NCBI RefSeq assembly: GCF_019061185.1
Contig: NZ_JAHQZU010000006.1
Span: forward strand, 1 to 64,000
Source of the DNA: Paracoccus sp. Z118
GTDB lineage: Bacteria; Pseudomonadota; Alphaproteobacteria; Rhodobacterales; Rhodobacteraceae
Length of the DNA stretch: 64,000 nucleotides
Direction: 5' to 3'
The notes under the pieces were generated by a model. The model did no database searches, was not told where the DNA came from, and worked only from the letters and a program-made list of their open reading frames with translations. This document shows positions 1 through 64,000 of the stretch, in pieces (position 1 is the stretch's first letter; each line of letters starts with the position of its first letter). The position numbers were made by a program, and so were the translations under genes.

Positions 1-93
1 CGCTACGACAGATGCCCCATCGTCTTCCTGTCCGCCGTCGCTCTCGCCGCTACCGTCCTCTTCTGGCTCTGAAATCAATGAGTCTGGAGCCTA
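1..93 (+). mobile_element. 3' end of an IS5-family (IS427-like) insertion sequence
   Basis: Frame 1 from base 1 reads the last 23 residues of an IS5-family DDE transposase: it begins RYDRCP, continues FLSAVALAA and ends FWL before TGA at 70-72. The RYDRCP...FLSA...FWL ending is typical of IS427-group transposases. After the stop comes GAGTCTGGAGCC (80-91), which looks like the terminal inverted repeat, and then CTAG at 91-94, the kind of short target these elements favour. The rest of the element lies off the left edge. It abuts and apparently truncates the IS110 transposase on the opposite strand. Confidence 0.75.
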
Positions 94-828
94 GTCGCGC
101 GCGGTGCGGAATTGTGTCACGTCCGGTGTCGTTGCAGTAATCGCGCTGGCGGTGATCGCGCCGACGCCCGGGATCGACGCCAGCCGCCGTGCGGTCGGGT
201 CTGTCTTTTGGGCCTGCTCGATCCGCCGCGTGATCTCGTCCACGCGCGCCCGCGTTTCGTTGAACTGCCCAGCGAGCACGTTGATCGCTTCCATCGCGTG
301 GTCCGGCACCGAATGCGCGGCCGTTTCCAGAAGGCGATCAATGTGCTGCACCCCGACAGGGCCTACGACCCCAAATTCCGCCAGATGCGCGCGGATGGCG
401 TTCACAATCTGCGTCATTTGTCGGACCAGCAGATCGCGCGTCCGGTGCTGCAACAGGACGGCCTGATGTGCCTCGGTCTTGACAGGGACAAAGCGCATCG
501 ACGGTCGTGTGACCGCCTCGCAGATGGCGGCGGCATCGGCAGCATCTGTCTTCTGGCGCCGGACATAGGGCTTCACATAGGAGGGCGGCATCAGCCGCAC
601 ATCGTGGCCCAGTTCGATCAGTTCCCGAGCCCAGGCGTGGGCACCAGCACAGGCCTCGATGCCGACGAGGCAAGAAGGCAGTTCAGCGAAGAACCGGACG
701 ACCTCAGCCCGACGCAACTGTCGCTTAAGTACCACTTGGCCTTCGACATCGACGCCGTGGAGCTGGAACACGTTCTTGGAAATATCGAGGCCGATCGTCC
801 TCACCGTTTGCGTCTTCTGGCTCTTCAT
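91..828 (-). pseudogene. IS110-family transposase, C-terminally truncated
   Basis: The protein is a 245-residue IS110-type transposase starting MKSQKTQTVRTIGLDISK. The N-terminal DEDD (RuvC-like) domain is recognisable from GLDISK, GIEACAGAHAWARELIELGH and KTDAADA. The C-terminal Transposase_20 (helix-hairpin-helix-like) domain starts at RRLASIPGVGAITASAI but stops at FRTARD, where family members continue for another 80-100 residues including the serine-bearing end. The stop codon lies at the junction with the IS5-family end at 1-93, so that insertion probably removed the rest. A purine-rich GGGAGGTTAGGAG site precedes the ATG. The element's upstream end seems to sit near 905, where it interrupts a small phage gene. 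It should be inactive in cis. Confidence 0.85.
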
Positions 829-907
829 CTCCTAACCTCCCGATGAAAATTGCGATGACTGCGAGTTTGCCATCAAGCGCTGACGGAAGCAGGGGCCATC
901 CATGTCA

Positions 908-1081
908 TCAGTTTATCTCGTCGGGGTGGGTCTCGAAATGGTCCGCGCTGAGGGCGGCGAGCCGCTCCAGCATCGCGTCGATCTCGAACTTGGCGGCGAG
1001 GAAGGCGTCGAGGGCTTTGTTCGACCGCTCCCTCGAACCGGTGGCGGGAGCGGTCTCAATGTCAGTCGCGCGGCGGGTCAT
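908..1081 (-). pseudogene. small conserved phage-associated protein, cut short by the IS110 insertion
   Basis: A 57-codon frame (ATG 1081-1079, TGA 910-908) reads from MTRRATDIETAP to ETHPDEIN. Its middle, NKALDAFLAAKFEIDAMLER, resembles the start of small proteins that I recall near terminase genes of Rhodobacterales prophages. Those continue DEINWGHV and then a helical tail. Here the frame ends exactly after DEIN with TGATGA, and IS110-type flank follows. IS110 insertion therefore likely removed the C-terminal half. A GGAG lies 10 nt before the ATG. It diverges from the terminase operon across a perfect palindrome. Family assignment is from memory of homologues, not from a search. Confidence 0.55.
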
Positions 1082-1140
1082 CGGGGTGGCTCCGTGGTAA
1101 GTTGCATCGTCCTTCTGGAGACACGTTCCCTCTGTCCGCT

Positions 1141-1163
1141 GCGCTTATCAACTCGATAAGCGC
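1141..1163. promoter_or_regulatory. perfect 9-bp inverted repeat, candidate phage operator
   Basis: GCGCTTATC-AACTC-GATAAGCGC is a perfect palindrome with a 5-bp centre, lying between the small minus-strand gene (start 1081) and the terminase operon (start 1193). A GATAA motif recurs at 1175-1179. There is no T-run, so an operator is more likely than a terminator. Confidence 0.5.
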
Positions 1164-1192
1164 ATGAACTTGAGTGATAATCGGAGCCGTCG

Positions 1193-1789
1193 ATGCAGGG
1201 CATGAGCGAGCGCCAGTACGCCGCGCATGTCGGGCTGTCGCGGGGCGCGATCCAGAAGGCGAAGACGGCCGAACGGCTGGTCCTCTATCCGGACGGCAGC
1301 ATCAACGCGGCGGCCAGCGACGCGCGACGGGCGGAGACGACGGACCCGTCCAAGACCCGCAAGCCGCCCGCGCCGAAGCTGAAGCCGGTCCCCGAAGCGG
1401 CCGTGGCCGCCGTCGGCGACACGCTGCGCGAACAGGGGCTGGCTGTCCCGCCCGTTGGCGGCGGCACGACCTTCCTCCAGGCGAAGACCGCGAACGAGGT
1501 GCTGAAGGCGCAGGAGCGGCGCATCCGGCTCCAGAAGCTGAAGGGGGAGTTGATCGAGAGGGCCCGCGCGCTGGCGCTGGTGTTCCGGCTAGCGCGGGAG
1601 GAACGGGACGCGTGGGTGACCTGGCCCGCGCGCACGGCGGCGCTGATGGCGGCCGAGCTCTCGGCCTCGTGCAGCGACGCGACGGGCCAGCAGATCACCG
1701 TGGAGCCAGCCGCGATGCAGAAGGTCCTGGAGAAACATGTACGCGCCCACCTCGACGAACTCGCCGAGGTCCGGCCCGACTTCCGGTGA
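1193..1789 (+). CDS. phage terminase small subunit-like protein
   Basis: A 198-aa protein beginning MQGMSERQYAAHVGLSRGAI, a helix-turn-helix-like N-terminus that fits DNA recognition in small terminase (Nu1-like) subunits. Comparable proteins in Rhodobacterales prophages are often labelled 'elements of external origin'. A basic, proline-rich linker (about residues 55-80) is followed by a helical C-terminal half likely used for oligomerisation and contact with the large subunit. Its last 53 bases overlap the large terminase frame, so the two are translationally linked. ATG at 1202 (MSERQYAA) is an equally plausible start. Confidence 0.7.
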   Translation: MQGMSERQYAAHVGLSRGAIQKAKTAERLVLYPDGSINAAASDARRAETTDPSKTRKPPAPKLKPVPEAAVAAVGDTLREQGLAVPPVGGGTTFLQAKTANEVLKAQERRIRLQKLKGELIERARALALVFRLAREERDAWVTWPARTAALMAAELSASCSDATGQQITVEPAAMQKVLEKHVRAHLDELAEVRPDFR

Positions 1790-3740
1790 AGATGCCGCGC
1801 TGCCTGACTTCGACGGCGCGGGCGAGATCCTGCGCGCCTGGGGCAGCGGGCTGCGGCCCGACCCGGACCTGACCGTCTCGGAATGGGCGGACCGGCACCG
1901 AATGCTCTCGGGCCGCGCCTCGGCCGAACCCGGGCGGTATCGCACGGTGCGCACGCCCTATATGCGCGAGATCATGGATCGGCTGTCGCCCGGCGATCCC
2001 ACGCAGCGGATCGTGTTCATGAAGGCCGCGCAGGTCGGGGCGACCGAGGCGGGCAACAATTGGATCGGGTTCGCCATCCACCAGGCGCCGGGTCCGATGC
2101 TGGCGGTCCAGCCCACCGTGGAGCTGGCCAAGCGCAACTCGCGCCAGCGGATCGATCCGCTGATCGACGAGAGCCCGGAGTTGCGGGAGCGGGTGAAGCC
2201 GGCCCGGTCTCGCGACGCGGGCAACACGATGCTGTCCAAGGAGTTCGCGGGCGGCATCCTGATCATGACGGGGGCGAACTCGGCGGTCGGGCTGCGGTCC
2301 ACCCCGGCGCGCTACATCTTCCTTGACGAGGTCGACGCCTATCCGGCCTCGGCCGACGAGGAAGGCGACCCGGTGACGCTGGCCGAAGCGCGGTCGCTGA
2401 CCTTCGCCCATCGGCGCAAGGTGCTGCTGGTCTCGACGCCGACGATCCGAGGGCTGTCGCGCATCGAGCGCGAGTTCGAGGCGAGCGACCAGCGCCGGTT
2501 CTTCGTGCCGTGCCCGCATTGCGGCGCGATGCAGTGGCTGAAGTTCGACCGGCTGCGCTGGCAGAAGGGCCGCCCGGAGACGGCGGAATATCACTGTGAG
2601 GGCTGCGAGCATCCCATCGCGGAACACCACAAGACGGCGATGCTGGAGGGGGGCGAATGGCGGGCGACGGCCACCGCCGCCGATCCGACGACGGTGGGCT
2701 ATCACCTCTCGGCGCTCTATTCGCCGATCGGTTGGCTGAGCTGGGAGCGGATCGTGCGGGCTTGGGACGCGGCACAGGGGTCGATTGATGCGATCAAGGC
2801 GTTCCGCAACACTATCCTCGGCGAGACATGGGTTGAGACCGGGGAAGCGCCAGACTGGCAGCGGCTCTACGACCGCCGCGAGCGCTGGACATCCGGCACC
2901 GTACCAGCCGGAGGGCTGTTCCTGACCGCCGGGGCCGACGTGCAGAAGGACAGGATCGAGGTCGATGTCTGGGCCTGGGGTCGTGGGCTCGAAAGCTGGC
3001 TCGTCGATCACGTCGTGATCGAGGGTGGGCCGGATCGGCATGACGCCTGGTCGGAGCTGACCGCGCTGCTGGATCGAAGCTGGCCGCACGAACGCGGCGC
3101 GCATCTTCGCATCGCGCGACTTGCCATCGACACGGGCTACGAGGCCCCGGCGGTCTATTCCTGGTCGCGGGCGCAGGGGTTTGGGCAGGTATCGCCGGTC
3201 AAAGGCGTCGAGGGGTCCAACCGCTCGAGCCCGGTGTCGGGGCCGACTTTCGTCGACGCGACCCAGGGCGGAAAACGCCTGCGGCGTGGTGCGCGGCTCT
3301 GGACCGTGGCGGTGTCGACCTTCAAGGCCGAGACCTACCGCTTCCTGCGGCTGGCGCGGCCGACCGACGAGGAGATGGCCGACGGGGCGGCATTCCCGCC
3401 CGGCTCAGTGCATCTGCCGCACTGGGTCGAGAACGAATGGCTGAAGCAGTTCGTGGCCGAACAGCTGGTGACGGTGCGCACGAAGCGCGGCTTCGCCCGG
3501 CTGGAATGGCAGAAGCTGCGCGAGCGCAACGAGGCGCTGGACTGCCGGGTCTACGCCCGCGCCGCTGCCTGGATCGCGGGCGCGGACCGCTGGTCTGAGG
3601 CGAAATGGCGCGACCTCGAGGATCAGCTCGGGGCGGCCCCCACCGACACCAATCCCGCCGGGCAGATCAACCGGCCGGGACAGGCCCCGCAGGGCAAGCG
3701 CCGCTCCGACTGGCTCGGGCGGCGCGAAGGATGGTTCTGA
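1737..3740 (+). CDS. phage terminase large subunit, GpA family
   Basis: A 667-aa packaging motor of the lambda GpA family. The ATPase has a degenerate Walker A at KAAQVGATEAGNN and a Walker B at YIFLDEVDAYP, followed by the coupling motif STPTIRG. A CPHC...CEGC zinc knuckle near residues 260-300 is typical of GpA proteins. The C-terminal nuclease half contains acidic motifs such as AGADVQKDRIEVDVWAWG and AIDTGYEAPAVY. It would cut concatemers and drive DNA through the portal. It overlaps the small subunit upstream and shares its stop codon with the start of the joiner gene. Length and motifs look intact. Confidence 0.92.
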   Translation: MYAPTSTNSPRSGPTSGEDAALPDFDGAGEILRAWGSGLRPDPDLTVSEWADRHRMLSGRASAEPGRYRTVRTPYMREIMDRLSPGDPTQRIVFMKAAQVGATEAGNNWIGFAIHQAPGPMLAVQPTVELAKRNSRQRIDPLIDESPELRERVKPARSRDAGNTMLSKEFAGGILIMTGANSAVGLRSTPARYIFLDEVDAYPASADEEGDPVTLAEARSLTFAHRRKVLLVSTPTIRGLSRIEREFEASDQRRFFVPCPHCGAMQWLKFDRLRWQKGRPETAEYHCEGCEHPIAEHHKTAMLEGGEWRATATAADPTTVGYHLSALYSPIGWLSWERIVRAWDAAQGSIDAIKAFRNTILGETWVETGEAPDWQRLYDRRERWTSGTVPAGGLFLTAGADVQKDRIEVDVWAWGRGLESWLVDHVVIEGGPDRHDAWSELTALLDRSWPHERGAHLRIARLAIDTGYEAPAVYSWSRAQGFGQVSPVKGVEGSNRSSPVSGPTFVDATQGGKRLRRGARLWTVAVSTFKAETYRFLRLARPTDEEMADGAAFPPGSVHLPHWVENEWLKQFVAEQLVTVRTKRGFARLEWQKLRERNEALDCRVYARAAAWIAGADRWSEAKWRDLEDQLGAAPTDTNPAGQINRPGQAPQGKRRSDWLGRREGWF

Positions 3741-3949
3741 TGACGGACTGGACGGAAACCGAGCTCTCGGCGCTGCGCCGGGCCTATTCCAGCGGCACGA
3801 CGCGGGTCAGCTATGACGGCAAGTCCGTCGATTACGGCTCGGCCGAGGACCTGCTCGTCCGCATCCGCACCATCGAGCGCGCCATCGCAGGCACCACACG
3901 GCCGCTGCCGGTGGCGGGGCTCGCGGGCTTCAGCCGCGGGGATCGCTGA
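3740..3949 (+). CDS. gpW-like head-tail joining protein
   Basis: A 69-aa protein, MTDWTETELSALRRAYSSGT, whose ATG overlaps the terminase TGA (TGATG). The pattern of an N-terminal helix, a short beta-hairpin (TRVSYDGKSVDYGS) and a second helix (AEDLLVRIRTIERAI) matches lambda gpW-type proteins. These plug the portal after packaging and prepare tail attachment. It sits between terminase and portal, as gpW does in lambda. Its stop overlaps the portal ATG. Confidence 0.8.
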   Translation: MTDWTETELSALRRAYSSGTTRVSYDGKSVDYGSAEDLLVRIRTIERAIAGTTRPLPVAGLAGFSRGDR

Positions 3950-5517
3950 TGTCGGCGACCTGGTTCGACCACGCCATCGCCACGGTGGCGCCGCGCATGG
4001 CCGCACGCCGCGTCATGGCGCGTCAGGCGTTCGAGACCCTGACGCGGGGCTATGACGGCGCGGCGCGCGGGCGGCGGACCGAGGGCTGGCGGGCGCCGGG
4101 ATCCTCCGCCGACACCGAGATCGGAGTCGCCGGGGCGCTGCTACGCGACCGGATGCGCGATCTGGTGCGCAACAACCCGCATGCGGCCAAGGCCGTCGCG
4201 GTGCTGGTCAACAACATCATCGGCGCGGGCATCATGCCGCGCGCCGCCAGCGGCGACGACAAACTGGATCGGAAGGTCGACGCTCTCTTCGAACGCTGGA
4301 CGGCAGAGTGCGACGCCGATGGCCAGCTCGATTTCTACGGGCTGCAGACGCTGATCTGCCGCGAGATGGTGGAGGCGGGCGAGGTGCTGGTGCGCCGCCG
4401 CCTGCGGCGCGCGAGCGACGGTCTGGTCGTGCCGCTGCAATTGCAGGTGCTGGAGGCCGACTTCCTCGACGCGACGAAGTCCGGCGCCCTTGGAGCAGGC
4501 AGCCTCGTGCAGGGGATCGAGTTCGATCCGGTCGGCAAGCGCCGGGCCTACTGGCTGCACGCGGAGCACCCGGGCGACGCCTATGGGGCCTTGCAGAACG
4601 GGTTGCAGAGCCGCCCGGTCCCCGCGACCGAGATCGCCCATGTCTACGAGAAGCAGCGAACGCAGGCGCGCGGCGTGCCTTGGGGGGCGCCTGTGATCCG
4701 GTCCTTGCGGGATCTCGACGACTACGAGGTGGCGGAACTGGTCCGCAAGAAGACCGAGGCCTGCGTCACCGCCATCGTCTTCGGCGACGACGAGGCGCAG
4801 CAGGGCATCGCGCCCTCCGTGGTCGATGCTGACGGCAACCGGGTCGAGCAGTTCGAGCCGGGCCTGATCGCCTATGCGCGCGGCGGCAAGGATATCCGCT
4901 TCAACCAGCCGTCGGCCACCGGCGGCTACGGCGAATACAAGCGGGCCAGCCTGCACACGATCTCGGCCGGGTTCCGGGTGCCCTACGAGCTGCTGACCGG
5001 GGACCTCAGCCAGGTGAACTATTCCTCGATCCGGGCGGGGCTTGTCGAGTTCCGGCGCCAGATCGACGCCGTGCAGTGGCAGCTCTTCATCCCGATGTTC
5101 TGCGCGCCGGTCTGGCGCTGGTTCACCGAAGCCGCGTGGGCGGCGGGCCAGATCCCGTCGCCGAGCGTGCCGGTCGAATGGTCGCCGCCGAAGTTCGAGG
5201 CGGTCGATCCGCAGAAGGACGCGATGGCTAACCTGCTGTCGATCCGCTCCGGCACCATGACGCTGGCCGAGGTGATCGCGAAACAGGGCCGCAACCCCGA
5301 CGCCGTGCTGGCCGAGATCGCCGCGACGAACGCCAAGCTCGACGCGCTGGGGCTGGTCCTCGACAGCGATCCGCGGCGGGTCACCAAGACCGGCAGCGCA
5401 CAAACCAAAGACGGGGCCAGCGATCTGGCGACCGATCCGACCGCCGACGAACCGGACACCGACGACCCGGCCGCCAACGCGGACAATGACCCGGCGCAGG
5501 CCGACCAACAGGACTGA
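3949..5517 (+). CDS. phage portal protein, lambda gpB family
   Basis: A 522-aa lambda-type portal. It would form the dodecameric ring at the capsid vertex through which DNA enters. Family features are the N-terminal stretch LRDRMRDLVRNNPHAAKAV, the central VLEADFLDATK and IEFDPVGKRRAYWLH strands, and the PYELLTGDLSQVNYSSIRAG motif, a hallmark of lambda portals. The C-terminus is acidic and low in complexity (ASDLATDPTADEPDTDDPAA), perhaps a disordered capsid-facing tail. Its ATG overlaps the preceding stop, and the next gene starts 5 bases after its own stop. Confidence 0.93.
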   Translation: MSATWFDHAIATVAPRMAARRVMARQAFETLTRGYDGAARGRRTEGWRAPGSSADTEIGVAGALLRDRMRDLVRNNPHAAKAVAVLVNNIIGAGIMPRAASGDDKLDRKVDALFERWTAECDADGQLDFYGLQTLICREMVEAGEVLVRRRLRRASDGLVVPLQLQVLEADFLDATKSGALGAGSLVQGIEFDPVGKRRAYWLHAEHPGDAYGALQNGLQSRPVPATEIAHVYEKQRTQARGVPWGAPVIRSLRDLDDYEVAELVRKKTEACVTAIVFGDDEAQQGIAPSVVDADGNRVEQFEPGLIAYARGGKDIRFNQPSATGGYGEYKRASLHTISAGFRVPYELLTGDLSQVNYSSIRAGLVEFRRQIDAVQWQLFIPMFCAPVWRWFTEAAWAAGQIPSPSVPVEWSPPKFEAVDPQKDAMANLLSIRSGTMTLAEVIAKQGRNPDAVLAEIAATNAKLDALGLVLDSDPRRVTKTGSAQTKDGASDLATDPTADEPDTDDPAANADNDPAQADQQD

Positions 5518-5521
5518 CCCC

Positions 5522-7576
5522 ATGGACACGATGATCGAACTGCCGGCCATGCGCCGGTCGGCGGAGCTTGCGCCGAACACCGCCGATGCCGACAGCCGCA
5601 CCGTCGAGGTGGTCTGGTCGGCCGGGGCCCGCGTCCGCCGCGCCACCTTCTTCGGCGAGCCATATGACGAGGAGCTCAGCCTCGACCCGGCCCATGTCCG
5701 GCTCGACCGGCTGAATGCGGGCGCGCCGTTCCTGAAGGTGCACGAGCTCGACACGCTCGATGCGGTGATCGGTTCGGTCGTGCCGGGCTCGGCGCGGATC
5801 GAGAACGGCCGGGGCATCGCGCTGGTCCGGATCAGCGAACGTGCCGATGTCGAGCCGATCTGGCGCGACATTCAGGCAGGCCACATCCGCGCGGTCTCGA
5901 TCGGCTATCAGGTCCACCGCTTCGAAGTCTCGAAACCCGAGGCCGCCCGCGAACTTTGGCGCGCGGTGGACTGGACGCCCTTCGAGGTCTCCGCCGTCGC
6001 GGTCGGCGCCGACCCCGCCGCGGGCTTCCGCGCCCAGCACCCCCTTCATGACTGCGTCCTTCACCGCCGGGACGCCCCTTCCAGCCCAAAAGGACCCATC
6101 CCGATGACGGACAAGACCGAAACCCCGGCGAGCGACGCCGCAACCCCCGCCACCCAGCCGACCGAGCCGGTCGAAACCGAGGACACCCCCATGACCGAGC
6201 CGAAAGCGGCTGCGCCCGACCCGAAGGTCGCGGCCAGCGAGACGCGCAGCCAGCCGAAGACGCAGGCAACTCCCGCGCCCGACACCGAAGCGGTCGCCAC
6301 CCGCGCCCGCGAGGCCGAGCGCGACCGCGTCTCCACCATCTACGATCTGGCCGGGCGGCTGAACCTCGAGCGCGGCTTCGCCGAGGATCTGGTCAAGCGC
6401 GGCGTCAGCGTCGACGAGTCCCGCCGCCTGATCCTCGACCAGGTCGCGGCCAAGTCGGACGAGACCCGGACCTTCCCGCATGTCTCCGTCCCCCTCGGCG
6501 GCCGGGACGAGCGCATCACCCGCCGCGACGCGGTGGCGAATGCGCTGCTGCACCGCTACAGCCCGACGCTGTTCCAGCTGGAGGACGCCGCGCGCCAGTA
6601 CCGCGGCATGACGCTGCTGGAACTGGCCCGCGAAAGCCTCGGCAATGCCGGGGTGAACACGCGGGGCCTGTCGCGCGATGAGGTCGCGACGCGGGCGCTG
6701 CGCTCGACCTCGGACTTCCCCGAGATCCTGTCGGCGGTTACCAACAAGACCCTCCGGCAAGCCTACGAGGCCTATCCCCGCACCTTCATGCTGTTCTGCC
6801 GCCAGGTGCTCGCCACCGACTTCAAGGCGATGCACCGGGTGCAGCTCGGAGAAGCGCCGCAGCTGCTGGAAGTCGGCGAGAGCGGCGAGTTCAAGCGCGG
6901 CACGCTCGGCGAGAGCAAGGAGAGCTACAAGGTCAAGACCTATGGCCGGGTGGTCGCGATCACCCGCCAGACGCTGATCAACGACGATCTCGACGCCTTC
7001 ACTCGCATCCCGGCGATGTACGGCAACTCCATCGCCCAGCTGGAGTCGGACGTGGTCTGGGGGATCATCACCGCCAACCCGGCGATGGCCGACGGCAACG
7101 CGCTCTTCCACACCACCCACAAGAACCTGGCAGGCACCGGCGCGGCGCTCGACGTCGGCAGTGTCGGCGCGGCCCGCGCCGCGATGGCGAAGCAGACGGG
7201 GCTCGACAAGAAGACGGTGCTGAACGTCCGGCCCGCCTTCCTGATCGTGCCGGCCTCGCTGGAACTGAAGGCCGAGCAGCTGGTCGCGCAGAACCTGGTG
7301 CCCGCCGCGACGTCCAGTGTGGTGCCGCAGTCGATCCGGACGCTGGCGCCGATCAGCGAGCCCCGGCTCGACGCCGCCAGCGAGACGGCCTGGTATCTGG
7401 CGGCCAGCCCGAACCAGATCGACACCATCGAGTACGCCTATCTCGAGGGTCAGCAGGGCGCCTACATCGAGACGCGCAACGGCTTCGACGTCGACGGCGT
7501 CGAGATCAAGTGCCGTCTCGACTTCGGCGCCAAGGCGATCGACTGGCGCGGCCTCTACAAGAACCCGGGCGCGTAA
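5522..7576 (+). CDS. prohead protease - major capsid protein fusion
   Basis: A 684-aa polyprotein read from ATG 5522 (MDTMIELPAMRR); an in-frame start at 5486 overlaps the portal. Residues 1-170 resemble an HK97-type prohead protease, with candidate catalytic His in LKVHELDT and Ser in IRAVSIGYQV. Residues 195-275 are an Ala/Pro/Thr/Glu-rich linker that could act as scaffold. The rest is a Mu gpT-like major capsid domain (for example FPEILSAVTNKTLRQAYEAY and GYGRV-like VKTYGRVVAITRQTLINDD). Such fusions are common in Rhodobacteraceae prophages. An internal ATG at 6104 with its own ribosome binding site may also produce linker plus capsid alone. Confidence 0.9.
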   Translation: MDTMIELPAMRRSAELAPNTADADSRTVEVVWSAGARVRRATFFGEPYDEELSLDPAHVRLDRLNAGAPFLKVHELDTLDAVIGSVVPGSARIENGRGIALVRISERADVEPIWRDIQAGHIRAVSIGYQVHRFEVSKPEAARELWRAVDWTPFEVSAVAVGADPAAGFRAQHPLHDCVLHRRDAPSSPKGPIPMTDKTETPASDAATPATQPTEPVETEDTPMTEPKAAAPDPKVAASETRSQPKTQATPAPDTEAVATRAREAERDRVSTIYDLAGRLNLERGFAEDLVKRGVSVDESRRLILDQVAAKSDETRTFPHVSVPLGGRDERITRRDAVANALLHRYSPTLFQLEDAARQYRGMTLLELARESLGNAGVNTRGLSRDEVATRALRSTSDFPEILSAVTNKTLRQAYEAYPRTFMLFCRQVLATDFKAMHRVQLGEAPQLLEVGESGEFKRGTLGESKESYKVKTYGRVVAITRQTLINDDLDAFTRIPAMYGNSIAQLESDVVWGIITANPAMADGNALFHTTHKNLAGTGAALDVGSVGAARAAMAKQTGLDKKTVLNVRPAFLIVPASLELKAEQLVAQNLVPAATSSVVPQSIRTLAPISEPRLDAASETAWYLAASPNQIDTIEYAYLEGQQGAYIETRNGFDVDGVEIKCRLDFGAKAIDWRGLYKNPGA
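6088..6106 (+). promoter_or_regulatory. internal ribosome binding site and start codon within the protease-capsid gene
   Basis: AAAAGGA (6088-6094) lies 9 bases before an in-frame ATG at 6104 (MTDKTETPAS), exactly at the protease/linker boundary. Re-initiation here would yield a scaffold-capsid product of about 490 aa in addition to the fusion. Confidence 0.4.
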
Positions 7577-7605
7577 CCCGCACCCAATGCCGAACCCTGA
7601 CATGC

Positions 7606-7627
7606 GGGCGGTCCTGACGGGCCGCCC
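7606..7627 (+). terminator. strong intercistronic hairpin after the capsid gene
   Basis: GGGCGGTCC-TGAC-GGGCCGCCC gives a 9-bp stem (one T.G pair) with a 4-nt loop, followed by TTCGTCTTT. It lies 30 bases past the capsid stop and before the decoration gene. It could be a leaky terminator or a stabilising 3' structure that sets the capsid to tail expression ratio. Confidence 0.45.
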
Positions 7628-7653
7628 TTCGTCTTTCCACAAGGATCCTCCCC

Positions 7654-7989
7654 ATGAAAAACTACGTCCAGCCCGGCAACACCATCACCCTGACCGCGCC
7701 CTATGCCGTCGCCTCCGGCGATGGCCTGCTCGCCGGCTCCATCTTCGGCATCGCGGCCGGGGACGCCGCCCTCGGCGAGCCCGTCGAGACCGCGCTCACT
7801 GGCGTGTTCGACATCACCAAGGTCGGCTCGCAGGCCTGGACCGTCGGCTCCAAGATCTATTGGGACGACACCAACAAGCGCTGCACCACGGTCGCGACCG
7901 ACAACACGCTCATCGGCGTGGCCGTCGAGGCGGTGGCCAGCGGCGCGGGCGACACCATCGGCCGCGTACGCCTGAACGCCACGTTCTGA
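7654..7989 (+). CDS. DUF2190-like capsid decoration protein
   Basis: A 111-aa protein, MKNYVQPGNTITLTAPYAVA, made mainly of predicted beta strands. The start (KNYVQPGNTI), the glycine-rich segment ASGDGLLAGSIFGIAAGDAA and the VGSKIYWDDTNKRCTT strand are typical of DUF2190. Members of that family behave as trimeric cement proteins on HK97-fold capsids. An AAGGATCCTCCCC stretch precedes the ATG. It directly follows the capsid gene and overlaps the next gene by one base at TGATG. Confidence 0.8.
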   Translation: MKNYVQPGNTITLTAPYAVASGDGLLAGSIFGIAAGDAALGEPVETALTGVFDITKVGSQAWTVGSKIYWDDTNKRCTTVATDNTLIGVAVEAVASGAGDTIGRVRLNATF

Positions 7990-8300
7990 TGAGCGCCTTC
8001 GCCGCCGCCGTCGGCGCGCTCTTCGCCGATCCGAACATCGGCCGGGACGCGGTCTACATCGCCGACGGCGGCGCGCCCGTGCTGGTGCGCGTCGTCGCCC
8101 GGCGCGCGGATGTCGTCTCCGACTTCGGCGATACACGGCTCTGGTCCGAGACCACCCGGATCGATCTGCGCGTGGCCGAGGTTGCGAACCCGCGCCCCGG
8201 CGACCGTATCGAGATCGACGGCGACGCCTTTCTCATTCAGGGCGAGCCCGTCCGCGACCGCGAGCGGCTGGTCTGGACCGTCGATCTGAGGCATGCGTGA
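7989..8300 (+). CDS. head-tail joining protein (lambda FII-like position)
   Basis: A 103-aa, beta-rich protein, MSAFAAAVGALFADPNIGRD, ending in the strand series RPGDRIEIDGDAFLIQGEPV. Its pattern (N-terminal helix with FADP, then strands ending in LVWTVDLR) and its place after the decoration protein fit gpFII or ATP-binding-like head-tail joiners. These close the head and bind the tail. The ATG overlaps the previous stop, and its own stop overlaps the GTG of the next gene. Assigned from pattern and position only. Confidence 0.65.
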   Translation: MSAFAAAVGALFADPNIGRDAVYIADGGAPVLVRVVARRADVVSDFGDTRLWSETTRIDLRVAEVANPRPGDRIEIDGDAFLIQGEPVRDRERLVWTVDLRHA

Positions 8301-8926
8301 AACTGAAGCTCGACATCGATCCTGACATCGTCGCGATGATGGCGGCCGAGGTCGCGGCGGGCGAGCGCGCCGTGACGGCCGCCATGCGCGAGGCCGGGAC
8401 CGGGCTGAAGTCGGCCTGGCGGCTGCAGATCACCGCTGCGGGACTCGGCACGCGGCTCGCCAACTCGATCCGCAGCCAGAACTTCCCGAGGTCGGGCGAG
8501 AGCCTCGACGCCGCGGCGCTGGCCTGGTCGAAGGCACCGGTCATCGTCGGCGCGCATGACACGGGGCCGCTCATCCGCTCGAAAGACGGGTTCTGGCTGG
8601 CGATCCCGCTGCCCGCCGCAGGCAAGTCCCTGCGCGGCGGCCGGATCACACCCGGCGAGTGGGAGCGCCGCCGCGGGTTGCGCCTGCGCTTCGTCTATCG
8701 CCGCACCGGCCCGAGCCTGCTTGTGGCGGAAGGACGGCTGAACTCGAAGGGTCAGGCGGTGGTCTCGCGCTCGAAGACCGGGCGCGGCAAGGTCACCGCG
8801 CCGATCTTCCTGCTGGTCCCGCAGGTCAAGCTGCCGAAGCGGCTCGACCTCGCGCGGGATGCTGACCGGGCAGCGGACAGCGTGCCGGGGCTGATCGTCG
8901 CGAACTGGGTGGACGGGCGGATCTAA
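8297..8926 (+). CDS. DUF6441/HK97 gp10-like tail-completion protein
   Basis: A 209-aa protein with a GTG start overlapping the preceding TGA. It begins with an amphipathic helix (EVAAGERAVTAAMREAGTGL) as in gp10-like or minor tail proteins, followed by TRLANSIRSQNFPRSGESLD and a basic beta-rich core. Rhodobacteraceae prophages carry a DUF6441 gene here. It is likely a neck or tail-terminator component. The GTPase cargo gene lies convergent immediately after it, separating it from the next tail gene by about 2.4 kb. Confidence 0.6.
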   Translation: MKLKLDIDPDIVAMMAAEVAAGERAVTAAMREAGTGLKSAWRLQITAAGLGTRLANSIRSQNFPRSGESLDAAALAWSKAPVIVGAHDTGPLIRSKDGFWLAIPLPAAGKSLRGGRITPGEWERRRGLRLRFVYRRTGPSLLVAEGRLNSKGQAVVSRSKTGRGKVTAPIFLLVPQVKLPKRLDLARDADRAADSVPGLIVANWVDGRI

Positions 8927-8956
8927 CCGCCCGTCTCTGCAAGTTTCACCGCCACT

Positions 8957-11236
8957 TCAGTGAATACGTGCAGCTGGGGTTGCAGCTATCTCCCCCCCGG
9001 CATCAATGATGGCTTCCTGTAGAAGTTCGTGAAGGCGGTTCAAGAAAAGACGAGCATCGGCACTCATTGCAGCACTGATCCTCGGCGCTGCGTTCTCGTG
9101 GATGGTCTCAATGGTACGGGCACGCAGCGTCGCGGAGCCCGGTCCGCTGTGATCGAATGCATCCCGCCAACCTGCAACTTGGTCGTCAGTGAGGCGACTT
9201 TTAGTGAGGTCGTAGAGCCTTCCGAAGACAGCCCGCCTGATCCGGTCCAGCGCCAGTTCACGCTCTTCTTCGTCAGAGGGTAATCGCGTCCATCCAGACG
9301 GGCGGTCTAACCACTTCGAAGCCTCCTCCTGCAGCCGCGCGAGGAGGTCTGCGACAGGGGTGAGATTATCGTATTCATCTGCCCAACGAGAAGCGAGCCT
9401 GCGACTGAGTGCCTTGATGCGTGTCCAGTGCTCCTTCGAGATGCCGTCGTGATAGGCGAGACCCAGCCTTGCGCGCCAAGGATCTCTGAACGCATCGATT
9501 GCGTCGTGCATCGCGATTTCGAGCCCCTTGAGGTCGTAGACCGGGCTGCAATCTGTTTCTTCCGCGGGAGAGGACGCTGCCTGCATCATTTCGATCAACT
9601 GCACCAGTTGGCGCTTGAAGCCGCCGGGAAGCCTCAAGGTGGGTTTGTCCAGCCCGCCCAAGAAGACGGAATTCGCGTCCACCTGACGTTCAATAGCTCC
9701 GGCTACGCCAGCACCGACGATGTCTCTCAGGCTGGCCACTGCGTTCCCGACTGAGCCGAGAACGTGGTCCCGCTTCTGATCGAATGAGCCCAGATTGGCA
9801 CCCTTGACCTGATCGAAATGCGTGAACGCGATGGCCAGCTTGTCGGCGAAGCCCGAACTTCCGACGGCGCGCAGCAGTGCCAAGGGCGCCGCCTGCATTG
9901 GCTGCTGCGCGTTGTCGACCAGCAAGATCATGTCCACCTTCGCAAACTTGTTCGTGACGCGCGTCGAGACCGACGAAACGCTACTGGCCGTGTGCCCAAG
10001 ACCCTGACCATCTAGGAGGACAAGCTTCAACTCGGCGGTATCGCCGCCCAGATCAGGGTAAAGGGGGCCCTGAACCCTGATCCCGTCGACAAGTGGTGTC
10101 AGCAATCGACCAAACTGCTTGTGATGGTTGCTCGAAAACCAGCGAACAGCGGCGAGGAATTCGTCACGGTCGGGACAGCTGAATGTCCAGATAATCGGCC
10201 AGTCGGTTGCCGAGCGCTCGGTGTTTCCGGCGTCAATTTTGGTGAAGCGATCTGCCACCTCATCCATGATGTCGAGGGCAAGGCTTGAGAACTTGGGGTT
10301 TCGGAAGGCCTCGACCCCGAAAAGCTCGAGCCAAGTCGCGCGGTCGTCTGCGGTCTTCTGGTCCTTGAGCTTCCCGAGAGACGCTTCGAACGTTGCCCCT
10401 GTTTCCTTGCTCAACTCCTTGATGGTGGAGACGAAGCTAGCAAGTCGCTCCCGATGTTGCGCGACTTCTTCCGACGATACGGCCTCCTCGTCATCAACCG
10501 CAGCTTCCGCAATCACGTCGTCTTCAAAGGAGAAATCATCATCATCGCTTTCGACAGAAGTCCTCCAGGCACCGAGAATGTAGGATAGACGAAAGCGTTG
10601 CTCGCGATGCTCCAGCAGGGCAGCAGCGATCTTTGCGTCTGGCTTTCCCTGAATCGCCTCTAGGCACGCTTCCTCCAGGCACTCATCTATGTGTGCTCGA
10701 ACTTCGTGCTCCGGCATGAAGGTGACGGCAGCCGAGAAATCGCCAGGAGAGGCAACAATCTCGATGTCGGCAGTTGTGGTCTTAGCTGTCGAAGTCGATG
10801 GAAAGCGGTCTTTCTCGGGGTCCGAGCCAATGATGTGCCGCAAGAGAGTTGTCTTTCCCGCCCCGGTCGTACCCAAGAAGAGAATGGTGCCGTAGCCGTC
10901 ATCCCGATTCGGCAAAGGGATCACGTCGGAGCGTCTTTCCTCAGCATCGTGCGCCACCACCTCTATGCCGTCGAAAAATGCCGATACCACGACTGGGTCG
11001 AAACGAAGTTCTGCGTCGTTGCGGCGATCGCCACTCCACCACGACTCATCGTGAAGAAGTTCGTTCAGTTGTCCCACCAAGAGATCGGCGGCAGCATCAT
11101 CTGAGGTGCCAAGGCCCTTCCGGACCTTGAGGCCCCACTCACCACGACTGTCGGTGCGAACCGGGTGTCGGAACGTGGCGCTCCAACCGGGACGGTTTGA
11201 TCTTGACTTGGATGCCGTAAATCTGCGCTCTGACAT
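8957..11236 (-). CDS. large dynamin-like GTPase, phage-borne cargo
   Basis: A 759-aa P-loop NTPase with Walker A/G1 GTTGAGKTT (residues 122-130), a G3-like LLDGQGLGHT and a G4-like FTHFDQVKG, so a TRAFAC-type GTPase is likely. A long insert of charged helices (about residues 180-340, including EDDVIAEAAVDDEEA) sits between G1 and G3. The C-terminal third is helical, like the stalk of dynamin-like proteins. No signal peptide or clear membrane segment is seen. It is antiparallel to the phage operon, less GC-rich than its neighbours, and has its own upstream repeat array at 11240-11317. This is the arrangement of a moron. A role in defence or exclusion of other phages is inference. Large dynamin-like and other P-loop NTPases act in several bacterial anti-phage systems. 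Confidence 0.75.
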   Translation of the reverse strand: MSERRFTASKSRSNRPGWSATFRHPVRTDSRGEWGLKVRKGLGTSDDAAADLLVGQLNELLHDESWWSGDRRNDAELRFDPVVVSAFFDGIEVVAHDAEERRSDVIPLPNRDDGYGTILFLGTTGAGKTTLLRHIIGSDPEKDRFPSTSTAKTTTADIEIVASPGDFSAAVTFMPEHEVRAHIDECLEEACLEAIQGKPDAKIAAALLEHREQRFRLSYILGAWRTSVESDDDDFSFEDDVIAEAAVDDEEAVSSEEVAQHRERLASFVSTIKELSKETGATFEASLGKLKDQKTADDRATWLELFGVEAFRNPKFSSLALDIMDEVADRFTKIDAGNTERSATDWPIIWTFSCPDRDEFLAAVRWFSSNHHKQFGRLLTPLVDGIRVQGPLYPDLGGDTAELKLVLLDGQGLGHTASSVSSVSTRVTNKFAKVDMILLVDNAQQPMQAAPLALLRAVGSSGFADKLAIAFTHFDQVKGANLGSFDQKRDHVLGSVGNAVASLRDIVGAGVAGAIERQVDANSVFLGGLDKPTLRLPGGFKRQLVQLIEMMQAASSPAEETDCSPVYDLKGLEIAMHDAIDAFRDPWRARLGLAYHDGISKEHWTRIKALSRRLASRWADEYDNLTPVADLLARLQEEASKWLDRPSGWTRLPSDEEERELALDRIRRAVFGRLYDLTKSRLTDDQVAGWRDAFDHSGPGSATLRARTIETIHENAAPRISAAMSADARLFLNRLHELLQEAIIDAGGEIAATPAARIH

Positions 11237-11239
11237 GAT

Positions 11240-11317
11240 GTTGTTCTCCGTTGTTCCAAACCGTTCTAGGGGCTGGCACGAGGCGCGTCAATCCAATTCG
11301 GAACAACGCAGAACAAC
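11240..11317. promoter_or_regulatory. paired GTTGTTC repeats forming an 18-bp inverted repeat upstream of the GTPase gene
   Basis: GTTGTTCTCCGTTGTTCC (11240-11257) and GGAACAACGCAGAACAAC (11300-11317) are reverse complements with one mismatch. Each arm holds two copies of the heptamer GTTGTTC/GAACAAC with a 10-bp period, so identical faces of the helix are presented. The array spans the space between the GTPase start (11236) and the tail gene start (11335). A regulator binding as two dimers, possibly looping, is a reasonable reading. Confidence 0.55.
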
Positions 11318-11334
11318 GAAAGGCCGTCTCGCCC

Positions 11335-11757
11335 ATGCCCACCTCCCGCGAAACCATCCTCGCCGCGCTGCACACACGGCTCTCGGCACTACCCGCCACC
11401 GCCCTGCGCGGCGATGTGCTGCCAGAGCGTGTGCCGGCCGAAGGCCTGCTGATCTTGCGCGACGGCGAACCAGGGGAGCCGGAGCTGACGCTGTCGCCGC
11501 TGCGGTATCACTACCAGCACCGCGCCGAAATCGAGGCGGTCGTGCAGGGCGTCGACCGTGATGTCGCGTTCGATACGCTCACTGCCAGCATCGGCTTGGC
11601 ACTCGCCGCCGACCGCACGCTGAGGGGCCTCTGCGACTGGGTCGAGGCCGAAGCGCCGCGCCCGGTCGATCTGCCGGTCGAGGGCGCGGCCAGCCTGAAG
11701 GCCGCCGTCATCCCATTGGTGCTGCACTATTCGACGGACGATCCTCTCGGTGGGTGA
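11335..11757 (+). CDS. phage tail completion/terminator-like protein
   Basis: A 140-aa protein read from ATG 11335 (MPTSRETILAALHTRL). The helix-strand pattern (ILAALHTRLSALP, then LRYHYQHRAEIEAVVQG, then DTLTASIGLALAADRTLRGL) matches small minor tail/tail terminator proteins placed before the tail tube gene. In Rhodobacteraceae such genes are often mislabelled 'acyl-CoA transferase'. The ending KAAVIPLVLHYSTDDPLGG also fits that group. It resumes the phage operon after the GTPase cargo. The GIY-YIG gene starts its 3' end two bases past this stop on the other strand. Confidence 0.6.
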   Translation: MPTSRETILAALHTRLSALPATALRGDVLPERVPAEGLLILRDGEPGEPELTLSPLRYHYQHRAEIEAVVQGVDRDVAFDTLTASIGLALAADRTLRGLCDWVEAEAPRPVDLPVEGAASLKAAVIPLVLHYSTDDPLGG

Positions 11758-11758
11758 C

Positions 11759-12646
11759 TCAGTTGGCGTTGAGACCTAACGGCTGTCGCGAATGGAGCCG
11801 CAGCTTCCAGCTGTTCTCGCGAGCGATGACATCTTCAGCTGGCAGGTCTGGCGCAAGGCGTTCGAGAATGCTGAACCGATAATTGTGAGGGTCGCGGCCG
11901 CGCAATTCGCGGTTTCCACCGTGACCATCGCGGGCGTAGACCTGCCACCGACCGAAAATGTTTTCGCGACCGTAGGCGGAGCCGACATAGACCCGACGAT
12001 CGCTTTCATCGAAAATGAGGTAGATCCCGCGCCATTCAGCCAGCCGCGCCCGCCAAGACGCCGGTAGCGCCAAGAGTTCCGCGAAGGTGAGATCAATCTC
12101 GCGCCAGTCAGGCGGCGGGGCTGCGAAAGCGCTTTCTTCGCGGATCGCGCTGACAGGAAAGATCCCGCGGTCCACCCACCGGAACCATGAGCGCTCCGGC
12201 GGCGGAAAATCGATGACCAGCCGACCGCGCCAGTTGCTGTAGAAAGGAAGGCGCTCCAGATCGAACTGAAGCTCGGCTCCAACCCGGACCGCTTGCTCTG
12301 CTGTGAAACCCTCGTACCCCATTTCCCTGAGGGTAAGGTTTTCCGGTATGCGCCAGAAGGCGTCATGGTCGAGCGCGCGCGCCTCGCCGATGCGATAAAG
12401 CCCGACGAAGTGCGCTTTGCCGGGCGAGAGTCCTAGGAAGCTCGCTACAAATTCGGCCCGACGCAGGGCGGTTTTGGGTCGGCCGGGAACGGACTGGTAG
12501 ACTTCGAAAAGGTCCGGGCGTTCTTCGATAATCCACGGCATCGCGCGGGCAAGTCGGGTCTCGAAGGGGCGGTGGCGCAGCAGGACAATGCGCTCTCTGA
12601 TGTCTGGGTCGTATCCTTGAAGGCGCAATAGGTCCTTGAAATCCAT
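11759..12646 (-). CDS. GIY-YIG nuclease family protein, phage cargo
   Basis: A 295-aa protein from ATG 12646 (MDFKDLLRLQGYDP). The last 100 residues form a GIY-YIG domain: GIYLIFDES with YVGSAYG, a conserved Arg (FGRWQVYARDG) and the metal-binding Glu in VIARENSWK. The N-terminal 190 residues show no family I recognise. They include LARAMPWIIEERPDLFEVYQ and a region possibly used for target recognition. It lies antiparallel in the tail module between the tail completion and tail tube genes, so it is a second cargo gene. Homing, superinfection exclusion and restriction are all possible roles. An upstream in-frame ATG at 12736 would overlap the tail tube promoter region and is less likely. Confidence 0.75.
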   Translation of the reverse strand: MDFKDLLRLQGYDPDIRERIVLLRHRPFETRLARAMPWIIEERPDLFEVYQSVPGRPKTALRRAEFVASFLGLSPGKAHFVGLYRIGEARALDHDAFWRIPENLTLREMGYEGFTAEQAVRVGAELQFDLERLPFYSNWRGRLVIDFPPPERSWFRWVDRGIFPVSAIREESAFAAPPPDWREIDLTFAELLALPASWRARLAEWRGIYLIFDESDRRVYVGSAYGRENIFGRWQVYARDGHGGNRELRGRDPHNYRFSILERLAPDLPAEDVIARENSWKLRLHSRQPLGLNAN

Positions 12647-12751
12647 AGCAGCTCTGCTCTCAGCCCGTTGGGTGCAGCCTAAGCCCAGCGTAACTCGGCA
12701 GCAACGCTGCTTTATGTGATCCGCCCAGCGAGGCAAAGAAAGGAGAACACC

Positions 12752-13690
12752 ATGGCACGAGCCCAGGGGGCGCGGGCGCAGATGGCGCTTGCGTTCGAGA
12801 CCGTATACGGCACGCCGCCCGTGGGCGACTTCACGAAGATGCCCTTCGCCAGCACCACGCTCGGCGCGGAGCAGCCTCTGTTAAACTCCGAGCTTCTCGG
12901 CTACGGCCGCGATCCGCTGGCACCGATCAAGGACGCGGTGACGGCGGATGGCGATGTGGTCGTGCCGCTGGATGCCGAGGCGTTCGGCTTCTGGCTGAAG
13001 GCCGCGTTCGGTGCGCCGACCAACACGGGCACCGGCCCATGGACGCACGAGTTCCGGTCCGGCGCTTGGACGCTGCCGAGCCTCTCGATCGAGACCGGCA
13101 TGCCGGAGGTGCCACGCTATGCAATGTATTCCGGCTGCGTGCTCGACCAGATTACCTGGCAGATGCAGCGCTCGGGCCTGCTGACCGCCACGGCGCGCCT
13201 GGTGGCGCAGGGCGAGACAGTCGGCACGACCACCAGCGCCGGAACGCCCTCCGCGCTGGAGCTGAAGCGCTTCGGCCATTTCAACGCGTCGATCACGCGG
13301 AACGGTTTGGCTCTCGGCAACGTAGTCTCGGCCGAGATCACCTACGCCAACAACCTCGACCGGATCGAGACGATCCGCTCGGACGGGCGCATCGACGGCG
13401 CGGACCCTTCCATCGCGGCGCTGACCGGCCGGATCGAGGTCCGCTTCGCCGACCAGACGCTGGTGACGCAGGCCATCAACGGCGAGGCCTGCGAGATGGA
13501 GTTCGCCTACGTCCTGCCCTCGGGCGAGAGCTTCACCTTCACCGTGCACGCCTTCTACCTGCCGCGCCCGCGGATTGAAATTTCCGGGCCGCAGGGCGTC
13601 CAGGCGACCTTCGACTGGCAGGCCGCCCGTGACAGCGTCGTCGGCCGGATGTGCACCGCCACCCTCGTGAACGATGTGGAGACGTATTGA
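12752..13690 (+). CDS. phage tail tube (major tail) protein
   Basis: A 312-aa protein from ATG 12752 with an AAAGGAGAA ribosome binding site. It begins MARAQGARAQMALAFETVYG, the usual start of the 'phage tail tube protein' family (lambda gpV/TTP-like). Beta-rich segments such as SIETGMPEVPRYAMYSGCVL and EITYANNLDRIETIRSDGRI follow. The protein would stack as rings to form the tail tube on the tape measure. It sits immediately before the tail assembly chaperone, whose ATG overlaps its stop codon. Confidence 0.85.
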   Translation: MARAQGARAQMALAFETVYGTPPVGDFTKMPFASTTLGAEQPLLNSELLGYGRDPLAPIKDAVTADGDVVVPLDAEAFGFWLKAAFGAPTNTGTGPWTHEFRSGAWTLPSLSIETGMPEVPRYAMYSGCVLDQITWQMQRSGLLTATARLVAQGETVGTTTSAGTPSALELKRFGHFNASITRNGLALGNVVSAEITYANNLDRIETIRSDGRIDGADPSIAALTGRIEVRFADQTLVTQAINGEACEMEFAYVLPSGESFTFTVHAFYLPRPRIEISGPQGVQATFDWQAARDSVVGRMCTATLVNDVETY

Positions 13691-14127
13691 TGCTCACGCT
13701 CGACCTGACGAACGCGCCACGCTGGCATGACCTCGCTCCCGGCGTCCGGGTGCAGCTCCGCCCGCTGACCACCGCGCTGATGGTGGCGACCCGCAGCGAT
13801 CCGGCCGTCGAGGCGGTGCCCGATGAGACGCCCGACGAGGAGCGCGCCGTCGCCTTCGCCAAGGCGCTCGCGCGCCGAGGGGTGCTCGCCTGGGATGGCA
13901 TCGGCGATGCAGACGGCAAGCCGATCGATCCCAGCCCCGAGGCCATCGACGCGCTGCTCGACGTCTGGCCGATCTTCGAGGCCTTCCAGCTGACCTATGT
14001 CTCGAAGGGCCTGCTGCTGGAGCAGGAAAAAAACGCCTCCGCGCTCTCGCCGAATGGTCCTTCGGCGGGGGCGAGCGGTACTGCCAAGCCTGTCAAACAG
14101 CGTGCGAAGACTGTCCGGCGTGGCTGA
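13690..14127 (+). CDS. tail assembly chaperone, short (0-frame) product
   Basis: A 145-aa protein, MLTLDLTNAPRWHDLAPGVR. It follows the tail tube gene by overlapping stop/start and precedes the tape measure gene, the position of lambda gpG and HK97 gp13 chaperones. The 0-frame tail after residue 115 is a disordered-looking, Ser/Ala/Lys-rich stretch (NASALSPNGPSAGASG). A slippery heptamer at 14028-14034 allows a longer product. The short and long forms together would coat and protect the tape measure before tube polymerisation. Confidence 0.75.
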   Translation: MLTLDLTNAPRWHDLAPGVRVQLRPLTTALMVATRSDPAVEAVPDETPDEERAVAFAKALARRGVLAWDGIGDADGKPIDPSPEAIDALLDVWPIFEAFQLTYVSKGLLLEQEKNASALSPNGPSAGASGTAKPVKQRAKTVRRG

Positions 14128-14369
14128 ACCGTCCGGAAACACCGGAGGGTTGGCAGGTCTGGGACCTCGTCGGTCGTCTCGGCGGCCAACTGCGTGTCCT
14201 GCCCGGAGCCGTCATCGGATGGGACATGTCGGCGGCGCTGGCGCTCGGTGACGCGCTCGGCATCCCGCCGCTTGCCATGGCCGAACTGCTGCCAGTCATC
14301 GAAGCCGTGATGGTCCGGAAACTGAATGAGGAACTGGCGGCGAATGGCGGCCCGGGTGTCAAGCCTTGA
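13690..14369 (+). CDS. tail assembly chaperone, -1 frameshift fusion product
   Basis: Slipping back one base at A-AAA-AAC (14028-14034) continues translation in an open frame from 14034 to the TGA at 14367-14369. The fusion is predicted at 226 aa. The extension starts RLRALAEWSFGGGERYCQAC, contains a CQAC...CEDC zinc-knuckle-like motif, then WQVWDLVGRLGGQLRVLP and a helical end (NEELAANGG). Tail phages make such a gpG-gpGT pair by programmed frameshifting, and the T-like extension binds the tape measure or tail tube. The extension has no good start of its own near its beginning. Its last 11 bases overlap the antiparallel vapC gene. Confidence 0.75.
14028..14034 (+). promoter_or_regulatory. 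programmed -1 frameshift slippery site A-AAA-AAC
   Basis: In the chaperone frame the codons are GAA AAA AAC, giving the X-XXY-YYZ heptamer A-AAA-AAC, one of the most efficient bacterial slip sites. The -1 frame stays open for 111 more codons with phage-like coding content. Confidence 0.8.
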
Positions 14370-14739
14370 TCTTCTCGATCAGGGTGACGCCAGGCAGACC
14401 CTCGAAATGCGCGTCGCAGGTCAGGAGCGTCGCACCCTGCGCGCGGGCAGTTGCGAAGATGATGGCGTCTGCGGTTGCAAGCTTGTGCTCCCGGCAGGCC
14501 TCTGCAGCGGCCAGCGCAATCTCGGTGTCGAGCGGGACGACGCTGCAGACCTGCGTGAAGGCGATGACCTGATCGGCCTTGTCCTCACCGACCTCGCGGG
14601 TCAGCCATTTCGCAAGCTCCAGTTGAACCATGGTCGGGACGAGCCAGTCGGCCTGTTCGGGTAGATGTTGAGCCAGCGTTTCGCCTGTCAGCGAGCCGAT
14701 CAGCCACTCGATCCAGGCCGAGGTGTCGACGAGGATCAT
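14359..14739 (-). CDS. vapC: VapC-type PIN-domain toxin
   Basis: A 126-aa PIN-domain protein, MILVDTSAWIEWLIGSLTGE. The acidic active-site residues are visible: Asp5 in LVDTSAW, Glu in VQLELAKWL, Asp in KLATADAIIFATA and Asp in LLTCDAHFEGLPGV. Such proteins are RNases that cleave tRNA or rRNA when freed from their antitoxin. Its ATG overlaps the antitoxin stop (ATGA). It lies antiparallel in the phage tail module, with its 3' end overlapping the frameshift product of the chaperone gene by 11 bases. It probably helps to stabilise the prophage. Confidence 0.9.
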   Translation of the reverse strand: MILVDTSAWIEWLIGSLTGETLAQHLPEQADWLVPTMVQLELAKWLTREVGEDKADQVIAFTQVCSVVPLDTEIALAAAEACREHKLATADAIIFATARAQGATLLTCDAHFEGLPGVTLIEKIKA

Positions 14740-14951
14740 CAGAACCGGTCCGTCCGGTCGCGATAGTCGGCTGTGGACGCGCCGCGCGCGATGCCCTTCA
14801 GCGCCTCCCGCTTCGGGACCGGGACCAGCAGGACACCCGTGCCCTTGGGGATGAACGCGAAGGTAAGCCCGGCCTCCCAGTGCTGCGCCGCGCGGATCGC
14901 CTTCGGGATCGAGATCTGGAACTTCGAGGACAGGGTCGCGGTCTCGGCCAT
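14739..14951 (-). CDS. vapB: AbrB/VapB-type antitoxin
   Basis: A 70-aa protein, MAETATLSSKFQISIPKAIR, a classic SpoVT/AbrB swapped-hairpin DNA-binding domain (KFQISIPKAIR is the family signature). A C-terminal tail (IARGASTADYRDRTDRF) would block the PIN active site. GAGGG lies 6 bases before a second ATG at 14957, giving a two-residue longer alternative start. As usual for the group, it should repress its own promoter, which must lie in the 65 bases before the tape measure gene. Confidence 0.85.
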   Translation of the reverse strand: MAETATLSSKFQISIPKAIRAAQHWEAGLTFAFIPKGTGVLLVPVPKREALKGIARGASTADYRDRTDRF

Positions 14952-15021
14952 AGTCATACCCTCACTGGATCGATGCGGGAAACGTAAGACGCCTATGTGG
15001 CGAAAGCAAGGAGTCTGACCG

Positions 15022-17493
15022 ATGGCCGAGAAACGCGTCAGCGTCCGCCTCGCGGCTGTGGGTGGACGGCAGGTGCGCGCCGAACTGGAGGGTGTGGGCG
15101 AAGCCGGCGCCAAGGGCTTCGGTCGGCTCAGCCGTGAGATGGAGTTGGCGAACACCCGGCTCGCTGCCTTTGCGCGCCGCGCAGGCGTGGCACTATCAAC
15201 CGCTGCCGCAGCAGCCACCGCCTCGCTTGGCCTGATTGTCCGCTCCACGGCCGAGAGCGCCGCACAAATCCGGCAGTTCGCGCAGGTCGCCAACGCCACG
15301 CCCGAGGCATTGCAGCGCTGGTCGGCTGGCGCCCGGACGGTCGGGATCGAGCAGGAGAAGCTCGCCGACATCCTGAAGGACGTGAACGACCGCGTGGGCG
15401 ACTTCCTGCAGACCGGCGGCGGGCCGATGGCAGACTTCTTCGAGAACGTCGCCCCGCGGGTCGGCGTGACGGCCGACCAGTTCGCCCGGCTCTCCGGCCC
15501 GGAGGCGCTGCAGCTTTTCGTCGACACGCTGGAGCGCGCCGGTCTCAGCCAGCAGGAGATGACCTTCTATCTCGAGGCCATGGCCTCGGATGCAACTCGG
15601 TTGATCCCGCTTCTTCGCAATGGCGGCGCCGAGATGGCGCGGCTCGGCGACCAGGCTGCAACCCTCGGCGTGGTGCTCGACGGCGAGGCGCTGGAGGCGC
15701 TGCGACGCACTCATTTGGCGCTGGGCACCGTTTCGCTGGCCTTCGAGGGGCTGCGCAACCGGATCGCAGTTGCCGTGGCTCCAACCATCGAGGCTCTGGC
15801 CAATGCCTTCGTGGCCCTCGCCTCCGACGGCGGGATCCTGCGGATGGCCATCGACGCGCTGTTCGGCAATCTCGGGCGTCTGGCGTCCTACGCCGCCACC
15901 TTCGCTGCCGTCATGGCCGGGCGTTGGGTCGCAGGATTGGCTGCTGCTGCCCTGTCGGTGCGCGGCCTCGCCACGGCGCTGGTGTTCCTGCGCGGCGCGC
16001 TGATCCGCACCGGCATCGGCGCGCTGATCGTCGGCGCGGGCGAACTGGTCTACCAGTTCTCGCAGCTGGTGACACGGGTGGGCGGCGTGCGCGAGGCGTT
16101 CCGCCTGCTGGGCGATCTGGTACGCGAGGTCTGGTCGCGCATCGGCCTGTCCTTCGACGTGGCATTTGCCACTATGGCCGCTGGCTGGGAGGGGCTGAAG
16201 GCAGCCGGGCTCTCGGCTCTCGAAGGCACGATCGCGGGCGTTGTCAGCTTCGGCGACCGGACGGCCGCGATCTTCCAGGGAGCCTATGATGCAGCAGTGG
16301 CGATCTGGGGCAGTCTGCCAGGTGCCATCGGCGATTTTGCCTTCCAGGCTGCGAACGGGCTGATCTCGGGCGTCGAGGCGATGCTGAACGGCCTCGTCAC
16401 CCGCATCAACAATTTCATCAACGGATTGAACGCTGCGCTGGATTTGCTGCCGGACTGGGCGGTCGGCGACGGCGGGGTGCGGATCGGCACGCTCGATCCG
16501 GTGGAACTGGCGCGGATCGGCAACCCGTTTGAGGGCGCGGCCGAGGCAGCGGGCGCCGCAGCTACTGACGCATTCTCCGCAGCGCTGGCGCGCAGCTATC
16601 TCGACGCCCCTGACCTCGGTCTTGGTGCAGCTGCCAAGGACGCACGCGCCCGAGCCGATGGCTACCGTGAAGCCGCGGGCATGTTGAGCGATGCCGCGAC
16701 CCGGCCTCTGGCGGCCTGGAACGCGCTGAAAGCAGCGGTGACTGGCGCAAGCGTTTCAGGTGACGACGCCCTCACCGCAGCCACCGAGGCCGCTGACAGG
16801 CTTGGTACAGCGCTCTCGGACACAGAGGGAAAGGCCGACGGAGCCGGTCGCGCTGCCCGCAAGGCCGGCGCTGCCGCCAAGGCCGCGGCGGAAGAAGCTG
16901 CGACGGGCTGGCGCGCCGTTACCGAGGCGCTCGCAGACTATGCCCGCAGCGCCATGGAGACCGGTCAGCAGATCGGCTCCGCGATGGTCAATGCTTTCAA
17001 GGGCGCCGAAGACGCCCTTGTCGCCTTCGTCACCAGCGGCAAGCTCGACTTCAAGGAGCTGACAAACTCGATCCTTGCCGATGTCACGCGGATCGCGCTG
17101 CGCTCGGCCATCCTTGGTCCTCTGGCCTCCTCTCTCGGGGGCGCCTTTGGCGGTGGTTCAGGGGGGAACCTCCTGGCCGGAATATTCCATCAGGGTGGCA
17201 CGGTGGGCGGGCTGGCCCCGATGCGGGCGGTTCCCGCAACGGCCTTCGCCCGCGCGCCGCGCATGCATGACGGCGGTTGGGCGGGGCTCCGAGCTGATGA
17301 GGTGCCCGCGATCCTGCAACGTGGCGAGCGAGTCCTGTCGCGGCGTGAGGTCGCGGCGGGGGTTGGGCAGGCTCGACCAGTCCAGATGGTGTTCAACATC
17401 ACGACACCGGACGCCAATTCATTCCGGCGCTCGCAGGGGCAGATCATGGCGGATGCGCGCTTGGCCATAAGCCGGGCCCAACGGAACAGCTAA
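15022..17493 (+). CDS. phage tail tape measure protein
   Basis: An 823-aa protein, the longest single gene of the tail core. It starts MAEKRVSVRLAAVGGRQVRA, with alternating alanine-rich helices, hydrophobic segments around residues 290-340 (ASYAATFAAVMAGRWVAGLA) and a long helical C-terminal half. The ending, with the LLAGIFHQGGTVGG and EVPAILQRGERVLSRREV motifs, is typical of lambda-family tape measure proteins. Its length sets tail length, and it is ejected ahead of DNA. It directly follows the chaperone gene except for the VapBC insertion. Confidence 0.9.
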   Translation: MAEKRVSVRLAAVGGRQVRAELEGVGEAGAKGFGRLSREMELANTRLAAFARRAGVALSTAAAAATASLGLIVRSTAESAAQIRQFAQVANATPEALQRWSAGARTVGIEQEKLADILKDVNDRVGDFLQTGGGPMADFFENVAPRVGVTADQFARLSGPEALQLFVDTLERAGLSQQEMTFYLEAMASDATRLIPLLRNGGAEMARLGDQAATLGVVLDGEALEALRRTHLALGTVSLAFEGLRNRIAVAVAPTIEALANAFVALASDGGILRMAIDALFGNLGRLASYAATFAAVMAGRWVAGLAAAALSVRGLATALVFLRGALIRTGIGALIVGAGELVYQFSQLVTRVGGVREAFRLLGDLVREVWSRIGLSFDVAFATMAAGWEGLKAAGLSALEGTIAGVVSFGDRTAAIFQGAYDAAVAIWGSLPGAIGDFAFQAANGLISGVEAMLNGLVTRINNFINGLNAALDLLPDWAVGDGGVRIGTLDPVELARIGNPFEGAAEAAGAAATDAFSAALARSYLDAPDLGLGAAAKDARARADGYREAAGMLSDAATRPLAAWNALKAAVTGASVSGDDALTAATEAADRLGTALSDTEGKADGAGRAARKAGAAAKAAAEEAATGWRAVTEALADYARSAMETGQQIGSAMVNAFKGAEDALVAFVTSGKLDFKELTNSILADVTRIALRSAILGPLASSLGGAFGGGSGGNLLAGIFHQGGTVGGLAPMRAVPATAFARAPRMHDGGWAGLRADEVPAILQRGERVLSRREVAAGVGQARPVQMVFNITTPDANSFRRSQGQIMADARLAISRAQRNS

Positions 17494-17503
17494 GCGAGAA
17501 GAC

Positions 17504-18109
17504 ATGAGCGGTTTTCACGAGGTCAGGTTTCCTGACGCGATTGCGCGTGGCGCGACCGGCGGGCCGGGCTATGCGACCACCATCATCACGACGAGCGCGG
17601 GTTTTGAGCGCCGCAACGTCAATTGGGAGCAGGCGCGCGGGCGCTGGGACGTCGGCAGCGGCATCAAGCGTCGGACCGATTTTGAAGAGCTGATTGCCTT
17701 CTTCCGCGCCCGGCAGGGTCGGGCCTATGGCTTCCGGTTCAAGGATTGGACCGACTTCGGCACACCGGCACAGGTTCCCCTGGGCGTGGGCGACGGGACG
17801 GCCAGAACCTTCCAGCTGGTCAAGCGCTATACGTCAGGCGGCGCCGAGGTCGTGCGGACCATCACGAAGCCGGTTGCCGGCACGGTGCGGGTTTTCATCG
17901 GCGGCGTGCTCCGGCAGACCGGGGTGTCGGTCAGCACGTCGACGGGCCTCGTGACCTTCAGTTCCGCGCCGGCAGCCGGGGCGGTCGTCGCGGCCGAGTG
18001 CGAGTTCGACGTACCAGTGCGCTTCGATACGGACCAGATGGCGCTGAGCCTCGAGCACTACGAGCACGGCACTTGGGGCCAGATCCCTATCGTGGAGATC
18101 AAGCTGTGA
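17504..18109 (+). CDS. DUF2460 distal tail protein, GTA gp12-like
   Basis: A 201-aa protein, MSGFHEVRFPDAIARGATGG. It matches the DUF2460 (TIGR02217) family to which gene transfer agent ORFg12 belongs: FHEVRFP at the start, then ATTIITTSAGFERRNVNWEQ, GRAYGFRFKDWTDF and DQMALSLEHYEHGTWGQIPI. The family forms the distal tail ring that links tube and baseplate hub. Its TGA overlaps the GTG of the next gene. Confidence 0.9.
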   Translation: MSGFHEVRFPDAIARGATGGPGYATTIITTSAGFERRNVNWEQARGRWDVGSGIKRRTDFEELIAFFRARQGRAYGFRFKDWTDFGTPAQVPLGVGDGTARTFQLVKRYTSGGAEVVRTITKPVAGTVRVFIGGVLRQTGVSVSTSTGLVTFSSAPAAGAVVAAECEFDVPVRFDTDQMALSLEHYEHGTWGQIPIVEIKL

Positions 18110-19160
18110 AACAGGTTTCACCTGCTCTGGCCGCGCACCTCGCCGGTCCGGTCACAACCCTCGCCACCTGCTGGTCGATCCTGCGCCGGGATGGAAGGGA
18201 GTTCCTGTTCACGGATCACGATCGGGACGTGCTGTTCGACGGCAAAACCTACCGGGCCAGCGTCGGCTATTCCCGCACGGCCATCAGCTCGGACGCGCAG
18301 CTCGCGGTCGACAACCTAGACATCGATGGCTTCCTCGATGACGAGGAGATCACCGAGCAGGACATGCGCGCTGGGCTGTTCGACTTCGCCGAGGTCCGCA
18401 TCTTTCTGGTGAATTGGAAGGCGCCGAGCATGGGCGCGCTGCGGTTGCGGCGTGGCCACCTTGGCGAGGTGACGCTTGCCGGCAACGGCATGTTCCGGGG
18501 CGAGCTGCGGGGCATGACGCAGAGGCTGCAGCAGGAGATTGGCGAGTTGTATTCGGCCGAGTGCCGGGCCGATCTGGGCGACGCGAGATGCAGGGTGCCG
18601 GTGTTGCCGCCGGTTATCCAGCGATCGACGGGCTATGCGGTCGGCGATATGGTACGTGTGCCGGTTCGGTCTGGCGCCTGGCCCTACGGGATCATGTCCT
18701 TCCGCTGCTCCGTCGCCGGCGTCACGGCCGCCTCGCAGCCCGCCTATGCGGAAGGTCTCGGGGCCGCGACGGTCGATGGGACCGCCACCTTTGTCGCCGA
18801 GCAGGCCTGGACGCGGCCGGGGATGGTCGAGAGCGTCACGGCTCGGGCCACCTTCACGGGCGCGGTCGAGGACGCGGCGATGCCGACGGATGGTTTTCGG
18901 GCGGGGTGGTGACCTGGCTCACCGGGCCGAACGCGGGCCGATCCGTTGAGGTGAAGACCTGGACGCTGGCCACCGGCGCGTTCGAGCTGTTTATCCCGGT
19001 GGCCTATCCCATCTCGGTTGGGGATGCCTTCACGGCGGTGCCGGGCTGCGACAAGCGGTTCGCGACCTGCAAGGGCCGCTTCTCCAATATCCTGAATTTT
19101 CGCGGCGAGCCTCTGGTGCCCGGCGTCGACTCCACCATGAGCTATCCCGATGCCGTATGA
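18106..19160 (+). pseudogene. DUF2163 tail hub protein, GTA gp13-like, with a frameshift
   Basis: The GTG at 18106 starts VKQVSPALAAHLAGPVTTLA, the usual DUF2163/DUF2163_C start of GTA ORFg13. The frame runs well to AAMPTDG near 18890 and then ends at 18912. The missing C-terminal part continues in another frame (WFSGGVVTWLTGPNAGRSVE to MSYPDAV, stop 19160). One lost base at GATGG (18888-18892), which in homologues would read GAT TGG, explains both. The product is needed for the baseplate hub, so this may inactivate the particle unless it is a sequencing error. Cysteines near the end (PGCDKRF, CKGRFSN) belong to the second frame. Confidence 0.8.
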
Positions 19161-19587
19161 TCCCCTTCTGCATGCCCGCGCGGTGCTGGCAGCGCGCGGC
19201 TGGCTCGATGTCCCGTTCCGCCATCAGGGCCGCTCGCGCGCCGGGATCGATTGCGTCGGGCTGCTGGTCTGCGTGGCGCGGGAGATGGGCCTGCCCGAGT
19301 ATGACGTGACCGGCTACACGCGCCGGGCGCAGGGCATGGGCTTTCTCGAGCACTTCCATGCCAACTTCTCGGAGATCCCGCTCGGCGCAGCCATGCCGGG
19401 CGATGTGCTGGTGTTCGTGGAGACGGTCTATCCCTGCCACACCGGCATCATGTCCGAGCGGCATGGCGTGCCGCATGTGATCCACGCGCACGCGCCGCGG
19501 CAGAAGGTGATCGAGGAGCCCTTCTCAGGCGAGTGGCAGGGCAAGCTGCGGTTCGCGTTCCGGTTCCCGGGCGCCGGGGGGTTCTGA
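19150..19587 (+). CDS. NlpC/P60 tail hydrolase, GTA gp14-like
   Basis: A 145-aa NlpC/P60-type peptidase overlapping the previous gene by 11 bases. The catalytic Cys is in GIDCVGLLVC and the His in YPCHTGIMSE, with a third polar residue expected in HVIHAHA. GTA ORFg14 proteins of this type cut cell-wall peptides as the tail penetrates. Length, position between gp13- and gp15-like genes and motif spacing agree with that family. Confidence 0.9.
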   Translation: MPYDPLLHARAVLAARGWLDVPFRHQGRSRAGIDCVGLLVCVAREMGLPEYDVTGYTRRAQGMGFLEHFHANFSEIPLGAAMPGDVLVFVETVYPCHTGIMSERHGVPHVIHAHAPRQKVIEEPFSGEWQGKLRFAFRFPGAGGF

Positions 19588-19590
19588 TCC

Positions 19591-22500
19591 ATGGCGGTTC
19601 TTGCGGTTGCGGGTCTGGGGGCCTGGGGCTCTGCGGCGCTGGGCTTCGGCTGGCAGGCCGGCTGGCTGGTCGGATCGACCGTCGGCTCCTTGCTGCTGAG
19701 CAAGACGCCGGATCAGGAGGGCCCGCGGCTCTCGGATCTGACGGTCACGTCGTCGGCCTATGGGGCGCCGATCCCTATCGGGTTCGGGACCATCCGCATG
19801 GCGGGCAACATCATCTGGTCGGCCGGCATCCGCGAGGAAAAGAGTTCGGAGCGCGTCGGCAAGGGCGGCGGCCAGAAGGTCACCAGCTATTCCTACTTCG
19901 CCTCCTTCGCCATCGCCTTCGCGGAGGGCGAGGCGCAGGATGTCCTGCGGCTCTGGGCCGATGGGAAGCTGATCTATGACAAGCGCGGCACTGGCGCGAG
20001 CATTGCGAAGTCGAGCTTCAAGATGCGCTTTCATCCGGGCTCCGAGACGCAGCTGCCCGATCCGCTGATCGAGTCGGTCGAGGGCGCGGGCAACGTGCCG
20101 GCGCATCGTGGGCTGTGCTATCTCGTGTTCGAGGACCTGGCGCTGGGCGATTTCGGAAACCGAATTCCCAACATCACGGCTGAGATCACCTTTGCCGGAT
20201 TGTCTCTGCAGCCTTGGCAGGGGTTGGACCAGATTTCGCAAGACGAGGGTGGGATCTTTGGGTCGACCTATCAGGTTGACGAGTGCGCCATCGATTGGAC
20301 GCGCGGCGTTGCCTACGTCGTCTCCTCTAGTCCCAGCTGGGGTATCCGCCGGGTTAACCTTCGCACGATGAAGGAGGATCGCCAGCAGTTCTTGTCCGAC
20401 ATTGCCGCAGAGGGGCCGTATACTGGGCCGCACGCCCTGTTCTGCGGTCCCGACGGCTATCTCTACATGAGCATCGGGGGCGCATCCAACACCGTGCCCG
20501 TCATCCGGGTGGAGCCCGACAGCCTGCGCGAGGTGGCGCGGTTCGGCGAGCTGAATTACTACTCTCTGGTCAACACGACCACGAGCTTTGCGAATGTCCA
20601 GCTGATGGGCATGATCACCGCCTTTGGCGCGCCGGGGCGCTCGGACTTCCTGCTGACCGGCTCGCTCTTTAGTGACGTCGGGCTGCTGGCTGCGGACGGG
20701 ATGCGGTATGTCTGGGGCGCTGGCCAGAAGATTGACGAGACCCAAGTGGCCGGGGTTGCCGGCGGGGCGTCTGGGGCCGGCTTTGGCGAGGGCTGGGTTC
20801 TCGGCAGCGCGCGCAGCGGCACCAACCATGCCCAGATGGGCCTCTATCGTATGCGGGTCCAGCCGGGCGCCTCTTATGATCCGGCGCTGCAGCTGACCAT
20901 GGGCGTGACCTTTGAAAAGCGCGCGAGCCTTTCGCCCTCGGAGATCGAGGCGGGGGCAACCGGCTTTTACAACCCGGCGGGCCGGCTGTCCTATGATCCG
21001 ACAGACGACAGCCTGATTTTTCAGGTGCGGATGTCCAACGGGGGCAGCCCCGGCAATGTCTACGCCGTGAAGTGGCGCGACGGCTTCGGCATCCTCTGGA
21101 AGACCCTTGTTCCCTCCATGCCCATCTATACTCGGGTGCCATCAGCAGACCGGCTGCAGGGCGGCCGCTGGGCCTTGCTCATTAGCAATCGGGTGATCCA
21201 GCTCGACACCACCACGGGGGCGCTGATCTACGACGAAAGATGGCCGAACGATATCAGCGTGCGGGGCTTCTATTATTACGACTCCGTCTCGGACTCCATC
21301 GTTGAGGGGTCCACCGCCAGTGGGGTTGCGCGGCTCTATCTCAACCGCAGCGGGGGTGAGGGCGCGACAGTCGGTAGCATCGTGTCGGAACTGTGCGGTC
21401 GGGCCGGTCTTGTGGCCGGGGATATCGAGACGGCCGAGCTGTCCGATGTCGTCCCAGGCTATGTGATAGCGCGACCCTCGAGCGTGTGGGCTTCCATCGA
21501 GCCCTTGGCGCAGGCGTTCTTCTTTGACGGCGTCGAGAGCGACGATCTGCTGAAGTTCCGCAAGCGCGGCCGGGCGCCGGTGGCCACACTCGATGCCGAT
21601 CTGCTGATGACCCTTGATGCGGAGAGCGGGGAGACGTGGCGGGAGCAGCGCACGCAGGACGTGGAGCTGCCCGAGCGGGTCAACGTGATCCACATGGATT
21701 CGGAGCTGGATTACCGTCAGGGCGCCCAGCAGCAAAAACGGGTGTCGATGCCCTTCCAGACGATGTCGTCGCGCAACCAGCTTGCGTTCGAGTTGCCCAT
21801 GGCGATCACGGCCAGCACGGCAAAGAACATCGCGGCAAAGGTGCTCTATTCCGCCTGGATCGAGCGCAGCCGGCACGAGGCGCTCCTGCCCAGCGACTAC
21901 CTGCTGCTCGAGCCGACGGACGTGGTGGACGTCACGCTGCCCGGCGGGGCGTTGCTTCGGACACGGATCGAGCGCCTGGACGTCGGGGCCGATTACAGTC
22001 TGTCCATCAAGTCGGTGTCGCAGGAGGCGGCCAGCTACACGGTCGATCTGATTGCCGATGGGGGCAGCGGTCGGCCGTCGCAGGTGCTGGCCGGCGATCC
22101 GTTCACGCGGCTGATCGTTCCTGACGTGCCGCTCTTGCGGGATGTCGATGATACCGGCGGCGCCGGCAGTCGCGTCTATCTCATGGCTGGCGGCTATGGG
22201 GACGCAAACTGGCCCGGGGCTTCGGTCTACAGGAGCCAGGACATGGCCGTCTGGGACATGACCAAGCGGCTAACGCGCGAGATCGCTTATGGCGCTACCG
22301 CCACGGCGCTCGGGGATCCGGCTTCGGTCTTTGCGACCGACGAGGTGAACGCGCTGCACGTGTTCATGACGACGGGGGCGGATCGGCTCGAGAGCGTGAC
22401 GCAGGAGGCCATGCTGAACGGGGCCAATGCGGCGCTGGTGATCAAGGCGAACGGCGAGCCCGAGGTGATCCAGTTCCGCGAGGTGGCGCCGGTTGCGGGT

Positions 22501-23067
22501 GGTGGTTTCGTGCTGCGCGGGCTGCTGCGTGGCCGTCGCGGGACCGATGGGTTTGCGACCGGGCATCAGGCCGGGGAGACCTTCGTGCTGCTCGACCCGG
22601 CCGCGATGGAAGGCCTGACCGTGGCGTTGGGCGATCTGAGCGTGTCGCGCTATTGGCGCGCGGTCGGCTCTGGCCAACTCTTTGATGATGCCGACACCCT
22701 CACGCGGACCAATACCGGCCGGGACCTGATGCCCTATGCGGTGGCGCAGCCGCGAGGCGTGGTGTCGGGCGGCAGCATCGTCCTGTCCTGGATCAGACGG
22801 ACGCGGATCGGCGGCGAGCTGCGCGATGGCACCGGGACGGTCCCACTCGCCGAGGCGAGCGAGGCCTACGAGGTCGACATTCTCGCTGGGCCCGGGGGGG
22901 CGGTGCTGCGCACGCTCTCGGCTTCGAGCCCGACGGTCACCTATTCGAGCGGCGACATCGCGGCCGACTTCGGCGCCATTCCCGCAACCCTTTCGGTCGT
23001 CATCTACCAGATGAGCGCCGTCATCGGCCGGGGCTTGCCGCGCGCCGTCACCTTGGAGATTGCCTGA
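19591..23067 (+). CDS. phage host specificity/central fibre protein, GTA gp15-like
   Basis: An 1158-aa protein starting MAVLAVAGLGAWGSAALGFG, with a glycine-rich hydrophobic N-terminus and LGTIRMAGNIIWSAGIREE as in GTA ORFg15 and lambda gpJ-like hub proteins. The first 210 and last 600 residues match the family pattern (VTSSAYGAPIPIGFG; LRGLLRGRRGTDGFATGHQA near the end). Residues about 215-590 hold an unusual region with propeller-like repeats (CGPDGYLYMSIGGAS, VYAVKWRDGFGILW) not needed in the GTA protein. This may be a swapped receptor-binding insert. Its last base overlaps the next ATG. Confidence 0.85.
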   Translation: MAVLAVAGLGAWGSAALGFGWQAGWLVGSTVGSLLLSKTPDQEGPRLSDLTVTSSAYGAPIPIGFGTIRMAGNIIWSAGIREEKSSERVGKGGGQKVTSYSYFASFAIAFAEGEAQDVLRLWADGKLIYDKRGTGASIAKSSFKMRFHPGSETQLPDPLIESVEGAGNVPAHRGLCYLVFEDLALGDFGNRIPNITAEITFAGLSLQPWQGLDQISQDEGGIFGSTYQVDECAIDWTRGVAYVVSSSPSWGIRRVNLRTMKEDRQQFLSDIAAEGPYTGPHALFCGPDGYLYMSIGGASNTVPVIRVEPDSLREVARFGELNYYSLVNTTTSFANVQLMGMITAFGAPGRSDFLLTGSLFSDVGLLAADGMRYVWGAGQKIDETQVAGVAGGASGAGFGEGWVLGSARSGTNHAQMGLYRMRVQPGASYDPALQLTMGVTFEKRASLSPSEIEAGATGFYNPAGRLSYDPTDDSLIFQVRMSNGGSPGNVYAVKWRDGFGILWKTLVPSMPIYTRVPSADRLQGGRWALLISNRVIQLDTTTGALIYDERWPNDISVRGFYYYDSVSDSIVEGSTASGVARLYLNRSGGEGATVGSIVSELCGRAGLVAGDIETAELSDVVPGYVIARPSSVWASIEPLAQAFFFDGVESDDLLKFRKRGRAPVATLDADLLMTLDAESGETWREQRTQDVELPERVNVIHMDSELDYRQGAQQQKRVSMPFQTMSSRNQLAFELPMAITASTAKNIAAKVLYSAWIERSRHEALLPSDYLLLEPTDVVDVTLPGGALLRTRIERLDVGADYSLSIKSVSQEAASYTVDLIADGGSGRPSQVLAGDPFTRLIVPDVPLLRDVDDTGGAGSRVYLMAGGYGDANWPGASVYRSQDMAVWDMTKRLTREIAYGATATALGDPASVFATDEVNALHVFMTTGADRLESVTQEAMLNGANAALVIKANGEPEVIQFREVAPVAGGGFVLRGLLRGRRGTDGFATGHQAGETFVLLDPAAMEGLTVALGDLSVSRYWRAVGSGQLFDDADTLTRTNTGRDLMPYAVAQPRGVVSGGSIVLSWIRRTRIGGELRDGTGTVPLAEASEAYEVDILAGPGGAVLRTLSASSPTVTYSSGDIAADFGAIPATLSVVIYQMSAVIGRGLPRAVTLEIA

Positions 23068-23796
23068 TGCCCAGCCCCAACCTCGCCGCGCCTCATGTCG
23101 CCGCCTCGCAGAACCAGAAAGAGGTGACCATCAACGACGCAACGGACGCGCTCGATCTGGCGATCACGGCGTCGCTTGGCATCGACTGCTCGGCCGGCGG
23201 CTCGATCTCGGTTACCTCGGATCAGGCACGGCGCCATGTGCGCCTGTCCCTGACCGGCACACCGGCGGGCGATTTTACGCTGCTGCTGCCGGCCGTCCCG
23301 CGGATGGTGCTGATCCAGAACGCGACGGGGCGGCAGGTGACCGTCAAGAACGCGAGCGGCGCGACGGTCGTGCTGGGCGCGGGCATCCAGAGCGTGTTCT
23401 ACAGCTCGGGCAGCGGGGTGAGCGTGGCGGGCAGCGCGTCTGCCGCGCCGGCGCAGGTCTATGACTTCGGCATGCTGACCTTTTCAACGCCTGGCGCCTC
23501 TGAAACGCTGGGCAAGGTCACGATCCCGCGCGCCGTGTCGCTGCCGGCGGACTTAGCCGGGTCGGCCGGGCATGTCGATGTCAATCCAGCTGCGTCCTTT
23601 GAGATCGACGTGACGCGCAATGGGGTGTCCGTGGGGACGATCACCATCAGCACGGCGGGGGCCGTATCCTTCGCAACGGCAGGCGCCGCCGCGGTGGTGC
23701 TGGCAGCCAGGCGATGTGGTGCGCTTCGTAGCGCCCTCGGTGGCCGATACCACCATTGCCGGCATTTCCGTGACCATCGCCGGGAGCCTCTTGTGA
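23067..23796 (+). pseudogene. DUF2793-like tail fibre protein, frameshifted
   Basis: The gene begins MPSPNLAAPHVAASQNQKEV, the typical start of DUF2793-type tail proteins. It is clean to GAAAVVLAA and then loses frame. An extra A at 23709 (GCC-A-GGC) accounts for this: without it the frame reads GDVVRFVAPSVADTTIAGIS and ends at TGA 23794-23796, overlapping the next ATG. With the extra base the reading frame runs on into the next gene and forms a 668-codon fusion. It is probably an adaptor between the central fibre and the side fibre. Confidence 0.7.
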
Positions 23797-25073
23797 TGCC
23801 GCTTCTGTTCTCCAGCCTGTTCAGCACCGGCGCCGGCGCTGCGCCGCCCGAGCCGGTGGTCGAGCCTGTGAGCTTCGTGGATGGCGTTGCCATTGCCAAC
23901 CAGACTGCGAACGGGAGCCGGACGCTGTCTTTGACCACGCATCAGCCCGGGGACCTGCTCGTGGCGATGATCGCAAATCGGGAAAGCACGACTCCGCCTG
24001 ATTTGCTTGCCGGCTACTCCGATGTCGTTTCTGCCGCAGAGGGGGCTACGGCCAGTGCCCCCCTTTCTGGTTACCGGGGCTATCGGATGCAGGTGAAGGT
24101 TGCGACGTCGTCCAGCGAAACGATCAGCTGGACCGGCGCCTATGGCTTCCTGATCGCCTTGCGCGGGGCGAACTATATTGGCCGCGTTGGACAGTCGGTC
24201 TGGAGGGGCGTTGTCGGCGCCTGGCTCGCGCCGGCGCTTTACGATCTCGACATCTCGGGGATGGGATTCCTGCTCTCGGGGACGATTGGCTCGGACGTCT
24301 TGGGGACAGTGAATGCACCCTACCAGGTTCTGGCTCCGGCCAGCACCAGCTACCGCTTCGCCGCGTTCCGGGCGCAGAACACGTCCGAGCGGATGATAGA
24401 CTTGCACATGGTGCCTCCTGCGAACTGGAATGCAAACTTCTGGTCGGTGGAGTTTCTGCCGGTTCCCCCTGCAACGGTGGCGCCGCCGGCAGGCGCTTGG
24501 CTGCTGGATGCGACGAGGACGCAGGCGGGCTATCAAACCTGGCGCGGCGGATTGGCGGTCGTCAACGCCATCGGCGGGCAGAATTTACAGGGCTTCGTGC
24601 CTACCGTTAATTCGTTCTCGAGCGGCAAGAGATATTGGGAGGTCGAGTGTTCCGCCGGGCTCACGCCGACGACGAATTACAACGGCTACATGGGGATCGT
24701 GACTGAAGAGCACAGATCGTCCTGGGGTTCGTCAAACCCGCTGAACCTCGGCAGTATCGGCTATCGTGGAGACGGCTCCATCTGGTCGACAGACGGCAGC
24801 TCGCCTGGTTCCGTCAGGACTGGCATGGCCTCCTATCGTCCCGCCGATGTTCTGATGTTCGCCTTCGATCCGGCCACGCGGGGTCTCTGGGTCGGGAAAA
24901 ACGGGGTTTGGTCGAACAATCCCGATACGCAGTCGCCCACCTATGCCGCCGGGGTCGGCAGCGTCTGGTATCCCGTAATTCAGGGCCGCGAGCCAAACGA
25001 GGGCGGTTCGCTGCGCTCTCTGGCATCGCAGTTCAGCTATCCCATCCCAGCCAGCTGCATCCCGCTCGGATGA
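23796..25073 (+). CDS. SPRY-domain tail fibre protein
   Basis: A 425-aa protein, MPLLFSSLFSTGAGAAPPEP. The N-terminal 230 residues are beta-rich (GVAIANQTANGSRTLSLTTH). After a proline-rich hinge (PVPPATVAPPAG), the C-terminal 190 residues look like a SPRY/B30.2 sandwich: SGKRYWEVECSAG, GYMGIVTEEH, GSIGYRGDGS and LWVGKNGVWSNNPDTQSP. SPRY domains bind proteins or sugars, so this end probably contacts the host surface. The ATG overlaps the reconstructed stop of the gene before it. I infer a receptor-binding role from domain and position. Confidence 0.75.
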   Translation: MPLLFSSLFSTGAGAAPPEPVVEPVSFVDGVAIANQTANGSRTLSLTTHQPGDLLVAMIANRESTTPPDLLAGYSDVVSAAEGATASAPLSGYRGYRMQVKVATSSSETISWTGAYGFLIALRGANYIGRVGQSVWRGVVGAWLAPALYDLDISGMGFLLSGTIGSDVLGTVNAPYQVLAPASTSYRFAAFRAQNTSERMIDLHMVPPANWNANFWSVEFLPVPPATVAPPAGAWLLDATRTQAGYQTWRGGLAVVNAIGGQNLQGFVPTVNSFSSGKRYWEVECSAGLTPTTNYNGYMGIVTEEHRSSWGSSNPLNLGSIGYRGDGSIWSTDGSSPGSVRTGMASYRPADVLMFAFDPATRGLWVGKNGVWSNNPDTQSPTYAAGVGSVWYPVIQGREPNEGGSLRSLASQFSYPIPASCIPLG

Positions 25074-25090
25074 GCTGCATGGAGGATCCG

Positions 25091-25378
25091 ATGACACCAC
25101 CCCGATCCGAGGGCTTCGTGCGCATGCCCGACGCCGAGTTCGAGGCAATTCTTGCCCGGGCGGCCGAGGAAGGCGCGAAGCGTGCGCTGGCCGATGTCGG
25201 TCTCGACGGCGACGAGGCAGCGCTCGACATCCGCGATCTGCGCTCCCTCGTGGACTGCATCCGGCTGGTCCGCCGCACCGCGATGCAGACCGCCGTCCGC
25301 ATGATCACCACCGGCGTCATGCTGGCGCTGCTCGCGGGCATCGCCATCAAGCTCAAGATCTTTGGCGGCGGTCCGTAG
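25091..25378 (+). CDS. DUF6127-like phage protein with a C-terminal membrane segment
   Basis: A 95-aa protein, MTPPRSEGFVRMPDAEFEAI, with GGAGG 5 bases before the ATG. An acidic helical N-terminus (FEAILARAAEEGAKRALADV) is followed by a single hydrophobic segment (MITTGVMLALLAGIAIKLKI) near residues 70-90. Similar small genes precede the endolysin in Rhodobacteraceae prophages. A role in lysis, such as a holin or a pinholin-like membrane protein, is possible but not shown. A terminator-like hairpin follows. Confidence 0.65.
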   Translation: MTPPRSEGFVRMPDAEFEAILARAAEEGAKRALADVGLDGDEAALDIRDLRSLVDCIRLVRRTAMQTAVRMITTGVMLALLAGIAIKLKIFGGGP

Positions 25379-25411
25379 AGCCGCATCATCCGACCTGCTC
25401 GACCGACCGCA

Positions 25412-25435
25412 CCTGCCCTTGAGGCGGGTTTTTTT
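25412..25435 (+). terminator. rho-independent terminator
   Basis: CCTGCC-CTTGA-GGCGGG (one T.G pair) followed directly by seven T residues at 25429-25435. It lies 34 bases past the DUF6127-like gene and just upstream of the endolysin, so it probably ends most late structural transcripts. Confidence 0.8.
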
Positions 25436-25452
25436 GTTATTCGGAGGATTCC

Positions 25453-26127
25453 ATGACGGCGAACTTCTACCGCCACTGGCGAGACGTGCCCGAGCGATCC
25501 TGGCGCTGGCCCAATTTCAGCCCGGCCGAGATCGCCTGCCGGGGCACCGGTCAGCTGCTGGTCAACGAACCCGCGCTCGACAAGCTGCAAGCGCTGCGCG
25601 ACCGGCTGGGCAAGCCGCTGATCGTCCGCTCCGCCTATCGCAGCCCCGAGCACAACCGCGCCGTGGGCGGCGCGACCCGCTCCAAGCACCTCGACGGCGC
25701 CGCCTTCGACATAGCCATGTCGAACCACGACCCGGTGGCCTTTGAGGCGGCCGCGCGGGAGGTCGGGTTCCTTGGGTTCGGCTTCTATCCGCGATCGGGG
25801 TTCATCCATGTCGATCTCGGTCCGGCGCGGCAGTGGGGCGAGCGTTTCCCGGTCCGGGCGAGTGCCTTCGCGGAAGAAACGCGACCAGGGCGCGAGGTTT
25901 TGGCCGCCAGCCGCACCATGAAGGGCGGTGGCGCCGCTGGCGTGGCGACGTTGAGTGCTGCGGGCGTGGAGGTCGCGCAGAGCGTCCTGGCGGAGACCCA
26001 GTCCGCCATTCTGCCGCTCGTGCCGTATCTCGACACGTTGCGCTGGGTGCTCATCGCCGTGGCTCTCGGCGGCATCGCGGTCACGATCTACGCCCGGCTC
26101 GATGACTGGAAGCGGGGGCGGCGGTGA
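25453..26127 (+). CDS. M15 family D,D-carboxypeptidase-type endolysin with a C-terminal membrane anchor
   Basis: A 224-aa protein, MTANFYRHWRDVPERSWRWP. The peptidase M15_3 zinc site is visible: SKHLDGAAFDIAM supplies His and Asp, and GFIHVDLG supplies the second His. NFSPAEIACRGTG and VRSAYRSPEHNRAVGG are family landmarks. After residue 150 a linker leads to a hydrophobic helix (WVLIAVALGGIAVTIYARL) and a basic tail (DDWKRGRR). The enzyme would cut peptidoglycan cross-links at the membrane during lysis. It is the last recognisable phage gene. Confidence 0.88.
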   Translation: MTANFYRHWRDVPERSWRWPNFSPAEIACRGTGQLLVNEPALDKLQALRDRLGKPLIVRSAYRSPEHNRAVGGATRSKHLDGAAFDIAMSNHDPVAFEAAAREVGFLGFGFYPRSGFIHVDLGPARQWGERFPVRASAFAEETRPGREVLAASRTMKGGGAAGVATLSAAGVEVAQSVLAETQSAILPLVPYLDTLRWVLIAVALGGIAVTIYARLDDWKRGRR

Positions 26128-26263
26128 ACGCAGGGCTGCGTGGAGCGTCCGCCGCAACGCACGGGGGCATGGTCGCTCTACTTTCGGCACAAAAAATCCG
26201 CCCTCCACTCCATCCCCCCCACGATCTGTGAGTGAATCGATCGAATTGACGAGCGGTTCGAAA

Positions 26264-27865
26264 CTATAGAGTAACGTCATTTTGCCCAACAACCGATGCT
26301 GAAGCCTCAGAGCGGCTTCTTGGGTTTTCGCGAAGGGCTGGCTGTGTTGCTCCCGGTTCCGGAACGACCGGCGACACACTGCTGGTCTTTGTCCTTGGCC
26401 GGGACCCCAAGGCCTCGCTAGGTAGCCCCATGAAGAATTTCGTTATCGCCACCCTATACGCGTACTCATTGGCGTTACTGCCTGTGATGGCGATTGCTTT
26501 ACCGCCAGAGCTGAAGATGCCAAGGCAGTTTGGCACTCGATCCAATGGGCCTGGGTGCCGGAGTAACTTAAGCGCCAACTCTGGACAAGCAGCGTGCTTC
26601 GGACCCACGAGAATAAGCGATTTCTCTCGCAGCATTGGATCGGCGAGGAGGTCGAGTTCCCATTGCATCCCGGGAGTGGTTCCAGAAACCGCCACAATTG
26701 CCGTCGCCTCCTGAGCTAGCCGCCTTACTTGGCTTCTCCAGTCTCCACAGTGGAGGTACTGTCTAGCCGCGCCAAAGGGTTGATGCTTATCCGAGGGACG
26801 GCCAAGAGCGACGACTGGCCCAAAGCGGCTGAATTCTTCGACTATGAGGTGATCAAGAGATCGCAAGGGCTCTCCGATACGAAGCATTCTCGTCGCTAAG
26901 CCACTACCTCGCAATTCAAGTGCAACCTGATCGTCATCGAAAGATCTCAGAAATAAAACGGGAGGGCGCGCATCTGCTTTCCGCGCCTCGGAAAGAGTCT
27001 GCCGCGCCTCCTGGCGAGCCGCTCCTCGAAGTCGCGCACTAAATCGCAGCAGCAAAATCATCATGAGGGGGCTGGAAAACAAAATGAATTCCGAGATAAC
27101 CATCCCAGCAAGCTCCACGTTACCTACGGTGCTGGATTGGTTGTTGTTGCCGTCGTTATATGCAGCCTCGGTCACTGCGGTGACGGTGACGGCATAATTG
27201 GGAACCGCCACCTGTACGATAGAGAAGGCCGCCGCCAGCGTCAGCGCTGAAGCAGAGAAGAGAAGGTATGCTCGCCTCTTTCCCGCCCTAATCGTTTTTG
27301 CAAAGGGCGGCAGCCCAATTACTGTAGATAGCTTCAGTGCGGATATTAGTTTCTCTTTAGAGGCAAGTAAAGCTCTTTCGCCTTCAGTCAACCGAACAAC
27401 GGAAGCAAGAGCTCTCGCGAACAACAACATTGGGGCTAGAAGTTGGGCTAGGAGCGCGACGGTGATCAGCGGGATTAGAAACTCCCAAAACGCATAAGGA
27501 ACAGAATGAAGCACCACTGAGCTGTTGCCGAAGGAGAATACTGCAATGTACAGATACGGCGTTAAAAACACTAGGCAGGCGAGGAGGAGGATCGACGAAA
27601 ACGCATACAAAGCGGCCAGCAGCTTACTGCAAAGCTGGAAACATGCATGCCTGAGCCATGCTTTCAGGACGAACAGTGCAGAAAATAGCGCTAAGACGGG
27701 GTGAAAACCTGACGCCGACAGCGTAGCTCCGAGTGTAGTATACAAAGCTAGTGGCAAGAGGGCCACAGCTGGCGACGCAAGCGCAAGAGGTCCGGAAAGG
27801 CGCCGAGCGGTATGTATGCGCCTATGGCGCGCTTGAATCTTGTTGAGGTTCCATTGCTCCAACAT
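26264..27865 (-). CDS. polytopic membrane protein with a cytosolic Rossmann/TIR-like domain
   Basis: A 533-aa protein with about six membrane segments in residues 25-285 (for example LALASPAVALLPLALYTTLG and LLFSASALTLAAAFSIVQVA). A soluble domain follows: PPVLFLRSFDDDQVALELRG, FGPVVALGRPSDKHQPFGAA, DWRSQVRRLAQEATAIVAVS, TTPGMQWELDLLADPML, SLILVGP. The alternation of strands and helices, with a Glu in the WEL motif, suggests a nucleotide-binding TIR/SLOG-like fold. This FLR-F...WEL domain recurs in the protein at 33112-34173. The gene is 48 bases downstream of the amidase gene on the same strand and AT-richer than its neighbours. Function is unknown; a membrane-bound effector is inference. 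Confidence 0.6.
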   Translation of the reverse strand: MLEQWNLNKIQARHRRIHTARRLSGPLALASPAVALLPLALYTTLGATLSASGFHPVLALFSALFVLKAWLRHACFQLCSKLLAALYAFSSILLLACLVFLTPYLYIAVFSFGNSSVVLHSVPYAFWEFLIPLITVALLAQLLAPMLLFARALASVVRLTEGERALLASKEKLISALKLSTVIGLPPFAKTIRAGKRRAYLLFSASALTLAAAFSIVQVAVPNYAVTVTAVTEAAYNDGNNNQSSTVGNVELAGMVISEFILFSSPLMMILLLRFSARLRGAARQEARQTLSEARKADARPPVLFLRSFDDDQVALELRGSGLATRMLRIGEPLRSLDHLIVEEFSRFGPVVALGRPSDKHQPFGAARQYLHCGDWRSQVRRLAQEATAIVAVSGTTPGMQWELDLLADPMLREKSLILVGPKHAACPELALKLLRHPGPLDRVPNCLGIFSSGGKAIAITGSNANEYAYRVAITKFFMGLPSEALGSRPRTKTSSVSPVVPEPGATQPALRENPRSRSEASASVVGQNDVTL

Positions 27866-27913
27866 TGCGGTTTGCCCTCAACGCTCCCGAAAGCCGCCGC
27901 TGCTTGTATGCTG

Positions 27914-28729
27914 TCAACCGAGGGGCATTGCCCGAATCTTTCCGAAGGCCACGATGATGGATTCCGCTAGACGCTCCTTCGTTCGCTCGCCAAGTTCAGC
28001 GTCTGACGCCTCATCCCCGAAGAAAGGTTCGATCAGGGCCGACGGCGCTATCTGCGTCAGGCTGAGATGTCCGCGCCCGCCACCGCTACGATCCTTTAGC
28101 CCACGATCAAGGGAGCCTCTCCGTTCGTAAAGCGCAACGAACTCGTCCTGTAGCGCCTGCGCCCATGCACGCGAGCGAGGGAGCGCGAACAAGGTCTCGG
28201 TCCCTCGCGCTCGTTCATTGAAGGCGTTGAAGTGGAGTTCCACCGTCGCCTCAGGGCGCCATTGCCGGACCCTGGCGTAGGCGCCGGTGATGCCGCCGCT
28301 GTCACGGAAGAAGACGCTGCAGCGAATTCCACTCGCGTCGGCCCTTTCCTTGATCATCTCCGCGAGTTTGCTATTCCATGTATACTCGTATCGAGCTGTG
28401 TCAGGATTGCGCGGCAGCGGTGGTGCTTTGCCCTGGGCGCCGGGGCTTGAACGGGTGTGACCGACAACGACCGCGAGACCGTCGCCGGCAGACTCCCTTG
28501 CCTCAACGTCGGCCGCGGCCTCGATCTCGCGCACGTCCAGCGTCGCCTCAGTGATCTCAAGGTCATCGCGTAGTTCTTCGAGGTAGCGGACCTCTTCGGC
28601 GGCGGTGAATTCAGCCGTATCGTCCCCGCGCCGGTCAAGCGATTCCGCCGCTTCGGGGGCGGCGTCGATCCGGGCCCGTGTTGCTTCGATTTCGGCGCGT
28701 AGCTGTTCGATGACTTGCTGCTTGTCCAT
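27914..28729 (-). CDS. coiled-coil protein with N-acetylmuramoyl-L-alanine amidase (amidase_3) domain
   Basis: A 271-aa protein. Residues 1-90 are strongly helical and charged (MDKQQVIEQLRAEIEATRAR), probably a coiled coil. Residues 90-270 look like amidase_3: VVVGHTRSSPGA (first Zn His), RYEYTWNSKLA (Glu), VELHFNA (second Zn His) and IEPFFGDEASD (catalytic Glu). The family cleaves the amide between muramic acid and the stem peptide. There is no signal peptide, so the enzyme should stay in the cytosol until a membrane is breached, unusual for housekeeping amidases. It lies 27 bases downstream of the TPR-protease gene, in the same operon. Confidence 0.75.
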   Translation of the reverse strand: MDKQQVIEQLRAEIEATRARIDAAPEAAESLDRRGDDTAEFTAAEEVRYLEELRDDLEITEATLDVREIEAAADVEARESAGDGLAVVVGHTRSSPGAQGKAPPLPRNPDTARYEYTWNSKLAEMIKERADASGIRCSVFFRDSGGITGAYARVRQWRPEATVELHFNAFNERARGTETLFALPRSRAWAQALQDEFVALYERRGSLDRGLKDRSGGGRGHLSLTQIAPSALIEPFFGDEASDAELGERTKERLAESIIVAFGKIRAMPLG

Positions 28730-28756
28730 AATTCCTCCTCATTCTGACTTTGATCA

Positions 28757-30403
28757 TCAAGATGGCAGGGTTTGCCGTTTTACATCCTCGACGACCGAGA
28801 CGATCCAAAGCCCCTCGTTGGCCGAGTAGCGGCCAGACTTGCCGTTGAGCCGGCGCATGCCCAGCAGCGAACTCTGCGGGTCGTATTTGCCGCCGGCATG
28901 GTGGAGGGCAATAACGCGCCAAGCCTCGTCGAAAACGGGGCTGCCGGAACTTCCGGGTGACGTCGGCGCGTGATAGTGCACTCGGCAGTGGCCGGGAGTC
29001 GGTGGAAGCCCGTCCGGCGGTCCTTCGTGGTCGAGCAGGCGGTTGTCTTGGAAAGCGATGTGCATCTCGTCCCCGCTGGGATGACCGATAATGTAGACGC
29101 GCGTTGGCGGTTCGACGCTAGGCAACAGATCGACGATCGGCACCGTCGGCACCTGCGAGCCGTCGCCGGCCAGCTTCAGGAGCGAGTAGTCGAGTCCGGC
29201 ATAGGGCGACTCCGCCAGGACTTCCGACACCAAGTGAGGTCCGCGGGCGGCACCCTCGGCCGCCTCAAAAAGAACCTCGATGTTCTCGGGTCGCTCGGCG
29301 TCGTCAGATCCTGTCCGATTGACGACATGATGGTTTGTGAGGACCAGCGCATCGCCGGTCGGCTTGAGGCCGAAGTCGCCGGCGCGGACGGCAAATCCCG
29401 TCCCGAAGCGACGGCCATGCAGACGGCGGATGGCGGCAACCGAAACCGCCCGGTCAAGCCCTTGGCGGTACCAGTTCAACGTTTTTGCATTTGTGTCGCC
29501 GAGCACCTTTTCCGCCTGTTCGCCGCTCGGCGCATCGGCGAAGCGCATGGCGCGAACGTGGTCCGGGGTGACCGACAGGACGCCGCATTCGCGCGCCGCT
29601 AGAGCAGCGTCGAGGAGCTGCATCAGGGTCTCGCCGCGCGGGCCGTCCCTCTGGATCTCCCAAACCTCCCGGAACTGGCGCATGGTACTGGCGAAGTTGA
29701 ACGGCGGGACGCTTTCGTCGCGGACGTAGACGCCGATCGCGGTTTCGGCATCGTCCCACTCGCCGAGTGCGACGTGCGCCTCGGCCTTAGTCGCCCACCA
29801 CCAGGCGTCGCGGTCGTCGGCGACAGTATTGTTAAGCACCGCCAGCACCTCGCGCGCAACATTCTGCAAACCAAGGTCAGGTGCTGGATTAAGCTTGCGA
29901 CGCTGTGCGGCGTACAGGCACGCAGCGAGGTTGATCCCGTGCCAGTGGTTCGCCGGGTTGTGCTCGAACGGCACCCGGTAGCTCACGACAGCCTGCTCAA
30001 TGGCCCGAGCAGCCTCCGCCAGAGAATGATCGGCGCAATCCATGTAGATCTGCTTGTGCGCGCGGCCACGCAATCCTTGCAGCTCGTCCGCATCCACCGC
30101 CCCGACGCTGGGCGCCCGAAGAGCGCGTTCGAGGAGGGCAATCGCTGGCAAGCAGGAGCCGGTTTCGATAAGTGCTTGAGCGTAATGCCTTACAATTTCT
30201 GCATCGTCCGGTCGCACTCGGGCAGCGGCCTCCGCGAGCTTGACAAGGCATTCGAACTGGCGCCTGTCCCGTAATTCCTTCAGCAGACCCTTCGCCAAGG
30301 CGAAGACTTCGTCTGTCGGCCGCGAGCGAAGCAGCCCCACGGCTGCCTCGGCACGTTCCACGAAGGCGTCCGCGCCGTCGCCATCGCCACCGGTCGCGCT
30401 CAC
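28757..30403 (-). CDS. cytosolic TPR-trypsin-like serine protease
   Basis: A 548-aa protein. Residues 10-300 form helical repeats of TPR type (for example DDAEIVRHYAQALIETGSCL and WWWATKAEAHVALGEWDDAE). Residues 325-545 form a trypsin-like protease: His359 in LTNHHVV, Asp405 in GLDYSLLKL and Ser486 in SPGSSGSPVFDE, with an oxyanion glycine preceding. No signal peptide is present, so it acts in the cytosol. TPR-linked proteases (trypsin, caspase-like, CHAT) are typical switch or executioner parts of bacterial conflict systems. Its start overlaps the stop of the unknown protein upstream, indicating a tight functional link. Confidence 0.8.
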   Translation of the reverse strand: MSATGGDGDGADAFVERAEAAVGLLRSRPTDEVFALAKGLLKELRDRRQFECLVKLAEAAARVRPDDAEIVRHYAQALIETGSCLPAIALLERALRAPSVGAVDADELQGLRGRAHKQIYMDCADHSLAEAARAIEQAVVSYRVPFEHNPANHWHGINLAACLYAAQRRKLNPAPDLGLQNVAREVLAVLNNTVADDRDAWWWATKAEAHVALGEWDDAETAIGVYVRDESVPPFNFASTMRQFREVWEIQRDGPRGETLMQLLDAALAARECGVLSVTPDHVRAMRFADAPSGEQAEKVLGDTNAKTLNWYRQGLDRAVSVAAIRRLHGRRFGTGFAVRAGDFGLKPTGDALVLTNHHVVNRTGSDDAERPENIEVLFEAAEGAARGPHLVSEVLAESPYAGLDYSLLKLAGDGSQVPTVPIVDLLPSVEPPTRVYIIGHPSGDEMHIAFQDNRLLDHEGPPDGLPPTPGHCRVHYHAPTSPGSSGSPVFDEAWRVIALHHAGGKYDPQSSLLGMRRLNGKSGRYSANEGLWIVSVVEDVKRQTLPS

Positions 30404-31203
30404 AGCTCGATCCCGCGGATGTACCCAGCGACGTAGTCGGCAACCTTGTCCTCGATTAGGTCCTTGTTGCGGTCGAACACCGCCGAATTGAGGCTAAGGC
30501 CGGCGCCGAACCCGCGCAGCACGGCTCGCGTGCCGGAGGACTTGAAAAACAGGACCTGCGTCAGAGACTTCGTGGCCTCAAGTTCGAAGCAGACGAGGCG
30601 AACCTGCGGAGCCGCACCGTCCGGGGCAGCAGCGTGGCTGATCTGGAACTGGTTGCCCGAGGCCCGCCCGCTCCCTCGGTCGAAGAGGGTGACCCAGGGT
30701 CTGTCTTGGTCCATGTTTGACAGGCCCTCGAGTACAGCGGTGACCATCGCGGCCGCAGCAACACCAGGGCCGAGCAGCAGCGTCAGCAGCGGGATAATCT
30801 CCTTGTGCACCTCGTTCGATGTGCCAGACATTTCCCGCTCGGACGACTCGTCGCGCTCAAGGATCCATCCGGTGTTGGCGAGGACCTCGACATAGGCTCG
30901 GTACCAAGCACTGCCGCCGCCGGAGGCGGTCTCCACCGCGCGGTTGGCGGCGAGCTGCGCAAGCAGGAAAGCATTGGCGATCTGCGGGCGCAGCGCCGCT
31001 GGAACGTCAGCGGTGAACTCGGCGATCTGCGAGCCGACCGCGACTGCCTGGACTTCGCCATCCCGGTAAACCGGCGGTGCGCCACCCGTTTCGGCGGCTA
31101 GAGCTTCCCGCGCGGCTGGTGTCAGTCGCGGGAGATCGATGCCATCAATGAAGTTGTGCGCCGCGGCCGGGTCCGTGATCTCATCCCTGTCGAAAATGGA
31201 CAT
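30400..31203 (-). CDS. unknown protein, first gene of the protease-amidase operon
   Basis: A 267-aa protein, MSIFDRDEITDPAAAHNFID, of no family I recognise. It has conserved-looking aromatic motifs (WYRAYVEVLANTGWILERDE), then a hydrophobic segment (IIPLLTLLLGPGVAAAAMVT) and a beta-rich C-terminal half (PQVRLVCFELEATKSLTQVL; GTRAVLRGFGAGLSLNSAVF) ending in an acidic-basic helix (DLIEDKVADYVAGYIRGIEL). It could be a protease substrate, a pore-forming effector or a sensor. A TATAGT-like box lies 36-41 bases upstream of the start. Its stop overlaps the protease start by 4 bases. Confidence 0.6.
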   Translation of the reverse strand: MSIFDRDEITDPAAAHNFIDGIDLPRLTPAAREALAAETGGAPPVYRDGEVQAVAVGSQIAEFTADVPAALRPQIANAFLLAQLAANRAVETASGGGSAWYRAYVEVLANTGWILERDESSEREMSGTSNEVHKEIIPLLTLLLGPGVAAAAMVTAVLEGLSNMDQDRPWVTLFDRGSGRASGNQFQISHAAAPDGAAPQVRLVCFELEATKSLTQVLFFKSSGTRAVLRGFGAGLSLNSAVFDRNKDLIEDKVADYVAGYIRGIEL

Positions 31204-31557
31204 CCTGGATCCTCTGTGATTCCAGAAGCAATCGCGCCACTATAGCAGGATTGTGTCTGCTCGGGGCCGATGCATCGAGAATTTTTGTTAGTGGTTCGCA
31301 GCAGAATGTCCGGTCGTTCATCGGTTGAGTTGGAGCGCATTGCGGCTGACCCCGTCCACTCGATCGGCGCAGGATCCACGTCCTCAAGGACGACCCCGGC
31401 ACCTGACAAGTCGATCGGGCGGCGAGGTTTTCTTCACCGTCAAAGCAAGTGACTCCCAAAGTTGTTCGTGGTCTGCCAAAGTGTTCTCGGGGCTAATGAA
31501 AAAGTGCGCAGGCCTTCATGGCGGTAGGACACTGAAACGCTGCCTCTGGAGACGACG
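31204..31557. other. divergent intergenic region between the two halves of the putative conflict system
   Basis: This 354-base stretch separates the minus-strand operon (start 31203) from the plus-strand DUF4071-like gene (start 31558). A TATAGT-like box is seen on the minus strand at 31244-31239. An AT-rich stretch (GAATTTTTGTTAGTGG) lies near 31280. No open frame with convincing coding character and no strong palindrome were found. Promoters for both directions are expected here. Confidence 0.5.
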
Positions 31558-32892
31558 ATGGCGCAACAACCCCTCTGCTTCGTGCTGATGCCGTTCGGCG
31601 AGAAGCCGGCGGGTCACGGGACCACGATCAACTTCGATCGCGTCTATGCCGAGCTGATCCGCCCTGCGATAGAGGCGGCGGAGCTGGAGCCGATCCGAGC
31701 GGACGAGGAACAGGCGGGCGGCGTGATCCATAAGCCGATGTTCGAGCGCCTCCTGCTCTGCGAGTACGCCGTCGCCGACCTGACGACGGCCAACGCCAAC
31801 GTGTTTTACGAGCTCGGCGTCCGCCATGCCGCCAAGGAGCGCTCGACCGTCCTGATCTTTGCCGAGGGCATCGAGCGACTGCCCTTCGACGTCGGCCTTC
31901 TGCGCGGACTGCCGTACCGGCTCGGCCAAGACGGTGGGCCTGCGGACCCGGAGACTAACTGTCAGGCGTTGACCCGCCGCCTGGTGGAGGCTCGAGGTCC
32001 TGACAAGGACAGCCCGCTTTGGCAGCTCGTCGACGACTATCCGGAAATCGCCCACGAGAAGACCGACGTCTTCCGTCGTCAGGTCGAGTACGCTGCCGAG
32101 GTCAAGCGCCGGCTCGTCGGCGCTCGCAAGGACGGAACCGCGGCGGTTCGCGCCGTCGAGCGCGACGTCGGCCGCTTCGCCGATGCCGAGGCTGGGGTGC
32201 TGATCGACCTCATGCTCTCCTACCGCGCCACGAAGGCGTGGGAGGAGGTGGTCCGCGTCGCCGCAGCGATGCCGCCGCCGCTCGCCAAGACCGCGATGGT
32301 ACTCGAGCAGCGAGCGATGGCGCTAAATCGCGCCTGCCGCGGCGAGGAGGCTGCCGAGATCCTTCAGCGGCTGATCGCCGAGCGTGGTCCAAGCAGCGAG
32401 ACCTATGGCATTCTCGGGCGCGTGCTGAAGGACCGTTGGAAAGTTGCCGGCGAAGGCCCGCTCGCCCGCGGCCTGCTCCGTAAGGCGATCGACGCCTATC
32501 GCCGCGGGTTCGAGGCCGACTGGCGTGACGCCTATCCAGGGGTCAATGCGGTGACCCTGATGGAGCTCGCCGAGCCGCCGCTCACGGAAGAGCAAGCCCG
32601 CCTGCTGCCGGTTGTCCGCTACGCCGTCGAGCGCCGCATCGCCGCCGGGCACCCGGACTATTGGGACCACGCCACCCTGCTCGAGCTCGCAGTCGTGGAG
32701 GCTGACCGCTTGGCAGCAGAGAACGCCCTTGCCGACGCATTGGCCACCATCCGCGAGCCGTTCGAACCTGAAACTACCGCTCAAAATCTCAGTTTGCTCC
32801 GGGAGGCGCGGGAGCGGCGCGGGACCAAAGCGGACTGGATCGTTGAGATTGAGCAGGCGCTCCGAGGCTCGGTCCCTCCCATGTCTGAATGA
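31558..32892 (+). CDS. DUF4071/TRAFs-binding-type protein with N-terminal nucleotide-binding-like domain and TPR-like C-terminus
   Basis: A 444-aa protein. Residues 1-110 (CFVLMPFGEKPAG, then INFDRVYAELIRPAIEAAEL, then LLLCEYAVADLTTANANVFY, then ELGVRHAAKERSTVLIF) resemble the Rossmann-like domain of nucleoside deoxyribosyltransferase/TIR-like proteins. The Glu in YELG is the expected key acid. Residues 190-440 are helical repeats (AAMPPPLAKTAMVLEQRAMA; EEAAEILQRLIAERG) of the type labelled 'MAP3K TRAFs-binding' (DUF4071). Such proteins occur in predicted bacterial signalling/conflict operons. It diverges from the protease operon. A sensor that makes or reads a nucleotide signal is inference. 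Confidence 0.7.
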   Translation: MAQQPLCFVLMPFGEKPAGHGTTINFDRVYAELIRPAIEAAELEPIRADEEQAGGVIHKPMFERLLLCEYAVADLTTANANVFYELGVRHAAKERSTVLIFAEGIERLPFDVGLLRGLPYRLGQDGGPADPETNCQALTRRLVEARGPDKDSPLWQLVDDYPEIAHEKTDVFRRQVEYAAEVKRRLVGARKDGTAAVRAVERDVGRFADAEAGVLIDLMLSYRATKAWEEVVRVAAAMPPPLAKTAMVLEQRAMALNRACRGEEAAEILQRLIAERGPSSETYGILGRVLKDRWKVAGEGPLARGLLRKAIDAYRRGFEADWRDAYPGVNAVTLMELAEPPLTEEQARLLPVVRYAVERRIAAGHPDYWDHATLLELAVVEADRLAAENALADALATIREPFEPETTAQNLSLLREARERRGTKADWIVEIEQALRGSVPPMSE

Positions 32893-33111
32893 CGTGTGAG
32901 CACCGCAATCCAAGGCATGTGACCAAAGCTATTTCGCAGGACAAATAGCCGTCTGATAGGATTGATTTCATGCGGCGGCGCTGGTTCAATTTTCAGCGGA
33001 CTGTAGCGCCGCCTTTCGCTCAATCTCCGTCCGGTGGACGACATACGAACTCAAGGTGGCAGGCCAGCCAGCGCCAGGCTCGCCTTTCGGCCAGATAAAT
33101 CGAACGATCTT

Positions 33112-34173
33112 TCATTTTTGAAACTGAATCCAAAGAAAGTATTGAATGGCAAGTTTTAAGTTTGAGTCCCTAGAGTAATTACCTACTAGAGCGCAAACGT
33201 TATCGTTATCGAGAAGGAACCCAAATACTCTATCAGAAACTTTTTGCAACTCTGCGGTATCAAGATTGGCCTGCAGAAAGTCTTCTAGCTCACTTTTCAA
33301 TTCACGATCCAGAAGCGCAAAACTCAATGCCAGCAATACCAGTGTTTTGCCGGCGGCGCTTTGTGCGCTGATCTCTCCCAGCTCCCATGAAACTGAATCG
33401 CTGTGCCCCGAAACGAGAAGGATCACTCCTTTTGAATCCCGAATGAGCGCTTGAACTCCTTGCTTCCAATTCTCTTCGGCAAGGCGAATTTTGCTAGCCC
33501 CAAGAGAGGGAAGAAATGACTTCTGATTTGCGATCGATGTAACCTTGCCAAATTGGGCTAGGGAGGCATTTATCCTACGCTCATCGGTTCGCAGAAGCGG
33601 ATCCCCACCCGGCGTTGTATTGTCCGTCGAAAAATTTCTTAGGAAGAGAAAGTTGTTTGCGGTTGGATCGAATATCGAGCTCGGCTGCACCTTTAGAAGT
33701 AGTTGACGCACAAGAACCGCGATAACGACACCGCCGGCACCGAATGCAACGCCGAAATTAAGATATAATAGCGAAATGAAGTTGAATGCTATGACGCCGG
33801 GTAGAGCGATGGACCAGAAAAGGACTTCCGCCAGGTTTATTCCAGATCTAACTCTAAATTGACTGTTACGCTTTGAGATGGATTTCAAAGACGATCCACA
33901 ACTAGTTATTATCCGATTGAACGACCGCCATTCATCGAGTATGCTAGTGGCCGCCGAGAAGGCCACGAATGTAACACATAGGACGAACGGCATCGCAGCC
34001 ACGATAAAATAATCCGTCTTGACTTCAAAGATAAATATTGCGGACAGCAAACCATAGAAGAACACTGTCAGACCCCAATTTTCGAATACAGCCCGTTCCA
34101 AGCCGTCCCAGCTCCTTCTAAGAAGATTTGGGGCTATTGGGGGAACTTCAACAATCTCGACTAACGGCTGCAC
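33112..34173 (-). CDS. four-helix membrane protein with Rossmann/TIR-like domain
   Basis: A 353-aa protein. Two membrane hairpins (WGLTVFFYGLLSAIFIFEV, FIVAAMPFVLCVTFVAFSAA, ALPGVIAFNFISLLYLNFGV, GGVVIAVLVRQLLL) are followed by a soluble domain: NNFLFLRNFSTDNTTPGG, SLAQFGKVTSIANQKSFLP, WKQGVQALIRDSKGVILLVS, SDSVSWELGEISAQSAAG, KTLVLLAL. The order FLR-F, FG-V, W--V--L---A/S, V--WEL and K-L-L matches the domain in 26264-27865, so the two look like relatives. The gene is clearly AT-richer than its surroundings, a sign of transfer. Function unknown. Confidence 0.6.
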   Translation of the reverse strand: MQPLVEIVEVPPIAPNLLRRSWDGLERAVFENWGLTVFFYGLLSAIFIFEVKTDYFIVAAMPFVLCVTFVAFSAATSILDEWRSFNRIITSCGSSLKSISKRNSQFRVRSGINLAEVLFWSIALPGVIAFNFISLLYLNFGVAFGAGGVVIAVLVRQLLLKVQPSSIFDPTANNFLFLRNFSTDNTTPGGDPLLRTDERRINASLAQFGKVTSIANQKSFLPSLGASKIRLAEENWKQGVQALIRDSKGVILLVSGHSDSVSWELGEISAQSAAGKTLVLLALSFALLDRELKSELEDFLQANLDTAELQKVSDRVFGFLLDNDNVCALVGNYSRDSNLKLAIQYFLWIQFQK

Positions 34174-34752
34174 TGTTCAGTACCGATCTCACAATTCCGT
34201 TTGCTATCTCTTTCTGTCTGAACTGGTTCCTTCCCAAGTGAACCTCGTTCAAGGCGATGCTGCCGTCCGGGACGCTCTCTGGCAAGGGTTTCCGAACCGA
34301 AGCGGCCTTTGCACGCGCGTCGGATCGTGCGGTGGCCGCGGTTGGAGCGTCCATCGCATGCCGTGGCGCCCCGACTGCCAATGGATTGCATTCGGCGAAC
34401 ACACTCGTCGAGCCGTGTTCCTCCGGGCTTGCCGCGCCAGCTGCAGACGATGCCGGGCGTCGGTCCGATCACCGCACTCGCGGTTGCGGAAGTCGAAAAG
34501 CGTCCACACTTAGGAAGTTCAATACCTCAAGACTCAGAGAAGGTTGGATATCAGGCCCATCCCCTCCGCCACTTGCCCTCGCGAAAGCGTTCTCCCCATC
34601 CAGCTGCGGCCGGAGTTTTCCGTTGTTTTCGAGGGGTATGCGTTGGCGGCTGAGCACCGGCCTTGGCGCCAGGAGGCCCGAAAGCGGTCTCTCGGGGCCG
34701 ATATTCTCCGGACCTCATGACTGCGTCGGTTTGGTGATTTTCTTGTAAGCTG
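34174..34752. other. gene-poor scar with an IS110 transposase relic
   Basis: No intact gene is visible. At 34441-34488 the plus strand encodes LQTMPGVGPITALAVAE, the start of the IS110 Transposase_20 domain, with no supporting domain on either side. It differs from the IS110 copy at 91-828. Reading frames across the remainder look random. The stretch joins the AT-rich membrane-protein gene to a truncated gene at 34753 and probably reflects old insertion and deletion. Confidence 0.5.
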
Positions 34753-35139
34753 TTGTTTCAGATTAATAAAATCCTACCTCCGAAATTGCTTGGATTGGAG
34801 GCGCGTTTGCGTCTGCTCCCCGAGATTCTCGAGCGCTGGAACATCTCGGAGGCCGACCTGATCTATCTGGCCGAGAACGACAAGCTGCGGCTGTCGGTGC
34901 GGGTCTTCGGCGTGCCGATGGAGTTCGGCGACGTTGAAGAGACCGCCAATGGGCAACCCATGCGGATCCCGTGGGAGCGGGTCCATCACAGCGGCCTGCT
35001 CGATCTGCATGCCCGCGACGTCTACCAGCTCTTCCGCTGCGGCGAGATCAAGCTCAGCCAATTCCGCGTGCCACGCGCCGACTATGCCGCGGTCCGGGAA
35101 GAGGCTGCGCCGGTGCTGGTGCTCAGCGGCGCGTTGTAG
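34753..35139 (+). pseudogene. unknown conserved-looking protein, 3' end replaced
   Basis: A TTG-started frame of 128 codons with good coding character: EILERWNISEADLIYLAEND, LRLSVRVFGVPMEFGDVEET, HHSGLLDLHARDVYQLFRCG, and IKLSQFRVPRADYAAVREEA. I associate this pattern with hypothetical proteins of Rhodobacterales accessory regions, with no known function. The final codons (about 35123-35139) coincide with the antisense of the helicase fragment's YNAPL motif, so a recombination junction cut the gene here and supplied a chance stop. Confidence 0.5.
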
Positions 35140-35427
35140 CAGGTCAGAAGCGTGCGGCGGCCTTCGGCAGCTGATCTTATGGCCTTTTCGACGGCCAGAA
35201 CGGTTTTGCCACTGCCCGCACCACCCGAGATCGCCATTTCCTTGTTGTCTGCGAGCGAGTCGAGGATCCACGCCTGTTCGGCCGTAAGCCGCTCAATAGT
35301 CATGGCATCGTCAGCAAGGCTGATGCCAATGTGGGCCTTCAGTTCGAAGTGGCTGGCAAGCAGCTCCTCGAGCGCTCTCAGGCCATCCAGTCCCAAATGG
35401 CTTTCACGCTGATCGCCGCCCTCGGTC
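35123..35427 (-). pseudogene. fragment of a UvrD/NERD-type helicase N-terminal region
   Basis: On the minus strand the frame reads LEELLASHFELKAHIGISLA, then LTAEQAWILDSLADNKEMAI, then the Walker A SGGAGSGKTVLAVEKA (motif at 35225-35202), and LLTCYNAPL. This is motif Q/I of a superfamily 1 (UvrD-like, often NERD-linked) helicase. Both ends are missing: upstream it is joined in frame to the old yellow enzyme at about 35427, and downstream it stops at about 35123. It is a leftover of a larger helicase, possibly from a lost defence or mobile element. Confidence 0.75.
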
Positions 35428-36068
35428 AGGCGCATGCGGCTTTCGCGACTGCCGCCATATTCGTCCTCGCGCAGGTTCGACAGCGGCGAGAGGAACTCGT
35501 GCATCAGATAGCCATGCGCGCAATGCAGTTCGACGACCTTGTAGCCTGCCCGCAGCGCCCGCCGGGTTGCCGCGGCGTAGTCGGCTTTCAGGGCCTCGAT
35601 CCCCGCTGCGTCCAGCGCCTGCGGCACCTGCCAGCCCTCCGCCATGGCAAGGGCCGAGGGCGCGACGACCGGCCAGGGGAGTTCGTTCCGTTCCTCGGCA
35701 TCCTGAGGTCCCAAGGGAGCATTGCCGTGCCACGGGCGCTGTGCCGCTGCCTTGCGGCCGGAATGGCCAAGCTGGATACCGGGCACAGCCCCGAGCGCCG
35801 AGATCGCGCGCGCGATCTCCGTCAGCGCCGCTTCCTGCTCATCCGTCCAGAGCCCCAAATCGCCGAGTGTGCCCATCCCCTCGGCATTCACCGAGGTCGC
35901 TTCGATCATCACGAGACCCGCGCCGCCCATCGCGAAACGGCCATATTGCGCACGGTGCCACTCATTGGCGACCCCGCCTTCGGCCGAATATTGGCACATC
36001 GGCGAAATCATGACGCGGTTGTGCAGCTCGACGCCGCCCAAGTTGATCGGTTCAAACAGTTTCGCCAT
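35428..36068 (-). pseudogene. NADH:flavin oxidoreductase (old yellow enzyme, YqjM-like), 3' truncated
   Basis: The ATG at 36068 starts MAKLFEPINLGGVELHNRVM, an excellent OYE N-terminus. Typical motifs are VMISPMCQYSAEGG, GGAGLVMIEATSV, GIQLGHSGRKAA, VELHCAHGYLMHEFLSPLSN and EYGGSRESRMRL. About 214 of the usual 360-370 residues remain. After RMRL the sequence switches to helicase-derived residues in the same frame, giving a 328-codon chimera. The FMN-phosphate site and C-terminal strands of the barrel are lost, so activity is unlikely. Confidence 0.88.
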
Positions 36069-36233
36069 GATCTTCCTTCCGCCTGAAGCCCGGTCAAAGA
36101 ACCTTCGTGTTCTGGCAGCCGCGCCGCGTCGTCAATCCCGCGGGCTCCGCCGCATGGTCGCTCGAAGGACCAATTCCGATCTTGCGAAAGACGGCTGACC
36201 CGACCAGCTCATCACGCGATCATGGTGCCTGAC

Positions 36234-36986
36234 TCAGCCGGAGCTTGGTCCAAACGGCGAGGAGTAGCTCAGTTCGATATTTGCATGAATGTCGAACCCG
36301 GCGATCTCATAACCGCGACGGAAATCGGCGATGTGTCGTCGCATCCAGTCCGAGGCGAGGCCGGCATCCCGGTTAGCGATGGCATCCGAGATTGCCCGAT
36401 GCGCCGCCAGCAGGCGGTGGCGGGCGGCAGGCACGGCCTGATAGAGGTGCTGCGTGGCCGAAAACAGCAACAGACCAATCGGCGCAGTGGCAAGCTCCAG
36501 CGCCGCATTGCCCGCCGCGTGGCTGACAAGCGAATGGAACGCGATGTCATGGCGGACGACGGCTTGGTCGTCGTCCAGCGACGGGATCAGTTCCTCGACG
36601 CTCGCGCGGATGGCCGCGATCTGCTCGTCGCTCGCCCGCTCGGCGGCCTGATGGGCGGCGAAATGCTCCAGCTGCATCTGGACCTCCCAGAGGTCGCGGA
36701 AGCTGGCGCCGCGCAGGCCCAGCGCGCGGGCGTTGGTCAGGGCCACCCGCGCGGGATCGGGGGCGACGACCTGCAGGCGCTTGGCGGCCACGCGCCGCAC
36801 CAGCCCGTCGCTTTCCAGCGCGCGCAGCCCTTCGCGCAGGGTCGAGCGGTTCACGCCCAGCGCCTCGGCCAGTTCTGCCTCGATCGGAAGAAGCTCTCCG
36901 ATCTTCAGCCGTCCGCTGACGATCTCGGCCTCCAGGATGCTGGCGACCTGCTGATAGCCGTGGGTTCGCGTCGCCTTGGGCAGCAT
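36234..36986 (-). CDS. GntR/FadR-family transcription regulator
   Basis: A 250-aa protein from ATG 36986 (MLPKATRTHGYQQVASILEA). The winged helix is complete: LKIGELLPIEAELAEALGVN, then RSTLREGLRALESDGLVRRV. The C-terminal all-helical FCD domain shows its metal-binding positions in HDIAFHSLVSHAAGNA and LAAHRAISDAIANRD. It is divergent from the SDR-ACAD-kinase operon. A perfect FadR-like palindrome lies between them at 37064-37076. It most likely represses that operon until an acid or acyl-CoA effector binds. Confidence 0.9.
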   Translation of the reverse strand: MLPKATRTHGYQQVASILEAEIVSGRLKIGELLPIEAELAEALGVNRSTLREGLRALESDGLVRRVAAKRLQVVAPDPARVALTNARALGLRGASFRDLWEVQMQLEHFAAHQAAERASDEQIAAIRASVEELIPSLDDDQAVVRHDIAFHSLVSHAAGNAALELATAPIGLLLFSATQHLYQAVPAARHRLLAAHRAISDAIANRDAGLASDWMRRHIADFRRGYEIAGFDIHANIELSYSSPFGPSSG

Positions 36987-37063
36987 CGGTTTTCCTGTGG
37001 GCCGAAGTATCGGCGATGCCGAGCGAACGGCACCGCATACAACAGGCAGATTATAGTTGTCAT

Positions 37064-37076
37064 ATTGTCGGACAAT
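37064..37076. promoter_or_regulatory. FadR-type operator ATTGTCGGACAAT
   Basis: ATTGTC-G-GACAAT is a perfect 6-bp inverted repeat about a single base. This is the TTGTC-N-GACAA form seen for many FadR-subfamily regulators. It is 77 bases upstream of the GntR ATG and 39 bases upstream of the SDR ATG, in a local AT-rich patch that should hold both promoters. Confidence 0.75.
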
Positions 37077-37115
37077 GATAGTCTCTTGCCCGAGGATCGA
37101 GGTCAAGAGGGCACG

Positions 37116-37862
37116 ATGGAGCTGCAGGTCAGGGGAAAGACGGCGCTGATCACCGGCGCCTCGGGCGGACTTGGGGCTCATTTCGCGGGCGTTCTCGCGC
37201 GCGCCGGGGCCAGGGTCACGCTCGGCGCCCGGCGGGCTGACAAGCTCGCGGATGTCGTGGCCGGGCTGACGGCGGCGGGGCACGAGGCCGAGGCGGTCGA
37301 TCTCGACGTGACCGACGAGAAAGGCATCGCCGCCCTGTTTGCCCGGCAGCGGTTCGACATCGTCATCAACAACGCGGGCATCAGCGGAGCGGGGATGGCG
37401 ATCGACATGCCCGCCGAGGAATGGGACCGGGTGATCGACACCAACCTGCGCGGCAGCTTCCTTGTGGCGCAGGCGGCGGCGCGGGCGATGCGCAAGGCGG
37501 AAAGCGGGGGCAGCATCGTCAACATCGCCTCGATCCTCGGCCTGCGGGTCGGGGGCGCGGTCATCGCCTATACCACGTCGAAGGCGGCGGTCGTGCAGAT
37601 GACCAAGGCGCTCGCGCTGGAATGGGCACGCTTCGGCATCCGCGTGAACGCCCTCTGCCCCGGCTATGTGGAAACCCCGATCAACGCCGATTTCTTCGCC
37701 TCGAAACCGGGACAGGCGCTGATCTCGCGCATTCCGCAACGGCGGCTGGGGCAGGAGGCGGAGCTGGACGCGCCGCTGCTGCTGCTCGCGTCGGACGCGG
37801 GCAGCTATATCACCGGCGCCACCCTTGCGGTGGACGGCGGCCATCTCGTCTCAACCCTTTGA
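37116..37862 (+). CDS. short-chain dehydrogenase/reductase (SDR)
   Basis: A 248-aa classical SDR from ATG 37116 (MELQVRGKTALITGASGGLG). The cofactor motif TGASGGLG, the NNAGISG motif and the catalytic set Ser (IVNIASILG), Tyr and Lys (YTTSKAA) are all present; the ending VDGGHLVS is typical. The lack of an acidic residue right after the glycine motif (GARRADK) suggests NADP may be accepted. It is the first gene of the operon with the acyl-CoA dehydrogenase and kinase and probably oxidises or reduces a hydroxy/keto-acid intermediate (LvaD-like role by context). Confidence 0.88.
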   Translation: MELQVRGKTALITGASGGLGAHFAGVLARAGARVTLGARRADKLADVVAGLTAAGHEAEAVDLDVTDEKGIAALFARQRFDIVINNAGISGAGMAIDMPAEEWDRVIDTNLRGSFLVAQAAARAMRKAESGGSIVNIASILGLRVGGAVIAYTTSKAAVVQMTKALALEWARFGIRVNALCPGYVETPINADFFASKPGQALISRIPQRRLGQEAELDAPLLLLASDAGSYITGATLAVDGGHLVSTL

Positions 37863-37871
37863 AGGTGCAGC

Positions 37872-39083
37872 ATGGATTTCACGATTACCCCCGAACTCGA
37901 CCGTCTGCGCCGTCAGATCGTCGAGTTCGTCGATGACCGCCTGATCCCGCTGGAAGCCGACCCCGCCAGCTACGACGCGCATGAGAACATCGACGAAGGC
38001 CTGCTCAGGACCCTTCGGGCCGAGGCGAAGGCCGCCGGCATGTGGTGCCTGCAACTGCCCGAGGATCAGGGCGGGCGCGGAGTCGGCATGATGGGGATGG
38101 CGGTCTGCTACGAGGCGATGAACCGCTCGATCTTCGGGCCGGTCGTGTTCAACTCGGCAGCCCCCGACGACGGCAACATGATGGTGCTGAACAAGCTGGG
38201 CACGCCCGAGCAGAAGGAACGCTGGCTGGCACCCATCGCGCGCGGCGACGTCCGCTCGGCCTTCGCCATGACGGAACCGGCGCCGGGCGGCGGCTCGGAC
38301 CCGTCCATGATCCGCACCTTCGCCCGGCGCGAGGGTGACCGCTACGTCGTCGAGGGCCGCAAGTGGTTCATCACCGGGGCCGAGGCGGCGCAGCATTTCA
38401 TGCTGATCGCCCGGACGTCCGACGGGGACAGGAACGCGCACACGGCCTTCCTCTATGATGCGGACCAGCCCGGCTGGCGGATCGAGCGGCGGATTCCGAT
38501 CATGGGCCCCGAAGAGCATGGCGGCCATTGCGAACTGGTGTTCGACGGGCTGGAGATCCCGGCCGAGAACATCCTGCTTGCCGAGGGCAAGGGCATGCGC
38601 GTCACCCAGACCCGTCTGGCCCCTGCCCGGCTGACCCACTGCATGCGCTGGCTCGGGTTGGCGAAGCGCTGCATCGAGATCGCCACCGAATACGCCGCGC
38701 ACCGCGAGAGCTTCGGCATCCGGCTGGCCGACCGCGAAAGCATCCAGCTGATGCTGGGCGATCTGGCCATGCGGATCGAGGTGGGCCGGCTGCTGGTCGC
38801 CAAGGCCGCCTGGGCGCTGGATCGGGGCGAGCGGGCGCAGGCGGAAATCTCGATGGCCAAGATCCAGGTCGCGAACGTGCTGCATGATGCCGCCGACCGC
38901 GCGATCCAGATCAACGGCGCGCGCGGCTATTCCAAGGACACTCCGCTCGAATGGATCTATCGCTATGCCCGGCAGGCGCGGCTGGTCGACGGCGCGGACG
39001 AGGTCCACAGGATGCTCATCAACCGCCATCTTTCGGAAAAGGGGCGCGACTTCTGGCAGTGGCCCGTCGAGGGCGCAGCATGA
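37872..39083 (+). CDS. acyl-CoA dehydrogenase, ACAD10/11-like (LvaC-like)
   Basis: A 403-aa acyl-CoA dehydrogenase, MDFTITPELDRLRRQIVEFV. FAD-binding motifs are visible (AFAMTEPAPGGGSDPSMIRT; KWFITGAEAAQHFML; INGARGYSKDTPLEWIYRYA). The length matches the ACAD11-like group. Neighbouring an APH-like kinase and an SDR, it resembles LvaC of levulinate degradation and the ACAD domain of human ACAD10/11. In those pathways a 4-hydroxyacyl-CoA is phosphorylated by the kinase and the ACAD then removes phosphate. I infer that role from gene order. Its stop overlaps the kinase ATG (ATGA). Confidence 0.85.
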   Translation: MDFTITPELDRLRRQIVEFVDDRLIPLEADPASYDAHENIDEGLLRTLRAEAKAAGMWCLQLPEDQGGRGVGMMGMAVCYEAMNRSIFGPVVFNSAAPDDGNMMVLNKLGTPEQKERWLAPIARGDVRSAFAMTEPAPGGGSDPSMIRTFARREGDRYVVEGRKWFITGAEAAQHFMLIARTSDGDRNAHTAFLYDADQPGWRIERRIPIMGPEEHGGHCELVFDGLEIPAENILLAEGKGMRVTQTRLAPARLTHCMRWLGLAKRCIEIATEYAAHRESFGIRLADRESIQLMLGDLAMRIEVGRLLVAKAAWALDRGERAQAEISMAKIQVANVLHDAADRAIQINGARGYSKDTPLEWIYRYARQARLVDGADEVHRMLINRHLSEKGRDFWQWPVEGAA

Positions 39084-40090
39084 ACGCGGAGGCCGGCGCG
39101 GCGCTCGGCCCCTGGCTGCGCGACAGGCTGGGCATGACGGGCGAGCCGGAGATCCAGCCCATCGCGGGCGGCCAGTCCAACCCGACCTGGTTCGTCACCA
39201 TGGGCGGGCGCCGGCTGGTGCTGCGCAAGCAACCGCCCGGCCCGCTGCTGAAAGGCGCCCACGCCATCGACCGCGAATACCGGATCCAGAAGGCGCTGGC
39301 CGGAACCCCGGTTCCGGTGCCGCAGATGGTCGCATGGTGCGACGACGCGTCGGTTCTGGGCACGCCGTTCTACCTGATGGAGCGGCTCGACGGCCGGGTC
39401 TGGCACGAAACCGCCATGCCCGGCGCCGAACCGGCCGAGCGCCGCGCGATGTATCTGTCGGTCGCCCGGACCATGGCGGCGATGCACTCGCTCGACCCCG
39501 AGGCGGTCGGGCTGGAGACCTTCGGGCGCCCCGGCAACTACTTCGCCCGGCAGGTCGCCCGCTGGGGTGGCCAGTGGCAGCAGGCGCAGAGCCGCGGCAT
39601 TCCCGAACTTGACGCGCTTCACGACCGGCTGGCCGCGCGTATCCCCCCCGATGACGGCCTTGTCGCCATCGCGCATGGCGATTTTCGCATCGGCAACATC
39701 ATGTTCGCGCCCGACCGGCCGGAGGTGATCGCGGTCCTCGACTGGGAGCTGTCCACCCTCGGCCACCCCATGGCCGACCTCGGCTTCTTCTGCATGTGCT
39801 GGCGGGCGCGGCAGGACGAATACGGCGGCCTCGCCGATCTGGACTGGCCGGCGCTGGGAATTCCCACCAAGGCGGAGTTCCTGTCCGAATACATGACCCA
39901 TAGCCGGCACCGGGTGGAACTCGCCCCGTTCCACGAAGCCTTCGCCCTGTTCCGCTTTGCGGTGATCTTCGTCGGGATCGCCGACCGCGCGCTCCAGGGC
40001 AATGCCGCAGGAGATGCGGCGGGCGATTCGATGCGCCTGGCCACCGCCTTCGCACGGCATGGGCTCGAAGCGGCGCGCGAGGCGGGCTGA
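39080..40090 (+). CDS. APH-family phosphotransferase, LvaA/ACAD10-kinase-like
   Basis: A 336-aa aminoglycoside-phosphotransferase-fold kinase from ATG 39080 (MNAEAGAALGPWLRDRLGMT). Landmarks: GGQSNPTWFV nucleotide loop, RLVLRKQPPG with the ATP-contacting Lys, Brenner motif HGDFRIGNIMF with catalytic Asp, and LDWELSTLGHPMADLG with the metal-binding Asp. Fused or adjacent to ACAD10/11-type dehydrogenases, these kinases phosphorylate 4-hydroxyacyl-CoAs rather than drugs. It ends the three-gene operon. No terminator hairpin was recognised right behind it. Confidence 0.85.
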   Translation: MNAEAGAALGPWLRDRLGMTGEPEIQPIAGGQSNPTWFVTMGGRRLVLRKQPPGPLLKGAHAIDREYRIQKALAGTPVPVPQMVAWCDDASVLGTPFYLMERLDGRVWHETAMPGAEPAERRAMYLSVARTMAAMHSLDPEAVGLETFGRPGNYFARQVARWGGQWQQAQSRGIPELDALHDRLAARIPPDDGLVAIAHGDFRIGNIMFAPDRPEVIAVLDWELSTLGHPMADLGFFCMCWRARQDEYGGLADLDWPALGIPTKAEFLSEYMTHSRHRVELAPFHEAFALFRFAVIFVGIADRALQGNAAGDAAGDSMRLATAFARHGLEAAREAG

Positions 40091-40663
40091 TACGGACGGT
40101 GCGCACGAAGATGCGCTGGCGCGGGAGATCTGAACAAGGGCGCTGAGTGGATCGGCTACCCTCGCCCGCCTGAATGATCTCAATGTGATACCCCGGTAGG
40201 CAGGCAGCGGGTGACGCAGTCTACCACGCGCCGTGATGACAGACTGCCATCAAAAGCGATGGTGGCGCGCCGGATCTCGCGCATCCGCCGGGCACCGTTG
40301 GCATCGCGATGCTTTCCAGCAGTTCGCTGAGTCGTAGCAGGGAGGTATGCGGGACGCACCGGATGCTTCTGGACCCCATGATCGCGTGGTGAGTTGACTG
40401 GGTCGGTGGCCTCTTCCGCGTCGTTCTCGGGAGCGGTCATTCGGGTGCGGGCGCGACATGTGCGCGCGAGGAATATCGGCGATGCGGGACGAAGCAGATT
40501 GCGTCAAGGCACATTTCGGCGGCGCGGCTTAGCCGGAGCCATCTCGCGTATCCGCACTTGGTGGTTGGTTTCACCGCGATGGCCCTGCTGAAGAAGGCGC
40601 AGTCTCGGTTTCGCCTCCGCACGCGTCCCGCTTGGGGCGGCTGGTTCGCTTCGGCTTTCCCGG
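40091..40663. other. 573-base region without a recognised gene
   Basis: No frame here shows a family pattern. The minus-strand stretch ending near 40437 extends as an open frame behind the SDR gene in a different phase but reads as arginine-rich shadow sequence. There may be relics of an insertion, but no transposase motif was recognised. No strong inverted repeat was found. It lies between the converging ACAD-kinase operon and the TRAP operon. Confidence 0.4.
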
Positions 40664-41419
40664 CTACTCGGCTGTCCACCCGCCATCGACCATGAGAGCG
40701 GAGCCCGTGGTGAGCGCCGAGGCATCGGATGCGAGGAAGACCGCCGCTCCCACGATGTCCTGCACCTGGCCCAGACGTCCCAGCTTGATCTTGCCAAGCA
40801 CCTCCTGATGGAAGGCATCGTCGGTGAAGTAGGGCTTCGTCAGCGGCGTCTCGATGAAGGTCGGGCAGATGGTGTTCACACGGATGCCATGCGGACCCAG
40901 CTCGATCGCCATGGACTTCGAAAAGCCCTCGATCGCCCATTTCGACGCGCAGTAGATGCTGCGCTTCGCGGCGCCGATATGGCCCATCTGCGAGGACATG
41001 TTGATGATCGATCCGCCCCGGCCCGCCCTGACCATACCGCGTGCTACGGCCTGTGCGGCGAAGACGGCGGCCCGCAGGTTCAGGCCGATGATCAGGTCGA
41101 AATCCTCCTCGGTGACATCCTGCACAAGGGCGGGCCGGTTGGTGCCCGCGTTGTTGACGAAGATGTCGAAGGGCTCGCGTGCGTCGATTTCCCGCGCGAA
41201 GGCCCGCGCATCCGTCACGTCCAGCGCCAGGGTGTCGGCGGTGCCGCCGGCAGCGGCGATCGCCTCTGCCGCCTCGGTGATCTCGGCGGACGAGCGGGCG
41301 CAGAGCGTGACCGCCGCCCCGGCCGAGGCCAGCGACTCGGCCACCCCGCGCCCGATGCCGCGCCCTGCCCCGGTGATCAGGGCGCGCTTGCCGGTCAGGT
41401 CGAAATTCGCCTGCATCAT
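40664..41419 (-). CDS. SDR family oxidoreductase, last gene of the TRAP operon
   Basis: A 251-aa classical [23 protein letters not shown]. Motifs: [16 protein letters not shown], Ser in IINMSSQMG, Tyr and Lys in YCASKWA, and the end [10 protein letters not shown]. Its ATG overlaps the stop of the HisD-like gene. With the HisD-like enzyme and the second SDR it could interconvert hydroxyl groups of a small polyol or sulfonate (HpsO/HpsP-like in dihydroxypropanesulfonate degradation). Substrate is not evident from sequence. Confidence 0.85.
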
Positions 41420-42726
41420 TCCGCGGCACCTCCGTAAGGAATGTTCGCCCCGCCATGGCGGCGGACGCGGATGTTGGCCTGTTCGGCATGGCCGACGAAG
41501 CCTTCCAGCAGGCACAGGCGCGAGCAATAGGCGCCGATCTCGGCCGCGGCCTCGTCCGTGGTGATGCGCTGATAGGTGTGGGTCTTGAGGAACTTGCCCA
41601 CCCAGAGCCCGCCGGTATAGCGGCCCGCCTTGCGCGTGGGCAGCGTGTGGTTGGTGCCGATGACCTTGTCGCCATTCGCGACGTTGGTGCGCGGCCCCAG
41701 GAACAGCGCGCCGTAGGAGGTCATGTGATCCAGATACCAGTCGTCGCGGTCGGTCATGACCTGGACATGCTCGCTGGCGATGTCGTTCGCGACCTGCAGC
41801 ATCTCGTCATGGCTGTCGCAGAGGATCACCTCACCGTAATCGCGCCAGCTTGCGGATGCGGTCTCGGCCGTGGGCAGGATCTGCAGCAGCCGCGCGACCT
41901 CAGCCATCGTCCCTTCGGCCAGCGCGAGCGAGTTCGTGACCAGCACCGCGGGGCTGTTGTAGCCATGCTCGGCCTGGCCCAGCAGATCGGTGGCGCAGAG
42001 CTCGGCGTCCACGGTGTCGTCGGCGATCACCATGGTCTCGGTCGGGCCCGCGAACAGGTCGATGCCGACGCGGCCGTAAAGCTGGCGCTTGGCCTCGGCC
42101 ACGAAGGCATTGCCGGGGCCGACCAGCATGTGGACGGGCTGGATGCTCTCGGTCCCCAAGGCCATCGCGCCGATGGCCTGTATGCCGCCAAGGACATAGA
42201 TCTCATGCGCGCCGGCCAGGTGCATGGCCGCGATCACTGCCGGGTTGGGCCGCCCCTTGAACGGAGGCGTGCAGGCCACGATCCGCGGCACGCCCGCGAC
42301 GTTGGCCGTGAGCACCGACATATGCGCCGAGGCCACCATCGGGAACTTGCCGCCCGGCACGTAGCAACCGACCGACTGCACCGGAATGTTCTTGTGGCCC
42401 AGGATCACGCCGGGAAGCGTCTCGACCTCGATATCCTGCATCGAGGCCAGCTGGGCCTCGGCAAAGCGGCGAATCTGCGCCTGGGCGAAGCGGATATCCT
42501 CCAGCTCGCGCGGGCTCAGTTCCGCGATCAGGGCGTCGATCTGTTCCTGCGTCAGCCGGAAGCTGTCGGGGGCGTAGCCGTCGTACTTCTGGCTCAGTTC
42601 CCGGACGGCGGCGTCGCCACGCGTCTCGATGTCCTTCAGCGTGGCCTCGACAGTCGCGCGGGTGCGGCTGTCGTCCTGGTCGCGTTCCGCGTCGGACTTG
42701 CCGCGCTTGAGATATGTGATCGCCAT
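41416..42726 (-). CDS. histidinol dehydrogenase-like enzyme, catabolic paralogue (HpsN-like)
   Basis: A 436-aa HisD-fold protein, [20 protein letters not shown]. The zinc and catalytic residues of HisD are retained: Gln and His in [10 protein letters not shown], Glu-His in ASEHVQVMT, Asp in [14 protein letters not shown], and His in [11 protein letters not shown]. Context is catabolic, in a TRAP operon with two SDRs and no his genes. The same combination is found for sulfopropanediol dehydrogenase HpsN, which takes (R)-2,3-dihydroxypropane-1-sulfonate to sulfolactate. That substrate is a suggestion, since no sulfolactate-degrading genes are in the window. It lies 10 bases after the upstream SDR. 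Confidence 0.82.
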
Positions 42727-42736
42727 TCCTGCCCTC

Positions 42737-43504
42737 CTAGCCCAGCATTCCGGTATCGCCGCAGACCGAGATCGCCTGCCCCGAGATCGTGCGGGCGCGC
42801 GGGCTCGCCAGATAGAGGATCTGGTCGGCGATCTGCTGCGGCGTGACATATTCCTTGACCGAGGTATGCGAGAACGCCTCGCGCTCGGCCTCGTCGAAGC
42901 CGATGCCCCGGGCGTCGGCGCGCGATTGCAGCACCCGGCGCTGCCGCTCGCCCGCGACCAGCCCCGGCAGGACGGCATTCACCCGGATGCCGTCCTCGCC
43001 CAGCTCCATCGCCATGGATTTCGTCAGGCCGATCACCCCCCATTTCGCCGCGGCATAGGGGCTGCGCAGTTTGAAGCCCAGGCGCCCGGCCAGCGAGGAG
43101 ATGTTGACGATCGACGGATTGGCGCTGTTGCGCAGATGCGGGACGGCCCGTCCGGTGGTCACGAACTGGCTGGTCAGGCAGATGTCGAGGCATTGCCGGA
43201 CGGCGTCGAGGCTCAGTTCCTCGATGCGGCCCGTCGGTCCCGCGATGCCCGCGTTGTTGACGAGGCAGTCGAGCCCGCCCAACGCCGCAATGGCATCGTC
43301 CATGAAGCCGGTCAGCGCAGTTTCGTCCTGCACGTCCACGCGGCGGCGGAAAACGGTCTCGGGAAGCGTTGCCAGACCGGCCTCGTCGATGTCGCAGGTG
43401 GCGACCAGGGCGCCTTCGGCGAGGAAGGCGTCCACGATGGCGCGGCCGATGCCGCCCGCGCCTGCCGTTACGATGATACGGGCATTACCTAATGAAAGAT
43501 CCAT
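42737..43504 (-). CDS. SDR family oxidoreductase
   Basis: A 255-aa [23 protein letters not shown]. The cofactor motif is TAGAGGIG. Asp in ATCDIDEAG fits NAD use. [10 protein letters not shown], Ser in VNISSLAG, and Tyr-Lys in YAAAKWG complete the active site. It is 12 bases past dctM and 10 bases before the HisD-like gene, so it belongs to the same transcript. It is only distantly similar to the other SDR of the operon, and the two probably act on different carbons or enantiomers. Confidence 0.85.
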
Positions 43505-43516
43505 GAGTCTTTTCCC

Positions 43517-44785
43517 TTATCGGCCCGTGAAGACCAGCGAGAGCCAGGGCAGGAAGCTGATGATGACAAGATCGACCACCAGGATGATCACGAAGGGAAT
43601 CACCGCCCGCGCGATCTGCGGAATGCCGATCCCGGCGATCTGCGAGGCGATGAACAGGTTCAGGCCGACCGGCGGCGTGAACATCCCCATGGCGAGGTTC
43701 ACCACCATGATGACCCCGAAATGCACCGGATCGATGCCGAAGTTCAGCGCGATGGGCAGCAGGATCGGGGTGAAGATCAGGATCGCCGCGGCCGCTTCCA
43801 GGAACATGCCGACGAACAGCAGCAGAATGTTGACGAGGAGGATGAACATCCACGGGCTGTCGATCGCGCCGACGACGAACTCGGAAATGACCGTCGGAAC
43901 CTGCAATGAAAGGATGATCCGGCCATAAAGCCCGGCTGCCGCGATGATCGACAGTACGACGGCCGAGGTGATGGCGCTGTCGCGCATGATTGCGGGGATC
44001 TCGCGCAGCGGCAGTTCACGATAGATGACGCCGCCCACCAGCAGCGAATAGACCACCGCGACGACAGCGGCTTCGGTCGGCGTGACGATGCCGCCATAGA
44101 TCCCGCCAAGGATCAGGGTGGGCATCAGCAGGGCAAGAATGGCCGACCGGCCTGCGCTGAGCACATCCCGGACGCCCACGACACCCTCGACCGGCATGTC
44201 AAGATTGCTGGCGTGGAGGCGCGCATAGATCAGAAGCGATGCAACGACCACGAGACCCGGCAGGACCCCGGCCATGAACATGTCGCCCACCGACTGGTTC
44301 GCCGCAATGGCGTAGAGGATCATCGGGATGCTGGGCGGGATGATGACGCCGAGCGCGCCCGCCGCGGCCTGGTTCGCAGCCGCGTAAGGCTTGCCGTAAC
44401 CTTGGGCCGCCATGGCGGGGATCAGGATGGCGCCCACGGCGGCCGTCGTCGCCGCGCCCGAGCCCGAGATCGCCGCGAAGAAGGCCGAGGTCACGATCGC
44501 GACCATCGCCAGCCCGCCTGTCGTGCTGCCGACGAGCGTCTTCGAGAAATCGACCAGACGCTTCGAGATCCCGCCCGACTGCATCAGGTTTCCGGCAAGG
44601 ATGAAGAACGGAATGGCCAGCAGCGGGAACGAGTTGACCGACCGGATCATCTCCTGCGGAGCGATCAGCAGCGGCATGATGTCGCCCTGCCAGATGGTCA
44701 CGACGGCCGCCAGGCCAAGCGCGAAGGTGACCGGCACGCCGATCAGCAGAAGCAGAAGCAGAAGTCCGAACAGAAGCGCGATCAT
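43517..44785 (-). CDS. dctM: TRAP transporter large permease (DctM type)
   Basis: A 422-aa, very hydrophobic protein, MIALLFGLLLLLLLIGVPVT, with about 12 membrane helices. Family motifs include SGSGAATTAAVGAILIPAMA and AANQAAAGALGVIIPPSIPM (the GxIIPPSIP signature), repeated in GMFTPPVGLNLFIASQIAG. It carries substrate inward with a sodium gradient together with DctQ and the periplasmic DctP. Its ATG overlaps the dctQ stop. Confidence 0.93.
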   Translation of the reverse strand: MIALLFGLLLLLLLIGVPVTFALGLAAVVTIWQGDIMPLLIAPQEMIRSVNSFPLLAIPFFILAGNLMQSGGISKRLVDFSKTLVGSTTGGLAMVAIVTSAFFAAISGSGAATTAAVGAILIPAMAAQGYGKPYAAANQAAAGALGVIIPPSIPMILYAIAANQSVGDMFMAGVLPGLVVVASLLIYARLHASNLDMPVEGVVGVRDVLSAGRSAILALLMPTLILGGIYGGIVTPTEAAVVAVVYSLLVGGVIYRELPLREIPAIMRDSAITSAVVLSIIAAAGLYGRIILSLQVPTVISEFVVGAIDSPWMFILLVNILLLFVGMFLEAAAAILIFTPILLPIALNFGIDPVHFGVIMVVNLAMGMFTPPVGLNLFIASQIAGIGIPQIARAVIPFVIILVVDLVIISFLPWLSLVFTGR

Positions 44786-45282
44786 GCTGCGGCATCCTTC
44801 TTGCCGGAGAAATCGTCCGCGATGATGGCCAGCGCGTTCAGGAAGATCAGCGCAGCCCCCGCGGGCATCGCGCCGTAGAGCCAGGCCATCGAGACGCGGG
44901 TGCTGGGTGCCGTCTGCGAGGCCACCCGCTCGGTGATCGCAAGGCCATATTTGAGCAGGACGAACGCAAAGGTGCAGGAGGCCACGGCGATCAGCAGATG
45001 GACGACCCGGCTGACCTTCGGTCCCGACATCGTCGTCAGCAGGTCCACCGCGATCAGCGAGCCGTAACGATAGGCATAAGCCGCGCCCAGCATCGTCATC
45101 CAGACCATCGAGAAGCGCGACACTTCCTCGGAAAAGGTCAGCGAACTGCCCATCACGTAGCGGGCGAATACCTGCCAGCTGATCAGGACCGTCATCACCA
45201 GCATCAGCGCTGCGAGAATCCAGCCGACAAGCCAGTTGATGCCGTCCACCATGCGGACAACCTTGCGCAGCGCATCACGCAT
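44782..45282 (-). CDS. dctQ: TRAP transporter small permease (DctQ type)
   Basis: A 166-aa protein, MRDALRKVVRMVDGINWLVG, with four membrane segments (GWILAALMLVMTVLISWQVF, FSMVWMTMLGAAYAYRYGSL, VVHLLIAVASCTFAFVLLKY, WLYGAMPAGAALIFLNALAI). The motif FARYVMGSSLTFSEEVSRF is characteristic of the DctQ family. It lies between dctP and dctM, overlapping dctM by 4 bases. A hairpin separates it from dctP. Confidence 0.92.
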   Translation of the reverse strand: MRDALRKVVRMVDGINWLVGWILAALMLVMTVLISWQVFARYVMGSSLTFSEEVSRFSMVWMTMLGAAYAYRYGSLIAVDLLTTMSGPKVSRVVHLLIAVASCTFAFVLLKYGLAITERVASQTAPSTRVSMAWLYGAMPAGAALIFLNALAIIADDFSGKKDAAA

Positions 45283-45309
45283 CTGCGACCTCCTGAGGGA
45301 ATGGAAAGA

Positions 45310-45329
45310 AAGGGGGCTTTCGCCCCCTT
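45310..45329 (-). terminator. intercistronic hairpin between dctP and dctQ
   Basis: AAGGGGGC-GAAA-GCCCCCTT on the minus strand is a perfect 8-bp stem with a GNRA tetraloop, starting 5 bases after the dctP stop and followed by a pyrimidine stretch. Such structures often stabilise the binding-protein message or attenuate it so that DctP is made in excess over the membrane subunits. Confidence 0.7.
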
Positions 45330-45333
45330 GCCG

Positions 45334-46320
45334 TTACTGCGGCGCCTGGAAGTTCACCGCGGCATCTACCAGTTCGGTCCCGACAGTGTCCTTCCACTTG
45401 TCGATGACCGGCTGGACGGCCTCGCGGAAGGGGGCGAGATCGGGATGGGTGACTTCCATCCCCAGGCTTTCCAACTCACCCACGAGACGCTCCTCCATTT
45501 CGCGCGAAGCTTCGCGCTGAACCGGGGTCGCGATCTCGGCCGCTTCGAGGACAATCGCCTGATCCTCAGGCGAGAGAGAGTCGAAGAGCTGCGCGCCGAT
45601 CATCAGCGGGGCCGGCGAATAGACATGCTGGGTCATGCCCAGATAGTCCTGAACCTCGTTGAACTTGACGTCGTAGATCGTCGGGATCGGGTTTTCCTGG
45701 CTTTCCATCACACCCTGCTGCAGGGCGGTGAAGACCTCGGTCCAGGCCATCGGAGCGGCATTCGTGCCAAGCGCCGTCCAGGTATCGACCTGCACGCTGC
45801 TTTCCTGGGTCCGGTGCTTGATGCCCTTGAGATCCTCGAGCGCGTTGATCGGCCGAACGCTGTTGGTTTCGTAGCGGAAGCCGTTTTCCATCCAGCCGAT
45901 GATCTTGACCCCGGCCGCTTCCTCCAGCCGCTCGGCAAGCGCGTCGCCATGCTCGCTGTCCAGGAACGCGTGGGCGTGGGCGTGGTCGCGGAAGACGTAA
46001 GGCAGATCGAACAGCAGGAATTCGTTGGTGAACCCGCCCATCGGCCCGGTCGAGGTGATGCCCATGTCGATCAGGCCGAAGCCGATGCCTTCGACGACCT
46101 CGCGTTCGGCGCCCAGGGCGTTGTCGTAGTGCGGGCGGATCGTGAGCCGTCCTTCCGACAGGCGCTCCAGCTCCTCGCCGAACTTGTGGACGCCGACCGC
46201 CTGATGCGACCGCGGCCCGAGCGGCAGGCTGACGTCGAACGTGCGGCCTTCCTGCGCCAGCGCGGTCGAGCCCAGCAGAGCCACAACGGTCGTGATTCCA
46301 AGTATCTTGAAGTGCCGCAT
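45334..46320 (-). CDS. dctP: TRAP transporter substrate-binding protein (DctP type)
   Basis: A 328-aa periplasmic binding protein. MRHFKILGITTVVALLGSTA is a signal peptide with likely cleavage after ALA. Family motifs: LPLGPRSHQAVGVHKFGEEL, PHYDNALGAEREVVEG, and the carboxylate-binding Arg region ENGFRYETNSVRPINALEDL. The last is expected to bind an acid group, so the ligand is probably a carboxylate or a sulfonate. It is first in the six-gene operon, 56 bases downstream of a CRP-type site. Confidence 0.92.
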   Translation of the reverse strand: MRHFKILGITTVVALLGSTALAQEGRTFDVSLPLGPRSHQAVGVHKFGEELERLSEGRLTIRPHYDNALGAEREVVEGIGFGLIDMGITSTGPMGGFTNEFLLFDLPYVFRDHAHAHAFLDSEHGDALAERLEEAAGVKIIGWMENGFRYETNSVRPINALEDLKGIKHRTQESSVQVDTWTALGTNAAPMAWTEVFTALQQGVMESQENPIPTIYDVKFNEVQDYLGMTQHVYSPAPLMIGAQLFDSLSPEDQAIVLEAAEIATPVQREASREMEERLVGELESLGMEVTHPDLAPFREAVQPVIDKWKDTVGTELVDAAVNFQAPQ

Positions 46321-46375
46321 TCTCAGGACCTCCCTCCTTCAATCTGCGTGACCACAACTCACCAGAGCTGCGGAT

Positions 46376-46393
46376 GTGTGATCTCGGTCACAC
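46376..46393. promoter_or_regulatory. perfect CRP-type site GTGTGA-N6-TCACAC
   Basis: GTGTGATCTCGGTCACAC contains the exact TGTGA-N6-TCACA consensus of CRP-family regulators. It lies 56 bases upstream of dctP and 116 bases upstream of the GntR gene. Its right half, GGTCACACTATTG (46386-46398), recurs as GGTCACACTCTTG at 46486-46498, exactly 100 bases away. Confidence 0.65.
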
Positions 46394-46508
46394 TATTGCT
46401 TGAAGATTGACCTCGTCAACAGAAGATTACTCTCATCAATCGCTAGACTTTTCGACCGACGCAGAGCAAGTTGCATATCAACTGAGGTCACACTCTTGGG
46501 GAGGAGAC

Positions 46509-47237
46509 ATGATCCGGAGTAGTGAATCCGACAGTTGGTCCAGGCTGGGTCCCCTGGCCCTCGACGAGGGCGCCACCGCCCAGGCGCAGGTCTATGCACG
46601 GCTGAGAGACGCGCTGATCAGCGGCTATTTCCGCCCCGGCGAGGAATTGAGCCTGCGCCGTGCATCGGCCGCACTGGGCACCAGCGTCACACCTGTCCGC
46701 GAAGCCCTGCGCCAGTTGGAGAGCGACGGCGCGCTGGAGGTTTTTGGCGGCAACCGTGTTCTGCGCGTGCCGGTCCTGTCCGAAGCCGAACTGATCGACA
46801 TCCGCGACGTCCGCATAAACCTCGAAAGCTACGCGGCCGCAGAAGCGCTTGGCGGCATAGGGGCCGCGCAGATGCGGCTCATCTCGAACGCATGTGCAGT
46901 CATGCAGCGCGCCGCAGACGACAGCGACGCGGACCTTTATCTGGAAAGCAACTGGCGCTTTCATTCGCTGATCTACCGCGCCGCGGGCCGTCCGGTCCTG
47001 ATGGGCGTCATCGAGCGGATGTGGCTGCGCGTCGGGCCGCTGATCCGGCTGGCGGTGACGTCGCCGAATCACTTCCATCGCTCGATGGAAAGTCACCGTG
47101 CGGCCGAACGCGCCCTGCGTTCGCGCGATACCGCAGCCCTGCAAGCTGCCATCATCCGCGACATCTCCGATGCCGCGTCGGATCTGGCCAGGACGCTGCG
47201 CAGCTATGAGCCGGCCAAGGCCGCCGCAAGAACTTGA
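46509..47237 (+). CDS. GntR-family regulator (FCD domain)
   Basis: A 242-aa protein read from ATG 46509, which has GGGGAGGAGA just before it; an upstream in-frame start at 46407 lacks one. Winged helix: AQVYARLRDALISGYFRPGE, LSLRRASAALGTSVTPVREA, LRQLESDGALEV. The FCD domain follows, with Asp/His positions in RDVRINLESYAAAEA, NWRFHSLIYRAAG and SHRAAERALRSRD. It diverges from the TRAP operon and precedes the dehydrogenase-BKACE pair, so it likely controls both. Confidence 0.9.
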   Translation: MIRSSESDSWSRLGPLALDEGATAQAQVYARLRDALISGYFRPGEELSLRRASAALGTSVTPVREALRQLESDGALEVFGGNRVLRVPVLSEAELIDIRDVRINLESYAAAEALGGIGAAQMRLISNACAVMQRAADDSDADLYLESNWRFHSLIYRAAGRPVLMGVIERMWLRVGPLIRLAVTSPNHFHRSMESHRAAERALRSRDTAALQAAIIRDISDAASDLARTLRSYEPAKAAART

Positions 47238-47265
47238 GCCACAGGAACGGGAGGGGATTGAACCC

Positions 47266-48177
47266 ATGGCAAGGACTGTTTCCATCATCGGCTGCGGCCT
47301 GATCGGAAGAGCCTGGACCATCGTCTTCGCAAGGGCAGGCCTGGAGGTCCGCATCTGGGACGCCGATCACCTGGCTCTTGGAAGCGCGAGGGAGACGCTG
47401 CAGGCGACATGCGTCGAGGCAGGGGAAGACCCCTCGATCCTGACGCGCGTCGAGGTCGTCGCGGACATGCAGTCGGCGCTCGAAGGCTCCGAGTGGGTGC
47501 AGGAAAACGGCCCGGAGCGGATCGAGATCAAGCGCCGCATCTATGCCGATCTCGATCGGCTGGCCGCGCCGGAGACGATCCTGGCTTCGTCCAGCTCGGC
47601 CCTCGTGGCGTCGCAGTTTGGCGAAGGGCTTGCAGGGCGGCACCGCATCCTCGTCGCCCATCCGGTGAATCCGCCCCATGTGATCCCGGTGGTGGAACTC
47701 TGCCCCTCGCCCGACACGGCGCCCGAGGTGATGGACCGTGCGGAAGCGCTGATGCGGGATGTCGGCCAGGTTCCCGTGCGGCTTTCGCGCGAGATCGACG
47801 GCTTCGTGCTGAACCGCCTTCAGGCGGTGCTGCTGGCCGAATCGCTTTCGCTCGTGGCGCAGGGAATCGTTTCGCCCGAGGGGCTGGACGACACCATCTG
47901 TCACGGGCTCGGTCGGCGCTGGACGCTGCTAGGACCGCTCGCGACCATCAACCTGAACGCACCGGGCGGGGTCGCGGACTACCTCGATCGCTACGGACCG
48001 ACCATGGCGCGGCTCAGCGACAGTGCCGCGCGGGGCGAGGCCTTCACGCGCGAAGCCGGAGAGATAGTCGCCGCGGCGATGCCGGGCAGCGACCGTGTGG
48101 CCGAACTCAGCCGGCGACGCGATGCCCGGCTGGCCGGACTGGCAAAATTCCTGAAAACCTCAGAAGGAGTGCAGTAA
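47266..48177 (+). CDS. 3-hydroxyacyl-CoA dehydrogenase-fold beta-hydroxyacid dehydrogenase (carnitine dehydrogenase-like)
   Basis: A 303-aa protein from ATG 47266 (MARTVSIIGCGLIGRAWTIV). The GCGLIG dinucleotide motif is followed by Asp in IWDADHLAL, so NAD is the likely cofactor. The catalytic His is in VAHPVNPPHVIPVVEL, and ENGPERIEIKR is typical of the lambda-crystallin/L-carnitine dehydrogenase group. Being directly followed by a BKACE enzyme strengthens a route in which a beta-hydroxy acid is oxidised to a beta-keto acid and then cleaved, as for carnitine to dehydrocarnitine. The actual substrate is not proven. Confidence 0.85.
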   Translation: MARTVSIIGCGLIGRAWTIVFARAGLEVRIWDADHLALGSARETLQATCVEAGEDPSILTRVEVVADMQSALEGSEWVQENGPERIEIKRRIYADLDRLAAPETILASSSSALVASQFGEGLAGRHRILVAHPVNPPHVIPVVELCPSPDTAPEVMDRAEALMRDVGQVPVRLSREIDGFVLNRLQAVLLAESLSLVAQGIVSPEGLDDTICHGLGRRWTLLGPLATINLNAPGGVADYLDRYGPTMARLSDSAARGEAFTREAGEIVAAAMPGSDRVAELSRRRDARLAGLAKFLKTSEGVQ

Positions 48178-48179
48178 TC

Positions 48180-49112
48180 ATGGCTGCGAAACGCAAGGTC
48201 ATCATCACCTGCGCCGTCACCGGCGCGATCCATACCCCCTCGATGTCGGAGCACCTGCCCGTCACCGCATCCGAAATCGCCGATGCGGCGATCGGAGCCG
48301 CTGAAGCCGGCGCGGCCGTGGTCCATCTTCATGCCCGCGACCCGCAGGACGGCCGCCCCGATCAGACGCCCGAGGCGTTCGCGCCCTTCCTGCAGGTGAT
48401 CAAGCAGCGGTCCGATTGCGTGGTCAACATCACCACCGGCGGTGCGCCCACGATGACGATCGAGGACCGGGTCCGGCCCGCCGCGACATGGAAGCCGGAA
48501 CTGGCGTCCCTCAACATGGGCTCGATGAACTTCGGCCTGTTCCCCATGCTCGCCCGCTTCGACGGCAAGCTGCAGCACGAGTGGGAGCGCGAATACCTCG
48601 GCAACAAGGGCATCCTGTTCCGCAACACCTTCGCGGACATCGAGCACATCATCACCACGCTGAGCGCGAATGGCACCCGGTTCGAGTTCGAGTGCTACGA
48701 CACCGCGCATCTCTACAACCTCAAGCATTTCCACGATGCCGGGCTGGTGAAGGGGCCGCTGTTCATCCAGACGGTCTTCGGCCTGATGGGCGGCATCGGG
48801 GCGCATTACGACGACGTCATGCACATGAAGCGCACCGCCGACCGGCTGTTCGGCGACCAGTATCGCTGGTCCGTCCTCGGCGCCGGCAAGAACCAGCTTC
48901 CCGTGGCGGCCATCGCCGCGGCGCTCGGCGGTCACGTCCGCGTCGGGCTCGAGGACTCGCTCTGGGCGGGCCCCGGACGCCTCGCGACGAGCAACGCCGA
49001 GCAGGTTACCGCCGTCCGGCAGATCATCGAGGGTCTGGGTCTCGAGATCGCCAGTCCGGACGAGGCGCGGGAACTGCTTGCGCTGAAGGGCGCGGACACC
49101 GTGGGCTTCTGA
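48180..49112 (+). CDS. beta-keto acid cleavage enzyme (BKACE, DUF849)
   Basis: A 310-aa protein, MAAKRKVIITCAVTGAIHTP. BKACE signatures: HLHARDPQDGRPDQTPEAF (two Zn-binding His), VNITTGGAPTMTIEDR, SLNMGSMNFG, and the Glu-containing VGLEDSLWAGPGRLATSN. These Zn enzymes use acetyl-CoA to cleave a beta-keto acid into acetoacetate and a new acyl-CoA. The family includes 3-keto-5-aminohexanoate and dehydrocarnitine cleavage enzymes. The start is 3 bases after the dehydrogenase stop. A hairpin follows the gene. Confidence 0.92.
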   Translation: MAAKRKVIITCAVTGAIHTPSMSEHLPVTASEIADAAIGAAEAGAAVVHLHARDPQDGRPDQTPEAFAPFLQVIKQRSDCVVNITTGGAPTMTIEDRVRPAATWKPELASLNMGSMNFGLFPMLARFDGKLQHEWEREYLGNKGILFRNTFADIEHIITTLSANGTRFEFECYDTAHLYNLKHFHDAGLVKGPLFIQTVFGLMGGIGAHYDDVMHMKRTADRLFGDQYRWSVLGAGKNQLPVAAIAAALGGHVRVGLEDSLWAGPGRLATSNAEQVTAVRQIIEGLGLEIASPDEARELLALKGADTVGF

Positions 49113-49124
49113 TCGGCCACAGGT

Positions 49125-49145
49125 CCGGCCTGCTCGTCAGGCCGG
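49125..49145 (+). terminator. hairpin after the BKACE gene
   Basis: CCGGCCTG-CTCGT-CAGGCCGG forms a perfect 8-bp stem 13 bases past the stop. No T-run follows, so it is a weak or factor-dependent terminator. Confidence 0.5.
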
Positions 49146-49294
49146 CGACCTCAACGGTTCGGTGGGTCCGATGGACCCTCCGGCCGACGTCCTGAACCCC
49201 GAAGTGCTGCGCCAGATCAGAGCCGATCAATGCGATGCTTCGCCGCGCACTGATCCAAGTGCCGCGGTGATCGCTGGAGAGCACCCGATCAGGC

Positions 49295-49390
49295 GCCCGC
49301 GCTAATCGTCGGGTCCCCCTTTTCGCCCGCAGGCTCGAAGCCGTGCGGTGCGCCTTCAGATAAGTCGCGTCGATCATTACCGTCTTCGGC
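49295..49390 (-). pseudogene. IS5-family transposase relic, internal fragment
   Basis: On the minus strand the sequence reads GPKTVMIDATYLKAHRTASS and LRAKRG, the conserved segment with the first catalytic Asp (IDATYLKAHRTA) of IS427-group transposases. Coding similarity fades on both sides. It faces the opposite way to the C-terminal fragment about 200 bases downstream, so two separate events or an inversion shaped this scar. Confidence 0.75.
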
Positions 49391-49589
49391 CCGGTGCACG
49401 GCGAACGCGGGACCGCACGGTTCGCCGACCCGCCCCGCCCTCTCGCGGGCCGGGACGAGAGCTGGTTCCTAAATGGGAATGGCGCCGAGATAGACTTGGG
49501 CTGGACTGCGGGCGGCCGCAGGTTCAACACGGACCCGGTGGGCCTTCACGGCTGCATCGAGATACAGGTCGCAGTCGGCGATCTGATCT

Positions 49590-49772
49590 CTGTCGATGGC
49601 AGTCGGTTCAGAGAGACCTTGAAAGACAAGGGGATCACCCCCTGCAGCCCGAAACGGAAGTCCCGCGGCAAACCCGTCAAATACGACAAGCGCCGCTACA
49701 AACGCCGCAACAGCATCGAGATCATGTTTGGCCGCCTGAAAGACTGGCAGCGCATCGCCACAACCCCGTTGC
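49590..49772 (+). pseudogene. IS5-family transposase relic, near-C-terminal fragment
   Basis: The plus strand reads FRETLKDKGITPCSPKRKSR, then VKYDKRRYKRRNSIEIMFGR and LKDWQRIAT, the region holding the catalytic Glu (IEIMFGRLKDW). It ends where the RYDRCP ending would follow. The flank 49113-49294 shows nothing beyond the hairpin. The stretch 49773-50093 before the S58 peptidase also shows no recognised gene. Together 49113-50093 is a degraded insertion site. Confidence 0.8.
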
Positions 49773-50093
49773 ATCTCGCCTCGGTTACACCAGTTTAAAA
49801 CAGTTTCGATACTGCAGACAAACGCTTGAGCCGCGCCATCACGGGCGCAATGCGTCAATCCGTCCCCCTGACAGAGCATCCACTTGCCCCCGACTTCTTG
49901 CGCATGTCGGTTGGAACTCACGCATGCTTTCCGGGGCTGGATGGCTGCTCCCTCGAACAGCGCGGCTTGCAGCTCGCTTGTAGTTCGCTGATACAAAGGG
50001 AATTCCTCCGGCGTCCCCGGAGAGTCGGTCGCCCGGCCGTCCGTTTCAGGGAGCACAAAGAACCGCCTCGGCGGTCAGGAGCGAGGAGCAAAG

Positions 50094-51122
50094 GTGAGGT
50101 CGGCCAGAGAGTGGGGATTGATCCCCGATGGGAAGCCGGGCGCCGGCAATGGCATCACCGATGTTCCCGGTGTCCGCGTCGGGCATTTCGATCTGCGGGG
50201 GCCGGGCCTGATGACCGGGGTCACGGCGGTTCTGCCCCATGCGGGCGATCTGTTCCGGCTGCGGCCGCGGGCGGCTGTCGAAATCGTCAACGGCTTCGGA
50301 AAATCCGCCGGGCTCATGCAGGTGGCCGAGCTCGGCATGATCGAGACGCCGATCCTGCTGACCAACACCTTCGGCGTCGCGGCCTGCACCGAGGCTCTGA
50401 TCCGCCGCGCCGTCGCCGCCAATCCGCGGATCGGGCGGGACTGGCCGACAGTCAACCCGCTCGTGTGTGAATGCAACGACGGCCAGATCAACGACCTCCA
50501 TGCTCTCGCGATCACGCCGGATCACGCCGGGGCCGCGCTGGCCGCCGCGGCGGAGGGGCCGGTGCGGCAGGGGAGCGTCGGCGCGGGCTCGGGGATGACC
50601 GCCTTCGGCTTCAAGGCCGGGATCGGCACGGCCTCGCGGCGTCTGGATATCGGCGGGCAGCATGTCCTGGGCGCGCTGGTCCTCGCCAATTTCGGCAGCG
50701 CGGGCGATCTGGTCCTGCCCGATGGCCGCCGCCCCCTGCCCGCGCGGCCGGCCGAGGCCGAGCGTGGCTCGGTCATCGTGGTGCTGGCGACCGACCTGCC
50801 GCTGGCGGACCGGCAGTTGCAGCGGGTGGCGCGGCGGGGCGCGGCGGGGCTTGCCCGGCTGGGGGCGTTCTGGGGCCATGGCAGCGGCGATGTCGTCCTG
50901 TGCTTCACCACCGCCGATCCGGCCCGGTTCCCGGCCGAGGAGCCCTTTTCAACACAGCGGCGGCTGGCCGACGACCATATCGACCTCGCATTCCGGGCCG
51001 CGGCCGAGGCGACGCACGAGGCCGTGCTGAACGCCCTGTGTTTCGCGGAGCCGGCGCGGGGCCGCGACGGGCGCCCCTTTCCCGCATTGACGGACTGGCT
51101 CAGGGAGAATCCGCATCCATGA
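50094..51122 (+). CDS. P1/S58 family aminopeptidase (DmpA-like)
   Basis: A 342-aa protein from a GTG at 50094 with GAGGAGC ahead of it. Start region: PGAGNGITDVPGVRVGHFDL, typical of S58. The predicted autoprocessing site with the nucleophile Ser lies in GSVGAGSGMTAFGFKAGIG, and TNTFGVAACTEALIRR and PLVCECNDGQIND are further family motifs. DmpA-type enzymes release N-terminal D- or L-amino acids or beta-amino acids from short peptides. It overlaps the M55 aminopeptidase by 4 bases, so the two are co-expressed. Confidence 0.88.
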   Translation: MRSAREWGLIPDGKPGAGNGITDVPGVRVGHFDLRGPGLMTGVTAVLPHAGDLFRLRPRAAVEIVNGFGKSAGLMQVAELGMIETPILLTNTFGVAACTEALIRRAVAANPRIGRDWPTVNPLVCECNDGQINDLHALAITPDHAGAALAAAAEGPVRQGSVGAGSGMTAFGFKAGIGTASRRLDIGGQHVLGALVLANFGSAGDLVLPDGRRPLPARPAEAERGSVIVVLATDLPLADRQLQRVARRGAAGLARLGAFWGHGSGDVVLCFTTADPARFPAEEPFSTQRRLADDHIDLAFRAAAEATHEAVLNALCFAEPARGRDGRPFPALTDWLRENPHP

Positions 51123-51919
51123 AGATCTTCATCTCCGCCGACATCGAAGGCACCGCCGCGATCGCCAACTGGGACGAGACCCGGCGCACCCATTCCGACT
51201 GGGCCGAGTTCCGGCAGCTGATGACCGCCGAGGTGCTCGCCGCCTGCGAAGGCGCGATGGCCGCCGGAGCGGAGGAGATCGTCATCAAGGACGCCCATGA
51301 CAGCGGGCGCAACCTGATCGCCGATCTTCTGCCGGAGGAGGCGCGGATCGTGCGCGGCTGGTCGGGCCACCCGGATTCGATGATGTTCGGCATCGACGAG
51401 ACCTTCGATGCCGCGATTTACACCGGCTATCACGCGAAGGCCGGGACCGAGGACAACCCGCTGGCGCACACCTCGAACGGCCGCATCTCGCGGCTGCTGC
51501 TGAACGGCGAGGTGGCGTCGGAGTTCACGATGAACGCCCTCTGCGCCGCGCGTTACGGCGTGGGGTCGTTCTTCATCGCGGGCGACAGCGGCATCTGCGC
51601 CGATGCCCGCGCCATGGTGCCGGGGATCGGCGCGGTGGAGACGTTGCAGGGCTGCGGCCCGGCCTCGGACTCGATCTCGCCCGCGAAGTCGCGGCGGCTG
51701 ATCCGTGACGGCGTCGCGGCGGCGCTGGAAAGCGGGAAGGACGGCAAGCTCCCGCAGATGCCGGGCCAGTTCGAGATGGTGCTGGAGTTCAACAACCCGA
51801 CCGACGCCTACCGGGCCCGCTTCTATCCGGGGGCGCAGGCGCATGGCCTGCGCGCGGCAGCATTCGAGAGCGGCGATTTCGGCGAGATCCTGCGGGCTTT
51901 CGGTTTCATGAAGGTGTGA
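51119..51919 (+). CDS. M55 family D-aminopeptidase (DppA-like)
   Basis: A 266-aa protein, MKIFISADIEGTAAIANWDE. The zinc ligands of DppA-type peptidases are visible: Asp and Glu in SADIEG, His in DAHDSGRNL, His in GYHAKAG, and Glu in LLNGEVASE. The family forms a decamer that cleaves D-Ala-D-Ala and similar D-peptides. Paired with the S58 enzyme and not far from a dipeptide-type ABC transporter, it supports use of D-amino-acid peptides, perhaps from cell walls. Confidence 0.92.
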   Translation: MKIFISADIEGTAAIANWDETRRTHSDWAEFRQLMTAEVLAACEGAMAAGAEEIVIKDAHDSGRNLIADLLPEEARIVRGWSGHPDSMMFGIDETFDAAIYTGYHAKAGTEDNPLAHTSNGRISRLLLNGEVASEFTMNALCAARYGVGSFFIAGDSGICADARAMVPGIGAVETLQGCGPASDSISPAKSRRLIRDGVAAALESGKDGKLPQMPGQFEMVLEFNNPTDAYRARFYPGAQAHGLRAAAFESGDFGEILRAFGFMKV

Positions 51920-52123
51920 ACAGGCGAAGCGACGGGGCCGTGCGTGAGTGCGTCGATCCTGGCGGGGGCATCCTCCGCCTCTACCCGGTCGCTCGCTGAT
52001 CGCGCCACCGTGTGACAAGGCATCCTGTCGCGCGGATTGATCGGCGGCAAAGTTTCCGCTTTCATCCGTCCAGAGAGCTGCAAGGCAACCCCGCCACCGG
52101 CACCCGCACAAAGGACATGACGC

Positions 52124-53245
52124 ATGACCAGGAACGGCTTCGTGCCGAGACTCGTGCTCGTGACCCTCGCCGCGATCCTGGTGATCCTGGTTTGGCGCGG
52201 CTTTCCCCTGCTGGAACAGGCGCTTCTCGGACCCGCGGAAGAGCCGCGGGTCGTCGTTCCGCGCGGCGATCTGGCTGCCGAGGAACAGACGACCATCGCC
52301 ATCTTCGAGGGGGCCAAGGACAGCGTGGTCTCGATCACCACCGAAAGCCGCGTCGTCGATTTCTGGACCCGCAACGCCTATGACGTCCCGCAAGGCAGCG
52401 GGTCCGGCTTCATCTGGGATGCGCAGGGCCATGTGGTGACCAACAACCACGTCATTGCGGGGGCGACGGGGGCGCTGGTCCGGCTTGCCGATAGCCGCGC
52501 CTTTCCCGCGCGGCTGGTGGGCACGGCGCCCGAGCATGACCTGGCGGTCCTGCGCATCGACGCCGGGGCCGAGCGGCCGTTGCCGCTGGCGGTCGGCGTC
52601 AGCGAGGATCTGCGGGTCGGGCAGAGCGTGTTCGCGATCGGCAACCCCTTCGGCCTCGACTGGACACTGACGACCGGCATCGTCTCGGCCCTCGACCGCG
52701 AGCTTCCCGGCGGGCGCGGCGCGATGATCCGCGGGCTGATCCAGACCGATGCCGCCATCAACCCCGGCAACTCGGGCGGGCCGCTTCTCGACAGTGCCGG
52801 GCGGCTGATCGGCGTCAATACCGCGATCTACAGCCCGTCGGGATCGAGCGCGGGGATCGGCTTCGCCGTTCCCGTGGATACGGTGAACCGGGTCGTGCCG
52901 CAGCTGATCGCGACGGGCCGCTATGCGCCGCCGAGCCTCGGCGTCGCGCATGATCCCCGCGGCGACGCGCTGCTGTCGCGCGCGGGCGTGACCGGGGTGA
53001 TGGTGCTGGGCGTCACGCCCGGCAGCCCCGCCGACGCCGCCGGGCTTGAGCCGGCGCGGATCACGCCCGACGGCCGGCTGATCCTCGGCGACGTGATCCT
53101 GTCGCTGGGCGGCGCGCCGATGGACGGCTCGGAGGACCTGTCGGCGGCTCTCGATATCCGGCGGGCGGGCGAGACGGTCGAACTCGGCATCCTCCGCGAC
53201 GGCCGCGAGACTGCGGTCGAGGTGACGCTGGCCGAGGGCCAGTAA
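52124..53245 (+). CDS. DegS/HtrA-type periplasmic serine protease with one PDZ domain
   Basis: A 373-aa protein, MTRNGFVPRLVLVTLAAILV, with an uncleaved-looking N-terminal membrane helix and an AAGGAC site before the ATG. Protease: His in TNNHVIAGA, Asp in EHDLAVLRID, Ser in GNSGGPLLD. A single PDZ domain (GVMVLGVTPGSPADAAGLEP) follows. One PDZ plus an N-terminal anchor resembles DegS rather than DegP. It should sense or degrade misfolded envelope proteins. Confidence 0.88.
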   Translation: MTRNGFVPRLVLVTLAAILVILVWRGFPLLEQALLGPAEEPRVVVPRGDLAAEEQTTIAIFEGAKDSVVSITTESRVVDFWTRNAYDVPQGSGSGFIWDAQGHVVTNNHVIAGATGALVRLADSRAFPARLVGTAPEHDLAVLRIDAGAERPLPLAVGVSEDLRVGQSVFAIGNPFGLDWTLTTGIVSALDRELPGGRGAMIRGLIQTDAAINPGNSGGPLLDSAGRLIGVNTAIYSPSGSSAGIGFAVPVDTVNRVVPQLIATGRYAPPSLGVAHDPRGDALLSRAGVTGVMVLGVTPGSPADAAGLEPARITPDGRLILGDVILSLGGAPMDGSEDLSAALDIRRAGETVELGILRDGRETAVEVTLAEGQ

Positions 53246-53372
53246 CCGTCGCACAGCCACGCGCGGACAACGCCCGGACGCGCTCACGGCGCTTGCCTGC
53301 GACCGGCCGGACCGCCATGGTGACCGCGGCGCGGCACCTGCTGCCTGCCGCAACAACGGGGTGGAAGACGAG

Positions 53373-54113
53373 ATGGCCGACGACCAGCGCATCATGCTGT
53401 TGACCGGCGCGAGCCGGGGGATCGGTCATGCGACCGTCAAGACCTTTCAGGAGCATGGCTGGCGCATCCTCACCGTCTCGCGGCAGGCATTCTCGGCGCA
53501 GTGCCCATGGATTTCCGGGCGCGACAGCCACATCCAGTCGGATCTGGGCGATCTCGGGCAGATCGACAGCCTCGTCGCGCAGGTGCGCGAGCGGCTGCCG
53601 CACGGCGAGCTGCACGCGCTGGTGAACAACGCCGGGATCTCGCCGAAGGGGCCGGACGGCAAGCGCCTCGGGGTTCTGGATGCGGATGCCCAGACGTGGA
53701 CGCAAGTGCTCAACGTCAACCTCGTCTCCACTGCCCTGATCGCGCGGGCGCTGATGCCCGAGATGGAGCGGGGCAAGGCGTCGATCGTCAACGTGACCTC
53801 GATCGCTGGCTCGCGCGTCCATCCCTTCGCGGGCGTGGCCTACGCCGCGTCCAAGGCGGCGCTTGCGGCGCTGACGCGCGAGATGGCCCACGAATTCGGC
53901 CGCTTCGGCGTGCGCGCCAACGCCATCGCACCGGGCGAGATCCGCACCTCGATCCTGTCGCCGGGAACGGACGAGCTGGTCGCCAACGAAGTTCCGCTCG
54001 GCCGGCTGGGCGATCCGCGCGAGGTCGCCTCGACGATCCACTTCCTCTGCTCGGAAGCGTCGTCCTATATCAACGGGGCGGAAATCCACATCAACGGCGG
54101 ACAGCACGTCTGA
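53373..54113 (+). CDS. SDR family oxidoreductase
   Basis: A 246-aa SDR from ATG 53373 (MADDQRIMLLTGASRGIGHA), with GGAAGACG upstream; an in-frame GTG at 53361 is an alternative. Motifs TGASRGIG, NNAGISPKG, Ser in VNVTSIAGS, Tyr-Lys in YAASKAA, and a C-terminal HINGGQHV are complete. The adjacent residues after the cofactor motif do not decide between NAD and NADP. It stands alone between the HtrA gene and a kinase fragment, and its substrate cannot be told. Confidence 0.85.
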   Translation: MADDQRIMLLTGASRGIGHATVKTFQEHGWRILTVSRQAFSAQCPWISGRDSHIQSDLGDLGQIDSLVAQVRERLPHGELHALVNNAGISPKGPDGKRLGVLDADAQTWTQVLNVNLVSTALIARALMPEMERGKASIVNVTSIAGSRVHPFAGVAYAASKAALAALTREMAHEFGRFGVRANAIAPGEIRTSILSPGTDELVANEVPLGRLGDPREVASTIHFLCSEASSYINGAEIHINGGQHV

Positions 54114-54148
54114 GGCAGACCGGCGACGCTCAGGTCGCGGCGCCCTCG

Positions 54149-54640
54149 CTATCCTTTCAGCCGCCCTCGTTGCCGAAGGCGTCGGGCGTGTTGCAGGGTG
54201 TCCCCCGCGCGCGCAGCCGCGTCGGGGGCGGTCGTTCCATCCAGCACCTCCTCGTCCAGCCGGGCGAGAAAACTGCCGATGTCGCTGTCGCGATCGCTTG
54301 TGGCGCTGCGGTCCGAGTCGATGAGGCAGGGGCACCCGGAGCCGATCAGAACCTGATCGGCGCTGAAGTCGCGGTGGATCAGCCCTGGCGAATCGGGTCG
54401 GGAAATCAGCGCGGCCAGCAAGCTCTCGCGGACGGCTTCGAGCCGGTCGTTGAAGTTCGGCAGCAGATGCGCGCAATCGTCGATGACGGTCTCGCTGAAC
54501 GCAAGGTCCCTCCTCCGGCCGCCTCTGGCAAGGATGGACAGATCGCTGGCGTGGACGCGAGCCAGCAACTCGCCAGTTGCAGGGCCATCTGACCCAGTCA
54601 GGTCACTCAGCGACCATTGGGCCTCGCCGCAACATGCCAA
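54149..54640 (-). pseudogene. APH/choline-kinase-like phosphotransferase, C-terminal fragment
   Basis: An open frame of 163 codons carries the catalytic half of a kinase of the aminoglycoside phosphotransferase fold: GLIHRDFSADQVLIGSG (Brenner motif) and CLIDSDRSATSDRDSDIGSF (metal-binding Asp). The whole N-terminal ATP-binding lobe is missing, and no matching frame exists upstream in the 200 bases before the DEAD-box gene. It is most likely a decayed gene. Confidence 0.65.
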
Positions 54641-54710
54641 CCGTTCTGTCGCCTGCGCCGCTGACTGCGACCTCGCCGGGGCGTAATGGCGCCCTCATAC
54701 ACGGAAAGCT

Positions 54711-54738
54711 TTGACTTTCGCCCGGCGAAGCGTTAGGT
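54711..54738 (+). promoter_or_regulatory. candidate sigma-70 promoter for the DEAD-box helicase gene
   Basis: TTGACT (54711-54716) and TTAGGT (54733-54738) are separated by 16 bases, about 110 bases before the helicase ATG. The -10 box is imperfect. A long leader is usual for cold- or stress-regulated helicase genes. Confidence 0.35.
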
Positions 54739-54848
54739 GCGCTCCCTTGGCCCGCAGTATCCTTGGGTGGCGGGCCGTGGCGGCCCGGCCGCGAAGGGGC
54801 ATGGCGCCGCTCATCGGATGCGTGGCATCCCCTTCTGGTAAAGTATCA

Positions 54849-56879
54849 ATGACCGATTTTGACCTTGCCGCGCCGCTGGCCGCGGCTCTGGCTGCCAAGG
54901 GCTATGGCAGCCTCACCTCCGTTCAGCAGGCCGTGCTGGCCCCCGAGGCTTCGGGGCGCGACATGCTCGTGTCGGCGCAGACCGGCTCGGGCAAGACCGT
55001 CGCCTTCGGGCTGGCGATCGCGGGCGACATTCTCGATGGGGACCGTCTGCCTGAAACCGCGCTGCCGCAGGCGCTCGCCATCGCGCCGACGCGCGAGCTG
55101 GCGTTGCAGGTCGCCCGCGAACTCGACTGGCTCTATGCGGATGCGGGGGCGCAGATCGCCACCTGCGTCGGCGGCATGGACTACCGCACCGAACGCCGCG
55201 CCTTGGCGCGAGGCGCGCAGATCGTCGTCGGCACGCCGGGGCGGCTGCGGGATCATCTGGAGCGCGGCAGTCTCGACCTGTCCGCGCTGCGGGCCTGCGT
55301 GCTGGACGAGGCGGACGAGATGCTCGATCTCGGCTTCCGCGAGGATCTGGAGTTCATCCTGCAATCCGCCCCCGAGGGCCGCCGCACGCTGATGTTCTCG
55401 GCCACCGTGCCGCCCGCCATCGCGAAGCTGGCGACCGAGTTCCAGCGCGACGCGCTGCGGATCGTCGCCACGGGCGAGGCGCGCCAGCACGGCGACATCG
55501 CCTATCGCGCCCTCAGCGTCACCACCCGCGATCGCGAGAACGCGATCTTCAACCTGCTGCGCTTTCACGAGGCGCAGACCGCCATCGTCTTCTGCAAGAC
55601 GCGGGCCAACGTGAATCATCTGCTCGCCCGCATGGGCAATCGCGGCTTCAAGGCCGTGGCGCTGTCAGGCGAGCTGAGCCAGCAGGAACGCACCCACGCG
55701 CTGCAGGCGCTGCGCGACGGGCGGGCGCGGGTCTGCATCGCCACGGACGTCGCGGCGCGGGGCATCGACCTGCCGGGGCTGGAGCTGGTCATCCACGCCG
55801 ACCTGCCGACCAATTCGGAAACGCTGCTGCACCGTTCCGGCCGCACCGGCCGGGCGGGGGCCAAGGGCGTGTCGGCGCTGATCGTTACCCCCGCGGACTA
55901 CAAGAAGGCGCAGCGGCTGCTGCAGGGCGCGAAGGTCGAGGCCGAGTGGGGCAAGGCGCCCTCGGCCGACGAGGTGCGCGCGAAGGATGATGCGCGGGTG
56001 CTGGAGCATCCGGTCCTGACCGCCGAGTCGGGCGACGAGATGGACACCGCCGCGCTGCTGCTGGAACGTTTCGGCGCCGAAGGTGTCGCGGCGGCCTTCG
56101 TGCGGCTGTGGCGCGAGGGGCGGCCGGTGCCCGAGGAACTGGCGGAAACCCCGGCCCCCGGTGCGCCGCCCGCCCCGCGCGAGCGCGGCGAGTTCGGCGC
56201 GGCGGTGTGGTTCGCGCTGAATGTCGGCCATACCGGCCGGGCCGAGGCGCGCTGGCTGCTGCCCAAGATCTGCGAGACCGGCGGCATCACCCGCGACGCC
56301 ATCGGCGCGATCCGGGTGCGCCAGGACGAGACCTTCGTGCAGATCGCGGCGGCGCTGGCTTCCCGCTTCGGCGAGCAGGTCGAACTCGAACCCGGCCTGT
56401 CGATGCGGCGCCTGTCCGGCGAACCCGTGCTGGATCGGCCGGAGCGTAGCGCCCGCGCCTATGAGCCGCGGCAGAACCGGAAAAGCGCCTCGCCCGTTGG
56501 CACCGACGCACGGCCCCGCTGGACCCCGACGCGGGACGAGCAGCCGGAAGCAAGCACCCGGCCCGCTGGCGTTCGGGCCGAGGGCAGCTATGCCGACGCC
56601 GGCGCACCTGCCGCTCGGGCGAAGCACCAGCCCCGTGACGGCGGCTACGGCTCGGCCGAGGAGGCGGCGGGCAAGCCTGCAAAGGCCCCGGCCAAGCGAC
56701 CGAAGACAGCGCCCCGGAGCGCGGAGGAAGGCACCGCGCCGCGGAAACCGCGAGCGGCCAAGGCGGGGAGCCCTGCCGGCAAGGCCCCCGGCAAGGCCGC
56801 ACCGAAGGCCGGACGCGCGAAGTTCGGGCCGGGCGCTTCGGAAAAGCCGCGCTGGCCCGCGAAGTCTCCGAAGCGCTGA
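54849..56879 (+). CDS. DEAD-box RNA helicase with DbpA-like RNA-binding region
   Basis: A 676-aa protein read from ATG 54849 (MTDFDLAAPLAAALAAKGYG); an upstream frame to 54711 lacks conserved sequence. Helicase motifs in order: AQTGSGKT (I), PTRELALQV (Ia), TPGRL (Ib), LDEADEML (II), FSATVPP (III), VFCKTRANV (IV), CIATDVAARGIDL (V), HRSGRTGRAG (VI). Residues about 455-535 resemble the DbpA RNA-binding fold. The last 140 residues are a Lys/Arg/Ala/Pro-rich tail likely to bind RNA. Ribosome assembly or cold response is the expected role. Confidence 0.93.
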   Translation: MTDFDLAAPLAAALAAKGYGSLTSVQQAVLAPEASGRDMLVSAQTGSGKTVAFGLAIAGDILDGDRLPETALPQALAIAPTRELALQVARELDWLYADAGAQIATCVGGMDYRTERRALARGAQIVVGTPGRLRDHLERGSLDLSALRACVLDEADEMLDLGFREDLEFILQSAPEGRRTLMFSATVPPAIAKLATEFQRDALRIVATGEARQHGDIAYRALSVTTRDRENAIFNLLRFHEAQTAIVFCKTRANVNHLLARMGNRGFKAVALSGELSQQERTHALQALRDGRARVCIATDVAARGIDLPGLELVIHADLPTNSETLLHRSGRTGRAGAKGVSALIVTPADYKKAQRLLQGAKVEAEWGKAPSADEVRAKDDARVLEHPVLTAESGDEMDTAALLLERFGAEGVAAAFVRLWREGRPVPEELAETPAPGAPPAPRERGEFGAAVWFALNVGHTGRAEARWLLPKICETGGITRDAIGAIRVRQDETFVQIAAALASRFGEQVELEPGLSMRRLSGEPVLDRPERSARAYEPRQNRKSASPVGTDARPRWTPTRDEQPEASTRPAGVRAEGSYADAGAPAARAKHQPRDGGYGSAEEAAGKPAKAPAKRPKTAPRSAEEGTAPRKPRAAKAGSPAGKAPGKAAPKAGRAKFGPGASEKPRWPAKSPKR

Positions 56880-56889
56880 GCCATCCGGG

Positions 56890-56939
56890 GCGAGCGGGAA
56901 GCCGAGGTCTGCGAAGACCTCAGCCGCCTTCCCGCTCGC
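56890..56939. terminator. long nested hairpin between converging genes
   Basis: GCGAGCGGGAAG (56890-56901) pairs with CTTCCCGCTCGC (56928-56939), and inside it GAGGTCT-GCGA-AGACCTC forms a second stem. It lies between the helicase stop and the permease stop on the opposite strand, overlapping the latter's last codons. It probably serves both directions. No T-run is present. Confidence 0.6.
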
Positions 56940-58215
56940 GCCGCGCCCTTCCGATCCCGAGCAGCTGATAGAGGATCAGCGCCGCGAGCGTGGACGTGCC
57001 GATGCCGCCAAGCGCGAAGTCGCCGATATGCAGCGTGAAATCTCCCGCGCCGAAGATCAGCGCGACGCCCACCGTGAAGAGGTTGCGCGGATCGGAGAAA
57101 TCCACGTTGTTCTCGACCCAGATCCGCACCATCGCCGAGGCGATCAGCCCGAAGACCGACACCGAGAGACCTGCCAGCACCGGGGCCGGGATCGTCTGCA
57201 GGATGGCCCCGAACTTGGGCGACAGCCCCAGGCAGATGGCGACGACGGCCGCGATCACGAAGACCAGCGTCGAATAGACCTTGGTCATCGCCATGACCCC
57301 GATGTTCTCGGCATAGGTGGTGACGCCCGTGCCCCCGCCCGAGCCCGCGACGACGGTCGCAAGCCCGTCCGCGAAGAAACCGCGCCCGATATAGCGGTCC
57401 ATATTCTGCCCGGTGATCGCGCCCAGCGCCTTGATGTGGCCCAGGTTCTCGGCCACCAGGATGATCGCCACCGGCGCGATCAGCGTGACGGCGGACCAGT
57501 GGAACTCGGGCCGCTGAAAGTGCGGCAGGCCGAACCAGGCGGCGGCCCCGACCTTGCTGAAGTCGATCCCCGGCACGATCCCCAGCCCGTTGCCAAGCAG
57601 CAACACCAGCGCATAGCCGAAGACCAGCGCCAGCAGGACCGAGATCCGCCGCGACGCCTGCGGCCCATAGCACGAGATCAGCGCCATGCAGAGCACCGTC
57701 AGCAGCGCGATGGTCGTGTGCGCCGCCGTCGGATTGCCGAAGGCGTTAAGCTGCTGCACCGCCACGGGTGCGAGGTTCAGCCCGATCGCCACGCCGATCG
57801 TGCCGGTCACGACCGGCGGCATCAGCCGCTCGACCCAGTCCGAGCCGATCAGCATCACGACCGCCCCGATCAGCGCGTAAAGGGCGCCGCAGGCGACGAT
57901 CCCGCCCAGCGCATGGGCGATGGTCGCCCCCTCCTGCCCCAGCACCGCCAGCACCACGGCGATGAAGGCGAAGGACGAGCCGAGATAGCTCGGCACCCGC
58001 CCCCCGGTGATGAGAAAGAACAGCAGCGTCCCGATGCCCGAGAAGAACACCGCGACGTTCGGATCGAACCCCATCAGGATGGGCGCGACGATGGTCGAGC
58101 CGGACATCGCCAGCAGATGCTGGATGCCCATGGTGAAGGACTCGGCAGCGGGCAGCCGTTCATCGGGCATGACCACGGGACCGGTGGCAGGGCGCCAGGT
58201 CGGGAAATAGGACAT
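56920..58215 (-). CDS. NCS2 uracil/pyrimidine permease (RutG/UraA-like)
   Basis: A 431-aa membrane protein, MSYFPTWRPATGPVVMPDER, with about 14 hydrophobic segments. Family motifs: GIQHLLAMSGSTIVAPILMG near the N-terminus, Glu in VAENLGHIKALGAITGQNMD (substrate-contact motif), and GGTGVTTYAENIGVMAMTKV. The Gly-Thr-Thr-Tyr-Ala-Glu motif and length match UraA/RutG uracil importers. It is monocistronic, facing the DEAD-box gene. Confidence 0.92.
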   Translation of the reverse strand: MSYFPTWRPATGPVVMPDERLPAAESFTMGIQHLLAMSGSTIVAPILMGFDPNVAVFFSGIGTLLFFLITGGRVPSYLGSSFAFIAVVLAVLGQEGATIAHALGGIVACGALYALIGAVVMLIGSDWVERLMPPVVTGTIGVAIGLNLAPVAVQQLNAFGNPTAAHTTIALLTVLCMALISCYGPQASRRISVLLALVFGYALVLLLGNGLGIVPGIDFSKVGAAAWFGLPHFQRPEFHWSAVTLIAPVAIILVAENLGHIKALGAITGQNMDRYIGRGFFADGLATVVAGSGGGTGVTTYAENIGVMAMTKVYSTLVFVIAAVVAICLGLSPKFGAILQTIPAPVLAGLSVSVFGLIASAMVRIWVENNVDFSDPRNLFTVGVALIFGAGDFTLHIGDFALGGIGTSTLAALILYQLLGIGRARREREGG

Positions 58216-58351
58216 TGATTCCTCGGGGTAACGGTTCGGTGCCCGCCATAGCGTGGAATCGGCCCTCGCGCCAATCCCGCCCGCGCGGCCGCAGCGTATC
58301 AGTCATTTTGAGGCGCCTGCCCGGCAAATCGACGGTATTTCAACAGTCTGC

Positions 58352-58380
58352 TTGACACCCGCCCGCCCGCTCAAGCTAAG
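58352..58380 (+). promoter_or_regulatory. candidate promoter of the amidohydrolase-ABC operon
   Basis: A consensus TTGACA (58352-58357) is followed after 17 bases by GCTAAG (58375-58380), a weak -10. It lies about 55-85 bases before the amidohydrolase start. Confidence 0.45.
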
Positions 58381-58443
58381 CTGCCCTTCGCCAAGGCGTC
58401 GCTGGAGGGGGAGTGCTTTGACTTTCAAGGGAAGTTGCGGGAA

Positions 58444-60072
58444 TTGAGTTGCGCGAGCCTTGTCCTGCGCAACGGGCGCGTCTGGGCGGGCTATGGCCTG
58501 CCGGTGGCGCAGGCCGTCGCGATCCACGGGGACCGGATTCTCGCCACGGGGACGGATGAGCAGATCGCCGGTCTGATCGGTCCCGCCACGAAGGTCGTGG
58601 ACCTGAACGGGCGGTTCGCCATGCCGGGGCTGAACGACGCGCATCTGCACCTGATCTCGACCGGCCTGATCCGCAAATGGGTGGACGGGACCGCGCAGGC
58701 GGCGCCGACACGCGAGGCGCTTTACGCCGCGCTGCGGGCACGGGCCGAAAAGACGCCCAAGGGCGGCTGGATCCTGTCGCGCGGGTTCGACCAGACCCGC
58801 TATCCCGACGGGCGGATGCCCACCGCGCAGGAACTCGACGCGGCGGTGCCGGATCATCCGGTGATGGTGGTCCGCGCCTGCGGCCATGTCGCGGTCGCGA
58901 ACTCGGCCGCGCTGGCGCTGGCCGGGATCACCCACGACACACCCGACCCGGACGGCGGCGTGATCGGGCGCGAGGGCGGGCGGCTGACCGGCCTCGTCGC
59001 CGAGAACGCGCAGGATGCGCTGCGCGCGGCCCGCCCGACGCCGACGCTCGATGACATCATCGACGGCATCGAGGCGGGCGGGCGGCATCTGATCGAATAC
59101 GGCATCACCTCCTGCATGGACGCCGCCACGGGCCAGATCGACGGCATGACCGAGATCCGCGCCTACCACCTCGCGCAACTGCGCGGGCGGCTGCCGGTCC
59201 GGGTCTGGGCGACGCTGCTGGGCGATCCCGGCTCGTCCATCGTCGAGCCGTGCCATGAAGTCGGGCTCGTCACCGGGGTCGGCAACGACATGTTCCGCAT
59301 CGGCGGGGTCAAGATTTTCACCGACGGCTCGGCCGGGGGCCGCACCGCGTGGATGAGCCAGCCCTATACCGGCCAGCCCGAGAATTTCGGCGTGCGGATG
59401 CTGCCCGACGAGCGGCTGTTCGACCTCGTGGACCGCTATCACGCCATGGGCTACACGATGGTCTGCCACGGCATCGGCGACGCGGCCATCGACCAGCTGG
59501 TCCGCGCCTATGAGCGGGTGCGCAAGGCCGATCCCGGCCACACCCGCCGCCACCGGATCGAGCATTGCGGCTTCACCAGCGACGACCTGAACCGGCGCAT
59601 GATCGCCGCCGGCATCCTGCCCGCGCCGCAGCAGGTCTTCCTGCACGACTTCGGCGACGGCTATGCCTCGGTGCTCGGCACCGAACGGGCGGCGGACAGC
59701 TATCCCATCGGCACGTGGGACCGGCTGGGAATCAAACCCTCGACCGGCAGCGACTCGCCGGTCTGCTCGCCCGATCCGTTCCCCAACATCCACAACATGC
59801 TGACCCGCAAGACGATCAAGGGCACCGTGCTGGGCGAGGCCGAGCGCCTGACGCCCGAGGCGGCGCTGCGCGCCTATACCGAGCATGGCGCATGGTCCAC
59901 GGGCGACGAGGCGGTCAAGGGCCGGTTGCTGCCGGGAATGCTGGCCGACATCGCGGTCTTTTCGCGCGACCTGCTGAGCGCCGATCCCGAGGACATCCTG
60001 CACGACACGCGCTGCGAGATGACGGTCCTCGGCGGGCGCGTCGTCCACGACCGGCTGGAAGGGAGGGTCTGA
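58444..60072 (+). CDS. YtcJ-like metal-dependent amidohydrolase
   Basis: A protein of about 542 aa; the coding frame has no early ATG. TTG at 58444 (8 bases after AAGGGAAG) or at 58435 are both possible, so the start is uncertain. Metal motif: MPGLNDAHLHLI; others are VRACGHVAVANSAALALAG, VGGVKIFTDGSAGGRTAW (carboxylated-Lys-like position), VCHGIGDAAID, RHRIEHCGF and STGSDSPVCSPDPF. These match the amidohydrolase_3/YtcJ family, which cleaves amides such as N-substituted formamides. It is 72 bases upstream of the ABC transporter binding protein, so the transported compound is its likely substrate. Confidence 0.85.
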   Translation: MSCASLVLRNGRVWAGYGLPVAQAVAIHGDRILATGTDEQIAGLIGPATKVVDLNGRFAMPGLNDAHLHLISTGLIRKWVDGTAQAAPTREALYAALRARAEKTPKGGWILSRGFDQTRYPDGRMPTAQELDAAVPDHPVMVVRACGHVAVANSAALALAGITHDTPDPDGGVIGREGGRLTGLVAENAQDALRAARPTPTLDDIIDGIEAGGRHLIEYGITSCMDAATGQIDGMTEIRAYHLAQLRGRLPVRVWATLLGDPGSSIVEPCHEVGLVTGVGNDMFRIGGVKIFTDGSAGGRTAWMSQPYTGQPENFGVRMLPDERLFDLVDRYHAMGYTMVCHGIGDAAIDQLVRAYERVRKADPGHTRRHRIEHCGFTSDDLNRRMIAAGILPAPQQVFLHDFGDGYASVLGTERAADSYPIGTWDRLGIKPSTGSDSPVCSPDPFPNIHNMLTRKTIKGTVLGEAERLTPEAALRAYTEHGAWSTGDEAVKGRLLPGMLADIAVFSRDLLSADPEDILHDTRCEMTVLGGRVVHDRLEGRV

Positions 60073-60144
60073 CCCCGAAGCCCGCCCAGAAAGCCAACGA
60101 ACAATCAACGAAGGCGGAAACAGCCTTCATTCAGGGAGAACAAG

Positions 60145-61737
60145 ATGCTGACCAGACTGAGCCTGATGGCCGCCCTGACGCTTGCCACGGCAACGTCGGC
60201 CCTCGCACAGGCCGAGACGCCGCAGCAGGGCGGCAAGTTCGTCTTCATGGCGCCCTATGCGTCGTCGATCACCTCGCTCGACATCACCGCGCCTCCGCAC
60301 ACGCAGGATGAAATCGTCGCCTCGGCCATCAACCGCTCGCTCTACAGCTGGAACGTCGAGGAGGGGAAACCACAGCTCGAACTGGCGGAATCGGTCGAGC
60401 GGTCGGAGGACGGCAAGACCTACACCTACAAGCTGCGCGAGGCGACGTTCCACAACGGCGCGCCCTTCACCGCCGACGACGTGCTCTACAGCTACAACCG
60501 GCTGGCCGATCCGGCCAAGGCGCTGACGGGCGCCGAGAAGGTGCTGGGCATCGCCGGCGCGGCGGAGTTCCAGGCGGGCACGGCGGACCATCTGTCCGGC
60601 CTGCGCAAGATCGACGACCGCACGATCGAGATCACGATGACCGACCTGACCGACCCCGGCTGGTCGCTGATGTCGAACTTCGCCCCGATCTACAGCAAGG
60701 ACTACCCCGAGGAGCAGCTTGCCAGCCAGCCCATGGGCCTCGGCCCGTTCAAGCTGGCGAACTACATCCCCGGCGCGCGGGTCGAGTTGGAGCGGTTCGA
60801 GGACTTCTACGAGGAGGGCAAGCCCCATCTCGACCGGCTGGACATCATGCTGATGGGCGAGGCGGCGGCCCGCGACGTGGCCTTCCGCAACGGCGAGATC
60901 GACGCCAGCATCCTCGGCCCGGTGCAGTACGAGGCGTATCGCGCCGAGCCGCAGCTTGCCGACCACATCCTCGAAGTGGCCGAGGTCTATACCCGCAACA
61001 TCGGCTTCAACCCCAATGTCGAGGCATTCCAGGACAAGCGCGTCCGGCAGGCGATCAACCATGCGATCGACAAGGACCTGATCGTGTCGCGGCTGCTCAA
61101 GGACAAGGCGTTCCCCGCCGTGTCGTGGCTGCCGGTCTCGTCCCCCGCCTTCGACCAGACGGCAGAGCCCTATGCCTTCGACCCCGACCGGGCCAAGGAG
61201 CTGCTGACCGAGGCGGGCTATGGCGACGGCCTGAGCTTCTCGGTCACGGCGACGCCGAACGAAAGCTGGGGCGTGCCGATCGTCGAGGCGATCATCCCGA
61301 TGCTGGCCCGCGTCGGCGTGACCGTCACCGCCGATCCGGTCGAAGGCTCGGTGCTGAGCGACAAGATCCTGTCCGACAACTTCCAGGCCTTTATCTGGTC
61401 GAACTCCTCCGGGCCGGACCCGCTGACCTATCTGCGCTGCTTCCACTCGGCCACGCCGCAATCGGCCTGCAACTACGTCAAGTTCTCGAACCCCGAATTC
61501 GACGCCCTGCTGGACCAGGCGGGGGCCGAAGCCGATCCGGCAGCGCAGCTTGAGCTGCTGAAGCAGGCCAACAACCTGCTGCAGGAAGAAGCGCCGCTGT
61601 GGTTCTTCAACTACAACAAGGCGGTGATGGCCTATCAACCGTGGGTCCACGGGCTGAAGCCGAACGCGGTCGAACTGGCGATCCAGGATTACGAGGACAT
61701 CTGGATCGACGACAGCGCCCCCGCCTCGCGGAAGTGA
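60145..61737 (+). CDS. ABC transporter substrate-binding protein, peptide/nickel (SBP_bac_5) family
   Basis: A 530-aa periplasmic protein from ATG 60145, AGGGAGAA 6 bases upstream. MLTRLSLMAALTLATATSAL is a signal peptide with probable cleavage after LAQA. The SBP_bac_5 pattern follows: LDITAPPHTQDEIVASAINR, the motif AEFQAGTADHLSGLRKIDD, LLGPVQYEAY and VRQAINHAIDKDLIV. It binds oligopeptide-like or other amide substrates. It is followed by two permeases and an ATPase in the same direction. Confidence 0.92.
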   Translation: MLTRLSLMAALTLATATSALAQAETPQQGGKFVFMAPYASSITSLDITAPPHTQDEIVASAINRSLYSWNVEEGKPQLELAESVERSEDGKTYTYKLREATFHNGAPFTADDVLYSYNRLADPAKALTGAEKVLGIAGAAEFQAGTADHLSGLRKIDDRTIEITMTDLTDPGWSLMSNFAPIYSKDYPEEQLASQPMGLGPFKLANYIPGARVELERFEDFYEEGKPHLDRLDIMLMGEAAARDVAFRNGEIDASILGPVQYEAYRAEPQLADHILEVAEVYTRNIGFNPNVEAFQDKRVRQAINHAIDKDLIVSRLLKDKAFPAVSWLPVSSPAFDQTAEPYAFDPDRAKELLTEAGYGDGLSFSVTATPNESWGVPIVEAIIPMLARVGVTVTADPVEGSVLSDKILSDNFQAFIWSNSSGPDPLTYLRCFHSATPQSACNYVKFSNPEFDALLDQAGAEADPAAQLELLKQANNLLQEEAPLWFFNYNKAVMAYQPWVHGLKPNAVELAIQDYEDIWIDDSAPASRK

Positions 61738-61802
61738 CCGAACCCGCGCGGGGGCCGCACACCGGCCCCCGCCGCCTCGCAAGCAGGAGGGACTGACCGC
61801 CC

Positions 61803-62738
61803 ATGATCGGCTTCATCGTCCGCAGGACCTTGCAGATGATCCCGACGATCCTCGCGGTCGTTCTCATCATCTTCTTCATCTTCAGCGTCGTTCCCGGCAG
61901 CTTCCTGACCAGCCTGATGGCCGAGGGCCGGAACATGACGAACGCCGACACGCTGGCGCATCTGAACGAGCAGTTCGGGCTGAACGATCCGGTGCCGGTG
62001 CGGCTGTGGAACTACGTCACCGGCCTGCTGCAATTCGACCTCGGCATTTCCTACCGCACGCGTGAGCCGGTGACTTCGGTGCTGGCGCCGCGGCTGTGGC
62101 CGTCGGTGCAGCTAGCGCTGGCAGCGATGACCTTCGCCGCCGTGGTCGGCATTCCGCTGGGCTTTCTGGCCGCGCTGCGGCCCGGCAGCCTGTTCGACGG
62201 GGTGACGATGGTCACCGCCGTCTCGGGCCTGTCGGTGCCCGAGTTCTGGCTGGGCCTGCTGCTGATGTATGTGTTCGCGCTGCAACTGGGCTGGCTGCCG
62301 AGCTTCGGCTATCAGCCCGGCAGCCTGCGCCACCTGATCCTGCCGGCCATCGCGCTTGGGGTGTCGCCCATGGCGTTGCTGGCGCGCACCACGCGGGCGG
62401 GCGTGCTGGACGTGATGAACGCCGATTTCGTCCGCACCGCCCGCGCCAAGGGCGTCAGCGAGCCGCGGCTGGTGCGCGCGCACATCACCCGCAACGTGCT
62501 GGTGCTGGTGTTGACGACCATGGGGCTGCAGATCGGCTCGCTCATGGGGCAGGCGATCGTGATCGAGAAGCTGTTCTCGTGGCCCGGCATCGGCTCGCTG
62601 CTGGTGGACAGCGTGGCGGCCCGCGATATTCCCGTGGTGCAAGGCGCGGTGCTGGTGATCGTGCTGTGGTTCCTCATCATCAACATGCTGGTCGATCTCG
62701 CCTATGCGCTGATCGACCCGCGCATCAAGGTGGCCTGA
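61803..62738 (+). CDS. dppB: ABC transporter permease, DppB type
   Basis: A 311-aa permease, MIGFIVRRTLQMIPTILAVV, with six membrane helices. The DppB N-terminal periplasmic loop motif (LNEQFGLNDPVPVRLWNYV) and the cytoplasmic EAA loop (NADFVRTARAKGVSEPRLVR) are present. It pairs with the DppC-type protein, whose gene starts 3 bases after its stop. The name reflects family, not a proven dipeptide substrate. Confidence 0.92.
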   Translation: MIGFIVRRTLQMIPTILAVVLIIFFIFSVVPGSFLTSLMAEGRNMTNADTLAHLNEQFGLNDPVPVRLWNYVTGLLQFDLGISYRTREPVTSVLAPRLWPSVQLALAAMTFAAVVGIPLGFLAALRPGSLFDGVTMVTAVSGLSVPEFWLGLLLMYVFALQLGWLPSFGYQPGSLRHLILPAIALGVSPMALLARTTRAGVLDVMNADFVRTARAKGVSEPRLVRAHITRNVLVLVLTTMGLQIGSLMGQAIVIEKLFSWPGIGSLLVDSVAARDIPVVQGAVLVIVLWFLIINMLVDLAYALIDPRIKVA

Positions 62739-62741
62739 GCG

Positions 62742-63578
62742 ATGCGGTTCAACTTCGTCTTCGGGCTGACGCTCGTCACCATCGTCGTGCTTGGCGCGAT
62801 CTTCGCGCCGCTGCTGGCGCCGTTCCATCCGATCATGGACGCCGACCTCATGTCGTCGCAGCTTCCGCCCGACGGGGTGCATCTGATGGGCACCGACAAT
62901 CAGGGCCGGGACGTGCTGTCGCGGGTGCTCTACGGGGCGCGGGTGTCGCTGATGGTGGGGGTGGTCTCGCAGATCATCAACTCGACCATCGGGGCGGCGC
63001 TGGGGATCTCGGCCGGGTATTTCGGCGGCCGCTGGGACGATTTCGTCAACGGGCTGACCAACGTCATGCTGGCGATCCCGTCGCTGGTCTTCGCGCTGGC
63101 GATCATGGCGGTGCTGGGGCCGGGCCTGCCCAGCCTGCTGATCGCGCTGGGGCTGACCAACTGGTCCTGGACCTGCCGCATCGCCCGCAGCTCCACCCTG
63201 TCGCTGAAATCGCAAAGCTTCGTGCTGGCGGCCAAGTCGGCGGGGTTCGGCGACTGGAACATCATGCGCACCCAGATCCTGCCCAACATCGTCGGCCCGC
63301 TGCTGGTGATCGGCACGCTCGGCATCGGCAGCGCCGTGCTGGCCGAGGCGGCGCTGTCCTTCCTCGGCATCGGCATCCGCCCGCCGACGCCAAGCTGGGG
63401 CAACATGCTGACCGACGCCCGCGAGCTGCTGCGCTCGGCCCCCTGGGCGGCGATCTTCCCCGGCCTTGCGATCTTCGCGACGGTGCTGGGATTCAACCTG
63501 CTGGGCGACGGGCTGCGCGACATGCTGGACCCGCATATGCGGACCGCACGGGGCGATGCGGGGGCGGCGCGGGCATGA
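62742..63578 (+). CDS. dppC: ABC transporter permease, DppC type
   Basis: A 278-aa permease, MRFNFVFGLTLVTIVVLGAI. The DppC signatures are PDGVHLMGTDNQGRDVLSRV, the EAA loop SFVLAAKSAGFGDWNIMRTQ, and the ending PSWGNMLTDARELLRSAPWA, LGFNLLGDGLRDMLDP. It forms the channel with the DppB-type subunit. Its TGA overlaps the ATG of the ATPase gene. Confidence 0.93.
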   Translation: MRFNFVFGLTLVTIVVLGAIFAPLLAPFHPIMDADLMSSQLPPDGVHLMGTDNQGRDVLSRVLYGARVSLMVGVVSQIINSTIGAALGISAGYFGGRWDDFVNGLTNVMLAIPSLVFALAIMAVLGPGLPSLLIALGLTNWSWTCRIARSSTLSLKSQSFVLAAKSAGFGDWNIMRTQILPNIVGPLLVIGTLGIGSAVLAEAALSFLGIGIRPPTPSWGNMLTDARELLRSAPWAAIFPGLAIFATVLGFNLLGDGLRDMLDPHMRTARGDAGAARA

Positions 63579-64000
63579 GCAATCCCGATCCCCTCCTCTC
63601 GGTCCGCGACCTGCGCGTGAAACTGGGCCGCCATGGCGCGCATATCCTGCACGGCATCAGCCTCGACATCCTGCCGGGCGAGACCTACGGCCTCGTCGGC
63701 GAATCCGGCAGCGGCAAAAGCGTCACCGGTCTGTCGATCATGGGGCTGCTGAAGCGGCCGCTGAACGTCGCGGGCGGGTCGATCCATTATCAGGACCAGA
63801 ACCTCCTGAAGCTCTCGCGCCGCGCCCGCCGCGATCTGCGCGGCGACCGGATTGCGATGATCTTTCAGGAGCCGATGACGGCGCTGAACCCGGTCGTGTC
63901 GATCGGTAACCAGATCGCCGAGATGTTCGTGATCCATCGCGGCATGGGTTGGACCGAGGCGCGGTTGCGCGCGGTCGAGGCGCTGGACAGCGTGCAGGTG
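63575..64000 (+). CDS. dppD: ABC transporter ATP-binding protein, DppD type (runs off the window)
   Basis: 142 codons of an ATPase are visible, starting MSNPDPLLSVRDLRVKLGRH. Walker A is GLVGESGSGKSVTGLS. The Q-loop (AMIFQEPMTALNPVVSIG) is typical of the OppD/DppD group. The signature, Walker B and the C-terminal oligopeptide domain lie past the right edge. It powers the two permeases before it. Confidence 0.92.
   Translation, partial: MSNPDPLLSVRDLRVKLGRHGAHILHGISLDILPGETYGLVGESGSGKSVTGLSIMGLLKRPLNVAGGSIHYQDQNLLKLSRRARRDLRGDRIAMIFQEPMTALNPVVSIGNQIAEMFVIHRGMGWTEARLRAVEALDSVQV

Follow-up and report, generated by a model that had tools for sequence, protein, structure and literature searches.

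Bacterial dynamins are known for membrane upkeep, and one of them, DynA, is described as protecting Bacillus populations from phages through delayed lysis (PMC8844932). Eleos (LeoBC) has been presented as a defence system of dynamin-like type (PMC11811056), and the eukaryotic Mx and IRG proteins are dynamin-type immune effectors. Antiviral hotspots of prophages of the P2/P4 type are small loci of high turnover that separate two conserved phage genes; they are found next to cos, between the cI and integrase genes, or close to an integrase (PMC9122126). The GTPase described here has a predicted core that aligns best with SynDLP, a bacterial dynamin-like protein as are BDLP and DynA, and with mitofusins, and it is encoded within a prophage of Paracoccus sp. 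Z118.

The window, i.e. the whole stretch of 64,000 nucleotides that was analysed, contains this prophage at approximately 1.2 to 26 kb, with terminase, portal, protease-capsid fusion, decoration, tube, chaperone, tape measure, tail and endolysin-like genes. The GTPase gene (8957..11236, minus strand) starts with ATG and codes for 759 aa. It fills a slot, hereafter slot A, between the gene of a DUF6441 protein (8297..8926, plus strand; PF20039, E 9.5e-45), from whose converging stop it is separated by 30 bp, and a tail terminator gene (11335..11757, plus strand; phrog_4204, E 4e-39; likely ATG at 11335). The terminator gene is also the left anchor of a second slot (slot B), which is closed on the right by the tail tube protein gene (12716..13690, plus strand; PF18906, E 6e-59) and holds a gene coding for UzuA (Uzume, GIY-YIG type; 11759..12646, minus strand; PADLOC, E 2.3e-70). 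The UzuA model was matched across profile positions 2-278 of 278, corresponding to residues 30-325 of the longer ORF reading; this ORF is readable from a TTG at 12736, the inner ATG at 12646 being the likelier start. Slot B is occupied by UzuA relatives in L053 (96%) and L115 (71%) as well. In 1-kb bins, the GC content of the GTPase gene (two bins) is 0.60 and 0.57 versus 0.71 in the preceding bin, and 0.63 in the two bins beyond it, within which the second cargo gene, UzuA, also lies. Elsewhere in the window, an IS110-type transposase ORF (91-828, minus strand) adjoins the terminase genes, and two proteins are encoded just past the tail and lysis genes, namely a TPR-S and trypsin-like protease protein (28757-30403) and a MAP3K_TRAF_bd and TPR-S protein (31558-32892); the block at 28757-32892 is possibly another accessory or defence block. 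Low GC values were also recorded at 26-28 kb (0.54-0.58) and at 33-34 kb (0.48), and the ORFs of the low-GC stretches 26264-27865 and 33112-34173 matched no Pfam family at 1e-4.

The GTPase sequence contains, all on the minus strand, (i) a G1 motif or P-loop GTTGAGKT (residues 122-129; 10850..10873), (ii) a G2 region PSTSTAKTT (residues 146-154; 10775..10801), (iii) a G3 motif DGQG (residues 409-412; 10001..10012) and (iv) a G4-like motif THFD (residues 472-475; 9812..9823). In an alignment of 14 sequences sharing 37-81% identity with the window protein, G122-T129 and T472-D475 are identical in all sequences, P146-T148, K152-T154, D409 and G410 are invariant, and G412 is found in at least 90%. 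The usual form of G4 is T/NKxD. In THFD the aspartate is kept and the usual lysine is absent, so that the preference for GTP is only putative. Compared with dynamins, G1, G2 and G3 are present as expected, whereas the G4 motif THFD, the insertion of approximately 230 residues before G3, an extra N-terminal domain with its own repeat array, and the lack of a transmembrane segment in the hydropathy analysis set the protein apart.

An AlphaFold2 model was built on 15 sequences (the window protein and related loci) and reached a pLDDT of 73 and a pTM of 0.63; as regards the helical bundle and stalk of dynamins, helices are predicted downstream of residue 538, and residues 590-625 have a pLDDT <50. 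Six PDB matches were obtained with Foldseek at E<=0.001, corresponding to Fzo1 and a bacterial dynamin pair. A second alignment of the model placed SynDLP on top (Z 17.2, rmsd 4.2, 273 aligned), with mitofusins at up to Z 16.9 and ordinary GTPases slightly lower (EngB, Z 14.8; Era, 13.8); MxA and IRGa6 were aligned at Z 14.8 each. In a viral structure library, the best match was a Catovirus dynamin-domain protein (E 1.3e-4). The predicted GTPase core is, on this model, most like dynamins. The likeness to Mx and IRG is in predicted fold only: a PDB profile search (14 rows) gave a best E of 0.079, covering mostly P-loop stretches, and no sequence match to Mx or IRG beyond P-loops.

At the sequence level, searches of the full-length protein against Pfam, PHROG, NCBIfam and PADLOC returned generic P-loop matches below cut-off and no fitting family, the Pfam Dynamin_N model scoring 11.8 bits for a cut-off of 27, and no match was found among INPHARED phages at E 0.1. 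As the Dynamin_N model fails and the G4 lysine is absent, the GTPase is not filed as a member of the dynamin family. The LeoBC model of Eleos matches it at E 0.035, over P-loop residues 117-135 only, and the GTPase family differs from Eleos in that no recurrent partner gene was seen in the annotated stretches. Identity with mad8 of the MADS system (PDLC04140; E 9.4e-5 over residues 116-281) was considered and rejected, since this generic model also matches 2 of the 70 control plasmid proteins described below at 1e-10 or better; PADLOC matches to PDLC04140 need care for the same reason. No description of this GTPase family was found in the open-licence literature, and the protein can be described as dynamin-like by predicted fold, in a family apparently undescribed in the literature searched.

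These results bear on the initial annotation, which had been made from the DNA letters and their open reading frames. Its description of a 759-aa GTPase, antiparallel to its neighbours, lower in GC and with its own regulatory array, was confirmed by the ORF, motifs, GC bins and repeats, and its remark that no described family could be recognised still stands, no family model having matched. Its term dynamin-like is supported by the predicted fold and not by sequence models. As for the long charged insert that it placed after G1, a long insert is indeed present; it lies past G2, between the strand at residues 167-173 and G3, and is strongly acidic only at residues 228-262 (10451..10555, minus strand; net charge -14), a part modelled with low confidence (pLDDT <50 at 228-251).

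Morons occur in phage tail regions, e.g. in HK97. Slot A is a cargo hotspot in the phage clade of the window and carries mostly different genes. The loci studied were the 80 nearest in DUF6441 (viral loci L041-L120) among at least 583 confirmed matches; known carriers of the GTPase such as L001-L004 lie outside this set. A tail terminator was found in 73 of the loci, the other 7 being dropped. Slot A is filled in all 73 loci with both anchors (514-3239 bp, median 998), which are not independent, some of them sharing contig populations and cargo, whereas other junctions of the same loci reach 300 bp in 0/30, 3/46, 2/47, 0/79, 6/69 and 0/59 cases. The main ORF of slot A is antisense in 52 of the 73 loci. 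Its 112 candidate ORFs, chosen by a GC-frame score that may let in spurious ones, fall into 92 clusters, which is an upper bound. Annotation covered 72 of the 92 cluster representatives, one alternative reading and the UzuA of the window; among the best 25 of 53 Pfam families, model matches in sister phages comprise (i) ParE-like toxins, HipA, HEPN, NYN and QueC-like proteins, and (ii) cation efflux, chromate and sulfate transport, reductases and metabolic genes. The GTPase accounts for slot A in 2 of the 73 loci (contigs of L005 and L033), and UzuA is found in slot B of 2. In a more distant set, 7/76 loci have at least 300 bp in slot A and 6/73 in slot B, never both in the same locus, and three of the six filled slots B contain the GTPase; the negative gaps obtained for this set are artefacts that stem from extrapolation of the alignments. 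Like the P2/P4-type hotspots, slot A is a small locus of high turnover between two conserved phage genes, here of 0.5-3.2 kb; it differs in lying between head and tail genes, and an antiviral role of its cargo, some of which matches models, is putative. Neither a prophage antiviral hotspot between head and tail genes nor any hotspot in the head-tail region of these phages was found in the open-licence literature.

Relatives of the GTPase are encoded antisense in slot A of 11 other contigs (L001-L007, L010, L025, L033 and L034), and an 81% identical copy is present in slot B, where the window has UzuA, in three contigs (L031, L032 and L039). Among the contigs compared, L006, L009, L024 and L040 belong to one genome, L028-L030 repeat earlier contigs, and L033/L034 and L031/L039 are near-identical pairs. 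In comparison with L007, the flanks show a DNA identity of 0.73-0.85 and the gene one of 0.92-0.98 (0.87 in one bin), and this rise between the slot edges indicates that the gene and its repeats moved together. The contrast is milder with L002 (flanks 0.85-0.95, gene 0.95-1.00), and no jump of identity occurs at the slot with L006 (gene 0.73-0.85, flanks 0.80-0.95). Genomes with a match, including that of the window, numbered 5/385 in the class, 5/394 in the family, 3/398 in the phylum and 1/61 in the genus, a few of the matches being fragments or weak. The GTPase gene is cargo rather than a phage housekeeping gene. The proposal that it is carried as prophage cargo was upheld by the recurrence of the gene at this position in related phages (11 contigs for slot A, with three more for slot B) and by the nature of the slot itself, and the rarity and patchy occurrence of matches among genomes does not fit homologues that would be chromosomal housekeeping GTPases.

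Relatives were also found in other islands and in 11 plasmid records, on plasmids of Proteobacteria and Rhodococcus. In the annotated stretches, recurrent partner genes were confined to the near-identical Rhizobiaceae plasmids and to the pair L129/L130, so that the system is probably a single gene. In L129 (7094-11983) and L130 (7094-9798), both Rhodococcus plasmids, genes coding for a NYN-domain protein and an N-6 DNA methylase lie directly upstream of a GTPase devoid of the N-terminal domain. In L011 (Sinirhodobacter populi; 3826-10262), the GTPase adjoins a degraded start of the terminator gene and an apparent short Argonaute operon, read by eye. A distant relative, G827:C200:392-1318 (L234, L235), shares 25-33% identity in two pieces and lies within an open frame of 987 aa.

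The gene neighbourhoods, with defence models beside the plasmid copies, are the basis of an antiviral reading, according to which the protein would be, with moderate probability, an antiviral GTPase that acts alone, regulates its own expression and is carried as cargo by the prophage; the host phage would be a temperate siphophage in this best explanation, that grade applying to the reading as a whole. Among the best 25 PADLOC families, the neighbours of six plasmid copies match BrxL (7e-304), a type I methyltransferase (8e-204), a CBASS phospholipase (1.6e-156) and cyclase (1.6e-115), and AbiEi, AbiEii, DruE and DrmD models. The neighbour set consisted of 70 complete CDSs of at least approximately 100 aa from L013, L014, L015, L017, L018 and L129; L016 was left out, as were L127, L128 and L130, which are repeats or near-copies. 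The number-matched control set consisted of 70 out of about 96 usable CDSs from six stretches located elsewhere on these plasmids (L131-L136). At 1e-10, 90 PADLOC models were matched in the 70 neighbour proteins versus 35 in the 70 controls, whose best match was 1.4e-52 and whose best 25 families were mostly generic matches of UvrD-helicase type. The presence of UzuA beside the GTPase in the window also counts in favour of an antiviral role, as do the recurrent slot position and the filling of that slot in sister loci, the joint movement of gene and repeats, the array found with the N-terminal domain, the patchy occurrence, the dynamin-type predicted fold, the low dN/dS values and the precedent of DynA. 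Counting against it are the mixed slot cargo of sister phages, the Bradyrhizobium plasmid neighbourhood, the flat identity profile with L006, the deviating arrays of L016 and L019, and the missing G4 lysine.

The main rival, which is rather unlikely, is that of a lysogenic-conversion gene with a host benefit other than antiviral, e.g. envelope or stress maintenance. The metal and sulfate transporters and metabolic enzymes among the slot cargo of sister phages are compatible with such a benefit, as is the known role of bacterial dynamins in membranes cited above; furthermore, the Bradyrhizobium plasmid neighbourhood has a metabolic look, the copy lying among oxidoreductases. It is set against the excess of PADLOC matches near plasmid copies over controls, and against the defence or mobile-element neighbours that annotation places in five of the six plasmid stretches.

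Upstream of the gene, a likely promoter, TTGACG - 17 nt - TAGAAC (11263..11291, minus strand), was read by eye; it is not listed by the rule of the promoter scan, and no terminator was found either. Inverted pairs of GTTGTTCC-like repeats flank this promoter on either side. The proximal pair (11240..11257, minus strand), which covers the likely start of transcription and the ribosome site, reads GTTGTTCTCCGTTGTTCC, and its inverted copy, the distal pair (11300..11317, minus strand), lies just upstream of the -35 element; both show zero mismatch to the searched pattern. No further copy was found in a pattern search of the whole window, and two matches at up to 2 mismatches were obtained in 0 of 100 shuffles, with a pattern drawn up after the site had been seen. 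The repeats were also considered as transposon-like terminal repeats, a reading that was rejected as they bracket the promoter only.

The protein begins with a putative DNA-binding domain (residues 1-95; 10952..11236, minus strand), predicted to consist of three strands and helices (residues 1-97 in the prediction; pLDDT 83.8). Fold searches with this domain gave no match of note. The topology of integrase arm-type and AP2-like domains, with three strands and a helix, fits the model; DUF6538 was matched below cut-off by 2 of 5 N-terminal domain queries, an hhalign comparison with the integrase arm domain gave a local P of 0.0044 over 18 columns only, a single doubtful partial match (E 0.03) was obtained in INPHARED, and a search of plasmids with the domain alone returned 6 records, all of them already known carriers of this GTPase. 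These comparisons did not establish any homology of the domain to integrase arm domains or to other DNA-binding domains. In 21 loci with this domain, which encode proteins 41-97% identical to that of the window and are related rather than independent, TTGAC is present upstream of the gene in all 21 and the array in 19 (0 of 300 shuffles as good). The array of L019 is rearranged (1 of 300 shuffles as good), and no array was found in L016, where the domain is present (295 of 300 shuffles as good). In the Rhodococcus relatives, which retain the core and lack the N-terminal domain, the array was found in 0 of 4 loci (52-255 of 300 shuffles as good). Moreover, it is retained in L026/L036, where the gene follows the decoration-protein gene of another prophage. 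As the array follows the N-terminal domain across loci and is kept at this other site, it belongs to the gene, and the domain probably binds it, a view that draws on loci of shared ancestry.

In the antiviral reading, the lysogen would express the gene from the promoter described above, in the direction opposite to the virion operon, and the N-terminal domain would bind the inverted GTTGTTCC pairs around this promoter, holding the level of the protein low. Upon infection by a competing phage, the dynamin-like nucleotide-binding core may change state and assemble, and the assembled core could either disrupt replication of the invader, in the manner of Mx, or act on the membrane and stop the infected cell. 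A more specific version, put forward only tentatively, describes a one-protein bacterial counterpart of Mx with a built-in regulator, carried in an always-filled head-tail hotspot: the N-terminal domain would hold the protein on its own array until phage DNA titrates it off, upon which expression would rise and the core would assemble and stop the infection. The same co-occurrence of domain and operator-like array could suggest a nucleotide switch that binds DNA to regulate genes of the prophage or of the host and is associated with antiviral genes only incidentally. This is improbable, given that the sole such array found in the window is the gene's own, that a dynamin-type core in a protein of 759 aa is large for a regulator, and that the Rhodococcus relatives dispense with both domain and array.

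A protein of virion assembly or of other phage housekeeping, as the position among head and tail genes could suggest, is very improbable: the gene is antisense, unrelated cargo replaces it in sister phages, and copies reside on plasmids. In RcDormio, a cultured relative that infects Rhodobacter capsulatus and has a 42% identical capsid protein, the equivalent genes directly adjoin each other, slots A and B both being empty, and a role in morphogenesis was rejected on the basis of this empty place and of the variable content of the slot. Finally, a decaying gene without function, to which partial copies elsewhere might point (a copy divided between the ends of two contigs, and two fragments from the C-terminus), is scarcely credible in view of the uninterrupted reading frame of the window gene and of the listed full-length relatives and of dN/dS values of 0.045, 0.033 and 0.069 in the three computable pairs (synonymous sites being saturated in five further pairs), which indicate that the gene is under purifying selection.

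In summary, if the antiviral reading is right, an undescribed family of dynamin-like GTPases would join the antiviral genes of alphaproteobacterial prophages, and the same family would supply antiviral genes to plasmids of Proteobacteria and Rhodococcus. It would come with a built-in regulatory circuit that is directly testable, and would resemble Mx and IRG immunity. The hotspot may be of greater importance, as a head-tail slot filled in 73 of 73 sister loci, mostly with different genes, would be a ready source of accessory genes for testing.
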